Shown here: piece by piece, positions 1 through 45,130 of the stretch | Layout of the letters: every line of letters starts with the position of its first letter | Numbering within the stretch: the stretch's first letter is position 1 | IMG/VR virus record: IMGVR_UViG_3300047546_003235 | Span: 1 to 45,130 of that record | Source: a virus | Reading direction: 5' to 3' (one strand) | DNA: 45,130 nt | Program-made: the position numbers and the translations under genes | The notes under the pieces: model-generated | The model's database searches: none | What the model was told of the DNA's origin: nothing | What the model saw: only the letters and a program-made list of their open reading frames with translations

Positions 1-2
1 AG

Positions 3-68
3 ATTGACTACAGTGAATTGCGTGGGTTCGGTCATGTTGTGCTGAGTAAATTCAGTTTGGTGGATTGA
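3..68 (+). CDS. C-terminal end of an upstream gene (partial)
   Basis: An open frame enters from the left edge and stops at TGA 66-68. It encodes 21 residues ending in LSKFSLVD. Nothing here identifies the product. The next gene starts 2 nt after this stop, so the two are probably co-transcribed. Such tight spacing is the rule throughout the window. Confidence 0.5.
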   Translation: MDYSELRGFGHVVLSKFSLVD

Positions 69-70
69 AC

Positions 71-676
71 ATGAAATCTGAACTGGTCATAGACACCATA
101 GCTGACTATGTGAGCAATTATTATGGGTTTGAATATGATCAGGCACATGCTCTAGCCTTGCGTGATAGTTTAAGTTCTGGACAACTTCGCAGCAAAATTC
201 GTGCTGCACAAACTATTCAGGACTATACCCCGGGACATCAGCCGTTCCGGGGTTTTTTCATTGGTCACTGGCATGGATTTTTACCTCGGCTGCTCTGGCG
301 TGCAGGAATACTTGATTTTGCGGCCGGTATGGAGCTGGATCCAGTGTGGGTAGATTTTAGTAATAGACTGAACGGCGACTGGCGCTGGTGCAGTGATCAG
401 GGTGATATCAATTCTGAGCCGCATGATCTGGCGCCCTATGATCTGGTTGTAAACACCAGCTGTGAGCACATGGATGATGGGTGGCTGGGGCTACCAGTCA
501 CTGGTTCTTATGTGCTGGCACAGACCACAGATTACCAGCATCCCACGCACGTCAACACTTGCCAGAATCTAGCACAATTTAGACAAAAGTTTTCCGCTTA
601 CCACATCATACACAGTTGTGCTGACCAATATGAAATCTATTCCAGATACACTGTTCTGGCAATAAAAATCACCTAA
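71..676 (+). CDS. SAM-dependent methyltransferase-like phage protein
   Basis: A 201-residue protein; the ATG at 71 is preferred over a TTG at 65, which overlaps the previous stop. It has the layout of a small class I methyltransferase fold. A glycine-containing segment GHWHGFLPRLLW (about residue 67) sits where the SAM loop is expected. An acidic strand ending MELDPVWVDFSN follows, then YDLVVNTSCEHMDDGW, which resembles motif IV and the following loop. I recall similar proteins from T4-like marine phages annotated as methyltransferases. The substrate is unknown. The GxGxG motif is not canonical, so the fold call is moderate and activity is inferred. Confidence 0.5.
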   Translation: MKSELVIDTIADYVSNYYGFEYDQAHALALRDSLSSGQLRSKIRAAQTIQDYTPGHQPFRGFFIGHWHGFLPRLLWRAGILDFAAGMELDPVWVDFSNRLNGDWRWCSDQGDINSEPHDLAPYDLVVNTSCEHMDDGWLGLPVTGSYVLAQTTDYQHPTHVNTCQNLAQFRQKFSAYHIIHSCADQYEIYSRYTVLAIKIT

Positions 677-701
677 AGGAACTATGGAGTAAATAGTAAT
701 C

Positions 702-1073
702 ATGGAAATTCTCCTGTTAATGCTGTTATTGCAAATCAAGCATTGTTATGCTGATTTCAAAATACAGACCTATCAACAGACTGTACGCAAGGGTATTTAC
801 CGCGACCCTGTGGGCATCAGCCACAGCCTGGATCATATCTGGACCAGCCTGGCTGCCCTGCTGTTGTTCAGTGTATTCCATTATCTTGATCCTGTGACCA
901 TCATTCTGGTGGCAGTATTAGAAGGCATTGCTCACTATCACATAGACTGGACCAAGGTCAAATACGGTATCAAGGACATAACCCGTCCCCTGTTCTGGAC
1001 ACAGTTTGGTTTAGACCAGTTAGCCCATCAAATTACCTACATAATCATGGTCTGGTACTTGTTGATAGCGTAA
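702..1073 (+). CDS. DUF3307-like integral membrane protein
   Basis: A 123-residue polytopic membrane protein. The N-terminal helix carries the KHCYADF signature. Then come SHSLDHIWTSL, a hydrophobic segment, HYHIDWTKVKYGI and FGLDQLAHQITYI. The spaced His/Asp residues next to helices are the hallmark of the DUF3307 family, found in bacteria and in phages. The family's role is not established. The Shine-Dalgarno is poor: GGAG lies about 12 nt upstream of the ATG. No terminator follows, and a strong promoter for the next gene begins 1 nt after the stop. Confidence 0.65.
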   Translation: MEILLLMLLLQIKHCYADFKIQTYQQTVRKGIYRDPVGISHSLDHIWTSLAALLLFSVFHYLDPVTIILVAVLEGIAHYHIDWTKVKYGIKDITRPLFWTQFGLDQLAHQITYIIMVWYLLIA

Positions 1074-1074
1074 T

Positions 1075-1103
1075 TTGACAATAAATCCAGTTCCTGCTAT
1101 ACT
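1075..1103 (+). promoter_or_regulatory. sigma-70-type promoter
   Basis: TTGACA at 1075-1080 and TATACT at 1098-1103 with exactly 17 nt between them, about 30 nt upstream of the ATG at 1138. Its start matches two further promoters at 1425 and 2101, suggesting a host RNA polymerase early-promoter cassette. Confidence 0.85.
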
Positions 1104-1137
1104 GTGGATATTGAGTCAGACAACACAGGAGCACTAA

Positions 1138-1422
1138 ATGGAACGTCTTACCAACATTCAGCAAGTCAATTCTGCCATCATGTTTGGCGATTTCACCAGC
1201 GACCAGCTGAACAGCATCCTGGCCGCGGTCAAGTTTCGCCGTAACCAGTTGACCCAGCAGACCAAGCGTAGCATCACCATTGGTAGCCAGGTGCGGTTCG
1301 TGAGCAGCCGTTCGGGCCAGACCATGGCTGGCACCGTAGAAAAGGTGGCCATCAAGTATGTGACCGTGCGCACTGGCCAGGGTCTCTGGCGTGTGCCGGC
1401 TAGCATGCTGGAAGTGGCGTAA
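1138..1422 (+). CDS. small phage protein, unknown function
   Basis: A 94-residue protein directly behind a strong promoter, with AGGAG about 7 nt upstream of the ATG. The N-terminal half looks helical (DQLNSILAAVKFRRNQL). The C-terminal half, IGSQVRFVSSRSGQTMAGTV followed by KVAIKYVTVRT and WRVPASMLEV, resembles a small beta-barrel of SH3 or KOW type. That shape, with several Lys and Arg, would fit nucleic-acid or ribosome binding, but this is inference. I do not recognise a named family. Confidence 0.7.
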   Translation: MERLTNIQQVNSAIMFGDFTSDQLNSILAAVKFRRNQLTQQTKRSITIGSQVRFVSSRSGQTMAGTVEKVAIKYVTVRTGQGLWRVPASMLEVA

Positions 1423-1424
1423 AT

Positions 1425-1453
1425 TTGACAATAATTCTGGATTAGTATATAAT
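1425..1453 (+). promoter_or_regulatory. consensus sigma-70 promoter
   Basis: TTGACA 1425-1430 and TATAAT 1448-1453, spacing 17 nt: both hexamers are perfect. It begins just after the previous stop and drives the gene at 1481. Its sequence is almost the same as the promoter at 2101-2129. Confidence 0.9.
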
Positions 1454-1480
1454 AGGCTCATAGTCAAAAAGGAGCTACAA

Positions 1481-1756
1481 ATGGCACGTACCCGTCAAAT
1501 CATCATGGGCCTGAATAACAGTCAAAAGTTTCGTTTCATCCTGACGCCCGAGCAGGGCGAGGATGTGGGCCTGACCCTGACCATCCAGCAAATGTCGGAC
1601 CAGTTCGCCACCAGCCGGGCCCGTATCGCGGTCTGGGATGCCCTGCTCAAGCTGAGCCATGAGCGTTACGAGGCGGCTCGTGTGGGTAAGCCCTTGCCCC
1701 TGGGTCTGGTGACCGATGCCCAGGGCTTCCGTCAGGTACAAGTAGACCTGCACTAA
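1481..1756 (+). CDS. small phage protein, unknown function
   Basis: A 91-residue protein. The start is the ATG at 1481, preceded by AAAAAGGAG with 6 nt spacing; a longer in-frame reading from 1391 would overlap the previous gene and the promoter and is not needed. The sequence is mostly helical, with QMSDQFATSRARIAVWDALL in the middle, which could be a helix-turn-helix-like or coiled region. No family recognised. It shares a transcript with the gene at 1766. Confidence 0.7.
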   Translation: MARTRQIIMGLNNSQKFRFILTPEQGEDVGLTLTIQQMSDQFATSRARIAVWDALLKLSHERYEAARVGKPLPLGLVTDAQGFRQVQVDLH

Positions 1757-1765
1757 GGAGTTTGT

Positions 1766-2104
1766 ATGCTTCATGCATTGGATGTTTTGGCTGAACGGGT
1801 CATCCGCGATGGTCGGGTAGCGGTATTGGTGTCCCCGGGTTTCGGCGCAGGTTGGTCATCATGGGCTGACCGTGAATTGCGTGAACGGGTATTGTTTGAC
1901 CCTGAAGTGGTAGCTTGGGTTGAAGGTGGCAAGCGTGGTCCATTGCCAGACTTGGAAGAAAAGTACGGTGATCATTTTTATGATGGCGGTGCCAGCGACC
2001 TTATGATAGAATGGGTCCCGGTGGGCGTAAAGTTCCGCATACATGAATATGACGGTTCCGAATCACTGGTCCGTGAATCCGAAGAAGAATGGTTCGTGGC
2101 TTGA
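1766..2104 (+). CDS. conserved phage protein, unknown function
   Basis: A 112-residue acidic protein starting 9 nt after the previous stop, with AAGGAG at good spacing. Features are VAVLVSPGFGAGWSSWADRE near residue 18, LLFDPEVV-type segments, and an acidic C-terminus rich in Glu. I have the impression that the 'VLVSPGxGAGWSxW' segment recurs in hypothetical proteins of large myophages, but I cannot assign a function. The gene ends exactly where the next promoter begins: the TTGACA contains its stop codon TGA. Confidence 0.7.
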   Translation: MLHALDVLAERVIRDGRVAVLVSPGFGAGWSSWADRELRERVLFDPEVVAWVEGGKRGPLPDLEEKYGDHFYDGGASDLMIEWVPVGVKFRIHEYDGSESLVRESEEEWFVA

Positions 2105-2129
2105 CAATAATTCCAGATTCGTATATAAT
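2101..2129 (+). promoter_or_regulatory. consensus sigma-70 promoter overlapping the upstream stop codon
   Basis: TTGACA 2101-2106 and TATAAT 2124-2129, spacing 17 nt. The -35 hexamer overlaps the TGA stop of the upstream gene (2102-2104). It drives the run of overlapping genes from 2164 onward. Confidence 0.9.
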
Positions 2130-2163
2130 AGTGTCTTACACAGTTAGATAACGGAGCAACCAA

Positions 2164-2565
2164 ATGGCATATGTATCGCAAGACCTGAAGAAAAGCCTGG
2201 CCCCGCAAGTCAAGGCCATCCTGAAAAAGTTCGGTCTCAAGGGCAGTCTGAGTGTGCGTAATCACATGACCCTGGTCTTGACCGTGAAAAGCGGTGCTAT
2301 TGACTTCATTGGTAACTACAACCGGGTGGCTGGCTCCCGCGCGGCCGACCGTTTTACTCCGGCCACTGGCAGTCTGGATGTGAATCCCTACTGGTATCAG
2401 GAGCATTTTGATGGCCAGGCACAACGGGCCATTGGCGAACTGCTGGCGGCCATGAATCGTGGCAATCATGATCGCAGCGATATCCAGACCGATTACTTTG
2501 ATGTGGGCTGGTATGTGGACTTGCATATCGGCCGTTGGAATCAACCTTACGCCCTTGAGGCCTGA
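2164..2565 (+). CDS. conserved phage protein (LPD29-like), unknown function
   Basis: A 133-residue protein with ACGGAG upstream of the ATG. The order APQVKAILKKFG, then SLSVRNHMTLVLTVKSGAID, NPYWYQEHFDG, QTDYFDVGWYVDLHIGRWN is characteristic of a small protein family widespread in tailed phages and mobile elements. It resembles the large polyvalent-protein-associated domain LPD29, with moderate certainty. The function is not known. It abuts the SWIM-domain gene with no gap, so the two are translationally linked. Confidence 0.75.
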   Translation: MAYVSQDLKKSLAPQVKAILKKFGLKGSLSVRNHMTLVLTVKSGAIDFIGNYNRVAGSRAADRFTPATGSLDVNPYWYQEHFDGQAQRAIGELLAAMNRGNHDRSDIQTDYFDVGWYVDLHIGRWNQPYALEA

Positions 2566-2934
2566 ATGAAGTATTTCCAGGAAGTGACCCAGTGGAGTGG
2601 CGGTACTCCCAACCATGTTTATTACCTGACGGATGATAAGCGCAAGATGGTGGGTTATATCCGGGCTGGTACTAAACGACTACATAAATTCAGTCAGCCC
2701 ATGAACTTTGACAGCCGTGGTCGCAAGTTTGTGGTGCTGGATCGCCAGGGTGAGGCTGATGAGGTCTATTTCCCCAGAGAGGCTGAACGCCAGGCTGAAA
2801 CCGATTCCGTCCAGGTCCAGGGCAGTGGTGGCAAAGTTTACCACCTGACTCGCAACCGGGCAGGCTGGACCTGTACTTGCCCGGGTTACATGTTCCGTCG
2901 CAAGTGTCGCCATGTTGAGGAAGCCCCCAAATGA
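2566..2934 (+). CDS. phage protein with C-terminal SWIM-type zinc finger
   Basis: A 122-residue protein in two parts. Residues 1-70 (VTQWSGGTPNHVYYLTD, KMVGYIRAGTK, then a GRKFVVLD strand) belong to a conserved phage family of unknown function. Residues 90-122 form CTCPGYMFRRKCRHVEE, a C-x-C-x8-C-x-H pattern matching the SWIM zinc finger, usually a nucleic-acid or protein-binding element. The ATG directly follows the previous TGA. The stop overlaps the next start (ATGA). The role is probably DNA- or RNA-associated, by inference from SWIM. Confidence 0.8.
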   Translation: MKYFQEVTQWSGGTPNHVYYLTDDKRKMVGYIRAGTKRLHKFSQPMNFDSRGRKFVVLDRQGEADEVYFPREAERQAETDSVQVQGSGGKVYHLTRNRAGWTCTCPGYMFRRKCRHVEEAPK

Positions 2935-3095
2935 ACCAACAACCCACACTTGACCAGATGCTGGACGCACTGCGTAATCCTGCCGCTGACAAGCGTAGCC
3001 TGGCAGAACTGGATGATGTGATTGATGAAATCATGGCGCGTAATCCTGACTGGGTTGACATGATCACCCAAATCGTTGAGGAGCGTAGCAAATGA
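2931..3095 (+). CDS. small acidic helical protein, unknown
   Basis: A 54-residue frame opening at an ATGA overlap with the SWIM gene and closing at an ATGA overlap with the next gene. The product (LDQMLDALRN, then LAELDDVIDEIMARNPDWV) is acidic and looks all-helical. Overlaps at both ends and an uninterrupted frame argue for a real gene. No family recognised. Confidence 0.7.
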   Translation: MNQQPTLDQMLDALRNPAADKRSLAELDDVIDEIMARNPDWVDMITQIVEERSK

Positions 3096-3331
3096 ACGAA
3101 CTAATGGAAAACCTAATGTATCGGGCAGGTCTTACTGCTCAGGGATGTTGGGATGAAATGGATGCCTACGATAGGCAGGCTATTGAAAAGTTCGCCGAGT
3201 TGATTGTTCGGGAATGTGTTGGCATTGTAGAGAGTTTGCCCGCAGGATACCGGGATTACCGTGACCAAATTGAAGATGCCTTTCGTAGAGATTGTGTAGC
3301 AGAGTTAAAAGAGCATTTCGGAGTTGAATAA
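3092..3331 (+). CDS. small phage protein with 'FAELIVREC...EHFGVE' signature
   Basis: A 79-residue protein starting in an ATGA overlap. The pattern FAELIVRECVGIVES, then a C-terminal ELKEHFGVE, is shared with the gene at 3537 in this window (FAQLIVEECIAKIEA and LQEHFGVDS), so the two are paralogues separated by two tiny membrane-protein genes. I associate similar small proteins, often several per genome, with T4-like phages of marine and enteric hosts. Function unknown. Confidence 0.8.
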   Translation: MNELMENLMYRAGLTAQGCWDEMDAYDRQAIEKFAELIVRECVGIVESLPAGYRDYRDQIEDAFRRDCVAELKEHFGVE

Positions 3332-3411
3332 TGATGGCATTTTTTCTTGGGGCACTGTTGGCCCTGTTGGTGAGTTTTCTTGAAGCCTACTACAGATTGG
3401 TCAGACGATGA
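3331..3411 (+). CDS. 26-residue single-pass membrane micro-protein
   Basis: The frame opens at a TAATG overlap with the upstream gene and closes at an ATGA overlap with the next. The 26-residue product is one hydrophobic helix (FFLGALLALLVSFLEAYY) followed by a basic tail LVRR. The double overlap and clear helix support a real gene despite its size. Function unknown. Confidence 0.6.
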   Translation: MMAFFLGALLALLVSFLEAYYRLVRR

Positions 3412-3533
3412 ACAAAATTGATCAATACGTAGATGATATTTTCGTGGTGGTGTTGACCTCGCCCATTTGGATTACTCTGAGTGTAGGCGTGTATTCTATC
3501 ATAAGCCTATTGTATAACTGGATCTTGGGATAA
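3408..3533 (+). CDS. 41-residue single-pass membrane micro-protein
   Basis: Starts in an ATGA overlap with the 26-residue gene. It encodes an acidic N-terminus (MNKIDQYVDD) and then a long hydrophobic stretch, VVVLTSPIWITLSVGVYSII, ending in YNWILG. A small inner-membrane protein is likely. No family assigned; holin-like or spanin-like roles cannot be judged from this alone. Confidence 0.6.
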   Translation: MNKIDQYVDDIFVVVLTSPIWITLSVGVYSIISLLYNWILG

Positions 3534-3536
3534 TAC

Positions 3537-3773
3537 GTGAACCAACGAATTTTTGAACTTGCCCGACAGTCTGGTATGGTTCAAATACTTGAAGAACACG
3601 CCAGCGAATATGGAAACGGCCAGTTTGAGAATACTCCGTATCCAGAACTAGAACTGTTCGCCCAGCTGATTGTAGAAGAATGTATTGCTAAAATAGAAGC
3701 GGCCGCCGAACACAGCCCTGAACTTTACGGAGTGGCACTGGATCTACAAGAACATTTTGGCGTTGATTCTTGA
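3537..3773 (+). CDS. paralogue of the gene at 3092, small phage protein
   Basis: A 78-residue protein starting at GTG 3537. The start is supported because the N-terminus (MNQRIFELARQSGM) lines up with that of the 3092 gene. The body, LELFAQLIVEECIAKIEA and the terminal LQEHFGVDS, is clearly homologous to it. The Shine-Dalgarno is weak (GGGA). Function unknown. Confidence 0.75.
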   Translation: MNQRIFELARQSGMVQILEEHASEYGNGQFENTPYPELELFAQLIVEECIAKIEAAAEHSPELYGVALDLQEHFGVDS

Positions 3774-3809
3774 CGCCAGTAAATGCTGTTTTTTTGCACA
3801 CGGCCGCCG

Positions 3810-3817
3810 TCTAAATA
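3810..3817 (+). promoter_or_regulatory. weak T4-type late-promoter-like motif
   Basis: TCTAAATA followed by TTGGT and then the ATG of the next gene. It differs by one base from the C/G-ATAAATA motif seen before late genes in this window. The predicted transcript start falls on the ATG at 3823. Alone it is weak evidence. Confidence 0.3.
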
Positions 3818-3822
3818 TTGGT

Positions 3823-4023
3823 ATGAGCAACACTGATGTAATCGTCAAAACAGAAATCAATCGCTGGTTGTGGTCCATGCTGGGCCGCGAACAACTGGTT
3901 TACGATTGGTGGCACGGTGCCAACCGGGCCTTTGATGGTCAAACACCTGAACAAGTGTATCAGAGTGGCGCGGAAGGCCGGGCTCAGGTGCGTGATTACG
4001 TGCAGGGCCACCTACAACGATGA
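3823..4023 (+). CDS. small phage protein resembling the MbcA/ParS (DUF2384) domain
   Basis: A 66-residue protein; the internal ATG at 3823 is preferred to 3757, because the longer form adds an implausible Cys/Phe-rich leader overlapping the previous gene. The segment WSMLGREQLVYDWWHGANRA, then FDGQTPEQVYQSGAEGR and a final helix, resembles the 'N-x-x-L-x-G-x-TP' core of MbcA/ParS/Xre antitoxin-type domains and related short phage proteins. No partner toxin gene is adjacent, so I do not call it an antitoxin. It has no clear Shine-Dalgarno. The stop overlaps the next start (ATGA). Confidence 0.65.
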   Translation: MSNTDVIVKTEINRWLWSMLGREQLVYDWWHGANRAFDGQTPEQVYQSGAEGRAQVRDYVQGHLQR

Positions 4024-4220
4024 GCGACACAGCCTGGACCATCTTCGTGATCGTCTTGGCAGTGTCGGCAGTGATATATTTCACTGCCATCTTACTCTGG
4101 ATATTCTGGGATGATTTGGTAGAACCTGCACCCACGAAAAAACCCATTCGTGATACAATAGAGCCAGAGCCCACAGATCCTGTGAGCCGTTTTCGTAACC
4201 TACGCCGACCTGTAAAATGA
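4020..4220 (+). CDS. small single-pass membrane protein
   Basis: A 66-residue protein starting and ending in ATGA overlaps. Residues 6-30 form a transmembrane helix (WTIFVIVLAVSAVIYFTAIL, then LWIFW). A short hydrophilic tail rich in Pro, Glu and Arg follows. Function unknown. Coupling to the downstream phosphoesterase suggests joint expression, not necessarily a joint role. Confidence 0.7.
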   Translation: MSDTAWTIFVIVLAVSAVIYFTAILLWIFWDDLVEPAPTKKPIRDTIEPEPTDPVSRFRNLRRPVK

Positions 4221-5059
4221 AAATCGCACTTGCCAGTGACCTCCATCTGGAGTTCGGGGATATCCACCTCGCCAATGACCAGGGCGCGGATGTGCTGCTG
4301 CTGGCTGGTGATATCATGATTGCCCAGGACCTGCATGACCATCCGGCTGAAAATCTGGCTACAGGCATCAACCTGGGCACCAGGCAACAAGCGGCCCAGA
4401 GATATCGTGAATTCCTGGCTCGTGTGAGTCAGGAGTTTCCTCATGTGATCTATATTGCGGGCAACCATGAGTTCTATCACGGCAAGTTTCATGCCAGCCT
4501 GGATGACCTGACCAACGAGTGCAGTAAGTTCGCCAATGTCCATTTCCTGGAAAATGATACCCGGGTCATTGATGGCATAACATTCGTTGGTTGCACACTC
4601 TGGACTGACATGAACAAGGGTGACCCACTCACACTTCACACGGTTGCAGGCATGATGAATGACTACCGCATCATCCGTGAGGATAGTAAGGGTTATACCA
4701 AACTGAGGCCGGCACATACTCTGGCCCGTCACCGTCGCAGTCTGGAATATATTCGCAATGCGGTTGGGGGCAAGACGGGAGAAAAATTTGTGGTGGTGGG
4801 CCATATGGCTCCCAGCCCGCAGAGTACTCACGAAAGATATAGGGACGATCCCATCATGAACGGGGCTTACAGCAGTGACCTGAGTGAGTTCATTCTGGAT
4901 CATCCACAAATTCAGGCCTGGGTTCATGGTCACACTCACTACAATTTTGACTACATGATTGGCACGACCAGAATCCTGTGCAATCCACGTGGCTATGTGG
5001 GCTATGAGCGTGGTACACAGGAGGAGGATCCCTATCATGCTCAGGTGTTTGAAGTGTGA
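4217..5059 (+). CDS. calcineurin-like metallophosphoesterase
   Basis: A 280-residue cytoplasmic protein with all metallophosphoesterase motifs in order: D8-x-H10 (SDLHLEF), GD at 31-32 (LLLAGDIM), GNHEFY at 82-87, a GHMAPS motif, and HGHTHYN near the C-terminus. These residues bind the two metal ions. The family hydrolyses phosphomono- or diesters, and T4-like phages carry several members. The substrate cannot be deduced. Length and motifs are complete and the start is fixed by the ATGA overlap. It is the last gene of the run before an inverted repeat and a new promoter. Confidence 0.88.
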   Translation: MKIALASDLHLEFGDIHLANDQGADVLLLAGDIMIAQDLHDHPAENLATGINLGTRQQAAQRYREFLARVSQEFPHVIYIAGNHEFYHGKFHASLDDLTNECSKFANVHFLENDTRVIDGITFVGCTLWTDMNKGDPLTLHTVAGMMNDYRIIREDSKGYTKLRPAHTLARHRRSLEYIRNAVGGKTGEKFVVVGHMAPSPQSTHERYRDDPIMNGAYSSDLSEFILDHPQIQAWVHGHTHYNFDYMIGTTRILCNPRGYVGYERGTQEEDPYHAQVFEV

Positions 5060-5066
5060 TTGGTAC

Positions 5067-5113
5067 AACACAGGCAGTAATGTAGCCAAAAGCCATTGCA
5101 CACTGCCTGTGTT
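5067..5113 (+). repeat. 12-bp perfect inverted repeat overlapping a promoter
   Basis: The arm at 5067-5078 (AACACAGGCAGT) is an exact reverse complement of 5102-5113, with 23 nt between them. The right arm fills most of the -35/-10 spacer of the promoter at 5096-5124. It could be an operator for a dimeric repressor or an attenuating hairpin at the end of the phosphoesterase transcript. It lacks a long T-run, so a simple intrinsic terminator is less likely. Confidence 0.75.
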
Positions 5114-5124
5114 TAGCATATAAT
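5096..5124 (+). promoter_or_regulatory. sigma-70-type promoter with embedded operator-like arm
   Basis: TTGCAC 5096-5101 and a perfect TATAAT 5119-5124, spacing 17 nt. It drives the winged-helix gene at 5173. One arm of the 12-bp inverted repeat lies in the spacer, so the gene's own product is a natural candidate regulator. Confidence 0.75.
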
Positions 5125-5172
5125 CAATCTATCGCTGATGCAAACAGCGACTAATATTGAAAGGAAGCAAAT

Positions 5173-5442
5173 ATGCAAACCGTTACTAAGCAAGCCCGTT
5201 TGACCGAAGCCCTGTTGGCAGGAGAGCAACTGACCGCCAGCCAGATTGAAGCCCGTTTTGGCATCAAGAATCCCACCGCTACCATCAGCGACATTCGCTT
5301 TAGTGGTGTTCCTGTCTACGCCAACCAGCGTAAGAACAGCAAGGGCCAGGTTGTGACCCGCTATCGTGTGGGCAAGGCCAGCCGCGAGGTTGTTGCTGCC
5401 GGCTACCGTGCACTGGCCATGGGCCTGTTCACCAGCAACTGA
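5173..5442 (+). CDS. small winged-helix-like DNA-binding protein
   Basis: An 89-residue basic protein with AAAGGA 8 nt before the ATG. LTEALLAGEQLTASQIEARF is a helix-turn-helix-like start; GIKNPTATISDIRF is the recognition-helix region; VYANQRKN and VVTRYRVGK look like the wing hairpin. Similar short helix-turn-helix proteins occur in T4-like and other phages. It stands alone between its own promoter and a strong terminator, so it is monocistronic and probably made in quantity. Autoregulation through the 5067-5113 repeat is inferred. Confidence 0.75.
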   Translation: MQTVTKQARLTEALLAGEQLTASQIEARFGIKNPTATISDIRFSGVPVYANQRKNSKGQVVTRYRVGKASREVVAAGYRALAMGLFTSN

Positions 5443-5460
5443 TAGAGATATCAGGCAACA

Positions 5461-5490
5461 AAAAGGCAGCACCTAATAAGGCTGCCTTTT
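5461..5490 (+). terminator. intrinsic terminator
   Basis: AAAAGGCAGC at 5461-5470 pairs perfectly with GCTGCCTTTT at 5481-5490 around a 10-nt loop. The stem is GC-rich at its top and the T-run closes it, with an A-run on the other side, so it could work in both directions. It ends the winged-helix transcript. Confidence 0.88.
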
Positions 5491-5497
5491 CCTACCA

Positions 5498-5818
5498 ATG
5501 AACCTAGCAAAAATACAAGAAGCCCTGGTCATCCTGCAAGAAGAATGTGGTGAGGTGGTACAGGTGGTGGCAAAGTGTCACAGATTCGGTCTGGACGGTG
5601 TAAACCCAGTGGATGGCTCCACAAACCGAGATCGGCTGTCGGCCGAGATTGGTGATCTGGTGTGCATGGTTGAAATATTACAAGAATTGGGCGTGCTGGA
5701 CCAGCAAGAAATTCAAAATCGTGCTACAATGAAGCGTCACAAACTGGAACGCTGGAGCACGTTGTTTGCACCAGATACTTTTGAAACTACACTTTACGAT
5801 CTGGATCAAAATGTTTGA
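5498..5818 (+). CDS. MazG-like nucleotide pyrophosphohydrolase
   Basis: A 106-residue helical protein. E15-E16-x-x-E19 (QEECGEVVQVVAK) and E50-x-x-D53 (AEIGDLVCMVE) form the paired acidic metal-binding motifs of the all-alpha NTP pyrophosphohydrolase (MazG/dUTPase-like) superfamily. Phage MazG-type enzymes cleave nucleotides or alarmones; the substrate here is unknown. The ATG lies only 8 nt after the terminator stem and lacks a Shine-Dalgarno, so expression may come from read-through or an unseen promoter. Confidence 0.75.
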   Translation: MNLAKIQEALVILQEECGEVVQVVAKCHRFGLDGVNPVDGSTNRDRLSAEIGDLVCMVEILQELGVLDQQEIQNRATMKRHKLERWSTLFAPDTFETTLYDLDQNV

Positions 5819-6227
5819 CGATACCACTGAATTTTTCATTACACTGGCATTCGGCATTGCGCATGCTGTCATCTGGTTTATTGCCGGTTATGTTTATCGC
5901 AATATTCAACTGGTGAGAGAGATTCGCCAGATGTTGAAAAATGTTGATGGGCTCAAGATAAAATTTGTGGATGAGAATGGTCAAGAAATCACTCGTGACA
6001 ACCACAGTGAAATCCGCCCCGTATTGACCCTCAAGCACGAAATCATTGATGGTGGTCATTATTTCTATTACGATGACAACACATTTGCCTGCCAGGGTCC
6101 CACTCTGGAGGCCGCTGCATTGCAATATCAAGAGAGCAACCGAGACCAAACTGTGGCAGAATTTGTGCATGCCGAAAACCGACAGACCTATTACTTCGTC
6201 AAGGGTCAACTGGAGAGTGCACAGTGA
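5811..6227 (+). CDS. membrane-anchored phage protein, unknown
   Basis: A 138-residue protein; ATG 5811 overlaps the MazG-like stop by 8 nt. Residues 8-28 (FFITLAFGIAHAVIWFIAGY) form a transmembrane helix. The rest is a soluble domain with a DGLKIKFVDENGQ segment, a GGHYFYYDDNTFACQG segment and a YYFVKGQL ending. No family recognised. The stop overlaps the next start as GTGA. Confidence 0.65.
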   Translation: MFDDTTEFFITLAFGIAHAVIWFIAGYVYRNIQLVREIRQMLKNVDGLKIKFVDENGQEITRDNHSEIRPVLTLKHEIIDGGHYFYYDDNTFACQGPTLEAAALQYQESNRDQTVAEFVHAENRQTYYFVKGQLESAQ

Positions 6228-6508
6228 AGTTTCTGCCCAACAACGATCCTTTTTCACAAATGGTACGAGGTATTCTGTCTCATCAAGAACGCTTGCTTAG
6301 TGACGGCTTGCGTATCACGCCTGAGCAATATCAAGAATTCTTGCGACACTACATCATTGACGCACTGGCTGGAAAAAGATTGGGGCAGAGTTTTTGTGAA
6401 CGGCATGGCATAAGCAATGCCAGCCCACTCTACTACTTCCGAGATAATAATTTCAGTGAACGCTGGATTCATGATAATTACATAGAACATGAAACCCAAA
6501 TTTCGTGA
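6224..6508 (+). CDS. conserved small phage protein ('SFCERHGI...YYFRDN...RWI')
   Basis: A 94-residue protein starting at GTG 6224 in a GTGA overlap. The signature LGQSFCERHGISN, then PLYYFRDNNFSERWIHDNYI, resembles a small family I associate with marine T4-like phages. Function unknown. The helical pattern suggests a compact DNA- or protein-binding domain, which is only inference. It overlaps the deaminase start by 20 nt. Confidence 0.7.
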   Translation: MKFLPNNDPFSQMVRGILSHQERLLSDGLRITPEQYQEFLRHYIIDALAGKRLGQSFCERHGISNASPLYYFRDNNFSERWIHDNYIEHETQIS

Positions 6509-6938
6509 TTACTACATGCAGGTGGCCGAGTCTACTGCCCAGTTGAGCACAGCGCAGAGATTGAAAGTGGGGGCAGTGGTGGTGCGTGACCAGAAGATAC
6601 TAGCCACGGGCTATAATGGCACACCCAGCGGCTGGGACAACAATTGCGAAGATGTTGTCTGGCACAGTAATGGTGAGAGGACGCTGAAAACCCGACCCGA
6701 AGTGCTGCATGCAGAGGCCAACAGTATTCTAAAAATAGCCCGTAGCACGGAGAGCAGTGAAGGCGCCACACTGTTTTGTACTCACGCACCCTGCTTAGAA
6801 TGTGCCAAACTGATCTATCAGAGTGGCATCCGCCAGTTGTTCTATCGTGATGCATATCGTGATAGTTCAGGACTGGACTTTTTACAACAAGGCGGCATAG
6901 AGGTTGAACAATACCAGTCAGATAAAAATCCGGGTTGA
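6489..6938 (+). CDS. dCMP/cytidine deaminase family protein
   Basis: A 149-residue protein with the zinc-dependent deaminase motifs: H74-A-E76 (VLHAEANSI) and P101-C102-x2-C105 (APCLECAKLIY). The N-terminal part (VGAVVVRDQKILATGYNGTP) is typical of phage and cellular dCMP deaminases, which make dUMP for dTMP synthesis during phage DNA replication. T4 has one (gene cd). Length is slightly short of T4's but all catalytic residues are present. The next gene begins inside its 3' end, opening the L-R-W array. Confidence 0.88.
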   Translation: MKPKFRDYYMQVAESTAQLSTAQRLKVGAVVVRDQKILATGYNGTPSGWDNNCEDVVWHSNGERTLKTRPEVLHAEANSILKIARSTESSEGATLFCTHAPCLECAKLIYQSGIRQLFYRDAYRDSSGLDFLQQGGIEVEQYQSDKNPG

Positions 6939-7146
6939 GCACGGCAAACTGGAACCAGTAATGAACTGGTGCCGTGAGCATTGTATCGGTCGCTGGAGTG
7001 TGACTGATGAAATAGATGACCAGGGCGCCACCTATGGTGAAACATATGGTTGGCCCCGAAGCATATATGCTTTTGTGTTTGAAGATGAGCGTGACCTGTT
7101 ACTGTTTGAATTGCGCTGGAGTGGTTGTGGAATTAGTTCTAACTAA
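6904..7146 (+). CDS. F-x-L-R-W array protein 1
   Basis: An 80-residue first member of the tandem paralogue array. The proposed TTG start at 6904 lies inside the deaminase gene, with AAGGCGG about 8 nt upstream. It is chosen because the body IKIRVEHGKLEPVMNWCREH aligns with later members. The family core is visible: WCREHCIGRW, a short beta region with FVFEDERD, then LLFELRW. Unlike later copies, the L-R-W is followed by nine extra residues. Function unknown; the family looks like a small alpha/beta domain of 65-80 residues. Confidence 0.6.
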   Translation: MNNTSQIKIRVEHGKLEPVMNWCREHCIGRWSVTDEIDDQGATYGETYGWPRSIYAFVFEDERDLLLFELRWSGCGISSN

Positions 7147-7429
7147 ACTGGATCGTCGCCATCGCGGTTATGGCATCTGGAAATACAGCGTGACCTGGCA
7201 CCGCCGTGTTCGTCATGCTGATGGTGTGCGGCAGTTCTGGCAGTGGCGTGAATGGGCCTGGAACACCTGGGGGCCCAGCAAAGAAGTGGAATGGTATTCA
7301 ACCGCTGACATGTTTGATGGCGAATGTTCCAGTAACGCACACTGGTGCTGGCAGTGTGACCAGTGGGCCACCCGCTTGTTCTTGCGTGATGATGTTGAAG
7401 CTGAACTGTTCATGCTACGATGGAAATGA
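7127..7429 (+). CDS. F-x-L-R-W array protein 2
   Basis: A 100-residue protein; GTG 7127 is preferred (GGAG 5 nt upstream) over GTG 7121. It is tryptophan-rich (FWQWREWAWNTWG, WCWQCDQWATRLF) and ends DDVEAELFMLRWK, the array's hallmark ending. It is longer and more diverged than the later copies. Its last codons (CGA TGG AAA TGA) contain the next gene's start. Function unknown. Confidence 0.65.
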   Translation: MELVLTKLDRRHRGYGIWKYSVTWHRRVRHADGVRQFWQWREWAWNTWGPSKEVEWYSTADMFDGECSSNAHWCWQCDQWATRLFLRDDVEAELFMLRWK

Positions 7430-7647
7430 CCGCAGTGACCCTGGCGGGTATGGGTATACCAGAATATATTGACATTGTGGTGGATTTGCGCCATAATGGA
7501 TATATACAAAATGTAGATTACGAATGGGAAGTGATCAACAGTGTGGATCCTGAAACACCCAGATATCGTAAGTGTATATTTAGGTTTAGTGATCCACGCA
7601 ATGCCACCTACTTTGCCCTGAAATACAGTGATCACGTGGAGAAATAA
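7426..7647 (+). CDS. F-x-L-R-W array protein 3 (diverged)
   Basis: A 73-residue protein, ATG 7426 in an ATGA overlap (an in-frame ATG at 7420 is an alternative). The ending is degenerate: PRNATYFALKYSDHVEK, where FALKY replaces F-x-L-R-W and six residues follow. The preceding pattern of a beta strand (RKCIFRFSD) then A-T-Y-F matches the family. It may be a decaying or specialised copy. Function unknown. Confidence 0.6.
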   Translation: MTAVTLAGMGIPEYIDIVVDLRHNGYIQNVDYEWEVINSVDPETPRYRKCIFRFSDPRNATYFALKYSDHVEK

Positions 7648-7648
7648 C

Positions 7649-8491
7649 ATGGCACAAAGAAGTAATTACTGGAGTTGTAGTAAATTTGCGGACTGGATTC
7701 GCGGCATTGAAAAAGGTGGCGCCAAGACCAGTCGTGGCTGGCGTGACTGGGAGCGTGAGGGCCGGGCTAAACATCCCATTCGCTACTGGATTGCCGAAGA
7801 GGCACTGGACGCCATTCAGAACTTCATTTGGTGGCCTGTGGACCAACTGTACGAAATCAAGTACTATGTGAACAACCGCTGGGTCACTCGCACTCATGCC
7901 CTGACTGCACACCCCCGCGACATTCGCCCGGGCCAGTGGCGGGATGTGGGCTACCGTTTCCTGCCCTGCCTGTTCAATGAGCTGGTGGACTTTGTGGAGG
8001 TTGAGCAGGCCTGGAGTCATATTGCCTGGGATCCAGAGGCTCGCAAAAAGTATCGCCCGCCCTTCTATGCCTGGGGCTGGTTCCGCTGGCGTACCTGGCG
8101 TTGTCCTGAGGCCGGTCTGGACTACTTGCGCTGGGCCAGCGAACTGCGTCACAACGAGGAGTGGGACAAGGATAGCGAACACTATGACCAGCCCACACGA
8201 CAGGCTCTGGCCGCACAGGAAATCCTGGCCTTGTATGACTGGTGGGTAAATGTTCGTCCCCAGCGTGTTGACCCACATGATGCCAGCGGCTGGAGTGCTC
8301 ACTGTGACCGCCTGCGTGAGCGTGATGGGGGCCTGCTGTCTGGTCTGGACCACGAGAACGAAACCGCCGAAGAACGAGCCGAGGTCAGTCGCATGCTGGA
8401 TGAATCCTACCGTCTGGAAGAACAGTACGAGCAGGAGGATGAGGACATGATGATCCGCCTGATTCGTGTTCGCCGCAGTCTCTGGACATGA
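7649..8491 (+). CDS. conserved phage protein, about 280 residues, interrupts the array
   Basis: A 280-residue protein, ATG 7649 with GTGGAG upstream. It is tryptophan- and arginine-rich (FADWIRGIEKGG, RYWIAEEALDAI, YYVNNRWVTRTHALTAHPRD) with an acidic helical C-terminus. I have seen this layout in uncharacterised proteins of large myophages, without a known function. It does not share the L-R-W ending, so it sits inside the array as an unrelated gene. The stop overlaps the next start (ATGA). Confidence 0.7.
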   Translation: MAQRSNYWSCSKFADWIRGIEKGGAKTSRGWRDWEREGRAKHPIRYWIAEEALDAIQNFIWWPVDQLYEIKYYVNNRWVTRTHALTAHPRDIRPGQWRDVGYRFLPCLFNELVDFVEVEQAWSHIAWDPEARKKYRPPFYAWGWFRWRTWRCPEAGLDYLRWASELRHNEEWDKDSEHYDQPTRQALAAQEILALYDWWVNVRPQRVDPHDASGWSAHCDRLRERDGGLLSGLDHENETAEERAEVSRMLDESYRLEEQYEQEDEDMMIRLIRVRRSLWT

Positions 8492-8658
8492 AGCACTATG
8501 TTCACCGTGCCCGCGATGGTCGGGTTCAAGGCATCATCAAATGGTGTCGTGCCCACGGTGAGCGTGGACAGGACTGGGACTTTGCGGGTGGCTTGAATGT
8601 ACACATCTGGTTCATGAACAGCCAACTGGAAGTGGCCTATATCTTGCGCTGGGAATAG
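8488..8658 (+). CDS. F-x-L-R-W array protein 4 (short)
   Basis: A 56-residue protein starting in an ATGA overlap. It contains IIKWCRAHGERGQDWDF and ends LEVAYILRWE, so it is a minimal version of the family: the W-C-R/E-x-H helix, one strand pair (LNVHIWFMNS) and the C-terminal helix. It may define the smallest working unit of the family. Confidence 0.7.
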   Translation: MKHYVHRARDGRVQGIIKWCRAHGERGQDWDFAGGLNVHIWFMNSQLEVAYILRWE

Positions 8659-8662
8659 GCTT

Positions 8663-8911
8663 GTGGTTAAAACCGTAAGCATACACTGGGACGATAGACA
8701 GAAAGCGGGATGGTATGAACAAACATGGCCTCATGAGCCTGATGTTGATTTTGACGGTGTTATTGATCGTTATGACAGCATCGTCGGCTGGATACAGGAA
8801 TATGTTGAAAACGCCCAGCGTCACGCACGGTGGACCATAACTGTTGAACACGTGAGTTTTAGATTTCGCTATGAGCGAGATTATCTAAATTTTCTAATAC
8901 GATGGCGATAG
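8663..8911 (+). CDS. F-x-L-R-W array protein 5
   Basis: An 82-residue protein with GTG start at 8663 behind ATAGG. It contains DSIVGWIQEYVENAQRHARW, then a strand pair (VSFRFRYERD), and ends YLNFLIRWR. The stop TAG at 8909-8911 overlaps a possible GTG start of the next gene. Function unknown. Confidence 0.65.
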   Translation: MVKTVSIHWDDRQKAGWYEQTWPHEPDVDFDGVIDRYDSIVGWIQEYVENAQRHARWTITVEHVSFRFRYERDYLNFLIRWR

Positions 8912-9132
8912 TGAGAGCACCTGAGCACAAGATAGTAGTTTCAAAACAAGTGGTAGAGCCTGCCAGCCGGTGGTGTCAGGAACGCTGGGGCAAACGCTGG
9001 AGTGCCGTTGACTATCATGAGGGCACCTGGTGTTGTTTCTGGGCTGGTCATCGTGGGCCAGATGCTGGTAAATATGTATTTCATTTTGACACAGAGACAC
9101 AGGCATTGGAGTTTGCACTACGATGGCAATGA
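8902..9132 (+). CDS. F-x-L-R-W array protein 6
   Basis: A 76-residue protein that shows the family core most clearly: PASRWCQERWGKRWSAVDYH, then GTWCCFWAGH, YVFHFDTETQA and LEFALRWQ. The start may be ATG 8902 (inside the previous gene's Arg-Trp codons) or GTG 8911 in a TAGTG overlap. The second fits the overlap pattern of the array better; the first has the stronger start codon. Confidence 0.7.
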   Translation: MAIVRAPEHKIVVSKQVVEPASRWCQERWGKRWSAVDYHEGTWCCFWAGHRGPDAGKYVFHFDTETQALEFALRWQ

Positions 9133-9344
9133 CAGATGTTTGGTTGAATGACAGTGGGCGCAGTTTGATAGAGGGCCTCAAGATGTTTGCTCAGGCAGAT
9201 CAGTGGGCACAGGAGCATTGCCAGAGTTATCGTGGTCATGAAGTGACTGATGTTTCGGATGTAAGCCTAGTGTATGATCATGTGGCCGGTTATAGTTTTG
9301 GCAACGAACAGGATGCCCTGATTTTCAGGCTACGCTGGCGATGA
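9129..9344 (+). CDS. F-x-L-R-W array protein 7
   Basis: A 71-residue protein, ATG 9129 in an ATGA overlap (ATG 9123 is an in-frame alternative). It has ADQWAQEHCQSYRGHEV as the first helix region and ends QDALIFRLRWR. The family Cys is displaced (W-A-Q-E-H-C). From here on every junction in the array is a 4-nt ATGA overlap. Confidence 0.7.
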   Translation: MTDVWLNDSGRSLIEGLKMFAQADQWAQEHCQSYRGHEVTDVSDVSLVYDHVAGYSFGNEQDALIFRLRWR

Positions 9345-9592
9345 AATACTGGAACAAAACACGGGAGGCCAGGAAGAGGACCTGGACGCAAGTTCAGTGG
9401 CGACCACACAACATGAATTTCTATACCATAGAAGTGAACATAGAAGAAATGAAGCGATGGTGCCAGCATCAACCGGGTGGTCGTTTCTGGTATTCGGAGC
9501 ACTGGGCTGATGATCATGATCCTGTCTATTACTGGACCTGGTGGTTTGAACGACCCAGTGATGCCACGACATTTACCCTGAGGTGGCTATGA
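9341..9592 (+). CDS. F-x-L-R-W array protein 8
   Basis: An 83-residue protein, ATG 9341 in an ATGA overlap. It contains IEEMKRWCQHQPGGRFWYSE, then PVYYWTWWFERPSDATTFTL and RWL. Its last codons CTG AGG TGG CTA TGA are the first in the array to use AGG for Arg, which creates GAGG 5 nt before the next ATG. Confidence 0.7.
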   Translation: MKYWNKTREARKRTWTQVQWRPHNMNFYTIEVNIEEMKRWCQHQPGGRFWYSEHWADDHDPVYYWTWWFERPSDATTFTLRWL

Positions 9593-9795
9593 GAGCATTG
9601 AACCGATCCATATGGCCCTATCGTGTGACCATTGACAGTGATATAAAAAAAGTCATTCACCCTATGGAAAAATGGCTACTGGATGAAGTGGGGCAGATCA
9701 CACAGGTCTGGACTGTGGTGTATCTGTATAATCACACTCATTTCTATTTTCGCCAGAGTGAACACGCCACCCACTTTACCTTGAGGTGGCTATGA
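9589..9795 (+). CDS. F-x-L-R-W array protein 9
   Basis: A 68-residue protein; ATG 9589 in an ATGA overlap is preferred to GTG 9583. It has MEKWLLDEVGQITQVWTVVY, then HFYFRQSEHATHFTLRWL. The first-helix Cys is absent (EKWLLDE). It ends with TTG AGG TGG CTA TGA, again placing a Shine-Dalgarno before the next start. Confidence 0.7.
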   Translation: MRALNRSIWPYRVTIDSDIKKVIHPMEKWLLDEVGQITQVWTVVYLYNHTHFYFRQSEHATHFTLRWL

Positions 9796-10037
9796 CTGTC
9801 ACACATCAAACCAACAGCCTGGGGCTGCAAGTGCCTGTGCTACACCGTGTGGTGTATGCCCGTGATCTGGAAATGCCAGCACAGTATCAGCGTAGTTATC
9901 AGGACCACTTGATTAGTGAATGGCTCCAGCAAAACTGCCGGCATCCTTACTATCACAGTCCTGGCTGGATGCGAGAAAAGTTCATACAATTTGAATGCGA
10001 CCAAGAAGCCATGCTGTTTTCGCTGAGGTGGGCATGA
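9792..10037 (+). CDS. F-x-L-R-W array protein 10
   Basis: An 81-residue protein, ATG 9792 in an ATGA overlap. It contains ISEWLQQNCRHPYYHSPGWM and ends CDQEAMLFSLRWA. The terminal codons CTG AGG TGG GCA TGA again carry GAGG 5 nt upstream of the next ATG. Function unknown. Confidence 0.7.
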   Translation: MTVTHQTNSLGLQVPVLHRVVYARDLEMPAQYQRSYQDHLISEWLQQNCRHPYYHSPGWMREKFIQFECDQEAMLFSLRWA

Positions 10038-10231
10038 GTAATTGGGTAGACATGCCTATGTATTGGCCCAGCAATGTGGATGAAAAGGCTTACGAGGCTT
10101 TGGAATGGGCCAAGAAAAATTGTCCTAGCTATATTACCAATGATGCTGTAGAAAAAGAAGGCAAATGGTATTATCGTTTCTTTTTTAGTCAAGAGAAAGA
10201 TGTTATGATTTTTATGTTGAGATGGGCATGA
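10034..10231 (+). CDS. F-x-L-R-W array protein 11
   Basis: A 65-residue protein, ATG 10034 in an ATGA overlap; an upstream in-frame extension from 9995 overlaps the previous gene and is rejected. It has YEALEWAKKNCPSYITNDAV, then YYRFFFSQEKDVMIFMLRWA. Its last Arg is AGA (TTG AGA TGG), so the embedded Shine-Dalgarno is weaker than in its neighbours. Confidence 0.7.
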   Translation: MSNWVDMPMYWPSNVDEKAYEALEWAKKNCPSYITNDAVEKEGKWYYRFFFSQEKDVMIFMLRWA

Positions 10232-10437
10232 AGTTCAGTAACATAGACAAAGCCACACGCAACAGCGCCTGGACTCGTGTTCGCATGCCCCCTGGCAGTG
10301 TTGTCAAGCGGTGGGAAATAAAAATCTGGCTACAGCAACAATCCAGCACTGGCGGTTACTACCACTACTATGGTGGTGACAGTTATTGGTTTGAACTGGC
10401 ACAGGATGCCGCCATGTTTGCGTTGAGGTGGGCATGA
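10228..10437 (+). CDS. F-x-L-R-W array protein 12
   Basis: A 69-residue protein, ATG 10228 in an ATGA overlap. It has VVKRWEIKIWLQQQSSTGGY, then DSYWFELAQDAAMFALRWA. It ends with TTG AGG TGG GCA TGA, with GAGG 5 nt from the next ATG. Function unknown. Confidence 0.7.
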   Translation: MKFSNIDKATRNSAWTRVRMPPGSVVKRWEIKIWLQQQSSTGGYYHYYGGDSYWFELAQDAAMFALRWA

Positions 10438-10841
10438 AATTGGTACGAGATATCCGGGCCGCCTACAAATTTTACCGTGATCGTGCCTTTCTAAAGCGAC
10501 ACGGTTGCGAAACCTGGCAGGAGTACAATAGAGCGTTTGACCCAGATCGTAATCCCAGAGCCCATCGCATACAGGATTACTATCATGGTTATCCACATGT
10601 TTATTGTTTTGAGAACTATCAGCATGACATATATTTCTGGGATGTGTACCAGGACGGCACTTATGTGATCAGCCGTTGGTGCGAACAGAATCTACAGGGT
10701 AAATGGCGTTTTGACGCACACCGGGTGTTGCGTGTCTGGAGCGGGCAGTGGGAATTCAACGATATAGGTGGCAGTGACTATATCTTTGGTGCCTTTCAAC
10801 TTGAACAGGATTTCATACATTTTCAGTTGAGGTGGGCATGA
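10434..10841 (+). CDS. F-x-L-R-W array protein 13 with an extra N-terminal domain
   Basis: A 135-residue protein, ATG 10434 in an ATGA overlap. The C-terminal 70 residues are a standard family member (VISRWCEQNLQGKWRFDAHR, then FIHFQLRWA). The first 65 are an additional domain (YKFYRDRAFLKRHG, TWQEYNRAFDPDRNPRAHRI, DYYHGYPHVYCFE) with a pattern I associate with separate phage hypotheticals. This is therefore a fusion and may show what the small domain partners with. Function unknown. Confidence 0.72.
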   Translation: MKLVRDIRAAYKFYRDRAFLKRHGCETWQEYNRAFDPDRNPRAHRIQDYYHGYPHVYCFENYQHDIYFWDVYQDGTYVISRWCEQNLQGKWRFDAHRVLRVWSGQWEFNDIGGSDYIFGAFQLEQDFIHFQLRWA

Positions 10842-11050
10842 TGGAGGACTGGAACTATGAGGTGCGAGTGGTACATGATGACTACTCCGTGATAGCCCAG
10901 TGGTGCGAACAGTATATAGGACCTTTCGGGCAGGATTGGTACAGACTGGGCAATGATATAGCCATGATGGTATTTGAACACAATGTGGGAACCATGTATT
11001 ATTTTCGCCAGGCAGAACACGCTGTGCTTTTTAGATTGATGTGGGCATGA
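10838..11050 (+). CDS. F-x-L-R-W array protein 14
   Basis: A 70-residue protein, ATG 10838 in an ATGA overlap. It contains YSVIAQWCEQYIGPFGQDWY, then YYFRQAEHAVLFRLMWA, where Arg of L-R-W is replaced by Met (TTG ATG TGG). This removes the embedded Shine-Dalgarno before the last array gene. Confidence 0.7.
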   Translation: MMEDWNYEVRVVHDDYSVIAQWCEQYIGPFGQDWYRLGNDIAMMVFEHNVGTMYYFRQAEHAVLFRLMWA

Positions 11051-11280
11051 CTGAAATATTTGACACACGCCGTAGATTTCAACTGGTAGACAGTGAGCTA
11101 CTGGGCTTTGAACCCAACCTCATAGTCATGACCAATGTGGGCTGGTGGGCAGATAATCTGGATACAGTGCTTGACTGGCTAAAGCAAAATTGTGCTGGCA
11201 CATATAAATGGGAGGGCATGACCCTGCAGTTCCAACTGGAGAGTGATGCCAGTGCTTTTTGTTTGTGCTGGTCAGACTGA
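11047..11280 (+). CDS. F-x-L-R-W array protein 15 (last)
   Basis: A 77-residue protein, ATG 11047 in an ATGA overlap. It has LDTVLDWLKQNCAGTYKWEG and ends ASAFCLCWSD, a degenerate form of the motif. No gene is coupled downstream, which fits relaxed constraint on the Arg codon. A 70-nt intergenic stretch then separates it from the convergent minus-strand island. That stretch holds GGCCGGCC and a repeated ATACCAGT but no convincing terminator. Confidence 0.68.
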   Translation: MTEIFDTRRRFQLVDSELLGFEPNLIVMTNVGWWADNLDTVLDWLKQNCAGTYKWEGMTLQFQLESDASAFCLCWSD

Positions 11281-11350
11281 GCGGCCGGCCAGAAAGAATG
11301 GCCAGTAATACCAGTGTAGCCATACCAGTATCCAGGCGTCAAATAGCTGG

Positions 11351-11668
11351 TTAGCGTGGCTTGGCATCAGCCGGCCTTATGGTAAAATCCAATCCCCCAC
11401 CCAACACACAGGCACGGTCACCTTTGACAACCACCAGTGTCCAGGTTTTAGTCAAGGGGTTCACTGTGACAGCCATGGCACCGCCACCGCTTTCGGGAGC
11501 ACCCAGGCCAGCCACAATGGGTTCTTCTCCATAACCCTGCTTCAATGCCTCAAATACTTTGGCACTGTCATCGCACAGGGCACGATATATTTGTGTGTTG
11601 GTTTGTGACCAGGCGTTACTTTGACTGAGCCCTAAACACACCATCCCAATCAGGTGCCAAATTCGCAT
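11351..11668 (-). CDS. secreted protein of unknown function
   Basis: A 105-residue protein with an N-terminal signal peptide (LIGMVCLGLSQSNAWS then Q). The mature part contains YRALCDDSAKVFEALKQGYG, then GGGAMAVTVNPLTKTWTLVV and a Cys in DRACVLGGG; the two Cys could form a disulfide. The start overlaps the cyclase 3' end by 53 nt but has GAGGAG 7 nt upstream, which supports it. It is the promoter-distal gene of the minus-strand island. No family recognised. Confidence 0.6.
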   Translation of the reverse strand: MRIWHLIGMVCLGLSQSNAWSQTNTQIYRALCDDSAKVFEALKQGYGEEPIVAGLGAPESGGGAMAVTVNPLTKTWTLVVVKGDRACVLGGGLDFTIRPADAKPR

Positions 11669-12692
11669 TACGCATCTCCTCTATACGCTCCAACCACAAA
11701 TCATAATAATGATCCATGCCGCCGCCGAATTCACCCCGCAAATCATTCACAAGTTTTTCAGCAGTGGCCCACTTTTGCTCACGGTAGCACTGTAGCATCA
11801 GATCATGGTGCTCTTTGGCCACGGCCCACTTCACTCGCTCTACCTCAGTTTCGGGATTATAGAACACAGTGAAAATATTCACACCCTCTGTTTTGCCCTT
11901 GACTGCAATACAATCCAATTCAAGTGTGAAATATTCATCGCCAAGACGTTCAGCCGTAACAGGTCCCAACACAATTAGTACGCCATAGTTTTTACTCTGA
12001 CCCTCTAAACGACTAGCCAGATTAACAGCATCGCCCAGGCAAGTGTAATCAAACCTTTGATCGCTACCCATATTGCCCACCACGACCACGCCAGTGTTGA
12101 TACCAATGCCCATGCCAAATGGCGGCACACCCTCACTAGTAATTTCATTATTAAACCTTTCCAGATCACCCAGCATTTCCAGTGCTGCTTTGACAGCATC
12201 TTTACAATGCTTGGTATTGTCTACTGGAGCATTGAAAAAGAACATTATGGCATCCCCAATAAATTTGTCCAAGGTTCCGCCATTGGTCAAAATACTTTTA
12301 CACATGGCAGTCATGTACCTGTTCATTATGCTAGTCAACCCCTCTACATTTTTTCCATAATGTTCGCTTATAGATGTAAATCCTCGTACATCAGTAAATC
12401 CAATAGTTAGTTCTTGCTCAGAACCTCCCAGTTTCAACAATCCAGGATCTTTTACTAATTTGGCAACTAAATCTGGACTCATATAAGTCCCGAACTGTTT
12501 TTTTATCATCTGCTTTTGATTGAATTCGTGAATAAATTTCACAATGTTTACATGTAAGGCGACTATCAAAACAGCAATAATAGGAAATGTAGCATCAAAT
12601 AATATTTGATAATATTCATATGAATACCATGAACCAAGTAAAAAACCAAGAACTAAAACAACCGGTACTAAAAAACTCAATATCTTATTCAT
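11616..12692 (-). CDS. class III adenylate cyclase, C-terminal half of a split CHASE2 receptor
   Basis: A 358-residue protein: two membrane helices (about residues 4-24 and 33-52), a linker, then a class III cyclase domain (about 90-260). Metal ligands D101 (GFTDVRGFT) and D147 (FIGDAIM), adenine-selecting K143 (LDKFIGD) and D221 (LGDAVNLASR), and catalytic N224 and R228 are all present, so ATP to cAMP is the expected reaction. It lacks the CHASE2 sensor that normally precedes such helices. That sensor lies upstream at 13437-14441, beyond the endonuclease gene. Its ATG overlaps the endonuclease stop by 8 nt and lacks a Shine-Dalgarno, suggesting re-initiation. Confidence 0.88.
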   Translation of the reverse strand: MNKILSFLVPVVLVLGFLLGSWYSYEYYQILFDATFPIIAVLIVALHVNIVKFIHEFNQKQMIKKQFGTYMSPDLVAKLVKDPGLLKLGGSEQELTIGFTDVRGFTSISEHYGKNVEGLTSIMNRYMTAMCKSILTNGGTLDKFIGDAIMFFFNAPVDNTKHCKDAVKAALEMLGDLERFNNEITSEGVPPFGMGIGINTGVVVVGNMGSDQRFDYTCLGDAVNLASRLEGQSKNYGVLIVLGPVTAERLGDEYFTLELDCIAVKGKTEGVNIFTVFYNPETEVERVKWAVAKEHHDLMLQCYREQKWATAEKLVNDLRGEFGGGMDHYYDLWLERIEEMRNANLAPDWDGVFRAQSK

Positions 12693-13440
12693 ATCGCTGC
12701 GCCCATTTTTTATAATTTGCCAAATCCATTTCTTTCTTGTCTACAAGCCTACATATTTTCTTTTCTTTGGGTTTTCCTTTTGCTTTTGTAATACCTTTTT
12801 TTACACCCTTTTGCGGAGATGAAATCTCACCAGTATGCCATCTGGTATCTAATAAAGAGACAAGCCCTATATATTCACCAGTTTTATTGTCTTTGGCTGG
12901 GGCATGACCAGTGAACCTATTTTTGTGATGTTCTCTGCGGAGCGTATCATCCCATAAGTATTTCAATCTTTGTTGTTCTTTTTCTCTCCGTTCGTCACTA
13001 GTATTTCGTAGAGTTTTTTGTTTCTCTATTCCCAACAGACCAATTTCCTTCATATGATTTTTATTTTTCCTGATTCCGTACATGGGATTTTTGTCCCCTT
13101 TGATGGCATTTGAATTTTTTTGACGATGTTCAGGAGTTTGTGGTCCTCTTTTATTACCCTTAGGCCACCCGTCAATACCGTTTTCTATAATCTGATTAGC
13201 CCATTCAACTGATTCCACAATATTGTTTTGTATTGAAAAATTCATTGCAAATTTACTACATTCATCAATATTATCAAACTCCCATATTTCAATAGTAGAC
13301 ACATCATTGCCATGCTTTTTTATGTGATTTTTCCAGTATATTCCTGAGCCTGAATATTTTTCAGGATTTTGTGTTTGAGTTTTTCCGAAGTATTTTAGAC
13401 CTGTTCTATTATGCTGTTTTACATACAAATATACTTTCAC
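12685..13440 (-). CDS. GIY-YIG homing endonuclease (Seg-like) with NUMOD3 motif
   Basis: A 251-residue protein, GTG start. Residues 4-21 hold the GIY-YIG core in the form YLYV ... KYFGKT; a YSGSGIYW motif and a Glu-containing helix (NNIVESVEWANQ) follow. Near residues 98-125, GPQTPEHRQKNSNAIKGDKN then PMYGI is a NUMOD3 DNA-binding motif. The tail is lysine-rich. The gene is much richer in A+T than its neighbours, typical of a mobile gene. The start overlaps the CHASE2 stop (GTGA) behind a strong GGAGGAG; the stop overlaps the cyclase start. It thus sits in frame-compatible fashion inside a former single gene. Confidence 0.9.
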   Translation of the reverse strand: MKVYLYVKQHNRTGLKYFGKTQTQNPEKYSGSGIYWKNHIKKHGNDVSTIEIWEFDNIDECSKFAMNFSIQNNIVESVEWANQIIENGIDGWPKGNKRGPQTPEHRQKNSNAIKGDKNPMYGIRKNKNHMKEIGLLGIEKQKTLRNTSDERREKEQQRLKYLWDDTLRREHHKNRFTGHAPAKDNKTGEYIGLVSLLDTRWHTGEISSPQKGVKKGITKAKGKPKEKKICRLVDKKEMDLANYKKWAQRYE

Positions 13441-14441
13441 TTTCTCCTCCAGATTCCAAAAAATATTATTAATACGCCTGCCACCAGGATGGCCAGTATT
13501 TCTATTTCATCGGCCAGATTGTGGCGAACTATGGTTGTTTTGTTCAACATGGTGCCCATGACACTGGCCTGCAGTTCTTGTGGCCATACTTCGCCACGAC
13601 TGGTGGGTACAGGGTTTACTAGACCAGCAGCACCTAAACCCACCACCACAATACCACCACCAAAGTCAGCAGGCAGTGCAGCCAGACTATGTTGTGTTGG
13701 GCGCACACTGTAATCTATCCAGATGCGTCCTATACGATCTGTGATGATTTTGCCCTGACTGGGCACTCTAATAGCCTCAACTCCCAGGTCACTGAATTTG
13801 GCCTGCACACGGGCATCACCGCCAGCCACACGCAATGTTTCTAACGATAAAGCAGCATGCAAGGCACCATCACTGGTGGTTAGCAGCAGGGGCATACGGC
13901 GTACTACACCATCAACTTCGGGAAATGTATTGACAACGCCAGTACCGGCTGCACCTTCTTCTAGCACAGGCGTGTTAGCAATCATGCCGGGATACTCAAC
14001 CAACAAGCCTCTGGGGTCTGCACCCACTGTTTGCACAGGATTGGCAAATGCATTATTCTTGCCACGGGCTGCTGCCACATGCGGCAGAATCACGGGTATT
14101 TGCTCCAGGGTTTTAGCTAACACTCCATCCTTGCGGAATCTGTCGGCTTCGGGCATGAGCACATTGAATACCACTAGACCGGCATTTCTTTTGTATAAGT
14201 CCTGAATAATATCAGCGTACATATCACGGGGAAAGGGGAACTGCCCCAGCTTATCTAATGCTGCCTCATCAATATTCACCACATGCACAGGCACTGGCTT
14301 TTCAGGTTGACCAGTGATCAACTGGTCAAAAGAGCGTAATCTCACGCTTTCTACGAATGCTGGATCTAGCATTCTGATCACCAGCACAATGGCCAGAGTC
14401 AATAATGCTGTCCAGGGATTGAGTGCAATTTTCTTGAACAT
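13437..14441 (-). CDS. CHASE2 sensor domain protein, N-terminal half of a split receptor
   Basis: A 334-residue protein: a short cytoplasmic start, a membrane helix (about residues 11-25), a periplasmic CHASE2 domain (from SFDQLITGQPEKPVPVHVVN with NIDEAALDKLGQFPFPRDMY, through GRIWIDYSVRP and GGGIVVVGLGAAGL), then one membrane helix (LAILVAGVLIIFFGIW) and a stop at WRRK. CHASE2 domains are extracytoplasmic sensors, usually fused through three helices to a cyclase or kinase. Here only one of the three is present, the other two starting the cyclase gene. Its ligand is unknown. Confidence 0.85.
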   Translation of the reverse strand: MFKKIALNPWTALLTLAIVLVIRMLDPAFVESVRLRSFDQLITGQPEKPVPVHVVNIDEAALDKLGQFPFPRDMYADIIQDLYKRNAGLVVFNVLMPEADRFRKDGVLAKTLEQIPVILPHVAAARGKNNAFANPVQTVGADPRGLLVEYPGMIANTPVLEEGAAGTGVVNTFPEVDGVVRRMPLLLTTSDGALHAALSLETLRVAGGDARVQAKFSDLGVEAIRVPSQGKIITDRIGRIWIDYSVRPTQHSLAALPADFGGGIVVVGLGAAGLVNPVPTSRGEVWPQELQASVMGTMLNKTTIVRHNLADEIEILAILVAGVLIIFFGIWRRK

Positions 14442-14445
14442 CTGG

Positions 14446-14453
14446 TATTTATG
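14446..14453 (-). promoter_or_regulatory. T4-type late promoter element before the CHASE2 gene
   Basis: On the minus strand CATAAATA is followed by CCAG and then the ATG at 14441. The predicted transcript start falls at or beside the ATG, so the message would be leaderless if this element is used. It matches the motif seen before late genes on the plus strand. Confidence 0.5.
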
Positions 14454-14479
14454 AAAATCCAGACGCGCAAAGACCAGTG

Positions 14480-14572
14480 CTATTGTGGTTTGCGGTTTTC
14501 TTCTAATGGCACTGGCGCAGGTTGTGGTCTATAAGGTGGGTGTTTAGGGGGTTTGTGTCTGAACCAACTCAT
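14480..14572 (-). CDS. 30-residue proline-rich micro-protein
   Basis: A short frame starting MSWFRHKPP and ending ENRKPQ, with GGAG 7 nt upstream of the ATG. Short 'MSWFRxKP' proteins resemble small hypotheticals I associate with T4-like marine phages. It begins just downstream of the DUF4337-like gene's terminator, so it needs read-through or its own promoter. Function unknown. Confidence 0.5.
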   Translation of the reverse strand: MSWFRHKPPKHPPYRPQPAPVPLEENRKPQ

Positions 14573-14585
14573 TGTGCGTCTCCAT

Positions 14586-14608
14586 AAAAAAGCCCCTTTG
14601 CAGGGGCT
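14586..14608 (-). terminator. intrinsic terminator of the minus-strand operon
   Basis: On the minus strand AGCCCCT and AGGGGCT form a perfect 7-bp stem around a 4-nt loop, followed by six T. It lies 10 nt after the stop of the DUF4337-like gene, separating the curli-like genes from the CHASE2-cyclase genes. Confidence 0.88.
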
Positions 14609-14617
14609 GTTGTTTTG

Positions 14618-15127
14618 TTAGAACCATAACCAGACTGCTTGGCTGACTAATACGGCTCCTATACCTCCCACGACTGTGCTAATCCAGAACATGGGCATGC
14701 TTACTGCCAGAATACTGGCTGTGAGCAACACGATGGCTATTTGTAGAATGCTGCCGCCCCAAGTAAACCAGGGTGAACGCTGTTTGGCTGCTTCGCGTTC
14801 GGCTTCCAGTGCCTTGGCTTTTTCCATGATTTCCTTTTTGTCTGCTTCCATGCGTCGGGCTTCGGCTTCAAATTTGGCCCGATTTTCAGGAATCTTGGCT
14901 TCCATGGCACTTGTCTCATACAGAACCTGGCGCACATTTTTGGCCTGATACCAACTCCACTGATTGTTGGCAGCAATGGTGTTGTTCATGATCTTGCTGC
15001 TGTTGCTACCGCCCAGCATGGTGTTGATGGCCAGTAGTGCAGCCAAGAACACGATGATGAATCCAGCTTTGTCTTTGATTTTTGCTTCACGTTCGCTACG
15101 TGATAGAGGTTTCCGTTCTTCTGACAT
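14618..15127 (-). CDS. DUF4337-like membrane protein
   Basis: A 169-residue protein. A charged N-terminus is followed by a helix (AGFIIVFLAALLAINTMLGG), then NNTIAANNQWSWYQAKNVRQ, a charged coiled coil (about residues 75-115), and two C-terminal helices (SILQIAIVLLTASILAVSMP, then FWISTVVGGIGAVLV). The W-x-x-Y-Q-A-K segment and helix layout are typical of DUF4337, a family of unknown function. AAGGAG precedes the ATG, with a late-type promoter motif just upstream. The terminator follows. Confidence 0.72.
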   Translation of the reverse strand: MSEERKPLSRSEREAKIKDKAGFIIVFLAALLAINTMLGGSNSSKIMNNTIAANNQWSWYQAKNVRQVLYETSAMEAKIPENRAKFEAEARRMEADKKEIMEKAKALEAEREAAKQRSPWFTWGGSILQIAIVLLTASILAVSMPMFWISTVVGGIGAVLVSQAVWLWF

Positions 15128-15139
15128 AAGTTCTCCTTG

Positions 15140-15147
15140 TATTTATG
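15140..15147 (-). promoter_or_regulatory. T4-type late promoter element
   Basis: Minus-strand CATAAATA followed by CAAGGAGAACTT and the ATG at 15127. It overlaps the stop of the upstream curlin-repeat gene and would give the DUF4337-like gene its own late transcript. Confidence 0.55.
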
Positions 15148-16609
15148 GTCCACCGCCCTGTGTGACGGTCACTGTACATCCTTGTAAGTTAGCACATTGT
15201 TGCGTGATGTTTATACTTTGTGCAGTATTACCTTGCTGGATAAGATTTACATTTGATGCGCCACCACTGTTTGTGAGATTTACTGTTGCTCGGTGGCTGG
15301 CGGCATCACGTTGACTGCCAGTAACATTATGATTGTTTCCAGTCAACGACAGGTCAAAATAATGATTGCCCGTGCCCTGTTGTGTCACATCAAATACATT
15401 TGTGTTTCCTGATAAGAAACCAAAGAATATTTTTTCGTTATTGCCTGTTTGTCTGAGGACGCCCTGGTTGCCAGAGCCTAGTATGTCAACATACATAAAC
15501 TGCCCAGATGCGGAGCCGCCAGAGTTGTTTTGCTTTGTTACTAATGTGTTGCCGTTGCCGGCGATGTTTATGCCAGCATAGTGACCGCCACTGTCTTGCG
15601 CATTAATTACACCGGTTGTCAGGTCTCGGGTCTGCCAGACAGTAAGTGAATTTGTGTTTCCTGTGATGGAAAACTCAATGAGATTTTTACCAGCAGCACT
15701 GCCTTGCTTGATGTTTACAGTGTTATTGTCTCCATCAATAACAGCATATGTTGTGCCACCCAGACCGGAAATCTTGTTGTAGTTACCTGATTGCTCAACA
15801 GTTACATTATTTCCACTGCTTCCTGTTTTTTCTTCAATGTATATATGATTGCCCAAAGAGATATTTGACACGCGATTTTTTGCAGCATTTCGCACGGTCA
15901 TTTGTGTATTAGTAATACCATCACTGACTGGCCAGCTAGGGGCAGCATCAGGATTAGTGGGACAGTTGTTAGTGCATCCAGCAGTATATGTCTGACTGGG
16001 GGTTGCTAGGCTAGTAAATCCACTGCCCCCGGGCAATGAGCATTCAGTGGGGGGTAAGCTGACATTACCGCACGTGCCTGCATATACTCCCAATTGAACG
16101 CTGTTACCGTCGCTGGTATTATCGCCATTTACATCAAATGACAGTGTATATACTACCCCGGCGGTCAAACGCACCGCTTGGTAGATGGCATCAAAACTGC
16201 CCACAGCACCGTCGTACCAAAGTCCACTCATCCAGGTTCCTGCAGCCGCCGGATATGTGCCATTTTGATAGGCCACACCCCAGGCTGTGGGAGCGTTGAT
16301 ATACTGGGTCCCGGCATTTGTTTGCACTTGGACAGTACCGCCAGTTGTCATATCGCCGTTAGTTAGTAGGTTGGTGCTATTGCCAGGCACAGTAACTCTG
16401 ATGTTATCCACGCGCCAATAGGCAGGATCCTGTCTGAATGCCAGCATGAAATAATTAGAGCCAGTTGTGCCAGCAGTGAAAGTAAATGTATAAGTTTGCC
16501 ATTGTCCGGGCACATTGTTTAGCACACGGCCGATGTACCCAGCCGGTAGAGTTTGTGCATTTACCATGCCAGCAAGAAACAAGAATAATGTGACAAATAA
16601 CTTTTTCAT
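15143..16609 (-). CDS. large secreted curlin-repeat protein with N-terminal beta domain
   Basis: A 488-residue protein with a signal peptide (KKLFVTLFLFLAGMVNAQ). Residues about 20-200 look like a galactose-binding or carbohydrate-binding-like beta domain (WQTYTFTFTAGTTGSNYFML, then YWRVDNIRVTVPG). From about 235 on there are curlin-like repeats with spaced Gly-Asn-x-Asn and Gln (GNNVTVEQSGNYNKISG, GNTNSLTVWQ, GSGNQGVLRQTGNNEKIFFG, GTGNHYFDLSLTGNNHN). Curlin repeats build extracellular amyloid. A fused binding domain would suit a fibre tip or adhesive subunit. It overlaps the FecR gene's stop (ATGA). Confidence 0.75.
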   Translation of the reverse strand: MKKLFVTLFLFLAGMVNAQTLPAGYIGRVLNNVPGQWQTYTFTFTAGTTGSNYFMLAFRQDPAYWRVDNIRVTVPGNSTNLLTNGDMTTGGTVQVQTNAGTQYINAPTAWGVAYQNGTYPAAAGTWMSGLWYDGAVGSFDAIYQAVRLTAGVVYTLSFDVNGDNTSDGNSVQLGVYAGTCGNVSLPPTECSLPGGSGFTSLATPSQTYTAGCTNNCPTNPDAAPSWPVSDGITNTQMTVRNAAKNRVSNISLGNHIYIEEKTGSSGNNVTVEQSGNYNKISGLGGTTYAVIDGDNNTVNIKQGSAAGKNLIEFSITGNTNSLTVWQTRDLTTGVINAQDSGGHYAGINIAGNGNTLVTKQNNSGGSASGQFMYVDILGSGNQGVLRQTGNNEKIFFGFLSGNTNVFDVTQQGTGNHYFDLSLTGNNHNVTGSQRDAASHRATVNLTNSGGASNVNLIQQGNTAQSINITQQCANLQGCTVTVTQGGGP

Positions 16610-17871
16610 CTGAAGTTCTGGTTGATTACAATTTGACCCTGAGCACGATTGCCAGCAAAGTTATAACTGGTGGTCTGCATGTCTTGGGTCACAATTACAT
16701 TGACCTGTGTGTTTATGGGCAATGTGATATTGGTATAGTTGCGACTATTGTTGGCCAGTCTTTCATACTGCCAGCCCACTTGTTGTGTCTCAGCACGATC
16801 ACGCCAGAGTTTCTTGACATATGGGTTATCGTTGTCGGAGGTGGCAGTTACAGTGGCAGGAACCGGTGCTGGAGCAGGCTCAGGTTCTTTGGCGCTTTGT
16901 GCTACAGTCACAACACTTACTGCATCATCTATTTTGCTGGCCAAATCAGTTTCTACTTTGACTTCAGCTACAGCAGTTGTGGTTTTTTCTTCTGCTACTG
17001 CTTCACTAGTAGAACTGGCAGCGGCGGTGCTGGCTGCTGCACGGGCCACTACTCGGCGATTGGCTGTGCTAGATTTTTTATCAGCAGCCACTTGTTGTTC
17101 TTGACTTTCGTTGCCGTCGTTTTTATCTTCTTTGGCATCACTTTTGGCCTGGCGAGTAACACCAGTGCTGGCTGCAGCCTGTCTAGCAGCCGCAACCAAT
17201 CCTGCACCACTCATGGTTCTGGGCGGTGTAATCTGTAAGTTGTTGCCCACTGGTGTGTTGAACAAGTTCACAGTGATGGGCGGTGTTGGTGGTTGACCTG
17301 CACTTTCTACCAGTGTGGCCTGATAGGGTCTGGTTAGTTTGACCTGATTGGGCCCGCTTTCTACATCAATGGCACCACTGCCACATATCAAGCCCTTGAC
17401 TGCACTGGTTTCCCAGTCACATGTGGGCATCAGAATCACCATGCTGCCACCAGTTTCGTTTACACTCATGACGAAATCAGTGCCACGAACAGCAATGGCC
17501 GCTGTGGGTGTTTTGATGTTGACTGCTTTGGGGTCTTTGGCTATTGCGCCACTGACATAACGAACTGTACCAGCCGCTGCCTTCAGTCCCAGTTTGCCTG
17601 CTCGGGTGTTGGGATCGTACACAAAGTCATCAATCACAAGGCTACTGTGTTCGGTAACACTAACTTGCGTGTCGTCCTTAAACACAATTTTGACCCGGCC
17701 GTTCTTGGTTTCAACCTTATCGTTCTGTTCTACAACGGTGCCTTTGCTGACTGCGATGGTCTCTTTGCCACGCTTGATAGTGGCAAGACCACTATGCTCT
17801 GTGACTGAGCCTATGTTGGCCAGTACTGGGCCAGCCAGTACCAGCCAGATCAACGCCAGCAAGTGCTTCAA
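16606..17871 (-). CDS. secreted FecR-domain protein
   Basis: A 421-residue protein; TTG start at 17871 with GGAG 6 nt upstream. Signal peptide (LLALIWLVLAGPVLA), then a FecR domain (about residues 20-200; GSVTEHSGLATIKRG, FKDDTQVSVTEHSSLVIDDF, PTAAIAVRGTDFVM). Next comes a long low-complexity linker rich in Ala, Thr, Lys and Glu. The C-terminus (YNFAGNRAQGQIVINQNFR) resembles a single curlin-type repeat. FecR domains occur in periplasmic signal or structural proteins and are often neighbours of CHASE2 cyclases. Here the domain may sense or organise curlin-like subunits; that link is inferred. Confidence 0.8.
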   Translation of the reverse strand: MKHLLALIWLVLAGPVLANIGSVTEHSGLATIKRGKETIAVSKGTVVEQNDKVETKNGRVKIVFKDDTQVSVTEHSSLVIDDFVYDPNTRAGKLGLKAAAGTVRYVSGAIAKDPKAVNIKTPTAAIAVRGTDFVMSVNETGGSMVILMPTCDWETSAVKGLICGSGAIDVESGPNQVKLTRPYQATLVESAGQPPTPPITVNLFNTPVGNNLQITPPRTMSGAGLVAAARQAAASTGVTRQAKSDAKEDKNDGNESQEQQVAADKKSSTANRRVVARAAASTAAASSTSEAVAEEKTTTAVAEVKVETDLASKIDDAVSVVTVAQSAKEPEPAPAPVPATVTATSDNDNPYVKKLWRDRAETQQVGWQYERLANNSRNYTNITLPINTQVNVIVTQDMQTTSYNFAGNRAQGQIVINQNFR

Positions 17872-17883
17872 CTCACACTCCAG

Positions 17884-18672
17884 TTAGTTCTTTTGTGTGA
17901 TGTTGAAAGTACCGCCTGTGCTAACACTCTTGATGTTCAGGACATTATCAACAGTGCCAGTCTGAGCCACAGTAAACTTAGAGCCAGTGCCAGTCTGATC
18001 AATCCAGATGCTGCTGCCACTGCTGCCAGTACTGCGCTGATTCAGATTGAATTCGTTGTTGTCACCAGCCACCATCAGAGTTTGACTGTGCTTGTTACCA
18101 ATGGCATCAATAATGAACTTGTTGCCGTTACCAGTCACATTGACTGCGCTGCGCAGATCATCACCAGTGCCACGGAACTGGAACTCGTTGTTGTTGCCAG
18201 TGAACTTCCAGTTCAAGTCAGCATTCTTACAGCCTGTTAGTGCTGGGCTACCAGTGCTGGCATTGCCGTATCCGCAAGCTGCATCCACTTTGTTGCCATC
18301 ACCAATCTGTTGCACAGTCACAGTGGCACCCACGCTGGCGCCAGTTGTGGGGTTCACCACTTCCAGGTTGATTTCGTTGTTGTTGCCAATTTGGCGTGTA
18401 ATGATTTTCTGGTCGGCACCGCGTAGATATATTGGACGAGCAGCACTACCTGCTTTGTTGCCAGTGCCATCTTGTGTCATGTTCACATCAGGATTGTTGC
18501 CGCTCTGATCAATAAAGATGCGGTTGGTGGTAGCAGTGGCCAATGCCGCAGTGGCATTGGGACTCACATTCACAGTGGCTGGCACTGTGGGTGCAGTTGG
18601 TGCAGTCACAGCAGTTTGTGCAAACGCTGGCGCAGCCATGGCTACAAGCATTGCTAATAATGTTTTTTTCAT
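17884..18672 (-). CDS. curlin-repeat protein (CsgA/CsgB-like)
   Basis: A 262-residue protein with a signal peptide (KKTLLAMLVAMAAPAFAQ), then a Thr/Pro/Ala-rich segment and about seven degenerate repeats containing G-N-x-N or G-x-G-N-K plus Gln (IFIDQSGNNPDVNMTQDGTG, RQIGNNNEINLEV, VQQIGDGNKVD, SIWIDQTGTGSKFTV). It ends FNITQKN. This is the pattern of amyloid curlin subunits exported by CsgG. It is longer than CsgA (about 150 residues). It starts in an ATGA overlap with csgG-like, so exporter and substrate are co-translated. Confidence 0.78.
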   Translation of the reverse strand: MKKTLLAMLVAMAAPAFAQTAVTAPTAPTVPATVNVSPNATAALATATTNRIFIDQSGNNPDVNMTQDGTGNKAGSAARPIYLRGADQKIITRQIGNNNEINLEVVNPTTGASVGATVTVQQIGDGNKVDAACGYGNASTGSPALTGCKNADLNWKFTGNNNEFQFRGTGDDLRSAVNVTGNGNKFIIDAIGNKHSQTLMVAGDNNEFNLNQRSTGSSGSSIWIDQTGTGSKFTVAQTGTVDNVLNIKSVSTGGTFNITQKN

Positions 18673-19505
18673 TTTTTACTCCCGGGCTTAGAGGCCTCTT
18701 TTTTATCTGGCGTCCGAAACTTCCATAGTCCCTGACGCTCTCCCTTTTGTATCAACTCTGCCACAGCGGTTTCTATGGCACTGCGAAGTGCATAGTTGCC
18801 GGGTTCGTTGTATGTTTGGCTACTATCAAACTCAAAAGCCTTGGTAGCCTGATTGAAGAACCTCAGGGCAGTGACGCCATCTGAGGTGCTCAATATATCT
18901 TTCTCCACAGTCACTGTGGTCAGTACTTCGCCAGTTTGTACGCTTACCAAACGAAGGTTAATCACAACTAAATCCTGTGTGTATTGTGTGTATGGACCGA
19001 TGCCCAACCAGCGAGCACCAGTACCACCCGTCAGTGTATGACTGTTATAGTCTATGATGCCGCCTTCAATCAGCACACCTGCCAGTGTCATGGGTGGCAA
19101 CATTTTGGCCTTGTCACCGTCGTAGATTTCTCTAGTTTGACGAATCATTTGACGCTCTTTGAGCAGGTTGTCCAGACCCACGCGCTCAACGACTGTAAAC
19201 CATTGACGATTGCCCACATCCATCAGGCTCTTGATCAAGTATGCATCAGCACCCTGTGTGACTGCACTGCTAAAACTACTCAGAGTGGTGCTGGGCTTGC
19301 GCTGACCTGTCAGGTCCTTGAAGCCATAGACTGCCACTGTGATGGGTGCACCTTCTGGCGCAGGCACATTTACAAATGCTGGGCTAATGTTCTCGCTCAC
19401 CCGGGCTTCACGACCAGGCTCAACTGTGTCAGTGGGGCGGATGGCAGCGCAACCAGATAACGCAGCCACTGCCAGGGCTGCTAAACTTATTTTCAACTTA
19501 CGCAT
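18669..19505 (-). CDS. csgG: CsgG-like curli secretion lipoprotein
   Basis: A 278-residue protein; ATG 19505 (a TTG at 19517 lies inside csgF). The lipobox LSGC (Cys19) gives an outer-membrane lipoprotein. The body follows CsgG: VAVYGFKDLTGQRKPSTTLS, then SFSSAVTQGADAYLIKSL, WFTVVERVGLDNLLKERQMI, a GGIIDYNSHTLTGGTGARWL segment, and DLVVINLRLVSVQTGEVLTT. CsgG forms the nonameric pore that exports curlin. Length matches E. coli CsgG (277). Genes for CsgE, CsgD and CsgC are not seen, so the phage may rely on the host or form a reduced pore. Confidence 0.9.
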   Translation of the reverse strand: MRKLKISLAALAVAALSGCAAIRPTDTVEPGREARVSENISPAFVNVPAPEGAPITVAVYGFKDLTGQRKPSTTLSSFSSAVTQGADAYLIKSLMDVGNRQWFTVVERVGLDNLLKERQMIRQTREIYDGDKAKMLPPMTLAGVLIEGGIIDYNSHTLTGGTGARWLGIGPYTQYTQDLVVINLRLVSVQTGEVLTTVTVEKDILSTSDGVTALRFFNQATKAFEFDSSQTYNEPGNYALRSAIETAVAELIQKGERQGLWKFRTPDKKEASKPGSKK

Positions 19506-19506
19506 A

Positions 19507-19989
19507 TCAGAATCCAAAACTTGCTAGAGGAACTTTTACTGTGGTCACAGTACCAGCCTTGTCTACCACAGTCAACGTGACTTCTTTGTCGCTCTTGACC
19601 CAGGTAATAGTGTTGCCGTCCAGCGTGAAAACGCCACTAGTTGGGTTTACACAGCCGGGTATGGCTGCCCCATCTGCGCTGGCGCAACGATTCTGAAACA
19701 GATTGTTGCTCAATTGAGTTGCTAACTGAGCGTATACCTGACTCTGAAACAGTGCCATGAAACGAGCCAGGGGTGTGTTCTGTGCAGCGGCTTCTGCTGC
19801 GGCTGCTTCGCTTTTCTTTTGACTTTCTATTGCGTCTTTGCGTGATTTCTCTATACTATCAATAGTCAGTGCGTGGCTGCTCCAGCCTGCCCCGCTGAAC
19901 GCAGGATTCTTGAACTGTTGTACAAGTTGTGCTTGTACATTAGAGCCCAGCACCAATAGACCTGATAGGACCACTGTGCGTAATTTCAT
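19507..19989 (-). CDS. csgF: CsgF-like curli assembly protein
   Basis: A 160-residue protein with a signal peptide ending in VQAQ. The mature N-terminus LVQQFKNPAFSGAGWSSHAL matches the CsgF signature that plugs the CsgG pore (N-P-x-F-x-G). A helical middle and a small C-terminal beta region with two Cys (QNRCASADGAAIPGC) follow. CsgF caps CsgG and couples subunit export to nucleation. It is the first gene of the operon, with GGGAG before the ATG. Its stop lies 1 nt before the csgG start. Confidence 0.85.
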   Translation of the reverse strand: MKLRTVVLSGLLVLGSNVQAQLVQQFKNPAFSGAGWSSHALTIDSIEKSRKDAIESQKKSEAAAAEAAAQNTPLARFMALFQSQVYAQLATQLSNNLFQNRCASADGAAIPGCVNPTSGVFTLDGNTITWVKSDKEVTLTVVDKAGTVTTVKVPLASFGF

Positions 19990-19999
19990 ACCAAACTCC

Positions 20000-20007
20000 C
20001 ATAAATA
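20000..20007 (+). promoter_or_regulatory. T4-type late promoter element (plus strand) in the divergent region
   Basis: CATAAATA followed by TAATTG. It could drive the plus-strand gene at 20071 with a leader of about 58 nt. It lies only 11 nt upstream of the csgF-like ATG on the other strand. Confidence 0.45.
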
Positions 20008-20022
20008 TAATTGTTATACCAG

Positions 20023-20030
20023 TATTTAGT
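20023..20030 (-). promoter_or_regulatory. late-promoter-like element for the csgF operon
   Basis: Minus-strand ACTAAATA followed by CTGG, one base off the CATAAATA motif. The predicted start near 20017 would leave a 28-nt leader with the GGGAG Shine-Dalgarno. It overlaps the CRP-like palindrome at 20028-20043. A TATAAC hexamer at 20013-20018 is an alternative -10. Confidence 0.4.
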
Positions 20031-20043
20031 GATCCAGATCACA
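20028..20043. promoter_or_regulatory. near-consensus CRP (cAMP receptor protein) site
   Basis: Read on the minus strand, TGTGATCTGGATCACT matches 14 of 16 positions of the core of the E. coli CRP consensus (TGTGATCTAGATCACA). Its 14-bp centre is a perfect inverted repeat around two bases. It lies between the divergent csgF-like operon and the plus-strand late genes and overlaps the likely csgF promoter. The same island encodes an adenylate cyclase. Binding is inferred from sequence only. Confidence 0.6.
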
Positions 20044-20070
20044 AAATATCTATGCGTATAGGAGTATAGT

Positions 20071-20346
20071 ATGGATTTCTTTAAACTTGTAGCCGATGTA
20101 GGCTTCCCCATAGCAGCGGCCCTGGCAGCAGGATACTTTGTGTTCTTGACACTGAAGTTTATTCTGGCTGGCGTAACCAGCAGTGTTAACGGCATGGCTG
20201 GGATTATTAAAGGTCTAGATGCCCGTGTAGATACCATGACCAATGACTTGCAGCGTGTGGACGTCAAGATCAGTCATGCACTGGGTTTGCAGCCAGACTA
20301 TTATCGTATTAGTCGTGCTGAGCAGGCTGATCAACGTAGAGACTGA
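20071..20346 (+). CDS. small membrane protein, unknown (paralogue of 20505)
   Basis: A 91-residue protein with AGGAG before the ATG. Residues 10-35 (GFPIAAALAAGYFVFLTLKF) form a membrane helix. A short amphipathic coiled region follows (GIIKGLDARVDTMTNDLQRV, then DVKISHALGL). The 'GFPI' helix plus coil layout is shared with the gene at 20505. Small proteins of this shape recur in marine T4-like phages without known function; a holin-like or tail-membrane role is only a guess. Confidence 0.7.
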   Translation: MDFFKLVADVGFPIAAALAAGYFVFLTLKFILAGVTSSVNGMAGIIKGLDARVDTMTNDLQRVDVKISHALGLQPDYYRISRAEQADQRRD

Positions 20347-20348
20347 TC

Positions 20349-20504
20349 ATGGGACAGGATGAAATCAGCCGACTAATGGAGGGTCTTGCGAGAGATTTGG
20401 TCAGGCTGGAAGAGATGCGTGATCTAGACCCAGAATGGGTCAAACAAATAGAGCAAGCATATGAACAAATTTATCAAGACCTGTTAGAAATAAAGAGAAT
20501 GTAA
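20349..20504 (+). CDS. 51-residue acidic helical protein
   Basis: A short frame starting 2 nt after the previous stop and ending directly before the next ATG. The product (ISRLMEGLARDLVRLEEM, DPEWVKQIEQAYEQIYQDLL) is all-helical and charged, probably a coiled coil. Its fit between two genes with no spare bases supports it. Function unknown. Confidence 0.55.
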   Translation: MGQDEISRLMEGLARDLVRLEEMRDLDPEWVKQIEQAYEQIYQDLLEIKRM

Positions 20505-20912
20505 ATGGACGGCATAGCAGACTTAATTAGCAAATATGGTTTCCCCATCGTCAGTGCTGCTGGCATGGGCTACTTTGTGTTCTTTGTGTGGAAGTGGGTG
20601 ACTACTGAAATTAAGCCTGTTATCGGTCAGGCCAATGGCATCTTGATTGGCCTCATTGACCGTATTCGTATGCTAGACAATGACTTGATCAGATTGAATC
20701 AAAAAGTAGAAACTGTGCTACAACTTCGCGGCAAAACCATTGACAAAGAGCGTATCATTGCTGAACAAGAAATTAACATAGATCCATTCAAGAAGAAACG
20801 TGAAGAAGAAGCAGCCAAACGAGCAGCAGAAGAAGCCCATAAACCCATAGGCGGACCCAAAGGACGCAAGGCCACCAAGCAAGAAATCAAAGATGCCGCT
20901 GGTGATGACTGA
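20505..20912 (+). CDS. membrane-anchored coiled-coil protein (paralogue of 20071)
   Basis: A 135-residue protein. Residues 11-30 (GFPIVSAAGMGYFVFFVWKW) form a membrane helix very like that of the 20071 gene. Then comes a coil (IGLIDRIRMLDNDLIRLNQK), an acidic/basic helix rich in Lys, Glu and Ala, and a Gly/Lys tail. It may hold a cytoplasmic assembly at the membrane. No named family. Confidence 0.68.
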   Translation: MDGIADLISKYGFPIVSAAGMGYFVFFVWKWVTTEIKPVIGQANGILIGLIDRIRMLDNDLIRLNQKVETVLQLRGKTIDKERIIAEQEINIDPFKKKREEEAAKRAAEEAHKPIGGPKGRKATKQEIKDAAGDD

Positions 20913-20920
20913 GATAAATA
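20913..20920 (+). promoter_or_regulatory. T4-type late promoter element
   Basis: GATAAATA followed by CTG, overlapping the TGA stop of the upstream gene. The predicted start is about 16 nt before the ATG at 20942. Confidence 0.65.
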
Positions 20921-20941
20921 CTGTAAATTCTGGATATTATC

Positions 20942-21538
20942 ATGATCATAAACGAACTTATTTTTGAAGAACCGCAAATCGGTGACGCCATCGACCTGGA
21001 ACTGGGCGATACTCTGCTGGAAACTGTTATTGAAGACCTGACTGACGATGGAATCGTGATCCGTGTTGATGAAACTGCACTGCGCATGATCATGGACAGT
21101 AGAAAGCAATTCATGACCGAAAGCGAAATCAAGCGTGTCCGTAAAAGTGAAGTTGAGCAGACCATGAGTCGTTTGCATCAGGAATACAAAGCAGCCCTGG
21201 CTCAGGGCGACAAGCCAAAAGCTGAACAAATAGCCAAAGAAATTGATGAATATTCACGCGAACGCCGTGCCGTAGTGCCCGATGATTGGGAACTGGAAGA
21301 AGCCAAGTATCAGGGTCGTGAAGTTCCCCTGGGCAAACCCATGGCAGGTGATGTAAAAAAGAGCAAAGTGTATGTCAAGGGACCCAAGGGCAATGTGGTC
21401 AAGGTCAACTTTGGCGACAAGAAAATGAAAATCAAGAAAAGCAATCCCAAGCGCCGCAAGAGTTTCCGTGCTCGCCACAATTGTGACAATCCCGGACCAC
21501 GCTGGAAGGCCCGTTACTGGAGTTGCCGAGCCTGGTAA
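20942..21538 (+). CDS. phage protein with basic 'FRARHNC...YWSCRAW' C-terminus
   Basis: A 198-residue protein behind a late promoter. The start MIINELIFE fits the (L/I)-x-E head-targeting pattern discussed in the findings. The middle is an acidic and helical region. The last 50 residues (VVKVNFGDKKMKIKKSNPKR, then RKSFRARHNCDNPG and YWSCRAW) form a basic Cys/His/Trp-rich domain that I associate with structural or scaffold-associated proteins of T4-like phages. The exact role is not known to me; DNA or capsid contact is plausible. Confidence 0.7.
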   Translation: MIINELIFEEPQIGDAIDLELGDTLLETVIEDLTDDGIVIRVDETALRMIMDSRKQFMTESEIKRVRKSEVEQTMSRLHQEYKAALAQGDKPKAEQIAKEIDEYSRERRAVVPDDWELEEAKYQGREVPLGKPMAGDVKKSKVYVKGPKGNVVKVNFGDKKMKIKKSNPKRRKSFRARHNCDNPGPRWKARYWSCRAW

Positions 21539-21556
21539 CCGAATAAGGAATAAAAT

Positions 21557-23335
21557 ATGGAACCCAATCCCACAGAAGTAAGTCCCTGGTACTTGCGTAA
21601 TATCACTCAGGCCCTGGCCCTGGACGAAACCACAGGCAACGTTTATGTAAGAACAAACACCAGCATTGACATAGGCAATGCCAACATCAGTATTGGCAAT
21701 GTGGGAATCAACAGTTTCGGCAATATTCCCATTACAGGAAACACCCTGCCTGTAACTGTGTCAGGCGGCAATGTAAATGCAGCAGTCACTGGTACCGTGG
21801 CTGTGAGTGCCATAACTGGCAATCTGGCAGGTATAACTGGCAATGTCACGGTGGTGGACGGTGGTGGCAGCATCACAGTTGATGGCACAGTGGGCGTTTC
21901 GGGCACAGTGAATGCCAATATTACCGGTGGCAATGTAAATGCAGCAGTCACCGGTACTGTGGCTGTTAGTGCCATATCCAGCAATGTCACTGTGGTAGAT
22001 GGTGGTGGCAGCCTGACTGTGGACGGTACTGTGGGCATCTCAGGCAATGTAAACATTGGTACCATGCCCAATGTGAACGCCAGCATATCTGGCGGCAATG
22101 TCAATGTCAACGCATTCAATGATGGACTGGTGGATGCTTTCGGTCGCCTGCGAGTGAGCAACCCAGTCACACTGTTTGATACCCAGGCCCGATACTACGA
22201 CCACAAACAATACAGTACATCAGCCACAGGCAACGCCAGTGTGACCTATGAAAGTGACAGCAGTTCTTTTAGATGTAATGTGGGCACAGCTTCGGGCGAC
22301 AGTGTGCTCAGAGAAACAGTAAAAACATTCCCCTATCAACCGGGCAAGAGCCTGCTGGTCTATCAATCATTCTGTTTCAATGCTCTCAAAGCCAATCTCA
22401 GACAACGTGTGGGTTACTTTGGCGCACAGAATGGCATATTCTTTGAGGCCAATGGCACCACCCTGAACATGGTTATTCGCAGTTACAGTTCAGGGGGCAT
22501 TGTGGAAGACCGTATTCCACAGAGCCAGTGGAACACCAACAGCATGAGCAACAGTGTGGGCACCAATCCCTGCGGCATAACACTGAATCCTGCGCTGGTG
22601 AACATCTGGTTCTGTGACATTGAGTGGCTGGGTGTGGGTACTGTTCGTGTGGGATTCATCATCAACGGTCAGTACATAACCTGCCATACATTCCATCATG
22701 CCAATACTGCCAGCACTGGTACAGCAGACAACACGACCACATACATGACCACGGCTACGCTGCCCCTGCGTCTGGAAATAACCAATACCGGAGCCACAGC
22801 TTCCGCAAGCATGTTGCGTCAGATTTGTTCCAGTGTGATCAGTGAAGGTGGATTCCAACTATCAGGATCGGGTAATCCACGAGCAGCATCACACCTCATA
22901 GGTGCTCCTGTCAGATTGCCCAATGACTCTAGTTTCAAACCAGTAATGTCAATACGCTTGAAAAGCACCAACCTAGATGCAGTGGTAATACCCATAAACT
23001 ACTCATTGGTTCCGGTGTCTCAATCGGTATTTCAATATCGTGTATACAAAAAAGCTATTACCACTGGTGGCTCCTGGGTAAGTTCAGCCGCAGACAGCAG
23101 CGTGGAATACAACTTGACTCCCACTGCCCTGGTCAGTGGTGATATTGCTGAACAAACTTTCATTAACTCAAGCAATCAGAGTGCCAGTGCTCCCACACAG
23201 GAATCGTTTACATTTACCTATCAACTGGAACGGGAGCCCTTTACTGGCGTAGCTTACGAATATGTGATCATGATGGCCACTCTGGGCACCAATCAGGATG
23301 TTTACGCCAGTGTGGAATGGCAAGAAATTTCATAA
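21557..23335 (+). CDS. virion/tail-associated beta-rich protein
   Basis: A 592-residue protein with AAGGAA before the ATG. Residues about 30-190 are glycine/valine/asparagine-rich imperfect repeats (GNVNAAVTGTVAVSAI occurs twice, GNVTVVDGGGS-type segments twice), typical of beta-solenoid or fibre shafts. The segment DGLVDAFGRLRVSNPVTLFD then opens a globular domain of about 390 residues (RVGYFGAQNGIFFE, VRVGFIINGQYI). The 'DAFGRxRVSxPxTLFD' segment is one I associate with structural proteins of marine myophages. It is probably a tail or baseplate fibre component; the receptor is unknown. Confidence 0.75.
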   Translation: MEPNPTEVSPWYLRNITQALALDETTGNVYVRTNTSIDIGNANISIGNVGINSFGNIPITGNTLPVTVSGGNVNAAVTGTVAVSAITGNLAGITGNVTVVDGGGSITVDGTVGVSGTVNANITGGNVNAAVTGTVAVSAISSNVTVVDGGGSLTVDGTVGISGNVNIGTMPNVNASISGGNVNVNAFNDGLVDAFGRLRVSNPVTLFDTQARYYDHKQYSTSATGNASVTYESDSSSFRCNVGTASGDSVLRETVKTFPYQPGKSLLVYQSFCFNALKANLRQRVGYFGAQNGIFFEANGTTLNMVIRSYSSGGIVEDRIPQSQWNTNSMSNSVGTNPCGITLNPALVNIWFCDIEWLGVGTVRVGFIINGQYITCHTFHHANTASTGTADNTTTYMTTATLPLRLEITNTGATASASMLRQICSSVISEGGFQLSGSGNPRAASHLIGAPVRLPNDSSFKPVMSIRLKSTNLDAVVIPINYSLVPVSQSVFQYRVYKKAITTGGSWVSSAADSSVEYNLTPTALVSGDIAEQTFINSSNQSASAPTQESFTFTYQLEREPFTGVAYEYVIMMATLGTNQDVYASVEWQEIS

Positions 23336-23338
23336 ATA
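23331..23338 (+). promoter_or_regulatory. T4-type late promoter element, near-leaderless
   Basis: CATAAATACTGGTCT then ATG at 23346. It overlaps the previous TAA stop. The predicted transcript start is about 2 nt before the ATG, leaving no room for a Shine-Dalgarno. Confidence 0.65.
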
Positions 23339-23345
23339 CTGGTCT

Positions 23346-23660
23346 ATGGATATCCTGGAATTACTCAAGACTATACAGCAAGAATGGGCACTGCTGGTGT
23401 TCTTCTTCACGCTGGGTGGCTGCTGGTGGCAGGGTAAAGCCTGGTTTGACCGGGTAAATCGTACCTTGGATCGGGTGAACAGTCAGCATAATGCGCAAAA
23501 TAACATGCTGGAAACCATCAGTCATCAGACAACCCGACTCACTGACAAAGTTGATGCACTGGAAGTCAAAGTAGACGAAATTCACGACAAAGTTCACGAG
23601 CAAGAAATCAAACTGGCTGTACTGGAAAGCAGTAGAAGAACTCGCGCTGCCGCCAAATAA
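23346..23660 (+). CDS. membrane-anchored coiled-coil protein
   Basis: A 104-residue protein; ATG 23346 is preferred over 23298, which overlaps the previous gene. Residues 12-30 (EWALLVFFFTLGGCWWQ) form a membrane helix. The rest is a coiled coil with heptad spacing (NNMLETISHQTTRLTDKVDA, then LEVKVDEIHDKVHE). Holin, spanin or assembly-site anchor are possible roles; nothing decides between them. Confidence 0.68.
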   Translation: MDILELLKTIQQEWALLVFFFTLGGCWWQGKAWFDRVNRTLDRVNSQHNAQNNMLETISHQTTRLTDKVDALEVKVDEIHDKVHEQEIKLAVLESSRRTRAAAK

Positions 23661-23663
23661 TAC

Positions 23664-23671
23664 GATAAATA
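23664..23671 (+). promoter_or_regulatory. T4-type late promoter element
   Basis: GATAAATACT, with a predicted start about 13 nt before the ATG at 23690. No Shine-Dalgarno is visible in the short leader. Confidence 0.65.
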
Positions 23672-23689
23672 CTCATAGACTTACCACCT

Positions 23690-25114
23690 ATGAGAGCCCA
23701 TCAATTCCTTCTTGAGTATCGCCGCGACCTGACGGCCCAGGCTCTGGGCAACCGCCTGATCAGGGCGCTGGCCAGCAGCCGCACCCCAGACCTGCCAGAT
23801 CAGCTGGTGGGGGCACAAACTCTGGCGGGCATGGCTCTATACCCCGATGCATACTTCAAGAAGCGTATCAGAATGGATGTGCTGGGACAATTGGTCACCA
23901 TTGATCCGGCCACAGTCCAGGCTCAGTTACAACAGCTTCAGCCCCGAATTGTGGCCACACTGCTAGAAATAATAGAAAGTCATGATCACAGCAGCAACAA
24001 ACAATATGTACCCTGGCTGGCACGTAGCTGGGCCAATGCACTGGGTAAAACCCGACTTGAGGATCTGAATCGTAACAATTTACTGGCACTGTTTGATGAA
24101 GCCAAAAGACGCAGACTATTGCGGCCCGAACATACCGATGTAAATCGTTTTCAGACCTGGCAGGATTTTGAGAATGTCATGCTGGATGATTATGATTTAC
24201 CCACAAAACTATTCCGGCCCGAAGCCGGGGACGCTCGTGGACAAGCAAGAAAGGTTTACAGTGACAGTACAGTTCGCGTGATACATCCACTGGATGAACA
24301 GGCTGCATGCTACTACGGACGTGGCACTCGTTGGTGCACTGCAGCCACCCAATCTGACAATTATTTTGATGAATATAATTCAGATGGACCCATGTATATA
24401 TTTTTGCCCCAACAGCCTCAGTATCCGGGAGAAAAATATCAAATTTCCTTTGCCCGCAGCATGTACATGAATGAGCGAGATGAAGAAATCGTGCCCATGG
24501 AATTGTTCCAACGATTTCCCGGTGCACTGGAATGGTTCAAGAAAAATGTTCCAGAAATAAATTACTTAATCATGTTTGCCGATGATGAGTTAATAACCGG
24601 CATCTGGAACAAAATCATAGACGCAGCACAAGAACTGGCGTTGGATCAAATCACCGAATGGGAGCAGGAGGATGATGGCTACTGGGAATATCAAATAGAT
24701 TTTGCTGAACAACGCGGATATGTGACAGCCGATGGAGACATTGACTGGGACCGTCTGCAAAGTGATCCCAAGTTTCAGGACTACCTGGAATACAATGATG
24801 ATGTAAGAAAAATATATCAAGAATTACAAAACATGCGTAATATTTCAGCCAATGAATTAAAGCAAATGGCCGAACACTATGCCGCAGAGGAAGGTGAAGA
24901 TTTGCAAATTCCCGGACTGGAAAATTTGTTCATTCAAATCAATCACCAAAATAAAGATCCATTTGAAATAAATGATGATATTGCCCGTAATTTCAAAATT
25001 GTACCCAAGCATCAAATACCTCGTGATGAAAAACGGGGCAAATTGGTAAAAGAATTCCAGCCTTATGCTGAAGTGGGTGATTATGCCATTGGCTGGATGA
25101 GATACAAAAAATAA
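23690..25114 (+). CDS. conserved phage protein with 'RWCTA' motif, possible internal head protein
   Basis: A 474-residue protein. The N-terminus MRAHQFLLE fits the head-targeting pattern ending in (L/I)-x-E. A helical region follows (to about 200), then VRVIHPLDEQAACYYGRG, TRWCTAATQSDNYFDEY and MYIFLPQQ with KYQISF. The GTRWCTA block recurs in large phage hypotheticals. The C-terminal 180 residues are acidic and helical (WEQEDDGYWEYQIDFAEQRG). Enzyme activity is possible around the conserved Cys and Tyr/Trp but is unproven. Confidence 0.65.
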   Translation: MRAHQFLLEYRRDLTAQALGNRLIRALASSRTPDLPDQLVGAQTLAGMALYPDAYFKKRIRMDVLGQLVTIDPATVQAQLQQLQPRIVATLLEIIESHDHSSNKQYVPWLARSWANALGKTRLEDLNRNNLLALFDEAKRRRLLRPEHTDVNRFQTWQDFENVMLDDYDLPTKLFRPEAGDARGQARKVYSDSTVRVIHPLDEQAACYYGRGTRWCTAATQSDNYFDEYNSDGPMYIFLPQQPQYPGEKYQISFARSMYMNERDEEIVPMELFQRFPGALEWFKKNVPEINYLIMFADDELITGIWNKIIDAAQELALDQITEWEQEDDGYWEYQIDFAEQRGYVTADGDIDWDRLQSDPKFQDYLEYNDDVRKIYQELQNMRNISANELKQMAEHYAAEEGEDLQIPGLENLFIQINHQNKDPFEINDDIARNFKIVPKHQIPRDEKRGKLVKEFQPYAEVGDYAIGWMRYKK

Positions 25115-25117
25115 ATA
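25110..25117 (+). promoter_or_regulatory. T4-type late promoter element
   Basis: AATAAATATT, overlapping the TAA stop of the upstream gene and 21 nt before the ATG at 25139. The predicted leader is about 16 nt. Confidence 0.55.
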
Positions 25118-25138
25118 TTACAACCAAGTGAAACAAAT

Positions 25139-28100
25139 ATGACCACAAGAATAACCGGCACCAACATCACTGATGGCAGCATCGTGGGTAGCGACATTGC
25201 TGCCAACACCATCACCACCAGCAATCTGAACAGTTCAGTAATCAGTCAGTTGAACACTGCGCCCACAATTACTCAAATACAGATCACCAACAGCAGTTAT
25301 ACAGTACTGGACGACACGGCGGTGGCCAGTACCGGTGGGTACATAAAAATAACCGGCACCAACTTCACTGCTGGATCACAAGTGGTCATAGGCAGTGTCG
25401 CAGCCACCAGCGTGGGCTTTGTGAGCAGTACGGTGTTGAATGTGCAGGTGCCAGCACAGGCCGCCGGCACATATATTGTGTATGTGACCACTAACACTGG
25501 TAGTGTAGCCATTCTGGTGAATGGCTTGACCTATAGCGGAACTCCCACATGGGTCACCGGCAGTACTTTAGCCTCAGGTGTAGTAGATACAGCCATCAGC
25601 ATACAATTGAGCGCCACAGGTGACGCACCAGTAACTTATGCACTGCAGGCCGGCAGTAGTTTGCCAGCAGGTCTGACACTGACCAGCGGTGGTTTGTTGA
25701 GCGGTACTATAACTGGCATCACTGTACAAACAACCTATAACTTTACCATTGAAGCCATAGATGCTGAAGCACAGGAAAGTCCCCGGGCTTTCAGTATTAC
25801 CATAGCTGTAAATGATGAATACTTTGCATATGTCACCAGCCTTTTAAGTGCTGCTGGCCCAGCCAGCACCTTCGTCACAGATGCTAGTGCCAATGCATTT
25901 GCTGTGACTGTAAATGGTGACGCCCGACCCAACAATTTTAATCCCTTTCAGGGCACAGATTACAGTGTGTTCTTTGATGGCACTGGTGATTACATAGACA
26001 TAGCCGCCAGTGCAGCACAGGATCTGGGCACCAGCGATTTCACATATGAATGTTTCTGGTACACAACAACCTTGAGTTCGCGGCAGGCTGTATTCTGTGC
26101 GGCTCAGGATTACTGGTTTGGCATTGATTATCAGGCTGATGGCAAGGGTCTGGGACTCTGGGCCAGTGCCTCAGGATCCAGCTGGAACATCATAAATTCT
26201 GACGGTGGTGGCAACGGTATCACTAGTGTCAATCCGGTGCTGGGAACCTGGAATCACATAGCAGTGTCACGCACTGGAGGCTCATGGGCCATGTGGTTGA
26301 ACGGCACACGCATCTTGAACCTGTCTGGTCTCACTGCCAGCGTGGCCAGCAAGACCGCTGTGGCCAAACGCATAGGTACCTGGGCAGAAGCATATGGTTT
26401 TCCTATAAACGGTTACATCAGCAACGCCCGACTGGTGATCGGAAGCCTGATTTACAATCCAGCCTCCAGCACCATCACTGTGCCCACCAGTGCTCTGACT
26501 GCTGTGTCAAACACTGTGATATTGACCTGTCAGAGCAGCAGATTCCGTGACAACAGCACCAACAATTTTGCCATCACCAGAAATGGTGACGCCCGAATAG
26601 CTGGTTTCCCACCATTCACGGCCAGTAGCAGTTATGCCACCTACGGCAGCGGATATTTTGATGGCACTGGTGATTACTTGAGTCTGGCATATAATGCAGC
26701 TTTTAATTTAGGTACCGGGTCGTTCACATGGGAGTCATGGATATATCCCACAAATATATCTGGCATTGACGGCATTTATGCAACAACAGGCGGCTCAGGT
26801 GCCAATCCCAAATTTGTCATACATTTAAATGCAGGAACTCCCAGTATTCACTACAATGGGTTAACTGGTGGTTCTGATATATATACAACTGCAACATCAG
26901 CGGTACCCTTGAATGCATGGACTCACTTGGCTTTTGTAAGAAACAGCACAACGTGGACATGGTATATTAACGGCACAGCAGCAGGTACTGGAAGTAACAG
27001 CACAGACATTACATTTACCAGTCAACCCACATATGTTGGTTACGGGGGCGAAGCATATTTCACGGAATTTAACGGGTATATTTCAAATACCAGATTGGTT
27101 AAGGGTACTGCTGTGTATACCTCAAGCTTCACGCCCAGCACCACACCACTCACAGCCATTGCAAATACTAGCTTATTGACACTACAAGCTAACCAGCCCA
27201 ACAACAACAGCATGTTCTTGGACGACAGCGGCAACAACCTGTTGTTGACCCGCAATGGTAACGCCACACAGGGCAGTTTCAACCCCTATACTGGCGGTTA
27301 TTCAATGTATACCAATGGCAGCAATAGCTATGGCTATTATGCTTACAACAGCAACCGAGCATTGGGCACTGGTGATTTCAGTGTGGAGTGTTGGGTATAT
27401 GTTGTTAGCCAGCCGGTGAGTTATACTCGTATCTGGGGTCATCAGGGCTCATGGGGCCAACCAGGCAATATTGGCCTGGAACTAGCCTTTGACACTGTTG
27501 ATAGTCAAATGATATTTCTCATAGCCGGCAATAGTCAGACATATTATTCTGCCTCAGTAAGCACAACTGCCAGTGACTGGAAAAATCGTTGGATTCACGT
27601 TTTGGTGACCAGACAAAGCGGTACACTCAGAGCATTTCTAAATGGTGTGCTGAAATCTGCCACTGCAGGTGCCACCACAAATATCAATGGCGGATTGAGT
27701 ACGGCCTTTGGTACACAAGCAAACCTGACTCCTGACTATACTGAACAGTACATCAGCAACTTTCGTATGTGTGTGGGCAGTGTGCCCACCAGTTATCAAA
27801 CATCTAGCACAACCCCCGGGACCACTGTATTCGCTACACCCACATCACCCTTGACTCCCACCAGTCAGGGTGCCACAAATGTGCGTTTACTGGCATTCCA
27901 GAACAGCAGTTATATTGACAACAGCCCCCTGAACTCTACTCTGTTAACAGCCAACACTCCACTATTACAAAGATTCAGTCCCTTTTCTCCTCAAACGCCA
28001 TACACCGCCACCAGTTACAGTGTTAGTTTTGATGGTTCGGGAGATTACATAGATGTTGTAAATTCATCCACATGCTCAAATTTTGGCACTGGAGATTTTA

Positions 28101-29836
28101 CAGTTGAGGGATGGTTTTACTTTGCATCTGTGGCGCAGTCTATATTAGTAGACTTTAGAACCGGTCCCAGTGATGTGGCTGGAAGTATTTACAATAGTGG
28201 CACGAGCATAGCCTGGTATGTGCTGGGTGCCGACAGAATCATTGGTGGCACATTGCAGACTGGTCAATGGTATCACATTGCGTTGTCAAGGTCCGGCACC
28301 AGCACCAAACTATTCCTGAATGGCACACAAGTGGGCAGTACCTATACAGATACCAACAATTATGTGGGTAATACCAATAGACCACGTTGGGGGCACCTGG
28401 GGGATGGCACTGGAACCTTACCTTTTACTGGCCTCATGAGTAATCTCAGAATAGTCAAGGGCACCGCAGTTTATACTGCCAACTTCACTCCACCCAGTGC
28501 ACCACTCACAGCCATTGCCAACACCAGTTTGTTGACATGCCAAAATTCAACTATAATTGACAACAGCGTCAATAACTTCACCATAACTGCCAGTGGTAAC
28601 GCTACACCCAAAATAACCAATCCATTCGGGTATACCAGCGCGACTCCTGCCGCCTACGCACCCTCCACATATAGTGGTAGTGCCTATTTTGACGGCAACG
28701 GTGATTCAGTAAGTCTGGCAAGTAACACATTGCTGAACTGGGGTACCAGCAACTTTACCATTGAGTTCTGGGCCTATGATGATGGTTCCAGTGTCAATTA
28801 TCCTGGCATTTTGAGCACAGTCACAGGCTGGAGCGCAGGCAGTATCAGCATTCGCTACAATAATACCGGTCTGGCCGGGAAGTTCAGTGTACACTGGAAC
28901 CCAGCCGGTGATCCCTTCATGGCCAGTGCCAGCACTTTCCCCAGTCGTGCCTGGCACCATGTGGCCCTGACACGCTCAGGCAACACATTCACTATGTATG
29001 TGAACGGCACAGTGCAGGCCACTGGCACCAGCAGCAACAACTGGGACCTGAGTTATGGCGGCACTAGCATAGGCTACAGTGTCTGGGACGGTGCTCAAGG
29101 ATACTACAAAGGCTACGTCAGTGATTTGCGCCTGATTCGCGGTCAAGTGTTGTACACTGGACCATTTGTACCGCCCACAGCACCTTTGACGGCAACCGCC
29201 AACACGGTGATGTTGAACAACATGACTGGTGCTGGCATTTATGACAGTGCCATGGCCGGCAATTATGAATCCTTTGGCAATAGCAGTATTAGCACTAGTA
29301 TAAAAAAATACGGCAATACCAGCATGTCGTTTGATGGCTCAGGAGATTATCTGGCAAATCCCAATAATTTCACTCTGGATTTTAATGCGGGTGCCTTTAC
29401 AGTAGAGGCCTGGGTGTATTTAAACAACACATCAAGCACAAAAGCCATCGTGTGGGGTAGAGGCAATAATTCATTTGGATTGCGCATAGGTCAAGGCTAT
29501 CTGGGAAATGTCAATGGCTTGAACATTGTCAGAGTGGGTGTGGCGGATTTGGAATATTGTGCGTTTACATTTGCCACAAACACCTGGTATCACGTTGCCG
29601 TGGTCAGAAGTGGCACCACAATTTACTTCTTTGTAAACGGAGTACAACAGACTACCCTAGGCAGTGGGGCTGGCTCATATAACTATGCCAATACAACAAC
29701 CGGGTTTTATGTTGGCTGCAATGAAAACAATCTTGAGCAATTTGCTGGTTATATAGACGATTTGAGAGTTACTACTGGCGTTGCCCGTTATACCAGCAAT
29801 TTTACACCTCCCGCAGGGCCATTCATACAGTTCTAA
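25139..29836 (+). CDS. giant LamG-module virion protein 1
   Basis: A 1,565-residue protein. The N-terminus (TGTNITDGSIVGSDIAANTI) resembles tail-fibre attachment segments. Next comes an IPT/TIG-like Ig domain (about residues 45-130), an Ig-like putative domain (about 140-225), then six concanavalin A/LamG-type modules, each opening with a form of 'FDGxGDY' and 'FTxExWxY' (for example FDGTGDYLSLAYNAAF). The modules are joined by near-repeats such as RLVKGTAVYTSSFTPSTTPL, followed by LTAIANTSLL. LamG modules bind sugars, so this is probably a host-surface or virion-decoration adhesin. Paralogue of the next gene. Confidence 0.85.
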   Translation: MTTRITGTNITDGSIVGSDIAANTITTSNLNSSVISQLNTAPTITQIQITNSSYTVLDDTAVASTGGYIKITGTNFTAGSQVVIGSVAATSVGFVSSTVLNVQVPAQAAGTYIVYVTTNTGSVAILVNGLTYSGTPTWVTGSTLASGVVDTAISIQLSATGDAPVTYALQAGSSLPAGLTLTSGGLLSGTITGITVQTTYNFTIEAIDAEAQESPRAFSITIAVNDEYFAYVTSLLSAAGPASTFVTDASANAFAVTVNGDARPNNFNPFQGTDYSVFFDGTGDYIDIAASAAQDLGTSDFTYECFWYTTTLSSRQAVFCAAQDYWFGIDYQADGKGLGLWASASGSSWNIINSDGGGNGITSVNPVLGTWNHIAVSRTGGSWAMWLNGTRILNLSGLTASVASKTAVAKRIGTWAEAYGFPINGYISNARLVIGSLIYNPASSTITVPTSALTAVSNTVILTCQSSRFRDNSTNNFAITRNGDARIAGFPPFTASSSYATYGSGYFDGTGDYLSLAYNAAFNLGTGSFTWESWIYPTNISGIDGIYATTGGSGANPKFVIHLNAGTPSIHYNGLTGGSDIYTTATSAVPLNAWTHLAFVRNSTTWTWYINGTAAGTGSNSTDITFTSQPTYVGYGGEAYFTEFNGYISNTRLVKGTAVYTSSFTPSTTPLTAIANTSLLTLQANQPNNNSMFLDDSGNNLLLTRNGNATQGSFNPYTGGYSMYTNGSNSYGYYAYNSNRALGTGDFSVECWVYVVSQPVSYTRIWGHQGSWGQPGNIGLELAFDTVDSQMIFLIAGNSQTYYSASVSTTASDWKNRWIHVLVTRQSGTLRAFLNGVLKSATAGATTNINGGLSTAFGTQANLTPDYTEQYISNFRMCVGSVPTSYQTSSTTPGTTVFATPTSPLTPTSQGATNVRLLAFQNSSYIDNSPLNSTLLTANTPLLQRFSPFSPQTPYTATSYSVSFDGSGDYIDVVNSSTCSNFGTGDFTVEGWFYFASVAQSILVDFRTGPSDVAGSIYNSGTSIAWYVLGADRIIGGTLQTGQWYHIALSRSGTSTKLFLNGTQVGSTYTDTNNYVGNTNRPRWGHLGDGTGTLPFTGLMSNLRIVKGTAVYTANFTPPSAPLTAIANTSLLTCQNSTIIDNSVNNFTITASGNATPKITNPFGYTSATPAAYAPSTYSGSAYFDGNGDSVSLASNTLLNWGTSNFTIEFWAYDDGSSVNYPGILSTVTGWSAGSISIRYNNTGLAGKFSVHWNPAGDPFMASASTFPSRAWHHVALTRSGNTFTMYVNGTVQATGTSSNNWDLSYGGTSIGYSVWDGAQGYYKGYVSDLRLIRGQVLYTGPFVPPTAPLTATANTVMLNNMTGAGIYDSAMAGNYESFGNSSISTSIKKYGNTSMSFDGSGDYLANPNNFTLDFNAGAFTVEAWVYLNNTSSTKAIVWGRGNNSFGLRIGQGYLGNVNGLNIVRVGVADLEYCAFTFATNTWYHVAVVRSGTTIYFFVNGVQQTTLGSGAGSYNYANTTTGFYVGCNENNLEQFAGYIDDLRVTTGVARYTSNFTPPAGPFIQF

Positions 29837-29850
29837 ACGCTAGTAACCAG

Positions 29851-29858
29851 CATAAATA
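29851..29858 (+). promoter_or_regulatory. T4-type late promoter element
   Basis: CATAAATACAG in the 48-nt gap between the two LamG genes; the predicted start is about 21 nt before the ATG at 29885. Confidence 0.65.
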
Positions 29859-29884
29859 CAGATATTATTTGAGTATGTCTGCTT

Positions 29885-32800
29885 ATGCCAACCTATATTG
29901 ACACCACCAACCTGAGCCCTGCAACCATCAGTACCTTGCAGGGCCCCATTATCACGCAAATACAGATCACAACCAGTGCCTACGTGGTCAAAGATGACAC
30001 TGCGGTCAGCACCACGGGCGGTTATATCAAGATTACTGGGGCCAATTTCACTGCTGGAACTCAGGTGGTCATAGGAACGGTGGCCGCCACCAGTGTGACT
30101 TATGTAAACGCCACCACTCTGAATGTGCAGGTGCCGGCTCAGGCTGCGGGAACCTATGTGGTGTATGTGACCACCAACACCGGCAGCGTGGCCATCCTGG
30201 TGAACGGCCTGACTTACAGTGGCGATCCGGTCTGGGTAACTGGCAGCACTCTCACTGCTGGACAGATAGACACGCCCATCAGCATACAACTGAGCGCCAC
30301 AGGCGATGCACCGGTGACTTATGTGCTACAGGCTGGCAGCAGTTTGCCACCTGGCGTTACTCTCTCCAGTGGTGGCCTGTTGAGTGGCACAGTGACCGGT
30401 ATTAGCAGTGAAACTGTGTACAATTTTACCATTGAAGCCATTGACGGTCAAGCACAGGAAAGTCCCAGAACATTTAGCATTACTATTACAGCTAATGATC
30501 AGTATTTTGAATACGTCACCAGTTTGTTGAGTGCAGCCACACCCACCAGTACGTTTGTCACAGACGCCAGCACCAATGGTTTTGCGGTGACAGTAAATGG
30601 TGACACCCGACCCAGTAACTTTGGTCCTTATACGCCTGGGTATTATAGTGCTTATTTTGATGGCACGGGTGATTATCTGACTGCTGGCAGTTCTGTTTCA
30701 TTGAGCAGTGATTTCACAGTTGAGGGCTGGGTATACGGAGTAAGTTACGGTTCAAATGGATTTTACCTTTATGGATTGGGTAACGATATTAATTCTAGTG
30801 GAGCAACATTCTTTATTTCAACCTCAGGGTATTTGAGAATTTTCACAAACAACGCAAATCTATTATCAGGAACAAGTGCTACCCTTACATTGAACACCTG
30901 GAATCATGTTGCATTTGTGCGAAGTTCAGGTACTGTGCGAGCATATCTCAATGGGGTTCAGGTGGATTCTGCCTCATGGTCAGGAACCATAACTGGGCTA
31001 AGTCACATCAATGCTGAATTGAATGGTTCGCCAACTGCCACAACTTATGTGGGCGGAGCCTGCTATATCAGCAATCACCGGGTGGTCACTTCAGCGGTGT
31101 ACACCTCAGCATTCACTCCACCCACCGCACCATTGACAGCCATAGCCAACACTAGTTTACTAACTTGCCAGAGTAACCGTTTTATTGATAATAGTACCAA
31201 CAACTTCACAATATCTAGATTCGGTGACACCTTGATATCAGGATTTGATCCATTCCTACCCAGCAGTAGTTACGTTGGATATGGCAGTGGATATTTTGAT
31301 GGCACTGGGGATAGTTTGTCGTTGTCAAATGTGGCAGCACTGCAACCAGGTTCAGGAGATTTCACAATAGAGTGCTGGATTAATACCGCTTATGCCAGCA
31401 CTACTACAACAGCATCGTTACTATCAGAATACAATACAGTTAGTGGCTCAGGTGAATGGATTTTAGGTGTACGCTCAAATGTAATTTATGTCTGGTTGGG
31501 CAATACCAGTTATGCTGCTGCCACAGCCGTGAATAATCAGGCCTGGAATCACATTGCCTGGGTTAGAAGTGGATCGGGAGCCAACAACAACAAAATTTAC
31601 GTGAATGGAGTTCAAGATTTACAATTTACTGACACCACAAACTTGACTGGCAACGGTGTGGCGCTGACGTTAGGAGCAGGTGTGTATGGGGGCAACTATA
31701 CTGGTTACATAAGCAATGCACGATTAGTAAAAGGCACAGCGGTTTATACCTCAGCATTTACCCCACCCACAACGCCGCTGACAGCTATTGCCAACACCAG
31801 CCTACTAACACTACAAAACAACCAGCCCAACAACAATTCAATGTTCTTGGATGCCAGTACCAACAACTTTAACATCACTAGAAATGGCAACACCACACAG
31901 GGCACATTTAGCCCCTATGGTGGTGGCTGGAGTGCGTATTTTGATGGCGACGGGGATAATCTTATACTTGCTCCCAATGCTGGTTTTAGTTTTGGCACTG
32001 GCGATTTTACTGTGGAATTTTGGGTCTATTATCCACCATACTCAAACGTGGACGGAAAAATGGTATTAGATTCTAGACCTGGATCAACCAATGGACCTTA
32101 TTGGGTTTTTGGAGCAAACGGTTCAGGTATAATGACGTTTACTACAATGACCAGTGGTGGAGTGACAATTTCTGACACCGTAGCTCGTACTAATCAATGG
32201 GTGCATTATGCGGCCACAAGATCGGGTACATCATTGCGGTTATTTGCCAATGGCACTCAAGTTGCTTCTGCTACAAATTCTGACAATATATCATCTAGTG
32301 ATTTGCGTATAGGCACGAATGCATATGCAGGCTCAGCTCCAACTACTCAATGGGTTGGGTATATCAGTAATGTACGAGTCGTCAAAGGCACCGCAGTTTA
32401 CACAAGTAATTTTACACCCAGCACGACACCTTTAACTCCCATAGCCAACACACAATTATTGACCTGTGCCGACAACAGATTCATAGACGACAGTCCAAAC
32501 AACTTTGCTATTACCCGCAATGGTAATACTAGTATTCAACGCTTCAACCCATTCAATCCTGTCACGACCACACCCACAAGTTATAGTGGTTATTTTGATG
32601 GCAGTGCAGCGTTTCTAAGTCTTGCTGATAATACTGCCTTCAATTTTGGAACTGGGGATGCAACTGTTGAGTTTTGGTTTAATTCTCCTGGTACCTCAAA
32701 TAATTACCCAGGCATTATTAGTTCCGTAGACTACAATACATCTGGATCTGCCAGTATTCGGTTTGATAATACTGGCTACAAAGGCAAGGTGTTTATGTAT

Positions 32801-34378
32801 ATTAACGGCGGAGGTGACCCCGTTATCGCAAGCACATCTACAATTTCTTACAACACTTGGACGCATGTTGCAATCACAAGGTCCGGTACATCGTTGAAGA
32901 TGTATATCAATGGAACACTTGATACAACTGTTACAATCAGCGTATCTTTGGGTTGGTATCTTAGTTATGGCGGGATGAGAATTGGTCGCGGCTTTGATGT
33001 AGACGGTGCTAGTGCTTATTTTCCGGGATATGTGTCTAATGTAAGACTTGTTAAAGGATCGGTTGTTTATACAGCTAACTTTACTCCAAGCACCACTCCG
33101 CTAACAGCTATTGCCAATACCAGCCTATTAACCTGTCAATCGGCAACCTTTATAGATAATAGCGCCAACAACTTTACAATTACAGCCAATGGTGCTGCTG
33201 CACCCCGCCAGTTTAACCCCTTTGGTTGGACCAGTACTACTGGCAGTTCAGCAGCATATACACCTGCCTTGTATGGTGGATCGGGTTATTTTGATGGCAC
33301 TGGGGATTATTTAAGTCTAACACAAAGTGCATTAGCTGTGAAGGCGGGCAATTTCACTATTGAATGTTGGACTTATATTACAGGATCTGTAAGTAATTGT
33401 GGTATTTGGCAGTTGGGCTCAACTCTTTTCCCTGCATCACAGGACGGTCTGGCTGTTGCAGCAGTAAGCAGTGCCTGGCAAATTTACTTCGCAGGATCAA
33501 ATACCAGTGGAGGTACCGCTGCATTGAATACCTGGTACCATTTGGCACTGGTTCGTTCAGGAACAAATCTCAGACTTTATGTAAACGGAATCAGTGTGAT
33601 TTCAGTCACTGACAGCACAAATTACACCGGAACAGCCTTGTCCATCGGTGGATATTATACCACAAGTTATCTTATGACTGGGTACGTGAGCGATATGCGT
33701 ATAACTGCAGGAGTTGCACGTTACACCAGTAACTTCCAGCCACCCATTGCACCGCTCACTGCCCTACCTAACACAGTATTACTAAACAACATGACCGGTG
33801 CTGGCATCTATGACAGCAGCATGATTGCCAATTATGAAACTGTGGGCAATGCCGGCATTAACACTGCCTTAAAGAAATACGGCAACACTAGTATGTATTT
33901 TGATGGCACTGGAGATTATGTGTTTGCTCCTTCTAGTGCCACCACAAGGCTCGCCGGTGATTTTACAATTGAACTTTGGGCCTATCGTGCTGCATCTGGT
34001 AACTACAGGGCGTTTACTATCGGGGACTCAGTTGGCACTAGTGGCATTGAAATTTATGTGTCTGGTGCAAACTGGGTAGTTTACAGTAACAGTGCAACCA
34101 GAATTACAGGTGCAAGTGCCACAAGAGAAGTTTGGACACATCTGGCTCTGGTTCGTTCGGGTTCAACAGTAACTCTGTATGTAAACGGTACAGCTTCGGG
34201 CAGCACATGGTCATCGTCGGCTACTTTCAGTGGTGCAGTTTATGTTGGTGCAGAGTTTTTCAATGGTGGAGTTACTTCAGATACCAATGGATACATTGAT
34301 GACTTCAGAATCACCAATGGTATAGCTCGTTATACTACGACCTTTACACCACCTACATCACCCTACATCAGATTCTGA
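29885..34378 (+). CDS. giant LamG-module virion protein 2
   Basis: A 1,497-residue tandem paralogue of the preceding gene. The IPT/TIG-like and Ig-like N-terminal domains are nearly the same (VPAQAAGTYVVYVTTNTGSV). The last module is also shared (NNMTGAGIYDSSMIANYET). Between them are six LamG-type modules in all (FDGTGDYLTAGSS, FDGTGDSLSLSN, FDGDGDNLILAPN, FDGSAAFLSLADN, FDGTGDYLSLTQS, FDGTGDYVFAPSS). The middle modules differ from those of gene 1 and are more A+T-rich, as if swapped in. A probable surface-binding virion protein. Confidence 0.85.
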   Translation: MPTYIDTTNLSPATISTLQGPIITQIQITTSAYVVKDDTAVSTTGGYIKITGANFTAGTQVVIGTVAATSVTYVNATTLNVQVPAQAAGTYVVYVTTNTGSVAILVNGLTYSGDPVWVTGSTLTAGQIDTPISIQLSATGDAPVTYVLQAGSSLPPGVTLSSGGLLSGTVTGISSETVYNFTIEAIDGQAQESPRTFSITITANDQYFEYVTSLLSAATPTSTFVTDASTNGFAVTVNGDTRPSNFGPYTPGYYSAYFDGTGDYLTAGSSVSLSSDFTVEGWVYGVSYGSNGFYLYGLGNDINSSGATFFISTSGYLRIFTNNANLLSGTSATLTLNTWNHVAFVRSSGTVRAYLNGVQVDSASWSGTITGLSHINAELNGSPTATTYVGGACYISNHRVVTSAVYTSAFTPPTAPLTAIANTSLLTCQSNRFIDNSTNNFTISRFGDTLISGFDPFLPSSSYVGYGSGYFDGTGDSLSLSNVAALQPGSGDFTIECWINTAYASTTTTASLLSEYNTVSGSGEWILGVRSNVIYVWLGNTSYAAATAVNNQAWNHIAWVRSGSGANNNKIYVNGVQDLQFTDTTNLTGNGVALTLGAGVYGGNYTGYISNARLVKGTAVYTSAFTPPTTPLTAIANTSLLTLQNNQPNNNSMFLDASTNNFNITRNGNTTQGTFSPYGGGWSAYFDGDGDNLILAPNAGFSFGTGDFTVEFWVYYPPYSNVDGKMVLDSRPGSTNGPYWVFGANGSGIMTFTTMTSGGVTISDTVARTNQWVHYAATRSGTSLRLFANGTQVASATNSDNISSSDLRIGTNAYAGSAPTTQWVGYISNVRVVKGTAVYTSNFTPSTTPLTPIANTQLLTCADNRFIDDSPNNFAITRNGNTSIQRFNPFNPVTTTPTSYSGYFDGSAAFLSLADNTAFNFGTGDATVEFWFNSPGTSNNYPGIISSVDYNTSGSASIRFDNTGYKGKVFMYINGGGDPVIASTSTISYNTWTHVAITRSGTSLKMYINGTLDTTVTISVSLGWYLSYGGMRIGRGFDVDGASAYFPGYVSNVRLVKGSVVYTANFTPSTTPLTAIANTSLLTCQSATFIDNSANNFTITANGAAAPRQFNPFGWTSTTGSSAAYTPALYGGSGYFDGTGDYLSLTQSALAVKAGNFTIECWTYITGSVSNCGIWQLGSTLFPASQDGLAVAAVSSAWQIYFAGSNTSGGTAALNTWYHLALVRSGTNLRLYVNGISVISVTDSTNYTGTALSIGGYYTTSYLMTGYVSDMRITAGVARYTSNFQPPIAPLTALPNTVLLNNMTGAGIYDSSMIANYETVGNAGINTALKKYGNTSMYFDGTGDYVFAPSSATTRLAGDFTIELWAYRAASGNYRAFTIGDSVGTSGIEIYVSGANWVVYSNSATRITGASATREVWTHLALVRSGSTVTLYVNGTASGSTWSSSATFSGAVYVGAEFFNGGVTSDTNGYIDDFRITNGIARYTTTFTPPTSPYIRF

Positions 34379-34382
34379 CGCC

Positions 34383-35042
34383 ATGAACTTCCAAGAAATC
34401 ACAGAGAACTCCAGTGATCGCATCTATCAGATACTGGACCAGCATGGCTATACTCTGCTGGGCTCGGGTGCAGATGCCAGCGTCTGGACCAAGAGTGAAG
34501 CAGAAGTGATCAAGATCATCCTACCCGAAGATCCAGACACACTGGCGCAGGCCATGCACACATTCTATCGCTTCTATGAATTCTGTCAGGCACACCCTGA
34601 ATACGAAAATCTACCCAGATTTGTGGACATAGGCGGTGCTCATCATAAGATATTCACGCTGGAGGGGCAAGATTATGTCATGATCGGACAGGAGCGGCTG
34701 GAGCCCATACCGCGTGGCAGCTTCGCAGAGGCCATGGTCTGGATCATGAGCAGTCAGGCGCCCACTGGGCAACGCTGGGAGCAATTGCGACCCAAGCTAA
34801 AACATCCGGAATTCTGGGCACATTTCACTGATGGCATGGATGTGCAAGAGATAGTGCACTATGTGGGCAACTGGACACGTAAAGATGCTGCCAAGTGGGC
34901 TGTGCTGTACACACTCATGGCACTGCTGTACCACACGGGACGCATCAATCATCTGGACTGGGACCTGCACACAGAAAATGCCATGATGCGTGACGGTCAC
35001 ATGATTGTGATCACGGATCCCTGGTTCAACACCCGCACTTGA
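34383..35042 (+). CDS. protein kinase-like protein, possible injected head protein
   Basis: A 219-residue protein starting 4 nt after the LamG gene. After MNFQEITEN (head-targeting-like, ITE) comes a kinase-like fold: glycine loop GSGADASVW (27-35), K44 (EVIKIIL), a helical lobe, then catalytic-loop-like D194-L-H-T-E-N199 (HLDWDLHTENAMM) and D212-P-W in place of DFG. This is the aminoglycoside phosphotransferase/small-kinase layout. Phosphorylation of a host protein or small molecule on entry is plausible. The key Lys, Asp, Asn and Asp are all present. The substrate is unknown. Confidence 0.72.
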   Translation: MNFQEITENSSDRIYQILDQHGYTLLGSGADASVWTKSEAEVIKIILPEDPDTLAQAMHTFYRFYEFCQAHPEYENLPRFVDIGGAHHKIFTLEGQDYVMIGQERLEPIPRGSFAEAMVWIMSSQAPTGQRWEQLRPKLKHPEFWAHFTDGMDVQEIVHYVGNWTRKDAAKWAVLYTLMALLYHTGRINHLDWDLHTENAMMRDGHMIVITDPWFNTRT

Positions 35043-35070
35043 CGGGTATATTCAGGGCAGTTACGCAACA

Positions 35071-35078
35071 AATAAATA
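35071..35078 (+). promoter_or_regulatory. T4-type late promoter element
   Basis: AATAAATACA, predicted start about 15 nt before the ATG at 35099; unlike the leaderless cases, an AAGGAG Shine-Dalgarno lies in between. Confidence 0.6.
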
Positions 35079-35098
35079 CAACATATCAAGGAGCAATC

Positions 35099-36448
35099 AT
35101 GGGAATAACAATATCAGGTGGAATGAGCTTTTCAGGTGGACTCACGGTGATCAGTCCCCCCACCGGCGCCACAGGCAGCAGCTGGATAGCATATTTGGCG
35201 GATTCAGGAAATACCAATCTTCTTTTGGATAAGATGGTAGTGGATGCATCAGGAAATATCTATACCACTGGCAAGTCTCAGAGCGGTTCACTGTGCGTGA
35301 TGCTCAAGCACAACACAGAGGGAGTGCTACAGTGGCAACGACAATTTACAGGTATCAGTGAAATAAATGGCCCGGCCATATCAAACGGAGATCCGGCTTT
35401 TGTGGGTTATAACTACAATAATGTTGCTGATATAGCTCTGGGATTAATGAACTCTGCAGGTACCATGCAGTGGTCTCGTAATTTGACTAGTGCTAACTAT
35501 GAAATCGCAGCTAACCGCGGCTGTGCCACAGACAGCTCCGGCAACATTTTTATATTGGGTGCGGCAGCCAGTTCAGGATTCAGCGACTACAACATGCTTG
35601 TGGCCAAATACAATAGTTCAGGGGTCATTCAGTGGCAACGTTCGCTGGGTCAAGTTTCTCCCAGTAACAGTGAATACCCCAACTGGTGTGCAGTTGATAG
35701 CTCAGGTGCATTTTTAATTGGGGGCAGTGCTCGTATCAGTGCTTTTGATGCGAGTTTGGGATTTTTAGCCAAGATAGACTCTGCAGGTAACCTGCTCTGG
35801 CAACGCTATCTAGGCACGTCTTACGGTGGTGGGTTTCGCGGTATAAATGTAGACAGCTCTGGTAATGTTTACACAGTATCACAAACCAGTCAAACAGCCA
35901 CAGTGGCCAAATGGAACAGTAGTGGTACGTTGCAATGGCAGCGATACATGACCAATAATATCACCATTGATGGTCAAGCTGTGACGGCGGACAGTGCAGG
36001 AAATGTGTATTTCACTGGTTATACTACTTTGACTGGCTACAGTCCCATTTACACAGTGGTGGTCAAGTGGAACAGCAGCGGTACCTTGCAATGGCAGCGA
36101 TATATAGGTATCACTGGCACAACACAATTTACCGGAGCGGATATTGCAGTAGACACGGTGGGCAATTATTATGTACTAAACCAGTACTATCCCAACAACT
36201 ATCCCACTAGTGCCACAAAAAGTTTGATAACCAAGTTGCCCACAGATGGCACTCGTACTGGCACCTATTCCGTGGGTGGTATAAATGTGACTTACGGTTC
36301 CATAGGATTTACAGAAGGGCCAGGAAGTTTGAGTTCAGGTGCTCCTTCTTTCCCCTTTACCACCAGTTCTTACACTGACTCCGCCGGCAATCTCTCAGTA
36401 TCCACAAGCAATACAACCTCAACCACCACCACAATAGCCTCATCATAA
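35099..36448 (+). CDS. beta-propeller-like (SBBP-type) virion protein with shared N-terminal module
   Basis: A 449-residue protein; ATG 35099 (AAGGAG) is chosen, because an upstream reading from 35039 overlaps the kinase gene. It starts MGITISGGMSFSGGLTVI, a module shared with the next two genes. The body has at least seven repeats of 'VDSSGNVYTTG ... AKWNSSGTLQWQRY' type (for example VVKWNSSGTLQWQRYIG), the SBBP/beta-propeller pattern. It ends in a Ser/Thr-rich tail (STSNTTSTTTTIASS). Probably a receptor-binding or decoration protein with an interchangeable head. Confidence 0.75.
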   Translation: MGITISGGMSFSGGLTVISPPTGATGSSWIAYLADSGNTNLLLDKMVVDASGNIYTTGKSQSGSLCVMLKHNTEGVLQWQRQFTGISEINGPAISNGDPAFVGYNYNNVADIALGLMNSAGTMQWSRNLTSANYEIAANRGCATDSSGNIFILGAAASSGFSDYNMLVAKYNSSGVIQWQRSLGQVSPSNSEYPNWCAVDSSGAFLIGGSARISAFDASLGFLAKIDSAGNLLWQRYLGTSYGGGFRGINVDSSGNVYTVSQTSQTATVAKWNSSGTLQWQRYMTNNITIDGQAVTADSAGNVYFTGYTTLTGYSPIYTVVVKWNSSGTLQWQRYIGITGTTQFTGADIAVDTVGNYYVLNQYYPNNYPTSATKSLITKLPTDGTRTGTYSVGGINVTYGSIGFTEGPGSLSSGAPSFPFTTSSYTDSAGNLSVSTSNTTSTTTTIASS

Positions 36449-36460
36449 AGGAACAACAAA

Positions 36461-37354
36461 ATGCCAATCTCAATCACAGGTGGATTAACATTTTCAGGCG
36501 GTGGCATGACACTGGCTGGCAACAACCCAGACCCTATTATACCAGGTCAACAAGCATATACTACCCCAGGAACTTACAGCTGGACCGCGCCAGCCACAGT
36601 GACCAGCGTTTGCGTGGTTTGCGTGGGTGGCGGTGGCGGTGGAGCCCGAGATGATGGGGGCGGCGGCACTGGTGGCGGAGGTGGTGGGCTTGGTTGGAAA
36701 AACAACATCTCAGTTACTCCCGGACAGAGCTATACTGTGGTGGTGGGTGCAGGAGGTACAGCACCCACCGGTTATAGTAGCGGCAACGGAGGCGCTGGGG
36801 GCGATAGTTACTTTATAAGTTTGGCTACTGTTGCTGGATATGGTGGAGCTGGTGGCAAGAGGAACGGTGATACTTCATTGGGCGGTACATATACTGGAGA
36901 CGGAGGAGGCAATGGCGGTGATTCTGATTTCTGGTGCAGCGGCGCCGGCGCAGCCGGATACTCCGGAAAAGGAGGCAATGGTGTTGGATATGGTTCTAGC
37001 ACAAAAAATGGCAATGCTGGCAGTGGTGGTGGTGGAGGTTCTGGTGGATATGGAGATGGCGTAGGTCGCGGTGCCGGTGGTGGTGGTGTGGGTATACTAG
37101 GACAAGGAGCCAACGGTGCTGGCGGTGCTGGTAGCGGGGGCAGCAGTTCCGGTGGCGGTGGAGGCTCAGGTGGTACAGCTGGTAATAACTCAGGTGGTAG
37201 TGCACCCAGCGGTACTCCCCCCACTGGTGGTTCTTATGGAGGAGGAGGCGGTACCGGATACTATAGTTTGGCTGGACCAGGAGGCGGTGGCGCAGTCAGA
37301 ATAATCTGGGGCACAGGTCGTGCATTCCCTAGTACTAACACAGGTAATGTATAA
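36461..37354 (+). CDS. glycine-rich adhesin-like virion protein 1
   Basis: A 297-residue protein with AAGGAA before the ATG. It starts MPISITGGLTFSGGGMTL (shared module). A beta segment YTTPGTYSWTAPATVTSVCV follows, then about 200 residues dominated by Gly with Ser, Ala and Tyr. It closes with GGGAVRIIWG, a common ending of such proteins. Long polyglycine regions occur in phage receptor-binding adhesins, where they form helix bundles. Host recognition is the likely role. Confidence 0.75.
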   Translation: MPISITGGLTFSGGGMTLAGNNPDPIIPGQQAYTTPGTYSWTAPATVTSVCVVCVGGGGGGARDDGGGGTGGGGGGLGWKNNISVTPGQSYTVVVGAGGTAPTGYSSGNGGAGGDSYFISLATVAGYGGAGGKRNGDTSLGGTYTGDGGGNGGDSDFWCSGAGAAGYSGKGGNGVGYGSSTKNGNAGSGGGGGSGGYGDGVGRGAGGGGVGILGQGANGAGGAGSGGSSSGGGGGSGGTAGNNSGGSAPSGTPPTGGSYGGGGGTGYYSLAGPGGGGAVRIIWGTGRAFPSTNTGNV

Positions 37355-37363
37355 GGAACAAAC

Positions 37364-38251
37364 ATGGGAATAACAATCACAGGAGGATTGAGTTTTTCAG
37401 GTGGTGGTATATCATATGTTCCTCCGCCACCACCTTCAGTTTCTATTTCATATTTGATGGTTGCAGGTGGGGGTGCAGGGTCCCGGATTGATTCAGCACC
37501 AGGAGGCGGAGCTGGTGGTGTACTGTCTGGCACCACTTCGGCTCTGACTGCAGTAACATATACCATATCCATAGGTGGGGGCGGCACTGCCAGTTGGTCC
37601 AGCGGTACTGCTGGTGCCAATACCACTGCATTTTCGCTCACTGCAGTGGGTGGGGGCGGCACGTATGGTGGCAACGGTGGTTCCGGGGGTGGTGGATATT
37701 ACCAGGGAAATGCATTCTTCCCCACCACAGCTCCAGGCACAGGAACTGCAGGACCTCCCAGACAAGGCTATAATGGAGGCTATCACTACGGCAGCGGAGG
37801 TAACGGTACTTCTGGTGGAGGCGGTGGTGGAGCCGGAGCTGCTGGTGGTGATGCTGGATTCAAGCAAGGAGGTGCAGGCGGCACCGGCGTTGTCAATCCC
37901 ATTGCAGGGAGCACTATAGGACAACTCAGTGGTGGCAGTTATTATGTTGGCGGTGGTGGCGGTGGTGCCGCTTACGGTTCTAGTCCAGCAGGCGGCGCGG
38001 CCGGCTTGGGAGGCGGTGGGCGTGGTGCGGCCAGTTTTTCCTATGATGCCACTGCAGGAACTGTGAACACTGGAGGGGGTGGTGGAGGTGGCAGTGGAAG
38101 CGGAACCATTGGTAATGGTGGATCTGGCGTAGTGATAATAAGATATTCAGATGCATTTGCGGCTGCAACAACCACTGGAAGCCCTGCAGTAACAGTATCC
38201 GGAGGTTTCAGAACTTATACATTTACTGGTTCAGGTTCAATAACATTCTGA
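37364..38251 (+). CDS. glycine-rich adhesin-like virion protein 2
   Basis: A 295-residue paralogue of the previous gene, with AAGGAA before the ATG. It starts MGITITGGLSFSGGGISY, then a segment ISYLMVAGGGAGS, long glycine-rich stretches, and an ending with GSGVVIIRYSD followed by VSGGFRTYTFTGSGS. Two adjacent glycine-rich genes with the same head suggest alternative receptor-binding tips. Confidence 0.75.
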   Translation: MGITITGGLSFSGGGISYVPPPPPSVSISYLMVAGGGAGSRIDSAPGGGAGGVLSGTTSALTAVTYTISIGGGGTASWSSGTAGANTTAFSLTAVGGGGTYGGNGGSGGGGYYQGNAFFPTTAPGTGTAGPPRQGYNGGYHYGSGGNGTSGGGGGGAGAAGGDAGFKQGGAGGTGVVNPIAGSTIGQLSGGSYYVGGGGGGAAYGSSPAGGAAGLGGGGRGAASFSYDATAGTVNTGGGGGGGSGSGTIGNGGSGVVIIRYSDAFAAATTTGSPAVTVSGGFRTYTFTGSGSITF

Positions 38252-38261
38252 CGGATTTAAT

Positions 38262-38269
38262 CATAAATA
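38262..38269 (+). promoter_or_regulatory. T4-type late promoter element, near-leaderless
   Basis: CATAAATACTATACT then ATG at 38277. The predicted transcript start is about 2 nt before the ATG, with no room for a Shine-Dalgarno. Confidence 0.65.
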
Positions 38270-38276
38270 CTATACT

Positions 38277-40322
38277 ATGAAATTTGAGCAGATCATCCCC
38301 GAACAGAAACTAGACGAAGTGCGCATGGCACCCAGCAATCTGGACCAGTTCATACGCAGTCCCGAAGCACAGGGCATCAAGGTGGGCTTTGAAGCCGAAC
38401 TTATATTTCCGGGCAAAGCCACCAGTGGTTACGACTATGAGAGTGATCCTGAGCCTGATTACAGTGAAGATCGTAGAGCCAGAGACATAGATGATATCAT
38501 TGATTTCTTTGACGATGGGGAGTACAACAGCAGCCGTGACCTACGAGAATTGCGCGAAACTCTGGAAGAAAGCTACTTGGAATGGTTCTTAGAACAGTTT
38601 GACGAGCACTGGAGTGAAGTAATGGAAACGGCCGTGGAGGAATGGATCGAGGCCAATGACTGGGACTGGGACGAAAAGATTCGCGACCATCTGACTGAAA
38701 TGGATCTGTCTGATGAGCAGATTGATCAGGCCCTGGCGGCTGGCAGTCGTGCCAGCAGTATTACCAGTAGCCGCGAGGAGGCCAATGCTCGCAAGAACAA
38801 TGAAGCTTATGCTCATTATGCTGAAGCCCGTGATGCTGCTGCTGAAGAATTGCGTGAATATGTGCAAGGATCAATTGAAAGCCAGGATCGTAACTATGAA
38901 AATGCCCGTGAAGAAGCCGAAGAAGAATTCCGCAGCAATGGTGAAGCCATGGAAGGCGACTGGCTACTCAACGAGGGCTTGCGCTACATGAGTGACATTA
39001 ATGCCAACTATACCATCAGCTGGCCCTATTACGAATACTCTCAACGGGCTGGTGGGGAATTCAATGAGGATAGTGCTCACGAACTGGCAATAGGTCTCAA
39101 GCGTAGTGTGCCTGATCTGCGAGAGGAAAACGAAGAATACGATCCCATCGTGCGGGTGGGCGGTGGCTACCATAGCGTGAATCGCAGTTATGTTCGCAAT
39201 CCCAACCTCTGGATCATTGAATCCGACGGCAGCCTGAGTGCCGATGACGATGATGACATGCCGGCTGAAATTGTCAGTCCCCCAATTCCCATAGCACAGT
39301 TTGACAATGTGATCAAAGACTTCTGGGCCTGGGCACAAAGTGAAGATGCTTACAGCAATGAAAGCACTGGATTCCATGTGGGTGTAAGCCTGCCCTACGA
39401 CAATGTGGACTACATGAAACTGGCCCTGTTCCTGGGTGATGAATATGTGCTGGAAACATTTGACCGTCTGGGCAATACATATACTGAAAGCGCACTGAAA
39501 AAGATTCGCCGTGACATGAAACCCATAGACTATCCCAATGCTGTAAACTTGATGCGAGCCAACTTGATTGAACTGGCCAGCAAGACCATACGCAGCAATC
39601 GCAGCCATGGTAAGTACACCAGTATCAACCCCAAGGATGGATATGTAGAGTTCCGTAGCATGGGCGGAGAAAACTACTTCAAAGAATTACCACAGGTCAT
39701 CAACACCATCAAGCGTTATGCCTACGCCATGTACATTGCTAGCAATCCACATGTGGAGCGTAAGGAATACGCCAAGAAATTGTACAAACTGGTGGGCCGT
39801 GTGGCCCCTGAGTCACAAGATATCGTACAGATGTTTGTGAAGTACAGTACTGGTGAAATAGCCAAGAGCGAACTGTTTGGTACAGCCAAGGCACGCCAGC
39901 AGGCTCGCCAGGCACAGAAACAGACTGGAACTGGTGGTAAGGCTTACTGGCAAGTCAGTGTGCCCAGCCGCAGTCACATGAACATAGAAGTGGTGGCCGG
40001 TAGTGAAGCTGAAGCCATCAGCCGCGCCAAGAATTCAGAAAGTGCCTGGGCCAATCTGCCCGACAACCTGTTTGTGGCCAAACCCATCCGGCCCTATCAG
40101 GAGCCAGCACAACCAGCACAGCCGGCCTTCGCACAGCCCACTGGTGGAGAGTTCAGCGGCCAGTGGCGTATTGTGAACAGCAGCGGAGATACTGTGCACA
40201 CATTTGGCGGCATAGGCAACAGTCAGAGTGATGCCAACAGACATGCTCTGCGTTGGTTACACAGCAGTGGCATGATTGGTCGCAACAATGACGAATACAA
40301 TGTTATACCAATCATGCGATAA
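38277..40322 (+). CDS. amidoligase-like protein, possible injected head protein
   Basis: A 681-residue protein. The N-terminus MKFEQIIPE has the head-targeting-like I-x-E. The amidoligase-like core follows: VGFEAELIF (E39, E41), a long acidic helical insert (about 50-240), then NLWIIESDGSLSADDD, PAEIVSPPIPIAQFDNV and STGFHVGVSLPYD, which fit the glutamine synthetase/ATP-grasp-like amidoligase pattern of paired Glu, Asp and His. A domain ending VEFRSMGGENYF completes it. The C-terminus has two short W-centred repeats (YWQVSVPS, QWRIVNSS). The reaction would be formation of an amide bond; the substrate is unknown. Confidence 0.72.
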   Translation: MKFEQIIPEQKLDEVRMAPSNLDQFIRSPEAQGIKVGFEAELIFPGKATSGYDYESDPEPDYSEDRRARDIDDIIDFFDDGEYNSSRDLRELRETLEESYLEWFLEQFDEHWSEVMETAVEEWIEANDWDWDEKIRDHLTEMDLSDEQIDQALAAGSRASSITSSREEANARKNNEAYAHYAEARDAAAEELREYVQGSIESQDRNYENAREEAEEEFRSNGEAMEGDWLLNEGLRYMSDINANYTISWPYYEYSQRAGGEFNEDSAHELAIGLKRSVPDLREENEEYDPIVRVGGGYHSVNRSYVRNPNLWIIESDGSLSADDDDDMPAEIVSPPIPIAQFDNVIKDFWAWAQSEDAYSNESTGFHVGVSLPYDNVDYMKLALFLGDEYVLETFDRLGNTYTESALKKIRRDMKPIDYPNAVNLMRANLIELASKTIRSNRSHGKYTSINPKDGYVEFRSMGGENYFKELPQVINTIKRYAYAMYIASNPHVERKEYAKKLYKLVGRVAPESQDIVQMFVKYSTGEIAKSELFGTAKARQQARQAQKQTGTGGKAYWQVSVPSRSHMNIEVVAGSEAEAISRAKNSESAWANLPDNLFVAKPIRPYQEPAQPAQPAFAQPTGGEFSGQWRIVNSSGDTVHTFGGIGNSQSDANRHALRWLHSSGMIGRNNDEYNVIPIMR

Positions 40323-40337
40323 TGGCACCAAAAACCG

Positions 40338-40366
40338 TTGCGTTTGTTGCTGAAATCTGACATAAT
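40338..40366 (+). promoter_or_regulatory. sigma-70-type promoter with start at or near the ATG
   Basis: TTGCGT 40338-40343 and CATAAT 40361-40366, spacing 17 nt. The expected transcript start is about 40373, which is the ATG of the next gene, so that message may be leaderless. Confidence 0.55.
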
Positions 40367-40372
40367 AACACC

Positions 40373-40555
40373 ATGAGCCCGCGAAACCAGGATGATGTGA
40401 GTTATGAGGTCATAACTCAGGAGGATCCCGAAACTGGAGACCTAATCGTGCCCATTCCACAAGAACTGCTGGACAAAATGGGCTGGCGTGAGGGTGACCA
40501 AATAGAGTGGAAAGTTGACACACTGGGTCGCTGGGTCTTGAGTAAAGTAATATGA
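40373..40555 (+). CDS. AbrB/MazE/SpoVT-like DNA-binding protein
   Basis: A 60-residue protein. TQEDPETGDLIVPIPQELLD then KMGWREGDQIEWKVDTLG and RWVLSKV is the swapped-hairpin AbrB/MazE fold: a strand, the 'L-x-x-x-G-W-x-x-G-D' turn and a final strand. Such domains bind DNA as dimers, in regulators and antitoxins. No toxin gene is adjacent, so a transcriptional role is more likely. The stop overlaps the next start (ATGA). Confidence 0.75.
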   Translation: MSPRNQDDVSYEVITQEDPETGDLIVPIPQELLDKMGWREGDQIEWKVDTLGRWVLSKVI

Positions 40556-40953
40556 CCAACAATACCCTGTCTGTTGATGATGGCATAACCATTGACTTGA
40601 GTGGTATAGACTCCAGCACCATAAACTACCCCAGTAGCAGCATTTACACAGTAAGCGGACCCGCATCTGGCTCCTTGAGCTGGAGCAGCATGAATGATAC
40701 CATAACTCTGGGAAATTATAGCCAGAATGAGTTGCATGTGCAGGGCAATGCCCGAGTCACTGGTGATCTCACTGTGGCTGGTATCAGTGTGGGCGAAACG
40801 CTCAAGCGTATTGAAGAACGCCTGAACATCCTGCGCCCCAATCCTGAACTGGAATCACGCTGGTCAGAACTCCGGGCACTGGGCGAACAATACCGTGCTC
40901 TGGAAGCCGAGTTGCTGGAAAAAGAGCACATGTGGGCCCAGCTTACTAAATAA
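40552..40953 (+). CDS. conserved phage protein with beta-repeat and coiled coil
   Basis: A 133-residue protein starting in an ATGA overlap. Residues 1-75 are beta-like (ITIDLSGIDSSTINYP, LHVQGNARVTGDLTVAG, the latter a fibre-shaft-type repeat). Residues 80-133 are a coiled coil (ETLKRIEERLNILRPNPELE, then RALGEQYRALEAELLEKEH). I associate similar proteins with T4-like marine phages as presumed structural or assembly proteins. Function unproven. Confidence 0.7.
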   Translation: MTNNTLSVDDGITIDLSGIDSSTINYPSSSIYTVSGPASGSLSWSSMNDTITLGNYSQNELHVQGNARVTGDLTVAGISVGETLKRIEERLNILRPNPELESRWSELRALGEQYRALEAELLEKEHMWAQLTK

Positions 40954-40954
40954 C

Positions 40955-40984
40955 TTGACAAAAATATCTTATACATGATATACT
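40955..40984 (+). promoter_or_regulatory. sigma-70-type promoter
   Basis: TTGACA 40955-40960 and TATACT 40979-40984, spacing 18 nt, directly after the previous stop. It drives the gene at 41019 and probably infA and the genes behind it. Confidence 0.8.
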
Positions 40985-41018
40985 GGCAGCATTATCGTCA
41001 AACTATGTACCTTCTAAC

Positions 41019-41402
41019 ATGACAATGCATCTGTTGCCGCCCATGTACAGCACTACTGGTCGCCGTAAGGGCAAGGTAAAATATCGCTCGGCTGAAGCCA
41101 AGCGCCAAGCAGAACAACTGGAACGTGACTGGCAGGCTCTTAAGGGCCGCCATGGCGTCACGGATACTCCACGAAAACGATCCACACCAGCAGTGACCCT
41201 GCCTACAACTGCAAGGTCCCCCATCCGCACCAATGATGTTGTGCCCAGTCTCAAAAGCTGGGACACTGGCGCGGTCACAGTCAAGCAAAGCCAGCAATAC
41301 ACTGGCACCAAGATTTTAGGTATTGGCACCATGCACAAGAGCAATGCAGTGCCCATTTTTAGTGATGAGGAGGCTCACGATATCGCACGTATGCGACGGT
41401 AA
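41019..41402 (+). CDS. conserved basic phage protein, unknown
   Basis: A 127-residue basic protein. ATG 41019 or 41025 could be the start; neither has a Shine-Dalgarno. [20 protein letters not shown], then [18 protein letters not shown], a Pro/Thr-rich linker, and the end [20 protein letters not shown] with a final ARMRR. I recall this layout from several phage genomes. Function unknown. It is followed by infA after 5 nt. Confidence 0.7.
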
Positions 41403-41407
41403 TTATT

Positions 41408-41623
41408 ATGGCAAAAGAAGAAGCAATCAGACTAGAAGGCAGAGTGGTGGATGTTCTACCCAATGCCATGTTCCGCGTAAAACTACCTAGCGAACAGGTG
41501 GTAACTGGGCATATCAGCGGCCGCATGCGTCAGCATGAAATCAGAATTCTACTGGGGGATCTAGTAGAGCTGGAATTCAGTCCCTATGACCTGACCAAGG
41601 GCCGTATTGTCAAACGCAAATAA
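41408..41623 (+). CDS. infA: translation initiation factor IF-1
   Basis: A 71-residue protein that matches bacterial IF-1 over its whole length (E. coli has 72). It starts [20 protein letters not shown], then [20 protein letters not shown], the S1/OB-fold hallmark, and [20 protein letters not shown], ending [12 protein letters not shown]-1 binds the ribosomal A site and modulates IF-2 and IF-3 during start selection. Host-type IF-1 genes are rare in phages of ordinary size. Its stop overlaps the next start (TAATG). Confidence 0.92.
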
Positions 41624-42273
41624 TGGCCCTCTACGATGCAGGTCATTTCATAGGATTCGTACCCGGTGCACAAAAGTTGCCCTTTTTGGGCAGTGACTCA
41701 GAATGTCTGTTTGAAAAAAACCGGCTGCAGCAGCCCGCTGGTTGGCCCTATCACACACTGGCCATAGACTATGACCTAAATACCCATGGGCATAGATGCC
41801 AGCCCATAGAAAATCTGGACTTAGACAATTACATATTGTTTGTGGGCTGCAGCCTGACTATGGGTATAGGTGTTCGCCTTGAACATAGCTATCCGTACCT
41901 GGTGGCACAAGAATTGGGCATGAGCTACTACAACCTGGCAGTGGGTGGTACTGGTGATGATGTGCTAGCTTATAATACCACAATGTGGAGGACCAAGATC
42001 CAGCAGCCCCCACGACTAGTGATAATTCAATGGTCATCGCGGGGGCGCCTGGTCTGCCACGACGGGCCAGAAAACTGGGCTAACCATGGTTCCTGGAGTA
42101 ATAGCAGGGACTATATCACTGGGCAACATTACCTGGATAAACTGGGCTATTTTCGTGCCCGCAGAACGCTGTTAAAACGGCAACTGGTTTCACTATACTC
42201 TTGCCCTGTGATGCAATTTGCCCCCGTAACTGGAGCCAGCACGATGATGACACGATCCTGCCTGCCCCAGTAG
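41623..42273 (+). CDS. SGNH/GDSL-type hydrolase, N-terminal part (frameshifted gene)
   Basis: 216 residues in this frame. SGNH features: the nucleophile motif FVGCSLTMG (Ser77), the glycine block NLAVGGTGDD, and IIQWSSRGRL. The frame then runs into a nonsense tail after MQFAP (TGASTMMTRSCLPQ) and stops. The true C-terminal part, with the Asp/His block, is in the -1 frame to 42371. A C-run at 42221-42225 marks the likely break. SGNH proteins are esterases or lipases, and T4-like marine phages carry similar ones. Active only if the frame is restored. Confidence 0.75.
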   Translation: MALYDAGHFIGFVPGAQKLPFLGSDSECLFEKNRLQQPAGWPYHTLAIDYDLNTHGHRCQPIENLDLDNYILFVGCSLTMGIGVRLEHSYPYLVAQELGMSYYNLAVGGTGDDVLAYNTTMWRTKIQQPPRLVIIQWSSRGRLVCHDGPENWANHGSWSNSRDYITGQHYLDKLGYFRARRTLLKRQLVSLYSCPVMQFAPVTGASTMMTRSCLPQ

Positions 42274-42371
42274 ATTTAGCGCGTGACCTAATGCACATGG
42301 GCGTGCAGAGTCATGTAGCTATTGCCCAGCAAATGGTCCAGTCGGTTCGTGATAAATACTGGCATGCGTGA
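42225..42371 (+). pseudogene. SGNH/GDSL-type hydrolase, C-terminal part in the -1 frame
   Basis: This frame reads RNWSQHDDDTILPAP, then VDLARDLMHMGVQSHVAIAQ and ends DKYWHA. It contains the D-x-x-H block (DLMH) that completes the SGNH triad. It joins smoothly to MQFAP of the upstream frame by slipping back one base in the C-run (CCCCC). It overlaps the SOD start by 8 nt. Confidence 0.7.
42351..42358 (+). promoter_or_regulatory. T4-type late promoter element, leaderless, inside SGNH coding sequence
   Basis: GATAAATACTGGC then ATG at 42364. The predicted transcript start (6 nt after the element) is exactly the A of the SOD ATG. It matches the 10-base form seen at 20913, 23664 and 43689. Confidence 0.55.
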
Positions 42372-42921
42372 ATTACTGACTTTGCTAGAACAAAAAAGCA
42401 GTTCTGGCGACCTAGAAATTGTGAATTTAGCCTATGGTGAAAACCAATTGGCGCCAGTAATCAGTGGAGCCAGCATGCGCTACCACTATGGTAAATTGGC
42501 CCATGGCTATGCCGAGCGTTTCAATAAAAAGGAAGGTGACCGTACCTTCAACTATGCGGGGGCATGGTTACACAATGTGTATTTCACACAGTTTCGCCAA
42601 CCCAGGCAGAACAACAAGCCCAACGGCCCTGTGGGAAACCTTATCAAGCAAAAATACAAGACCTGGGATGACTTCAAGGAAGAGTTCAAATCTGAAGCCA
42701 TGAAGCTACAGGGTTCAGGCTGGATATATCTGGCTCGTGACGGCAGCATAAAAACCATCCACAACCACCAGGTGCGTAATGATATATTGGTATTGGTTGA
42801 CATGTGGGAACATGCCTACAACCTAGATTACGGCACAGATAAAAAACGCTATCTGGACAACATCTGGCGAGTCTTTGACTGGAATGTGATCAACAGTCGC
42901 TGGGGTCAAGCATACAAATGA
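42364..42921 (+). CDS. sodA/sodB-like: Fe/Mn superoxide dismutase
   Basis: A 185-residue protein; ATG 42364 is chosen over 42322, which adds a leader within the SGNH gene. All metal ligands are present: H41 (YHYGK), H70 (AWLHNVYF), D146 and H150 (DMWEHAYNLDY); Tyr49 matches the active-site Tyr. The second-shell residue has a His (HNHQ) where many Mn enzymes have Gln, as in some mycobacterial or archaeal SODs, so the metal is uncertain. The family turns superoxide into peroxide and oxygen. The N-terminus MRELLTLLE fits the head-targeting pattern. Confidence 0.9.
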   Translation: MRELLTLLEQKSSSGDLEIVNLAYGENQLAPVISGASMRYHYGKLAHGYAERFNKKEGDRTFNYAGAWLHNVYFTQFRQPRQNNKPNGPVGNLIKQKYKTWDDFKEEFKSEAMKLQGSGWIYLARDGSIKTIHNHQVRNDILVLVDMWEHAYNLDYGTDKKRYLDNIWRVFDWNVINSRWGQAYK

Positions 42922-43349
42922 AAATCCAGGAATTGTTTGAGGGTATCAATCCAGATATTCTAAAGTCCGGGTACAGGCGAGAAAAGACCATCAATACTAC
43001 CAAAGGCACCATTCGCCTTGTTGCCCAGCAACTAGGGCGCAGTGCAGTATATCCCGAACTGACCATAAATGCGTACAATGCACAGGGTGAAAAGATAGCC
43101 TACACCCGATTCACAATAAGAAACCTGGAAAAATGGAAAATATTCCTGGGCAATCGTAAGCGTCCCGAACAAGCACACCTGATAGCAGGAAATGTTTCAG
43201 TCTGGAGAGATTATCAAAAGCTGGGTATTGCCCGTGAGATGTACCGTTTTGCCAATCAACTGGGTAATGACATAGAACCCAGCCCCGTTCAAACAGATCA
43301 GGGCAAAGCCATGTGGCGCAGTTTCCGAAAACAAGATTTTTTATCATGA
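42918..43349 (+). CDS. GNAT-like acetyltransferase
   Basis: A 143-residue protein, ATG 42918 in an ATGA overlap with SOD. The N-terminus MKIQELFEG has the (L/I)-x-E pattern. The C-terminal half has [20 protein letters not shown], the acetyl-CoA binding motif of GNATs (Q-x-x-G-I-A), and the end [15 protein letters not shown]. The protein is short and the first half is diverged, so the substrate cannot be inferred. It may modify a host target early in infection if packaged. Confidence 0.68.
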
Positions 43350-43669
43350 TCACACTTACACAATCAGCACAAGCCAAAATCGCAGATATCCTAGCCGAAG
43401 AAAACAATCCGGCCATTAAGCTCAGATGCTTTGTACAGGGCGGCGGCTGTAGCGGTTTCAGCTATGGATTCACCCTGGATGACACTTTGAACGAAGATGA
43501 CTTCCAGGTGGAATTCCCTGGTGGCAGCGTACTAGTAGACAGTATCAGTGCACAATACTTGCAAGGTGCCGAAATAAACTATAAAGAAGAACTGCTGGGC
43601 AGCAGTTTTGTCATAAACAATCCCAACGCCACCACAACTTGCGGATGCGGAAGTAGCTTTGCGGTATAG
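43346..43669 (+). CDS. iscA-like: A-type iron-sulfur carrier (IscA/ErpA/HesB-like)
   Basis: A 107-residue protein, ATG 43346 in an ATGA overlap. The three conserved cysteines are at C35 (GGGCSGF), C99 and C101 (TTCGCG), the same spacing as E. coli IscA. These bind an Fe-S cluster or iron for delivery to target proteins. HesB-like genes are known from T4-like cyanophages. It ends the cassette and may help mature a host or phage Fe-S enzyme during infection. Confidence 0.88.
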
Positions 43670-43688
43670 CCTGTGAACTCTGTTCAGT

Positions 43689-43696
43689 GATAAATA
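43689..43696 (+). promoter_or_regulatory. T4-type late promoter element
   Basis: GATAAATACTG, predicted start about 14 nt before the ATG at 43716, with AGAGGAA as Shine-Dalgarno. A weak hairpin (GAAC-TCT-GTTC) precedes it. Confidence 0.7.
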
Positions 43697-43715
43697 CTGA
43701 ATAGAGGAACCACAC

Positions 43716-45130
43716 ATGGCTATTTCCGGACAAGCAAACATCAATATTGCCAATACACCCAACCAGCCCCTGGGCAGTGACAGTCTTTTCACTGCCTTTA
43801 ATACCGTTCAAAATAACTTTACCACACTGTTCCAGGCCAGTAGCCCCATCACCAGCCTCACTGCTGGGCCCGGTATCACAGTCAGCAACAGTACCATCGC
43901 CAGCTATCAAATAATTAACACTGGTGTCACCAGTCTGATAGCCGGTAACAATATCACTATAACCAGTACCACCGGTACCCCCAGTTCCAATGGTGCTCTG
44001 ATCATCAGTGCTACTGGTGGTAACGGTGGTGGAGGTGGAGTTACCAGCGTGGGTGTTGTAAGTAATACCCTGAGTGTGACCAACACTCCTATTATCAGCA
44101 CAGGTAACATTCGTGTGGAATTGGCTAACATTGCTAACTTGACCGCGGGCACCTATCGCAATCCCAACCTGGCAGTAGACAGCACAGGACGCATCATCAG
44201 CATAGCCAACGGTGGCACCACTGGCGTCACCAGTGTGGGCTTGACTGCTGGTGCTGGTATTAGTGTCAGCGGCAGTCCTGTTAATGGTAACAGTGGCAAT
44301 GGTGCGGGATCAGGCAACATCACTGTCACGAACACTGGCGTCACTAGCCTGATCGCAGGTACTGGTATAATTCTGAGTGGCAGCAACGGTGCAGTGACCA
44401 TCAGCAGTACAGGCGGTGGGGGTGGAGGGACCGGCACTGTAACTAGTGTGAGTGTGGCCAGCAACACTTTGACTGTCAGTGGCAGTCCTATAGTTAGTGC
44501 TGGAACCATCACAGTGGACCTACCCAGTAGCATAAGCGTTGCTAACGTCACTGCCAGTAACGCCAACTTGGGTAATATACTCAGCGCCAATGTGGTGGTC
44601 AGCACCACAGATGCCACACCCATGATTGTGAGTGTGTCCAGTAATTCAGGGTTTAGTGTGCAGCACAGACGATCACGTGGTACTGTGGGATCACCACTAC
44701 CTGTGGTCACTGGTGACTTGCTCATGGCATTCCGTGCCAGAGGTTACAGCAACTTTAATACCTATCAGTTGGCCGGCCAGATCAATATTGCAGCCAACGG
44801 AGCTCCTGCTGATAGCACCAGCTTGGTACCCAGTGATGTGTTCATAAATGCCACCAGTACCAGCAATCGTGTGAGCAGCTTCAAATTAACAAATAACGGC
44901 AACTCCTTCTTTCCAGGTACCATAGCAGCCACCGTTCTGGCCAATACTGCGCCCATCACCACTGAAGTGGCTGCACGTGCGCGGGGTGCCAACATAGACA
45001 GTCCTGCCAATATAGAAACTGGTGATTATTTGTACCGCCTGACTGCACTGGGATACACCAGTAACGGACAGAGCAATGTAAACAACATCACTGGGTATGC
45101 TTATGCTGGGGGCATAGAGGTTGTGGCGGC
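43716..45130 (+). CDS. fibre-like virion protein (partial, runs off the window)
   Basis: 471 residues are visible with no stop. The start MAISGQANINIANTPNQPLG, then SDSLFTAFNTVQNNFTTLF, resembles tail-fibre N-terminal segments. Then come beta-rich repeats such as TSLIAGNNITITST and GGGGGVTSVGVVSNTLSVTN, then NTGVTSLIAGTGIILSGS and GGGGTGTVTSVSVASNTLTV. A globular region starts near SGFSVQHRRSRGTVGSPLPV and ends in this window within YAYAGGIEVVA. Probably a long tail fibre or similar. The remainder is needed to identify the tip. Confidence 0.75.
   Translation, partial: MAISGQANINIANTPNQPLGSDSLFTAFNTVQNNFTTLFQASSPITSLTAGPGITVSNSTIASYQIINTGVTSLIAGNNITITSTTGTPSSNGALIISATGGNGGGGGVTSVGVVSNTLSVTNTPIISTGNIRVELANIANLTAGTYRNPNLAVDSTGRIISIANGGTTGVTSVGLTAGAGISVSGSPVNGNSGNGAGSGNITVTNTGVTSLIAGTGIILSGSNGAVTISSTGGGGGGTGTVTSVSVASNTLTVSGSPIVSAGTITVDLPSSISVANVTASNANLGNILSANVVVSTTDATPMIVSVSSNSGFSVQHRRSRGTVGSPLPVVTGDLLMAFRARGYSNFNTYQLAGQINIAANGAPADSTSLVPSDVFINATSTSNRVSSFKLTNNGNSFFPGTIAATVLANTAPITTEVAARARGANIDSPANIETGDYLYRLTALGYTSNGQSNVNNITGYAYAGGIEVVA

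Follow-up and report, generated by a model that had tools for sequence, protein, structure and literature searches.

The window analysed here, a 45,130-nt stretch of an uncultivated virus record in IMG/VR, carries a run of small genes on its + strand, in which positions 6904-11280 are filled by 15 small ORFs and one unrelated 280-aa ORF. At 11 of the 15 junctions between these 16 consecutive genes the stop and the next start share a 4-nt ATGA overlap. The run and its upstream neighbours are as follows:

4217..5059, + strand: metallophosphoesterase gene, in the same gene run as the array
5498..5818, + strand: MazG-like pyrophosphohydrolase gene, in the same gene run as the array
6489..6938, + strand: dCMP deaminase gene (PF00383), directly upstream of the array; five further contigs have it next to their group C gene as well
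6904..7146, + strand: family gene 1, group C; likely TTG start; ends FELRW with 8 residues past the motif; overlaps the dCMP deaminase end
7127..7429, + strand: family gene 2, group Q; inferred GTG start; frame open from 7016
7426..7647, + strand: family gene 3, group D; divergent; ends FALKY with 6 residues past the motif
7649..8491, + strand: gene 4, the interrupting 280-aa gene, not of the family
8488..8658, + strand: family gene 5, group V
8663..8911, + strand: family gene 6, group G; GTG start
8902..9132, + strand: family gene 7, group K
9129..9344, + strand: family gene 8, without orthologous group
9341..9592, + strand: family gene 9, without group; nearest to gene 13
9589..9795, + strand: family gene 10, group B
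9792..10037, + strand: family gene 11, group P
10034..10231, + strand: family gene 12, group F
10228..10437, + strand: family gene 13, group A (a loose cluster)
10434..10841, + strand: family gene 14, group O; a helical extension at the N-terminus (about 50 aa) precedes the family domain
10838..11050, + strand: family gene 15, group E; a member with an AlphaFold model
11047..11280, + strand: gene 16 of the run, a family member of group J; closes the array; C-terminus FCLCWSD

The probable start of gene 1, TTG 6904, lies within the dCMP deaminase gene. That of gene 2 is uncertain, GTG 7127 being in agreement with a 100-aa ortholog in locus L001. The extra domain that had been noticed in gene 14 is real and conserved in other contigs. 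The neighbourhood of dCMP deaminase, MazG and metallophosphoesterase genes recurs in the window, in the five other group C contigs and in phage PA5oct. The neighbours of the array are genes of nucleotide metabolism, not known counter-defence genes.

Our results confirm that the array is one protein family beyond chance, as the initial annotation had proposed. A profile HMM was made from 72 family domains, all taken from contigs other than the window, and was searched against the window's 529 six-frame ORFs (40 codons or longer); it matched exactly the 15 array ORFs (E 5e-16 to 0.006) and nothing else. Gene 4 stood apart, in agreement with its description as the single unrelated interruption; it has no match in Pfam, PHROG or phage tblastn searches and is absent from the other loci compared. 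When the F-x-L-R-W end was cut from both model and targets, 9 of the 15 ORFs were still matched (E <3e-4), with no other ORF, and 6 were lost; among 3000 shuffled decoys that kept the tail, 10 reached E 0.01, the best at 5e-4. The shared features had been drawn too narrowly, as a W-C-x-E/Q helix and a terminal F-x-L-R-W: the helix Trp holds in 14 of the 15 members (gene 3 lacks it), but Trp-Cys occurs in only 6, and the exact F-x-L-R-W end is found in 10, the other five being FALKY, YILRW, FLIRW, FRLMW and FCLCW.

The two members modelled with AlphaFold, genes 15 and 14, have the same predicted beta-alpha-beta-beta-alpha domain (pLDDT 88.6 and 91.6, respectively). The gene 15 model was made from an alignment (A4) of 70 of the 87 dereplicated family domains, and the gene 14 model from an alignment (A8) of 19 of the 25 gene 14 orthologues, the window's own included. 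The concern that the proteins might have unrelated folds and share only their ending was not borne out in these two members, whose elements follow the same order, and 17 BFVD targets are common to the top 50 of both models. The nearest predicted folds in BFVD are unnamed proteins of uncultured Caudovirales phages, which resemble the array proteins in fold and whose records carry no function or family name; one of them, A0A6J5TA94, is a gene 14 orthologue (45% identity, E 3e-15). As to a fold of the ferredoxin-like, ACT, RRM or KH type, the best PDB matches had Z 6.5 (1v8c_B, 3.1 Å over 63 residues) and 5.0 (9brd_a, 4.2 Å over 63), and Foldseek with gene 15 gave E values of at least 2.9; these matches are middling and mixed, and we do not take them as family identity. 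Sequence searches of the PDB found nothing. The 70 members scanned against each of Pfam, PHROGs, NCBIfam and PADLOC matched no family model: the best E value was 0.006, and almost every match involved one member only. Library searches with individual members likewise yielded nothing of use.

Every column that reaches 90% conservation or more among 70 members holds hydrophobic or aromatic residues, and the F-x-L-x-W motif of the C-terminal helix belongs to the hydrophobic core. Since the best polar columns reach 70% only, there is no catalytic residue common to the family. Group O, taken alone, has the invariant polar residues Y31, D36, R97, N109, D115 and D126, a pattern that fits a group-specific binding or activity.

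The family is present in 37 IMG/VR contigs, in Sinorhizobium phage Phosso, in PA5oct-like Pseudomonas phages and in Agrobacterium phage Atu_ph07. Copy numbers reach 24 (in a 94-kb contig), 20, 15, 15 and 7 in contigs, with 50 matches in Phosso, 5 in Atu_ph07 and 3 in PA5oct, so that the array, although physically long, is less unusual than had been thought. These contigs were picked for holding a relative and are not a survey, several represent nearly the same phage (G006 to G009 resemble each other closely, as probably do G031/G032 and G034/G035), and match thresholds varied between the occurrence searches (0.1, 0.01 and 0.001, with 0.1 for the profile searches of isolates). The isolate members, annotated as hypothetical only, belong to the same family by profile and have a similar W-C helix and an end of the F-x-L-x-W type; Phosso has fewer coupled junctions, and Atu_ph07 and PA5oct have few members, with ends that are other aromatics or none. 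They surfaced only through the BFVD match to Atu_ph07 and through profile searches of whole records; tblastn with four members from the window or IMG/VR against 50,697 phage records gave no real match. The profile matched nothing in P-SSM2, HTVC008M, XacN1, SCTP-2, T4, Vibrio phage 2.275.O, GAP32, BcepSauron or RaK2, and the earlier statement that single members occur in marine phages found no support in the first five of these. No member was found in contig G037 or, by iterated profile, in loci L059-L061, which had been retrieved with gene 12. Two scans of bacterial genomes gave no match with two groups as queries, and because they covered these two groups only, bacterial homologues may still exist. 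In the accessible part of the open literature, we found no description of the family.

The paralogues are old and individually conserved, and what turns over is the content and order of the array rather than the sequences. In 12 of the 15 genes, the reciprocal best match lies in a contig of another phage and outscores all sister genes of the window; genes 9 and 13 alone are closest to each other, and for gene 8 no reciprocal match exists. Between four closely related contigs, the orthologues show purifying selection, with a pooled pN/pS of 0.34 versus 0.22 in neighbouring genes (ORFs close to the arrays and 150 aa or longer; the final six codons of the family genes were omitted). Diversifying selection is rejected as a general statement, the few pairs above 1 having a small dS. 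These results do not support a recent tandem duplication array, nor the earlier picture of repeated duplication with fast divergence in this genome.

The turnover is concentrated at the gene ends. At the seam TTGAGGTGGGCATGA (10423..10437, + strand), which recurs at 10827, the same letters encode Leu-Arg-Trp-Ala-stop and contain GAGGTG and the next ATG; at such seams, the Arg-Trp codons (AGG TGG) of many members double as the ribosome-binding site of the next gene. AGG accounts for 37 of 49 motif Arg codons where the next start overlaps and 10 of 22 where it does not, versus 32 of 309 inside family genes. In this count, members identical in their last 40 residues were taken as one, those lacking a clear motif were left out, and the reading was out of register in two of the 41 uncoupled rows. 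Coupling is not constant across the family, since 8 of the 24 Phosso members re-read are coupled. Related contigs differ in array content by whole genes, and breakpoints between them fall at gene ends in 39 of 61 cases versus 10.1 expected (maximum 20 in 1000 simulations), a count from four contigs compared pairwise and hence not fully independent (blocks of at least 200 nt and at least 85% identity; ends no more than 15 nt apart in one contig merged). Even paralogues that are not orthologous share 80 to 100% identity at their 3' ends, over 30 to 60 nt. The promoter and terminator scan (18 versus 11.8 and 9 versus 7.1 expected) was not informative.

We propose that each gene would supply the start signal of the next together with a similar 3' end, and because of this whole genes could be gained, lost or swapped at the seams without breaking expression. 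The exchange is seen as a pattern between the four related contigs; the translational coupling and the recombination route are presumed. It is possible, and we suggest it tentatively, that the genes are plug-in cassettes, whose conserved end serves three purposes at once: it forms the final core helix of the protein, gives any gene that follows its ribosome-binding site and offers the homology needed for exchange. Large phages could in this way build up and reshuffle a set of single-domain effectors one gene at a time, each expressed on arrival.

What are these proteins for? The explanation that we favour, without reaching an even level of confidence, is that they are old, conserved paralogues of one small-domain family, carried on seam-exchangeable genes, and that they act as single-domain binders, each with a different target in the infected cell. 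The array is a dense run of genes whose starts and stops overlap, next to genes of nucleotide metabolism, and its family is one of large T4-related phages. Each protein would bind its own target, which may be host machinery, defence systems or competing phages, with the common fold as scaffold and the variable surfaces giving specificity. A use in host takeover or anti-defence is plausible, although no member has a recognised relative among anti-defence proteins.

That the genes might be unrelated ORFs sharing only an end which the ribosome-binding site and start codon of the following gene impose is hardly credible: the seam does hold GAGGTG and ATG, and AGG is strongly preferred in coupled genes, but 9 of the 15 are recovered without the end motif, the F and L of the motif fall outside the ribosome-binding site, LRW persists where its Arg codon is CGC or CGA and in members without coupling, and an ortholog-only alignment yields the same fold. 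On the motif-free recovery, the codon pattern and the ortholog-only model, this artefact is rejected for the array as a whole. The 80 to 100% identical 3' ends and the breakpoints at seams would also be expected of a self-spreading gene family, of little benefit to the phage and kept by recombination between repeated gene ends, a reading made improbable by the purifying selection on most members and by the group-specific conserved residues.

A role inside the phage, as adaptor or regulator subunits whose paralogues bind a phage enzyme or form a mixed complex, perhaps around nucleotide metabolism, is unlikely but deserves to be taken seriously. The recurrent dCMP deaminase, MazG and metallophosphoesterase neighbourhood argues for it, as do the purifying selection and the conserved orthologues; against it, array content differs between close relatives and copies range from 0 (several isolates) to 50, which would be odd for core subunits. 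Purifying selection and old orthologues are equally expected from a phage-internal role, and this counts against host-facing binders. Large phages package many small proteins, and the members could accordingly be injected or structural virion proteins, which we regard as improbable; in PA5oct, whose virion proteins carry an ESI-MS/MS note in the record, none of the three members has this note versus 6 of the 24 genes shown nearby, a weak argument against it, as at that rate three unflagged members are expected about 4 times in 10.

The array of binders that we favour resembles the SPO1 host-takeover module, a cluster of small early genes, in its packed small ORFs, but that module is not known to be one paralogous family. 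Among jumbo phages, Bacillus phage G has about 35 zinc-ribbon copies, a lineage-specific array of small paralogues (PMC7824862), and the likeness is that of a small domain in many copies within one large phage genome, here 15. The array described here differs in belonging to another protein family, without a conserved metal-binding pattern, and in that its paralogues are mostly distant in sequence, shared with other phages and in many cases joined through the C-terminal motif.

This work delimits a family of proteins, so far without a name, that has hundreds of members among large phages, and suggests a route by which long arrays could be rebuilt while expression is kept. Phosso, which grows on the soil bacterium Sinorhizobium meliloti, offers a cultured phage for a direct test of array function. 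If the proteins do serve in counter-defence or takeover, their arrays would be a ready catalogue of binders of host targets.

Our results show that the fifteen small proteins encoded in tandem in the window, a virus record of 45,130 bases, form one family, as the initial annotation had proposed, and that their similarity exceeds chance. The array, whose genes are numbered 1 to 16 in order, is laid out as follows:

6904-11280, plus strand: the array, 16 consecutive ORFs
Within 6904-11280, plus strand: 15 family ORFs, 56 to 135 aa
7649-8491, plus strand: gene 4, the interrupter, 280 aa, of another kind

Packing is tight, with ATGA overlaps at 11 of the 15 junctions, and no counterpart of gene 4 was found in the other family loci examined or in phage records. 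A profile that contained no window sequence, only 72 domains taken from other contigs, recovered all 15 members and no other among 529 ORFs. When the F-x-L-R-W end was removed, 9 of the 15 were still recovered; the ending is therefore not the sole link between them. Among 3000 shuffled decoys that kept the ending, 10 reached E 0.01 (best 5e-4); gene 2, the weakest real member (E 0.006), falls inside this range and gene 3 (E 1e-4) just beyond it, the remaining thirteen stand at 2e-6 or below, and the orthologues of genes 2 and 3 in other phages are clear (62.7 and 30.3 bits).

Unrelated folds sharing only the ending, the outcome named at the start as one that would break up the family, were absent in the two members modelled of the 15. 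In the gene 15 model (70 family members; pLDDT 88.6, pTM 0.75) the elements follow one another as strand, helix, strand, short helix, strand, helix. The gene 14 model, made from 19 orthologues only (pLDDT 91.6, pTM 0.74), begins with an N-terminal helical extension and then shows the same succession plus one short additional strand. Among the top 50 BFVD targets of each model, 17 are common to both; among the solved structures compared with them, none was outstanding. All columns at least 90% conserved in the 70-member alignment are Trp, Phe or Leu (W22, F56, F65, L67 and W69 of gene 15) and the strongest polar columns are positions 61 (Asp, 70%) and 68 (Arg, 67%), so the alignment gives no hint of an active site shared by the family. 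In group O, the orthologous group of gene 14, half of the 12 columns invariant over 19 sequences are polar. Aromatic residues are enriched in the window members, at 17% versus 10% in ten other window proteins, and so is Trp, at 6.7% versus 1.8%.

Relatives' loci were drawn from IMG/VR scans. Profile searches of whole records gave 130 matches in the first 13 contigs, window included, and 155 in 24 of 25 further contigs; bacterial genomes, scanned with two groups only, gave no match. Sinorhizobium phage Phosso has 50 matches at E ≤0.1 (29 at ≤0.001), Atu_ph07 has 5 and PA5oct 3, two of the last recurring in each of the 11 PA5oct-like records found. A re-reading of 24 members in two stretches of Phosso showed the ending F-x-[LIM]-x-[WFYM] in 19 and coupling, with the start of the next gene overlapping the stop, in 8. 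Contig G009 has T4-type genes for terminase, a UvsX-like protein and SSB; its terminase is closest to PA5oct-like phages, at 51.5%, and to Phosso, at 48.8%; ORFs resembling, by eye, a porin and a phosphate-binding protein of Burkholderiales type (L033 18767-19786, L030 8112-9119) hint at its host.

For 12 of the 15 window genes, the reciprocal best match lies in another contig, above every sister (the exceptions are genes 8, 9 and 13), and 24 orthologous groups with at least two members extend over 13 contigs, group A being a loose cluster with more than one gene per contig. Diversification of the family therefore preceded the separation of these phages.

The ending seems to serve two ends. 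The motif Arg codon is AGG in 37 of 49 cases among 68 coupled members, in 10 of 22 among 41 uncoupled members, and in 32 of 309 Arg codons inside family genes; given this preference in coupled members, TTGAGGTGG together with the overlapping ATG behind it resembles a ribosome-binding site, one that for overlapping genes lies inside the end of the preceding gene. Coupled window genes 2, 7 and 8 keep the Arg with CGA or CGC codons, and uncoupled members outside the window keep F-x-L/M-x-W/Y; the protein motif is therefore selected for itself, and both constraints operate jointly on the ending.

Arrays differ in content by whole genes. Of 61 ends of alignable blocks, 39 lie no more than 35 nt from a family stop codon, against a mean of 10.1 and a maximum of 20 in 1000 random placements, and the 3΄ ends of non-orthologous members are similar across 30 to 60 nt. 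Family genes are constrained, if somewhat relaxed (pooled pN/pS 0.34 versus 0.22 in neighbouring genes, in the four related contigs G006 to G009).

The start of the array overlaps the last stretch of a dCMP deaminase gene, with MazG and a metallophosphoesterase further upstream. A group C gene, as gene 1 is, directly follows dCMP deaminase in 6 of the 7 contigs that have one, window included, G001 being the exception. In PA5oct, members adjoin the metallophosphoesterase and are followed a short way downstream by dCMP deaminase and MazG; in Phosso MazG adjoins one family cluster. Near two PA5oct members lies gp203 (L099 6309-6569), annotated 'polyubiquitin-like protein', and tRNA genes and an annotated histidyl-tRNA synthetase gene are scattered among the Phosso members (L100, 1-16000). 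The family domain is fused at the C-terminus of a protein of about 260 aa at L031 4457-5239 (the fusion has no Pfam match), L035 6913-7803 and L037 7015-7815, and one open frame at L021 6469-6990 holds two family domains. Beyond the array, the window, a phage contig, carries:

Within 11616-19517, minus strand: cyclase catalytic domain gene (PF00211)
Within 11616-19517, minus strand: separate CHASE2 gene (PF05226)
12685-13440, minus strand: GIY-YIG endonuclease-like ORF, by eye, between the cyclase and CHASE2 genes
Within 11616-19517, minus strand: FecR-like and curlin-repeat-like ORFs, by eye
Within 11616-19517, minus strand: CsgG (PF03783)

By eye, ORFs at 41408-41623 and 43313-43669 resemble translation initiation factor IF-1, also annotated in Phosso, and an A-type iron-sulfur carrier, and two very long ORFs at 25139-34378 (1565 and 1497 aa), with repeated lectin-like domains, are probably tail fibres.

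Arrays of small paralogues are already described for jumbo phages (PMC7824862, PMC13282480). The present family is without a model in the libraries searched, and of an ending of dual use with putative exchange at seams, the gene-end junctions, we met no description in the open literature searched; on these grounds we set this array apart from the known ones. Sequence comparison shows one fold family of old paralogues with whole-gene turnover at seams. The seams may mediate gene exchange, and neighbouring genes would be translationally coupled. Since copy number varies widely and content turns over, we favour a putative outward-facing arsenal over core phage functions, in which the variable surfaces of the proteins would bind different targets, putatively on the host side.

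Follow-up and report, generated by a model that had tools for sequence, protein, structure and literature searches.

The 45,130-nucleotide stretch of viral DNA analysed here (IMG/VR record IMGVR_UViG_3300047546_003235; the window) carries a phage CHASE2-adenylate cyclase receptor gene in split form. With a probability of about 0.72 we consider it an allele that has a free-standing GIY-YIG homing endonuclease in its joint, was spread by homing, and encodes two chains that re-associate.

A receptor encoded in two pieces

Three overlapping frames make up the locus (Table 1), and the open reading frames, their phases and the GTGA and ATGAATAA stop/start overlaps were confirmed at every coordinate given in the original prediction. 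The sensor chain consists of an N-terminal helix, the periplasmic CHASE2 domain and the first post-sensor helix, ends in ...FFGIWRRK, and has its nearest unsplit relative in L002 (66%). The cyclase chain comprises two membrane helices, a signalling helix and a class III cyclase domain, in which comparison with the family invariants identified the catalytic motifs FTDVRGFT, LDKFIGD and YTCLGDAVNLASR. The architecture of a CHASE2-class III adenylate cyclase (helix, CHASE2, three helices, catalytic cyclase) is complete, but spread over two chains that match separate parts of PHROG 35576, an unsplit family of 681 aa. The expectation that the receptor is normally a single chain is borne out by 185 distinct full-length phage proteins and by 80 of 80 alphaproteobacterial relatives, all of them unsplit. 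Upstream of the sensor gene lies a type VIII secretion module of the kind that an unsplit cyclase normally closes, and its gene order matches that in Melnitz and HTVC008M.

Table 1. Features of the split receptor locus, in coordinates of the window
Feature	Position	Strand	Evidence
CHASE2 sensor chain, 334 aa	13437..14441	(-)	ORF; PF05226 2e-35; PHROG 35576 positions 2-339
GIY-YIG/NUMOD3 free-standing homing endonuclease, 251 aa, GTG start	12685..13440	(-)	NUMOD3; PHROG 314/5123
Cyclase chain, 358 aa	11616..12692	(-)	ORF; PF00211 1.2e-18; PHROG 35576 positions 356-681
GTGA stop/start overlap, CHASE2 to endonuclease	13437..13440	(-)	ORFs
ATGAATAA stop/start overlap, endonuclease to cyclase	12685..12692	(-)	ORFs
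GGAGGAG, Shine-Dalgarno-like, inside W-R-R codons, now before endonuclease GTG	13444..13450	(-)	Duplex energy
Net insertion relative to unsplit genes, 762 nt	12687..13448	(-)	Alignment to 24 unsplit relatives
Putative co-converted block: first-helix end, endonuclease, cyclase codons 1 to ~155	12228..13470	(-)	GC/GC3, z-scores, similarity profile, trees
Upstream operon genes csgF, csgG, curlin repeat, FecR, curlin-like, DUF4337	14618..19989	(-)	Pfam

Alignment to the unsplit relatives (...FLMRW/TYVG...) agreed with the original prediction that both halves are complete and that the break falls between membrane helices: no receptor residue is lost at the joint, and five are gained (RRK + MN). The insert extends the sensor chain by RRK and the stop codon, brings in the endonuclease, and gives the cyclase chain its additional MN. 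In the AlphaFold2 model of unsplit L002 the joint corresponds to W330/T331, at the turn that links helix 309-327 to helix 331-356; it lies in the cytoplasmic turn joining the first two membrane helices after the sensor. The new chain ends at the split joints (RRK/RRR/RKR and MNK) agree with the positive-inside rule, and division of membrane proteins at a helix turn may be tolerated. The insertion is A+T-rich, as had been noticed, with a GC content of 34.5% against 49.4% in the CHASE2 gene and 48.2% in the window; a feature absent from the original prediction is that the AT-rich stretch extends past the insert to cyclase codon ~155 (GC 33.1%, then 46.2%; GC3 Fisher p 0.006).

Four split alleles share one joint

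Four split alleles break at one common joint, which holds a type A GIY-YIG endonuclease gene in the window and L192, a different GIY-YIG gene in L200, and no endonuclease gene in L112, where the two cistrons overlap by ATGA. The 8 nt of ATGAATAA are identical at the endonuclease/cyclase joint of L200. A profile search with the split cyclase start retrieved no further split alleles; a script flag marking L036 as one was an artefact, in which the match extends by a few codons across the stop that precedes a single ORF.

L192 and the unsplit L144 are near-isogenic (97.7% DNA identity) and differ by one replaced block of ~1.24 kb, in which the endonuclease is flanked by 70 nt of CHASE2 and ~455 nt of cyclase (to codon ~152). 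Up to 70 nt before its CHASE2 stop, the L192 contig matches three unsplit contigs at 97.7% identity, and after the block the identity is again ~100%; the contig is a metagenome assembly of only 4.3 kb, its sequence beyond the right border is mosaic, and this border falls in a conserved stretch. The comparison indicates that the endonuclease and the split came together into an otherwise unsplit gene. A search for near-isogenic unsplit relatives of L112 and L200 found none.

In the window, the AT-rich and diverged tract stops at cyclase codon ~155-166, the same place as the L192 block, according to GC/GC3, divergence z-scores and the similarity profile; the borders of the window block are approximate, being drawn by analogy with the exact ones of L192/L144. 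Phylogenetic trees agree with such a block. The sensors and C-terminal cyclase parts of the four split alleles fall in four different unsplit backgrounds and are scattered in both the CHASE2 tree (AU test for one clade, p 2e-5) and the cyclase 165-358 tree (p 2e-46). In the tree of cyclase residues 3-155 the same four form one clade (100/97), also with the window left out; within it the window and L192, both of type A, are sisters (97/92), and L144 and L002 stay with their unsplit kin. Residues 61-155 alone do not group the four (p 0.048; long branches), so that the shared signal lies mainly in residues 3-60, and common ancestry is claimed mainly from these residues and the whole 3-155 block. 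Asn49 is present in 4/4 split and 0/185 unsplit proteins, and Pro10 in 4/4 and 1/185. By these trees and residues, the window and the three remaining split alleles have a joint region of common ancestry in otherwise different backgrounds, and the split version has moved as a block into at least two, probably four, different viruses whose relatives are otherwise unsplit.

The endonuclease and a proposed mechanism of spread

The window endonuclease is 57% identical to the one at the equivalent joint of L192. It matches PHROG 5123 (GIY-YIG) and 314 (homing endonucleases) and passes the NUMOD3 threshold (1.8e-4, 21.8 bits versus a cut-off of 20.4). Its predicted N-terminal domain has the order beta-beta-alpha-beta-alpha, with the I-TevI catalytic domain as the top PDB match (probability 0.99, with a weak E of 0.057), and Y6, Y17, G19 and E76 are conserved in both endonuclease types. 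The type A protein does not reach the threshold of Pfam PF01541 (GIY-YIG), which the L200 endonuclease does (1.6e-9), and no counterpart of the GIY-YIG catalytic arginine was found in it. Relatives of the endonuclease are frequent in phages and some lie near unsplit cyclases; only that of L192 sits in the joint.

The L192/L144 block and the matching pattern in the window together imply that the split moves between phages in a homing cassette whose flanks are co-converted, and transfer of this kind into endonuclease-free alleles is seen on evolutionary evidence. The endonuclease, presumed active, would cut unsplit alleles in co-infecting phages at a putative site in the cyclase gene. Repair would then copy the endonuclease with its flanks, i.e. 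tens of nucleotides of CHASE2 and ~450-480 nt of cyclase, and the recipient phage would acquire endonuclease and split at once. It is established that free-standing phage endonucleases can co-convert long tracts when they cut at a distance (PMC2988022). The overlapping cistrons would yield, in series, a first chain of helix, sensor and helix and a second chain made up of a two-helix hairpin and the cyclase; the two would presumably re-associate and retain cyclase activity.

Origin and fate of the split

How the split first arose admits several explanations. The original prediction that the endonuclease splits the receptor holds in so far as endonuclease and split arrive together in L192/L144; the shared ancestry of the joint, L112 and L200 speak against a simple jump into the intact gene of this phage. 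Such a direct insertion into an L002-like gene would agree with the window sensor and cyclase residues 165-358, which are of the L002/L116/L114 kind and relative to which the net change is one insertion; it is nevertheless improbable and disfavoured, given that the intervening cyclase 3-155 is AT-rich, not L002-like, and shares ancestry and its rare derived residues with the other split alleles. A stronger rival, to which we give a little less than even odds, is that the split came first: a small indel at the helix turn would have produced two ATGA-overlapping cistrons, as in L112, and type A and another GIY-YIG endonuclease would each have invaded once and then aided the spread. The original prediction had counted relatives split without an endonuclease against itself, and L112 is one such allele. 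It has a strong GGAGG before its cyclase ATG (duplex energy -9.3 kcal/mol), at the same site where the window retains GGAGGAG, which now serves the endonuclease (-9.3); the window cyclase has a weak ribosome site (-2.4). The occupation of one joint by two different endonucleases fits the same order of events, and gene 43 of phages 25 and 44RR is an equally ambiguous published case (PMC2988022). On the other hand, L112 groups with the endonuclease-bearing L200 within the split clade (91/76), which makes endonuclease loss as parsimonious, and there is no evident drive for an endonuclease-free split to enter several backgrounds. In any case, L112 implies that the split can persist with no endonuclease in the joint.

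Removal of the endonuclease from RNA or protein as a self-splicing intron or intein, yielding one chain, is barely credible, even though GIY-YIG endonucleases are common in introns and the window CHASE2 and cyclase share a frame. No credible group I intron core was found in Rfam, either at the gathering threshold or at E up to 10; the 762-nt insert is taken up by the endonuclease ORF, which has a start and a stop of its own and is in frame with neither neighbour; the CHASE2-to-cyclase frame offset varies among the split alleles (0, 2, 0, 1); and L112, with a stop and a start, has nothing to splice. A fusion by read-through was rejected on these frames as well. It is also unlikely that the split ruined the receptor and that the halves are remnants of a dispensable gene, open by chance. 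The joint region of the window does evolve faster than that of unsplit relatives (divergence z-scores), as decay would predict. However, each of the eight half-genes of the four split lineages has an open frame (that of the L192 cyclase as far as the contig end) in which domains and catalytic motifs are intact, and overlapping starts and ribosome sites are retained. Between split alleles pN/pS is 0.13-0.5 overall and 0.13-0.26 in cyclase residues 61-155, where catalytic motifs are kept; with synonymous sites saturated, these ratios give a coarse indication of selection at best. To judge by purifying selection and by the intact domains, the two chains most likely re-associate in the membrane as a working receptor. 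More speculatively, and with low probability, the split receptor could be a mobile regulatory allele, in which separate translation of sensor and enzyme makes their ratio, and with it the cAMP signal in the infected cell, tunable, and which is carried by whichever endonuclease occupies the joint and kept after endonuclease loss, as in L112.

Comparison with known systems

Phage enzyme genes broken up by homing endonucleases are known, but it has hitherto been hard to see whether such splits are dead ends or spread. Here, one joint is found in four phage backgrounds with three occupant states (one of them empty), and a before/after pair shows exact borders, so that the sequence of events, the extent of the co-conversion tract and what becomes of a split gene can be tested. 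The target, too, is unusual, being a membrane signal receptor within a phage curli/FecR/cyclase module, and, in line with the original prediction, our literature search found no published endonuclease-split signalling receptor.

A close precedent is nrdA of Aeromonas phage Aeh1, split by MobE into two chains that form a working enzyme (Friedrich et al. 2007, as summarized in PMC10448857 and PMC2988022). Both systems have a phage gene parted into two complementary cistrons by the gene of a free-standing homing endonuclease; as far as these summaries go, Aeh1 differs in that its endonuclease is of the HNH and not the GIY-YIG family, in that the split protein is a soluble enzyme, nearly essential, and not a membrane signalling receptor, and in lacking a counterpart of the four alleles in different backgrounds and the before/after pair. 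Gene 43 of phages 25 and 44RR, with seg43, likewise has an endonuclease at its split in only one of the two phages, the polarity being undecided, but the target there is a DNA polymerase, and the 44RR joint holds a noncoding spacer where that of L112 is a 4-nt overlap (PMC2988022). T4 topoisomerase 39/60 with MobA also combines endonuclease insertion with a gene in pieces, in a soluble enzyme and with an HNH endonuclease (PMC2988022). The fission of Campsomeris mitochondrial cox2 with the putative nuclease qnu yields a two-chain membrane protein for which a homing-nuclease mechanism was proposed; it concerns an animal mitochondrion, a 3-kb spacer and a non-receptor, and between-genome transfer is claimed only for the phage alleles (PMC5374615). 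Phage type VIII secretion (curli) modules share the order csgF-csgG-curlin-FecR-curlin-cyclase, the cyclase being the unsplit homologue; these reports describe neither a split nor an endonuclease, and PMC9599517 does not mention the CHASE2 sensor (PMC9599517; HTVC008M; Melnitz, PMC9004378).

Bacterial counterparts of the receptor also exist outside phages. The Sinorhizobium meliloti cyclases presumably share its CHASE2 sensor and class III cyclase architecture. These CHASE2 adenylate/guanylate cyclases, which unlike the phage gene are chromosomal and are likened to it by architecture, not sequence, act in cAMP signalling (PMC13001267).

The divided receptor gene and its unsplit relatives

The CHASE2, endonuclease and cyclase ORFs are consecutive on the minus strand of the 45,130-base window from a virus record, overlapping by GTGA and then by ATGAATAA. 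The original prediction of a divided receptor is borne out by these ORFs, their overlaps and Pfam matches, and because an unsplit phage family, PHROG 35576 (681 aa), matches the first ORF at positions 2-339 and the last at 356-681.

Features of the window and of related contigs
Feature	Contig	Position	Strand	Details
CHASE2 ORF	window	14441-13437	-	334 aa; Pfam CHASE2 2e-35
Endonuclease ORF	window	13440-12685	-	251 aa; Pfam NUMOD3 1.8e-4
Cyclase ORF	window	12692-11616	-	358 aa; Pfam class III cyclase 1.2e-18
Curli-like operon, complete	window	14618-19989	-	csgF, csgG, two curlin-repeat proteins, FecR, extra DUF4337
Tandem array	window	9297-11280	+	about eight small ORFs, 70-137 aa
1565-aa protein	window	25139-29836	+	at least six laminin-G/concanavalin-like lectin domains
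681-aa protein	window	38277-40322	+	putative amidoligase domain (PF12224, 3e-7)
HNH + NUMOD3 endonuclease gene	L026	7074-7625		directly downstream of unsplit CHASE2-cyclase
NUMOD3 region similar to L026's	L063	7304-7585		directly downstream of unsplit CHASE2-cyclase
GIY-YIG endonuclease gene	L032	7078-7773		directly downstream of unsplit CHASE2-cyclase
GIY-YIG endonuclease gene	L294	5044-5757		directly downstream of unsplit CHASE2-cyclase
GIY-YIG relative of window's endonuclease	L473	2944-3567		also L470, L472, L474, L476, L478

Scans of viral contigs yielded 325 loci with sensor and cyclase in a single ORF (185 distinct full-length unsplit proteins after removal of duplicates); the relatives in culture are the Pelagibacter phage HTVC008M and the Methylophilales phage Melnitz. 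The best 80 GTDB matches, labelled almost all Alphaproteobacteria, likewise have one open frame across the joint. Alignment of unsplit relatives across the junction (...IFLMRW/TYVGIA... versus ...IFFGIW-RRK-stop and MN-KILSF... in the window), a check proposed with the prediction, revealed no missing receptor residue and five extra ones in the window, and the split is therefore clean. In an AlphaFold2 model of the unsplit protein L002 (mean pLDDT 82), the joint (W330/T331) falls in the turn that connects helix 309-327 to helix 331-356. We take this turn to be cytoplasmic from the usual topology of the CHASE2-cyclase family; the new chain ends are positively charged, as expected for a cytoplasmic turn.

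Split alleles in different backgrounds

The split allele L112 was found with the first 165 cyclase residues as query, and L192 and L200 by search from L112; a profile search with the split cyclase start gave no further split alleles. The joint of L192 carries an endonuclease 57% identical to that of the window, and L200 has a different GIY-YIG endonuclease (PF01541, 1.6e-9) and shares the ATGAATAA overlap with the window. In L112, without endonuclease, the CHASE2 end (...FFAVWRRR-stop) and the cyclase start (MNKHLSY) overlap by 4 nt, ATGA.

Partition trees of the four split alleles conflict clearly between gene segments. They are dispersed among unsplit proteins in the trees of CHASE2 and cyclase residues 165/170-358 (one clade rejected, p 2e-5 and 2e-46, respectively), whereas cyclase residues 3-155 place them in one clade (support 100/97) nested in the unsplit L194/L195/L197 group. 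This clade persists with the long window branch left out, and within it the window and L192, which have the same endonuclease type, are sisters. Asn49 occurs in all four split alleles and none of the 185 unsplit proteins, and Pro10 in all four and one of the 185. The four alleles do not group when residues 61-155 are analysed by themselves (p 0.048), so their common ancestry rests mainly on the first 60 cyclase residues; exchange further into the cyclase possibly followed.

The first 2506 nt of the L192 contig (L350) are 97.7% identical to three unsplit contigs. Identity breaks off 70 nt short of the CHASE2 stop codon, is absent across the endonuclease, stays low to cyclase codon ~151 and resumes at ~100% at ATGGCTTTCTGGAATGCTCCT near codon 152, beyond which the contig is mosaic. 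L192 and the unsplit allele L144 form a before/after pair; in the tree of the joint region L144 stays among its unsplit kin, and L192 is therefore the recombinant. Judged from sequence, this block is the footprint that would be expected from homing by a free-standing endonuclease, in which resection from a distant cut leads to co-conversion of flanks (PMC2988022).

The window shows this pattern too. In CHASE2 and the distal cyclase it is similar to the unsplit L002/L116/L114, but between the joint and codon ~155-166 its divergence from this group exceeds, in several alignment windows, that among the group's own members (z to -5). This tract is AT-rich: GC content is 49.4% in CHASE2, 33.1% from the joint to cyclase codon 155 and 46.2% thereafter, with a GC3 shift in the joint-side cyclase tract (p 0.006 and 0.0015); unsplit relatives have no comparable dip.

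Origin and function of the split

The endonuclease may have made the split or may have entered one already there; L112 shows that a split allele can do without an endonuclease. Insertion of the endonuclease into an L112-like two-cistron joint suits the translation signals: the GGAGG that L112 has ahead of its cyclase ATG stands before the endonuclease GTG in the window, with duplex energies of -9.3 kcal/mol at both, and the window cyclase start is weak (-2.4 kcal/mol). But L112 groups with the endonuclease-bearing L200, and endonuclease loss in L112 is thus equally parsimonious; a parallel ambiguity is published for gene 43 of phage 25/44RR (PMC2988022).

We estimate a probability of about two in three that the split genes yield a two-chain receptor. 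All halves are open frames with CHASE2 or cyclase domains and intact catalytic motifs, and pN/pS between split alleles at cyclase residues 61-155 is 0.13-0.26, with synonymous sites saturated. The CHASE2-to-cyclase reading frame varies between these alleles, so the cyclase needs its own translation start.

Homing endonucleases are known to leave genes in pieces in phages (nrdA, gene 43, topoisomerase), and a like case has been proposed for mitochondrial cox2 (PMC2988022, PMC5374615). Our literature search found no paper on a split signalling receptor. New here are the receptor as target, the helix-turn position and the three occupants of one joint, together with direct sequence evidence of a split allele moving between backgrounds.

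Genomic neighbourhood

The split cyclase gene ends an operon of the order csgF-csgG-curlin-FecR-curlin-(DUF4337)-cyclase. This is the phage type VIII secretion module, reported with the order csgF-csgG-curlin-FecR-curlin-cyclase (PMC9599517) and also found in HTVC008M and Melnitz; both their operons lack DUF4337, which in the window lies after the second curlin gene and ahead of the split cyclase.

Endonucleases lie downstream of unsplit genes in some phages, and relatives of the window's endonuclease lie ~1 kb upstream in others; homing endonucleases thus recur beside the receptor gene, a setting comparable to the endonuclease islands of PMC10448857. The L473-type endonuclease is followed by one glycosyltransferase-like gene and then the unsplit CHASE2-cyclase start. 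The downstream endonucleases have similar C-terminal parts (48% for L032 against L026), as though one DNA-binding tail had received different nuclease domains by swapping.

Most ORFs of the tandem array end in a common ...F.LRWA/L-stop motif, seen as a 48-nt repeat in 7 copies, 60-73% alike; most overlap the following start codon with GTGGGCATGA or a similar sequence. Elsewhere in the window, the 1565-aa lectin-domain protein is probably a receptor-binding or tail protein, and the putative amidoligase domain is unusual for a phage.
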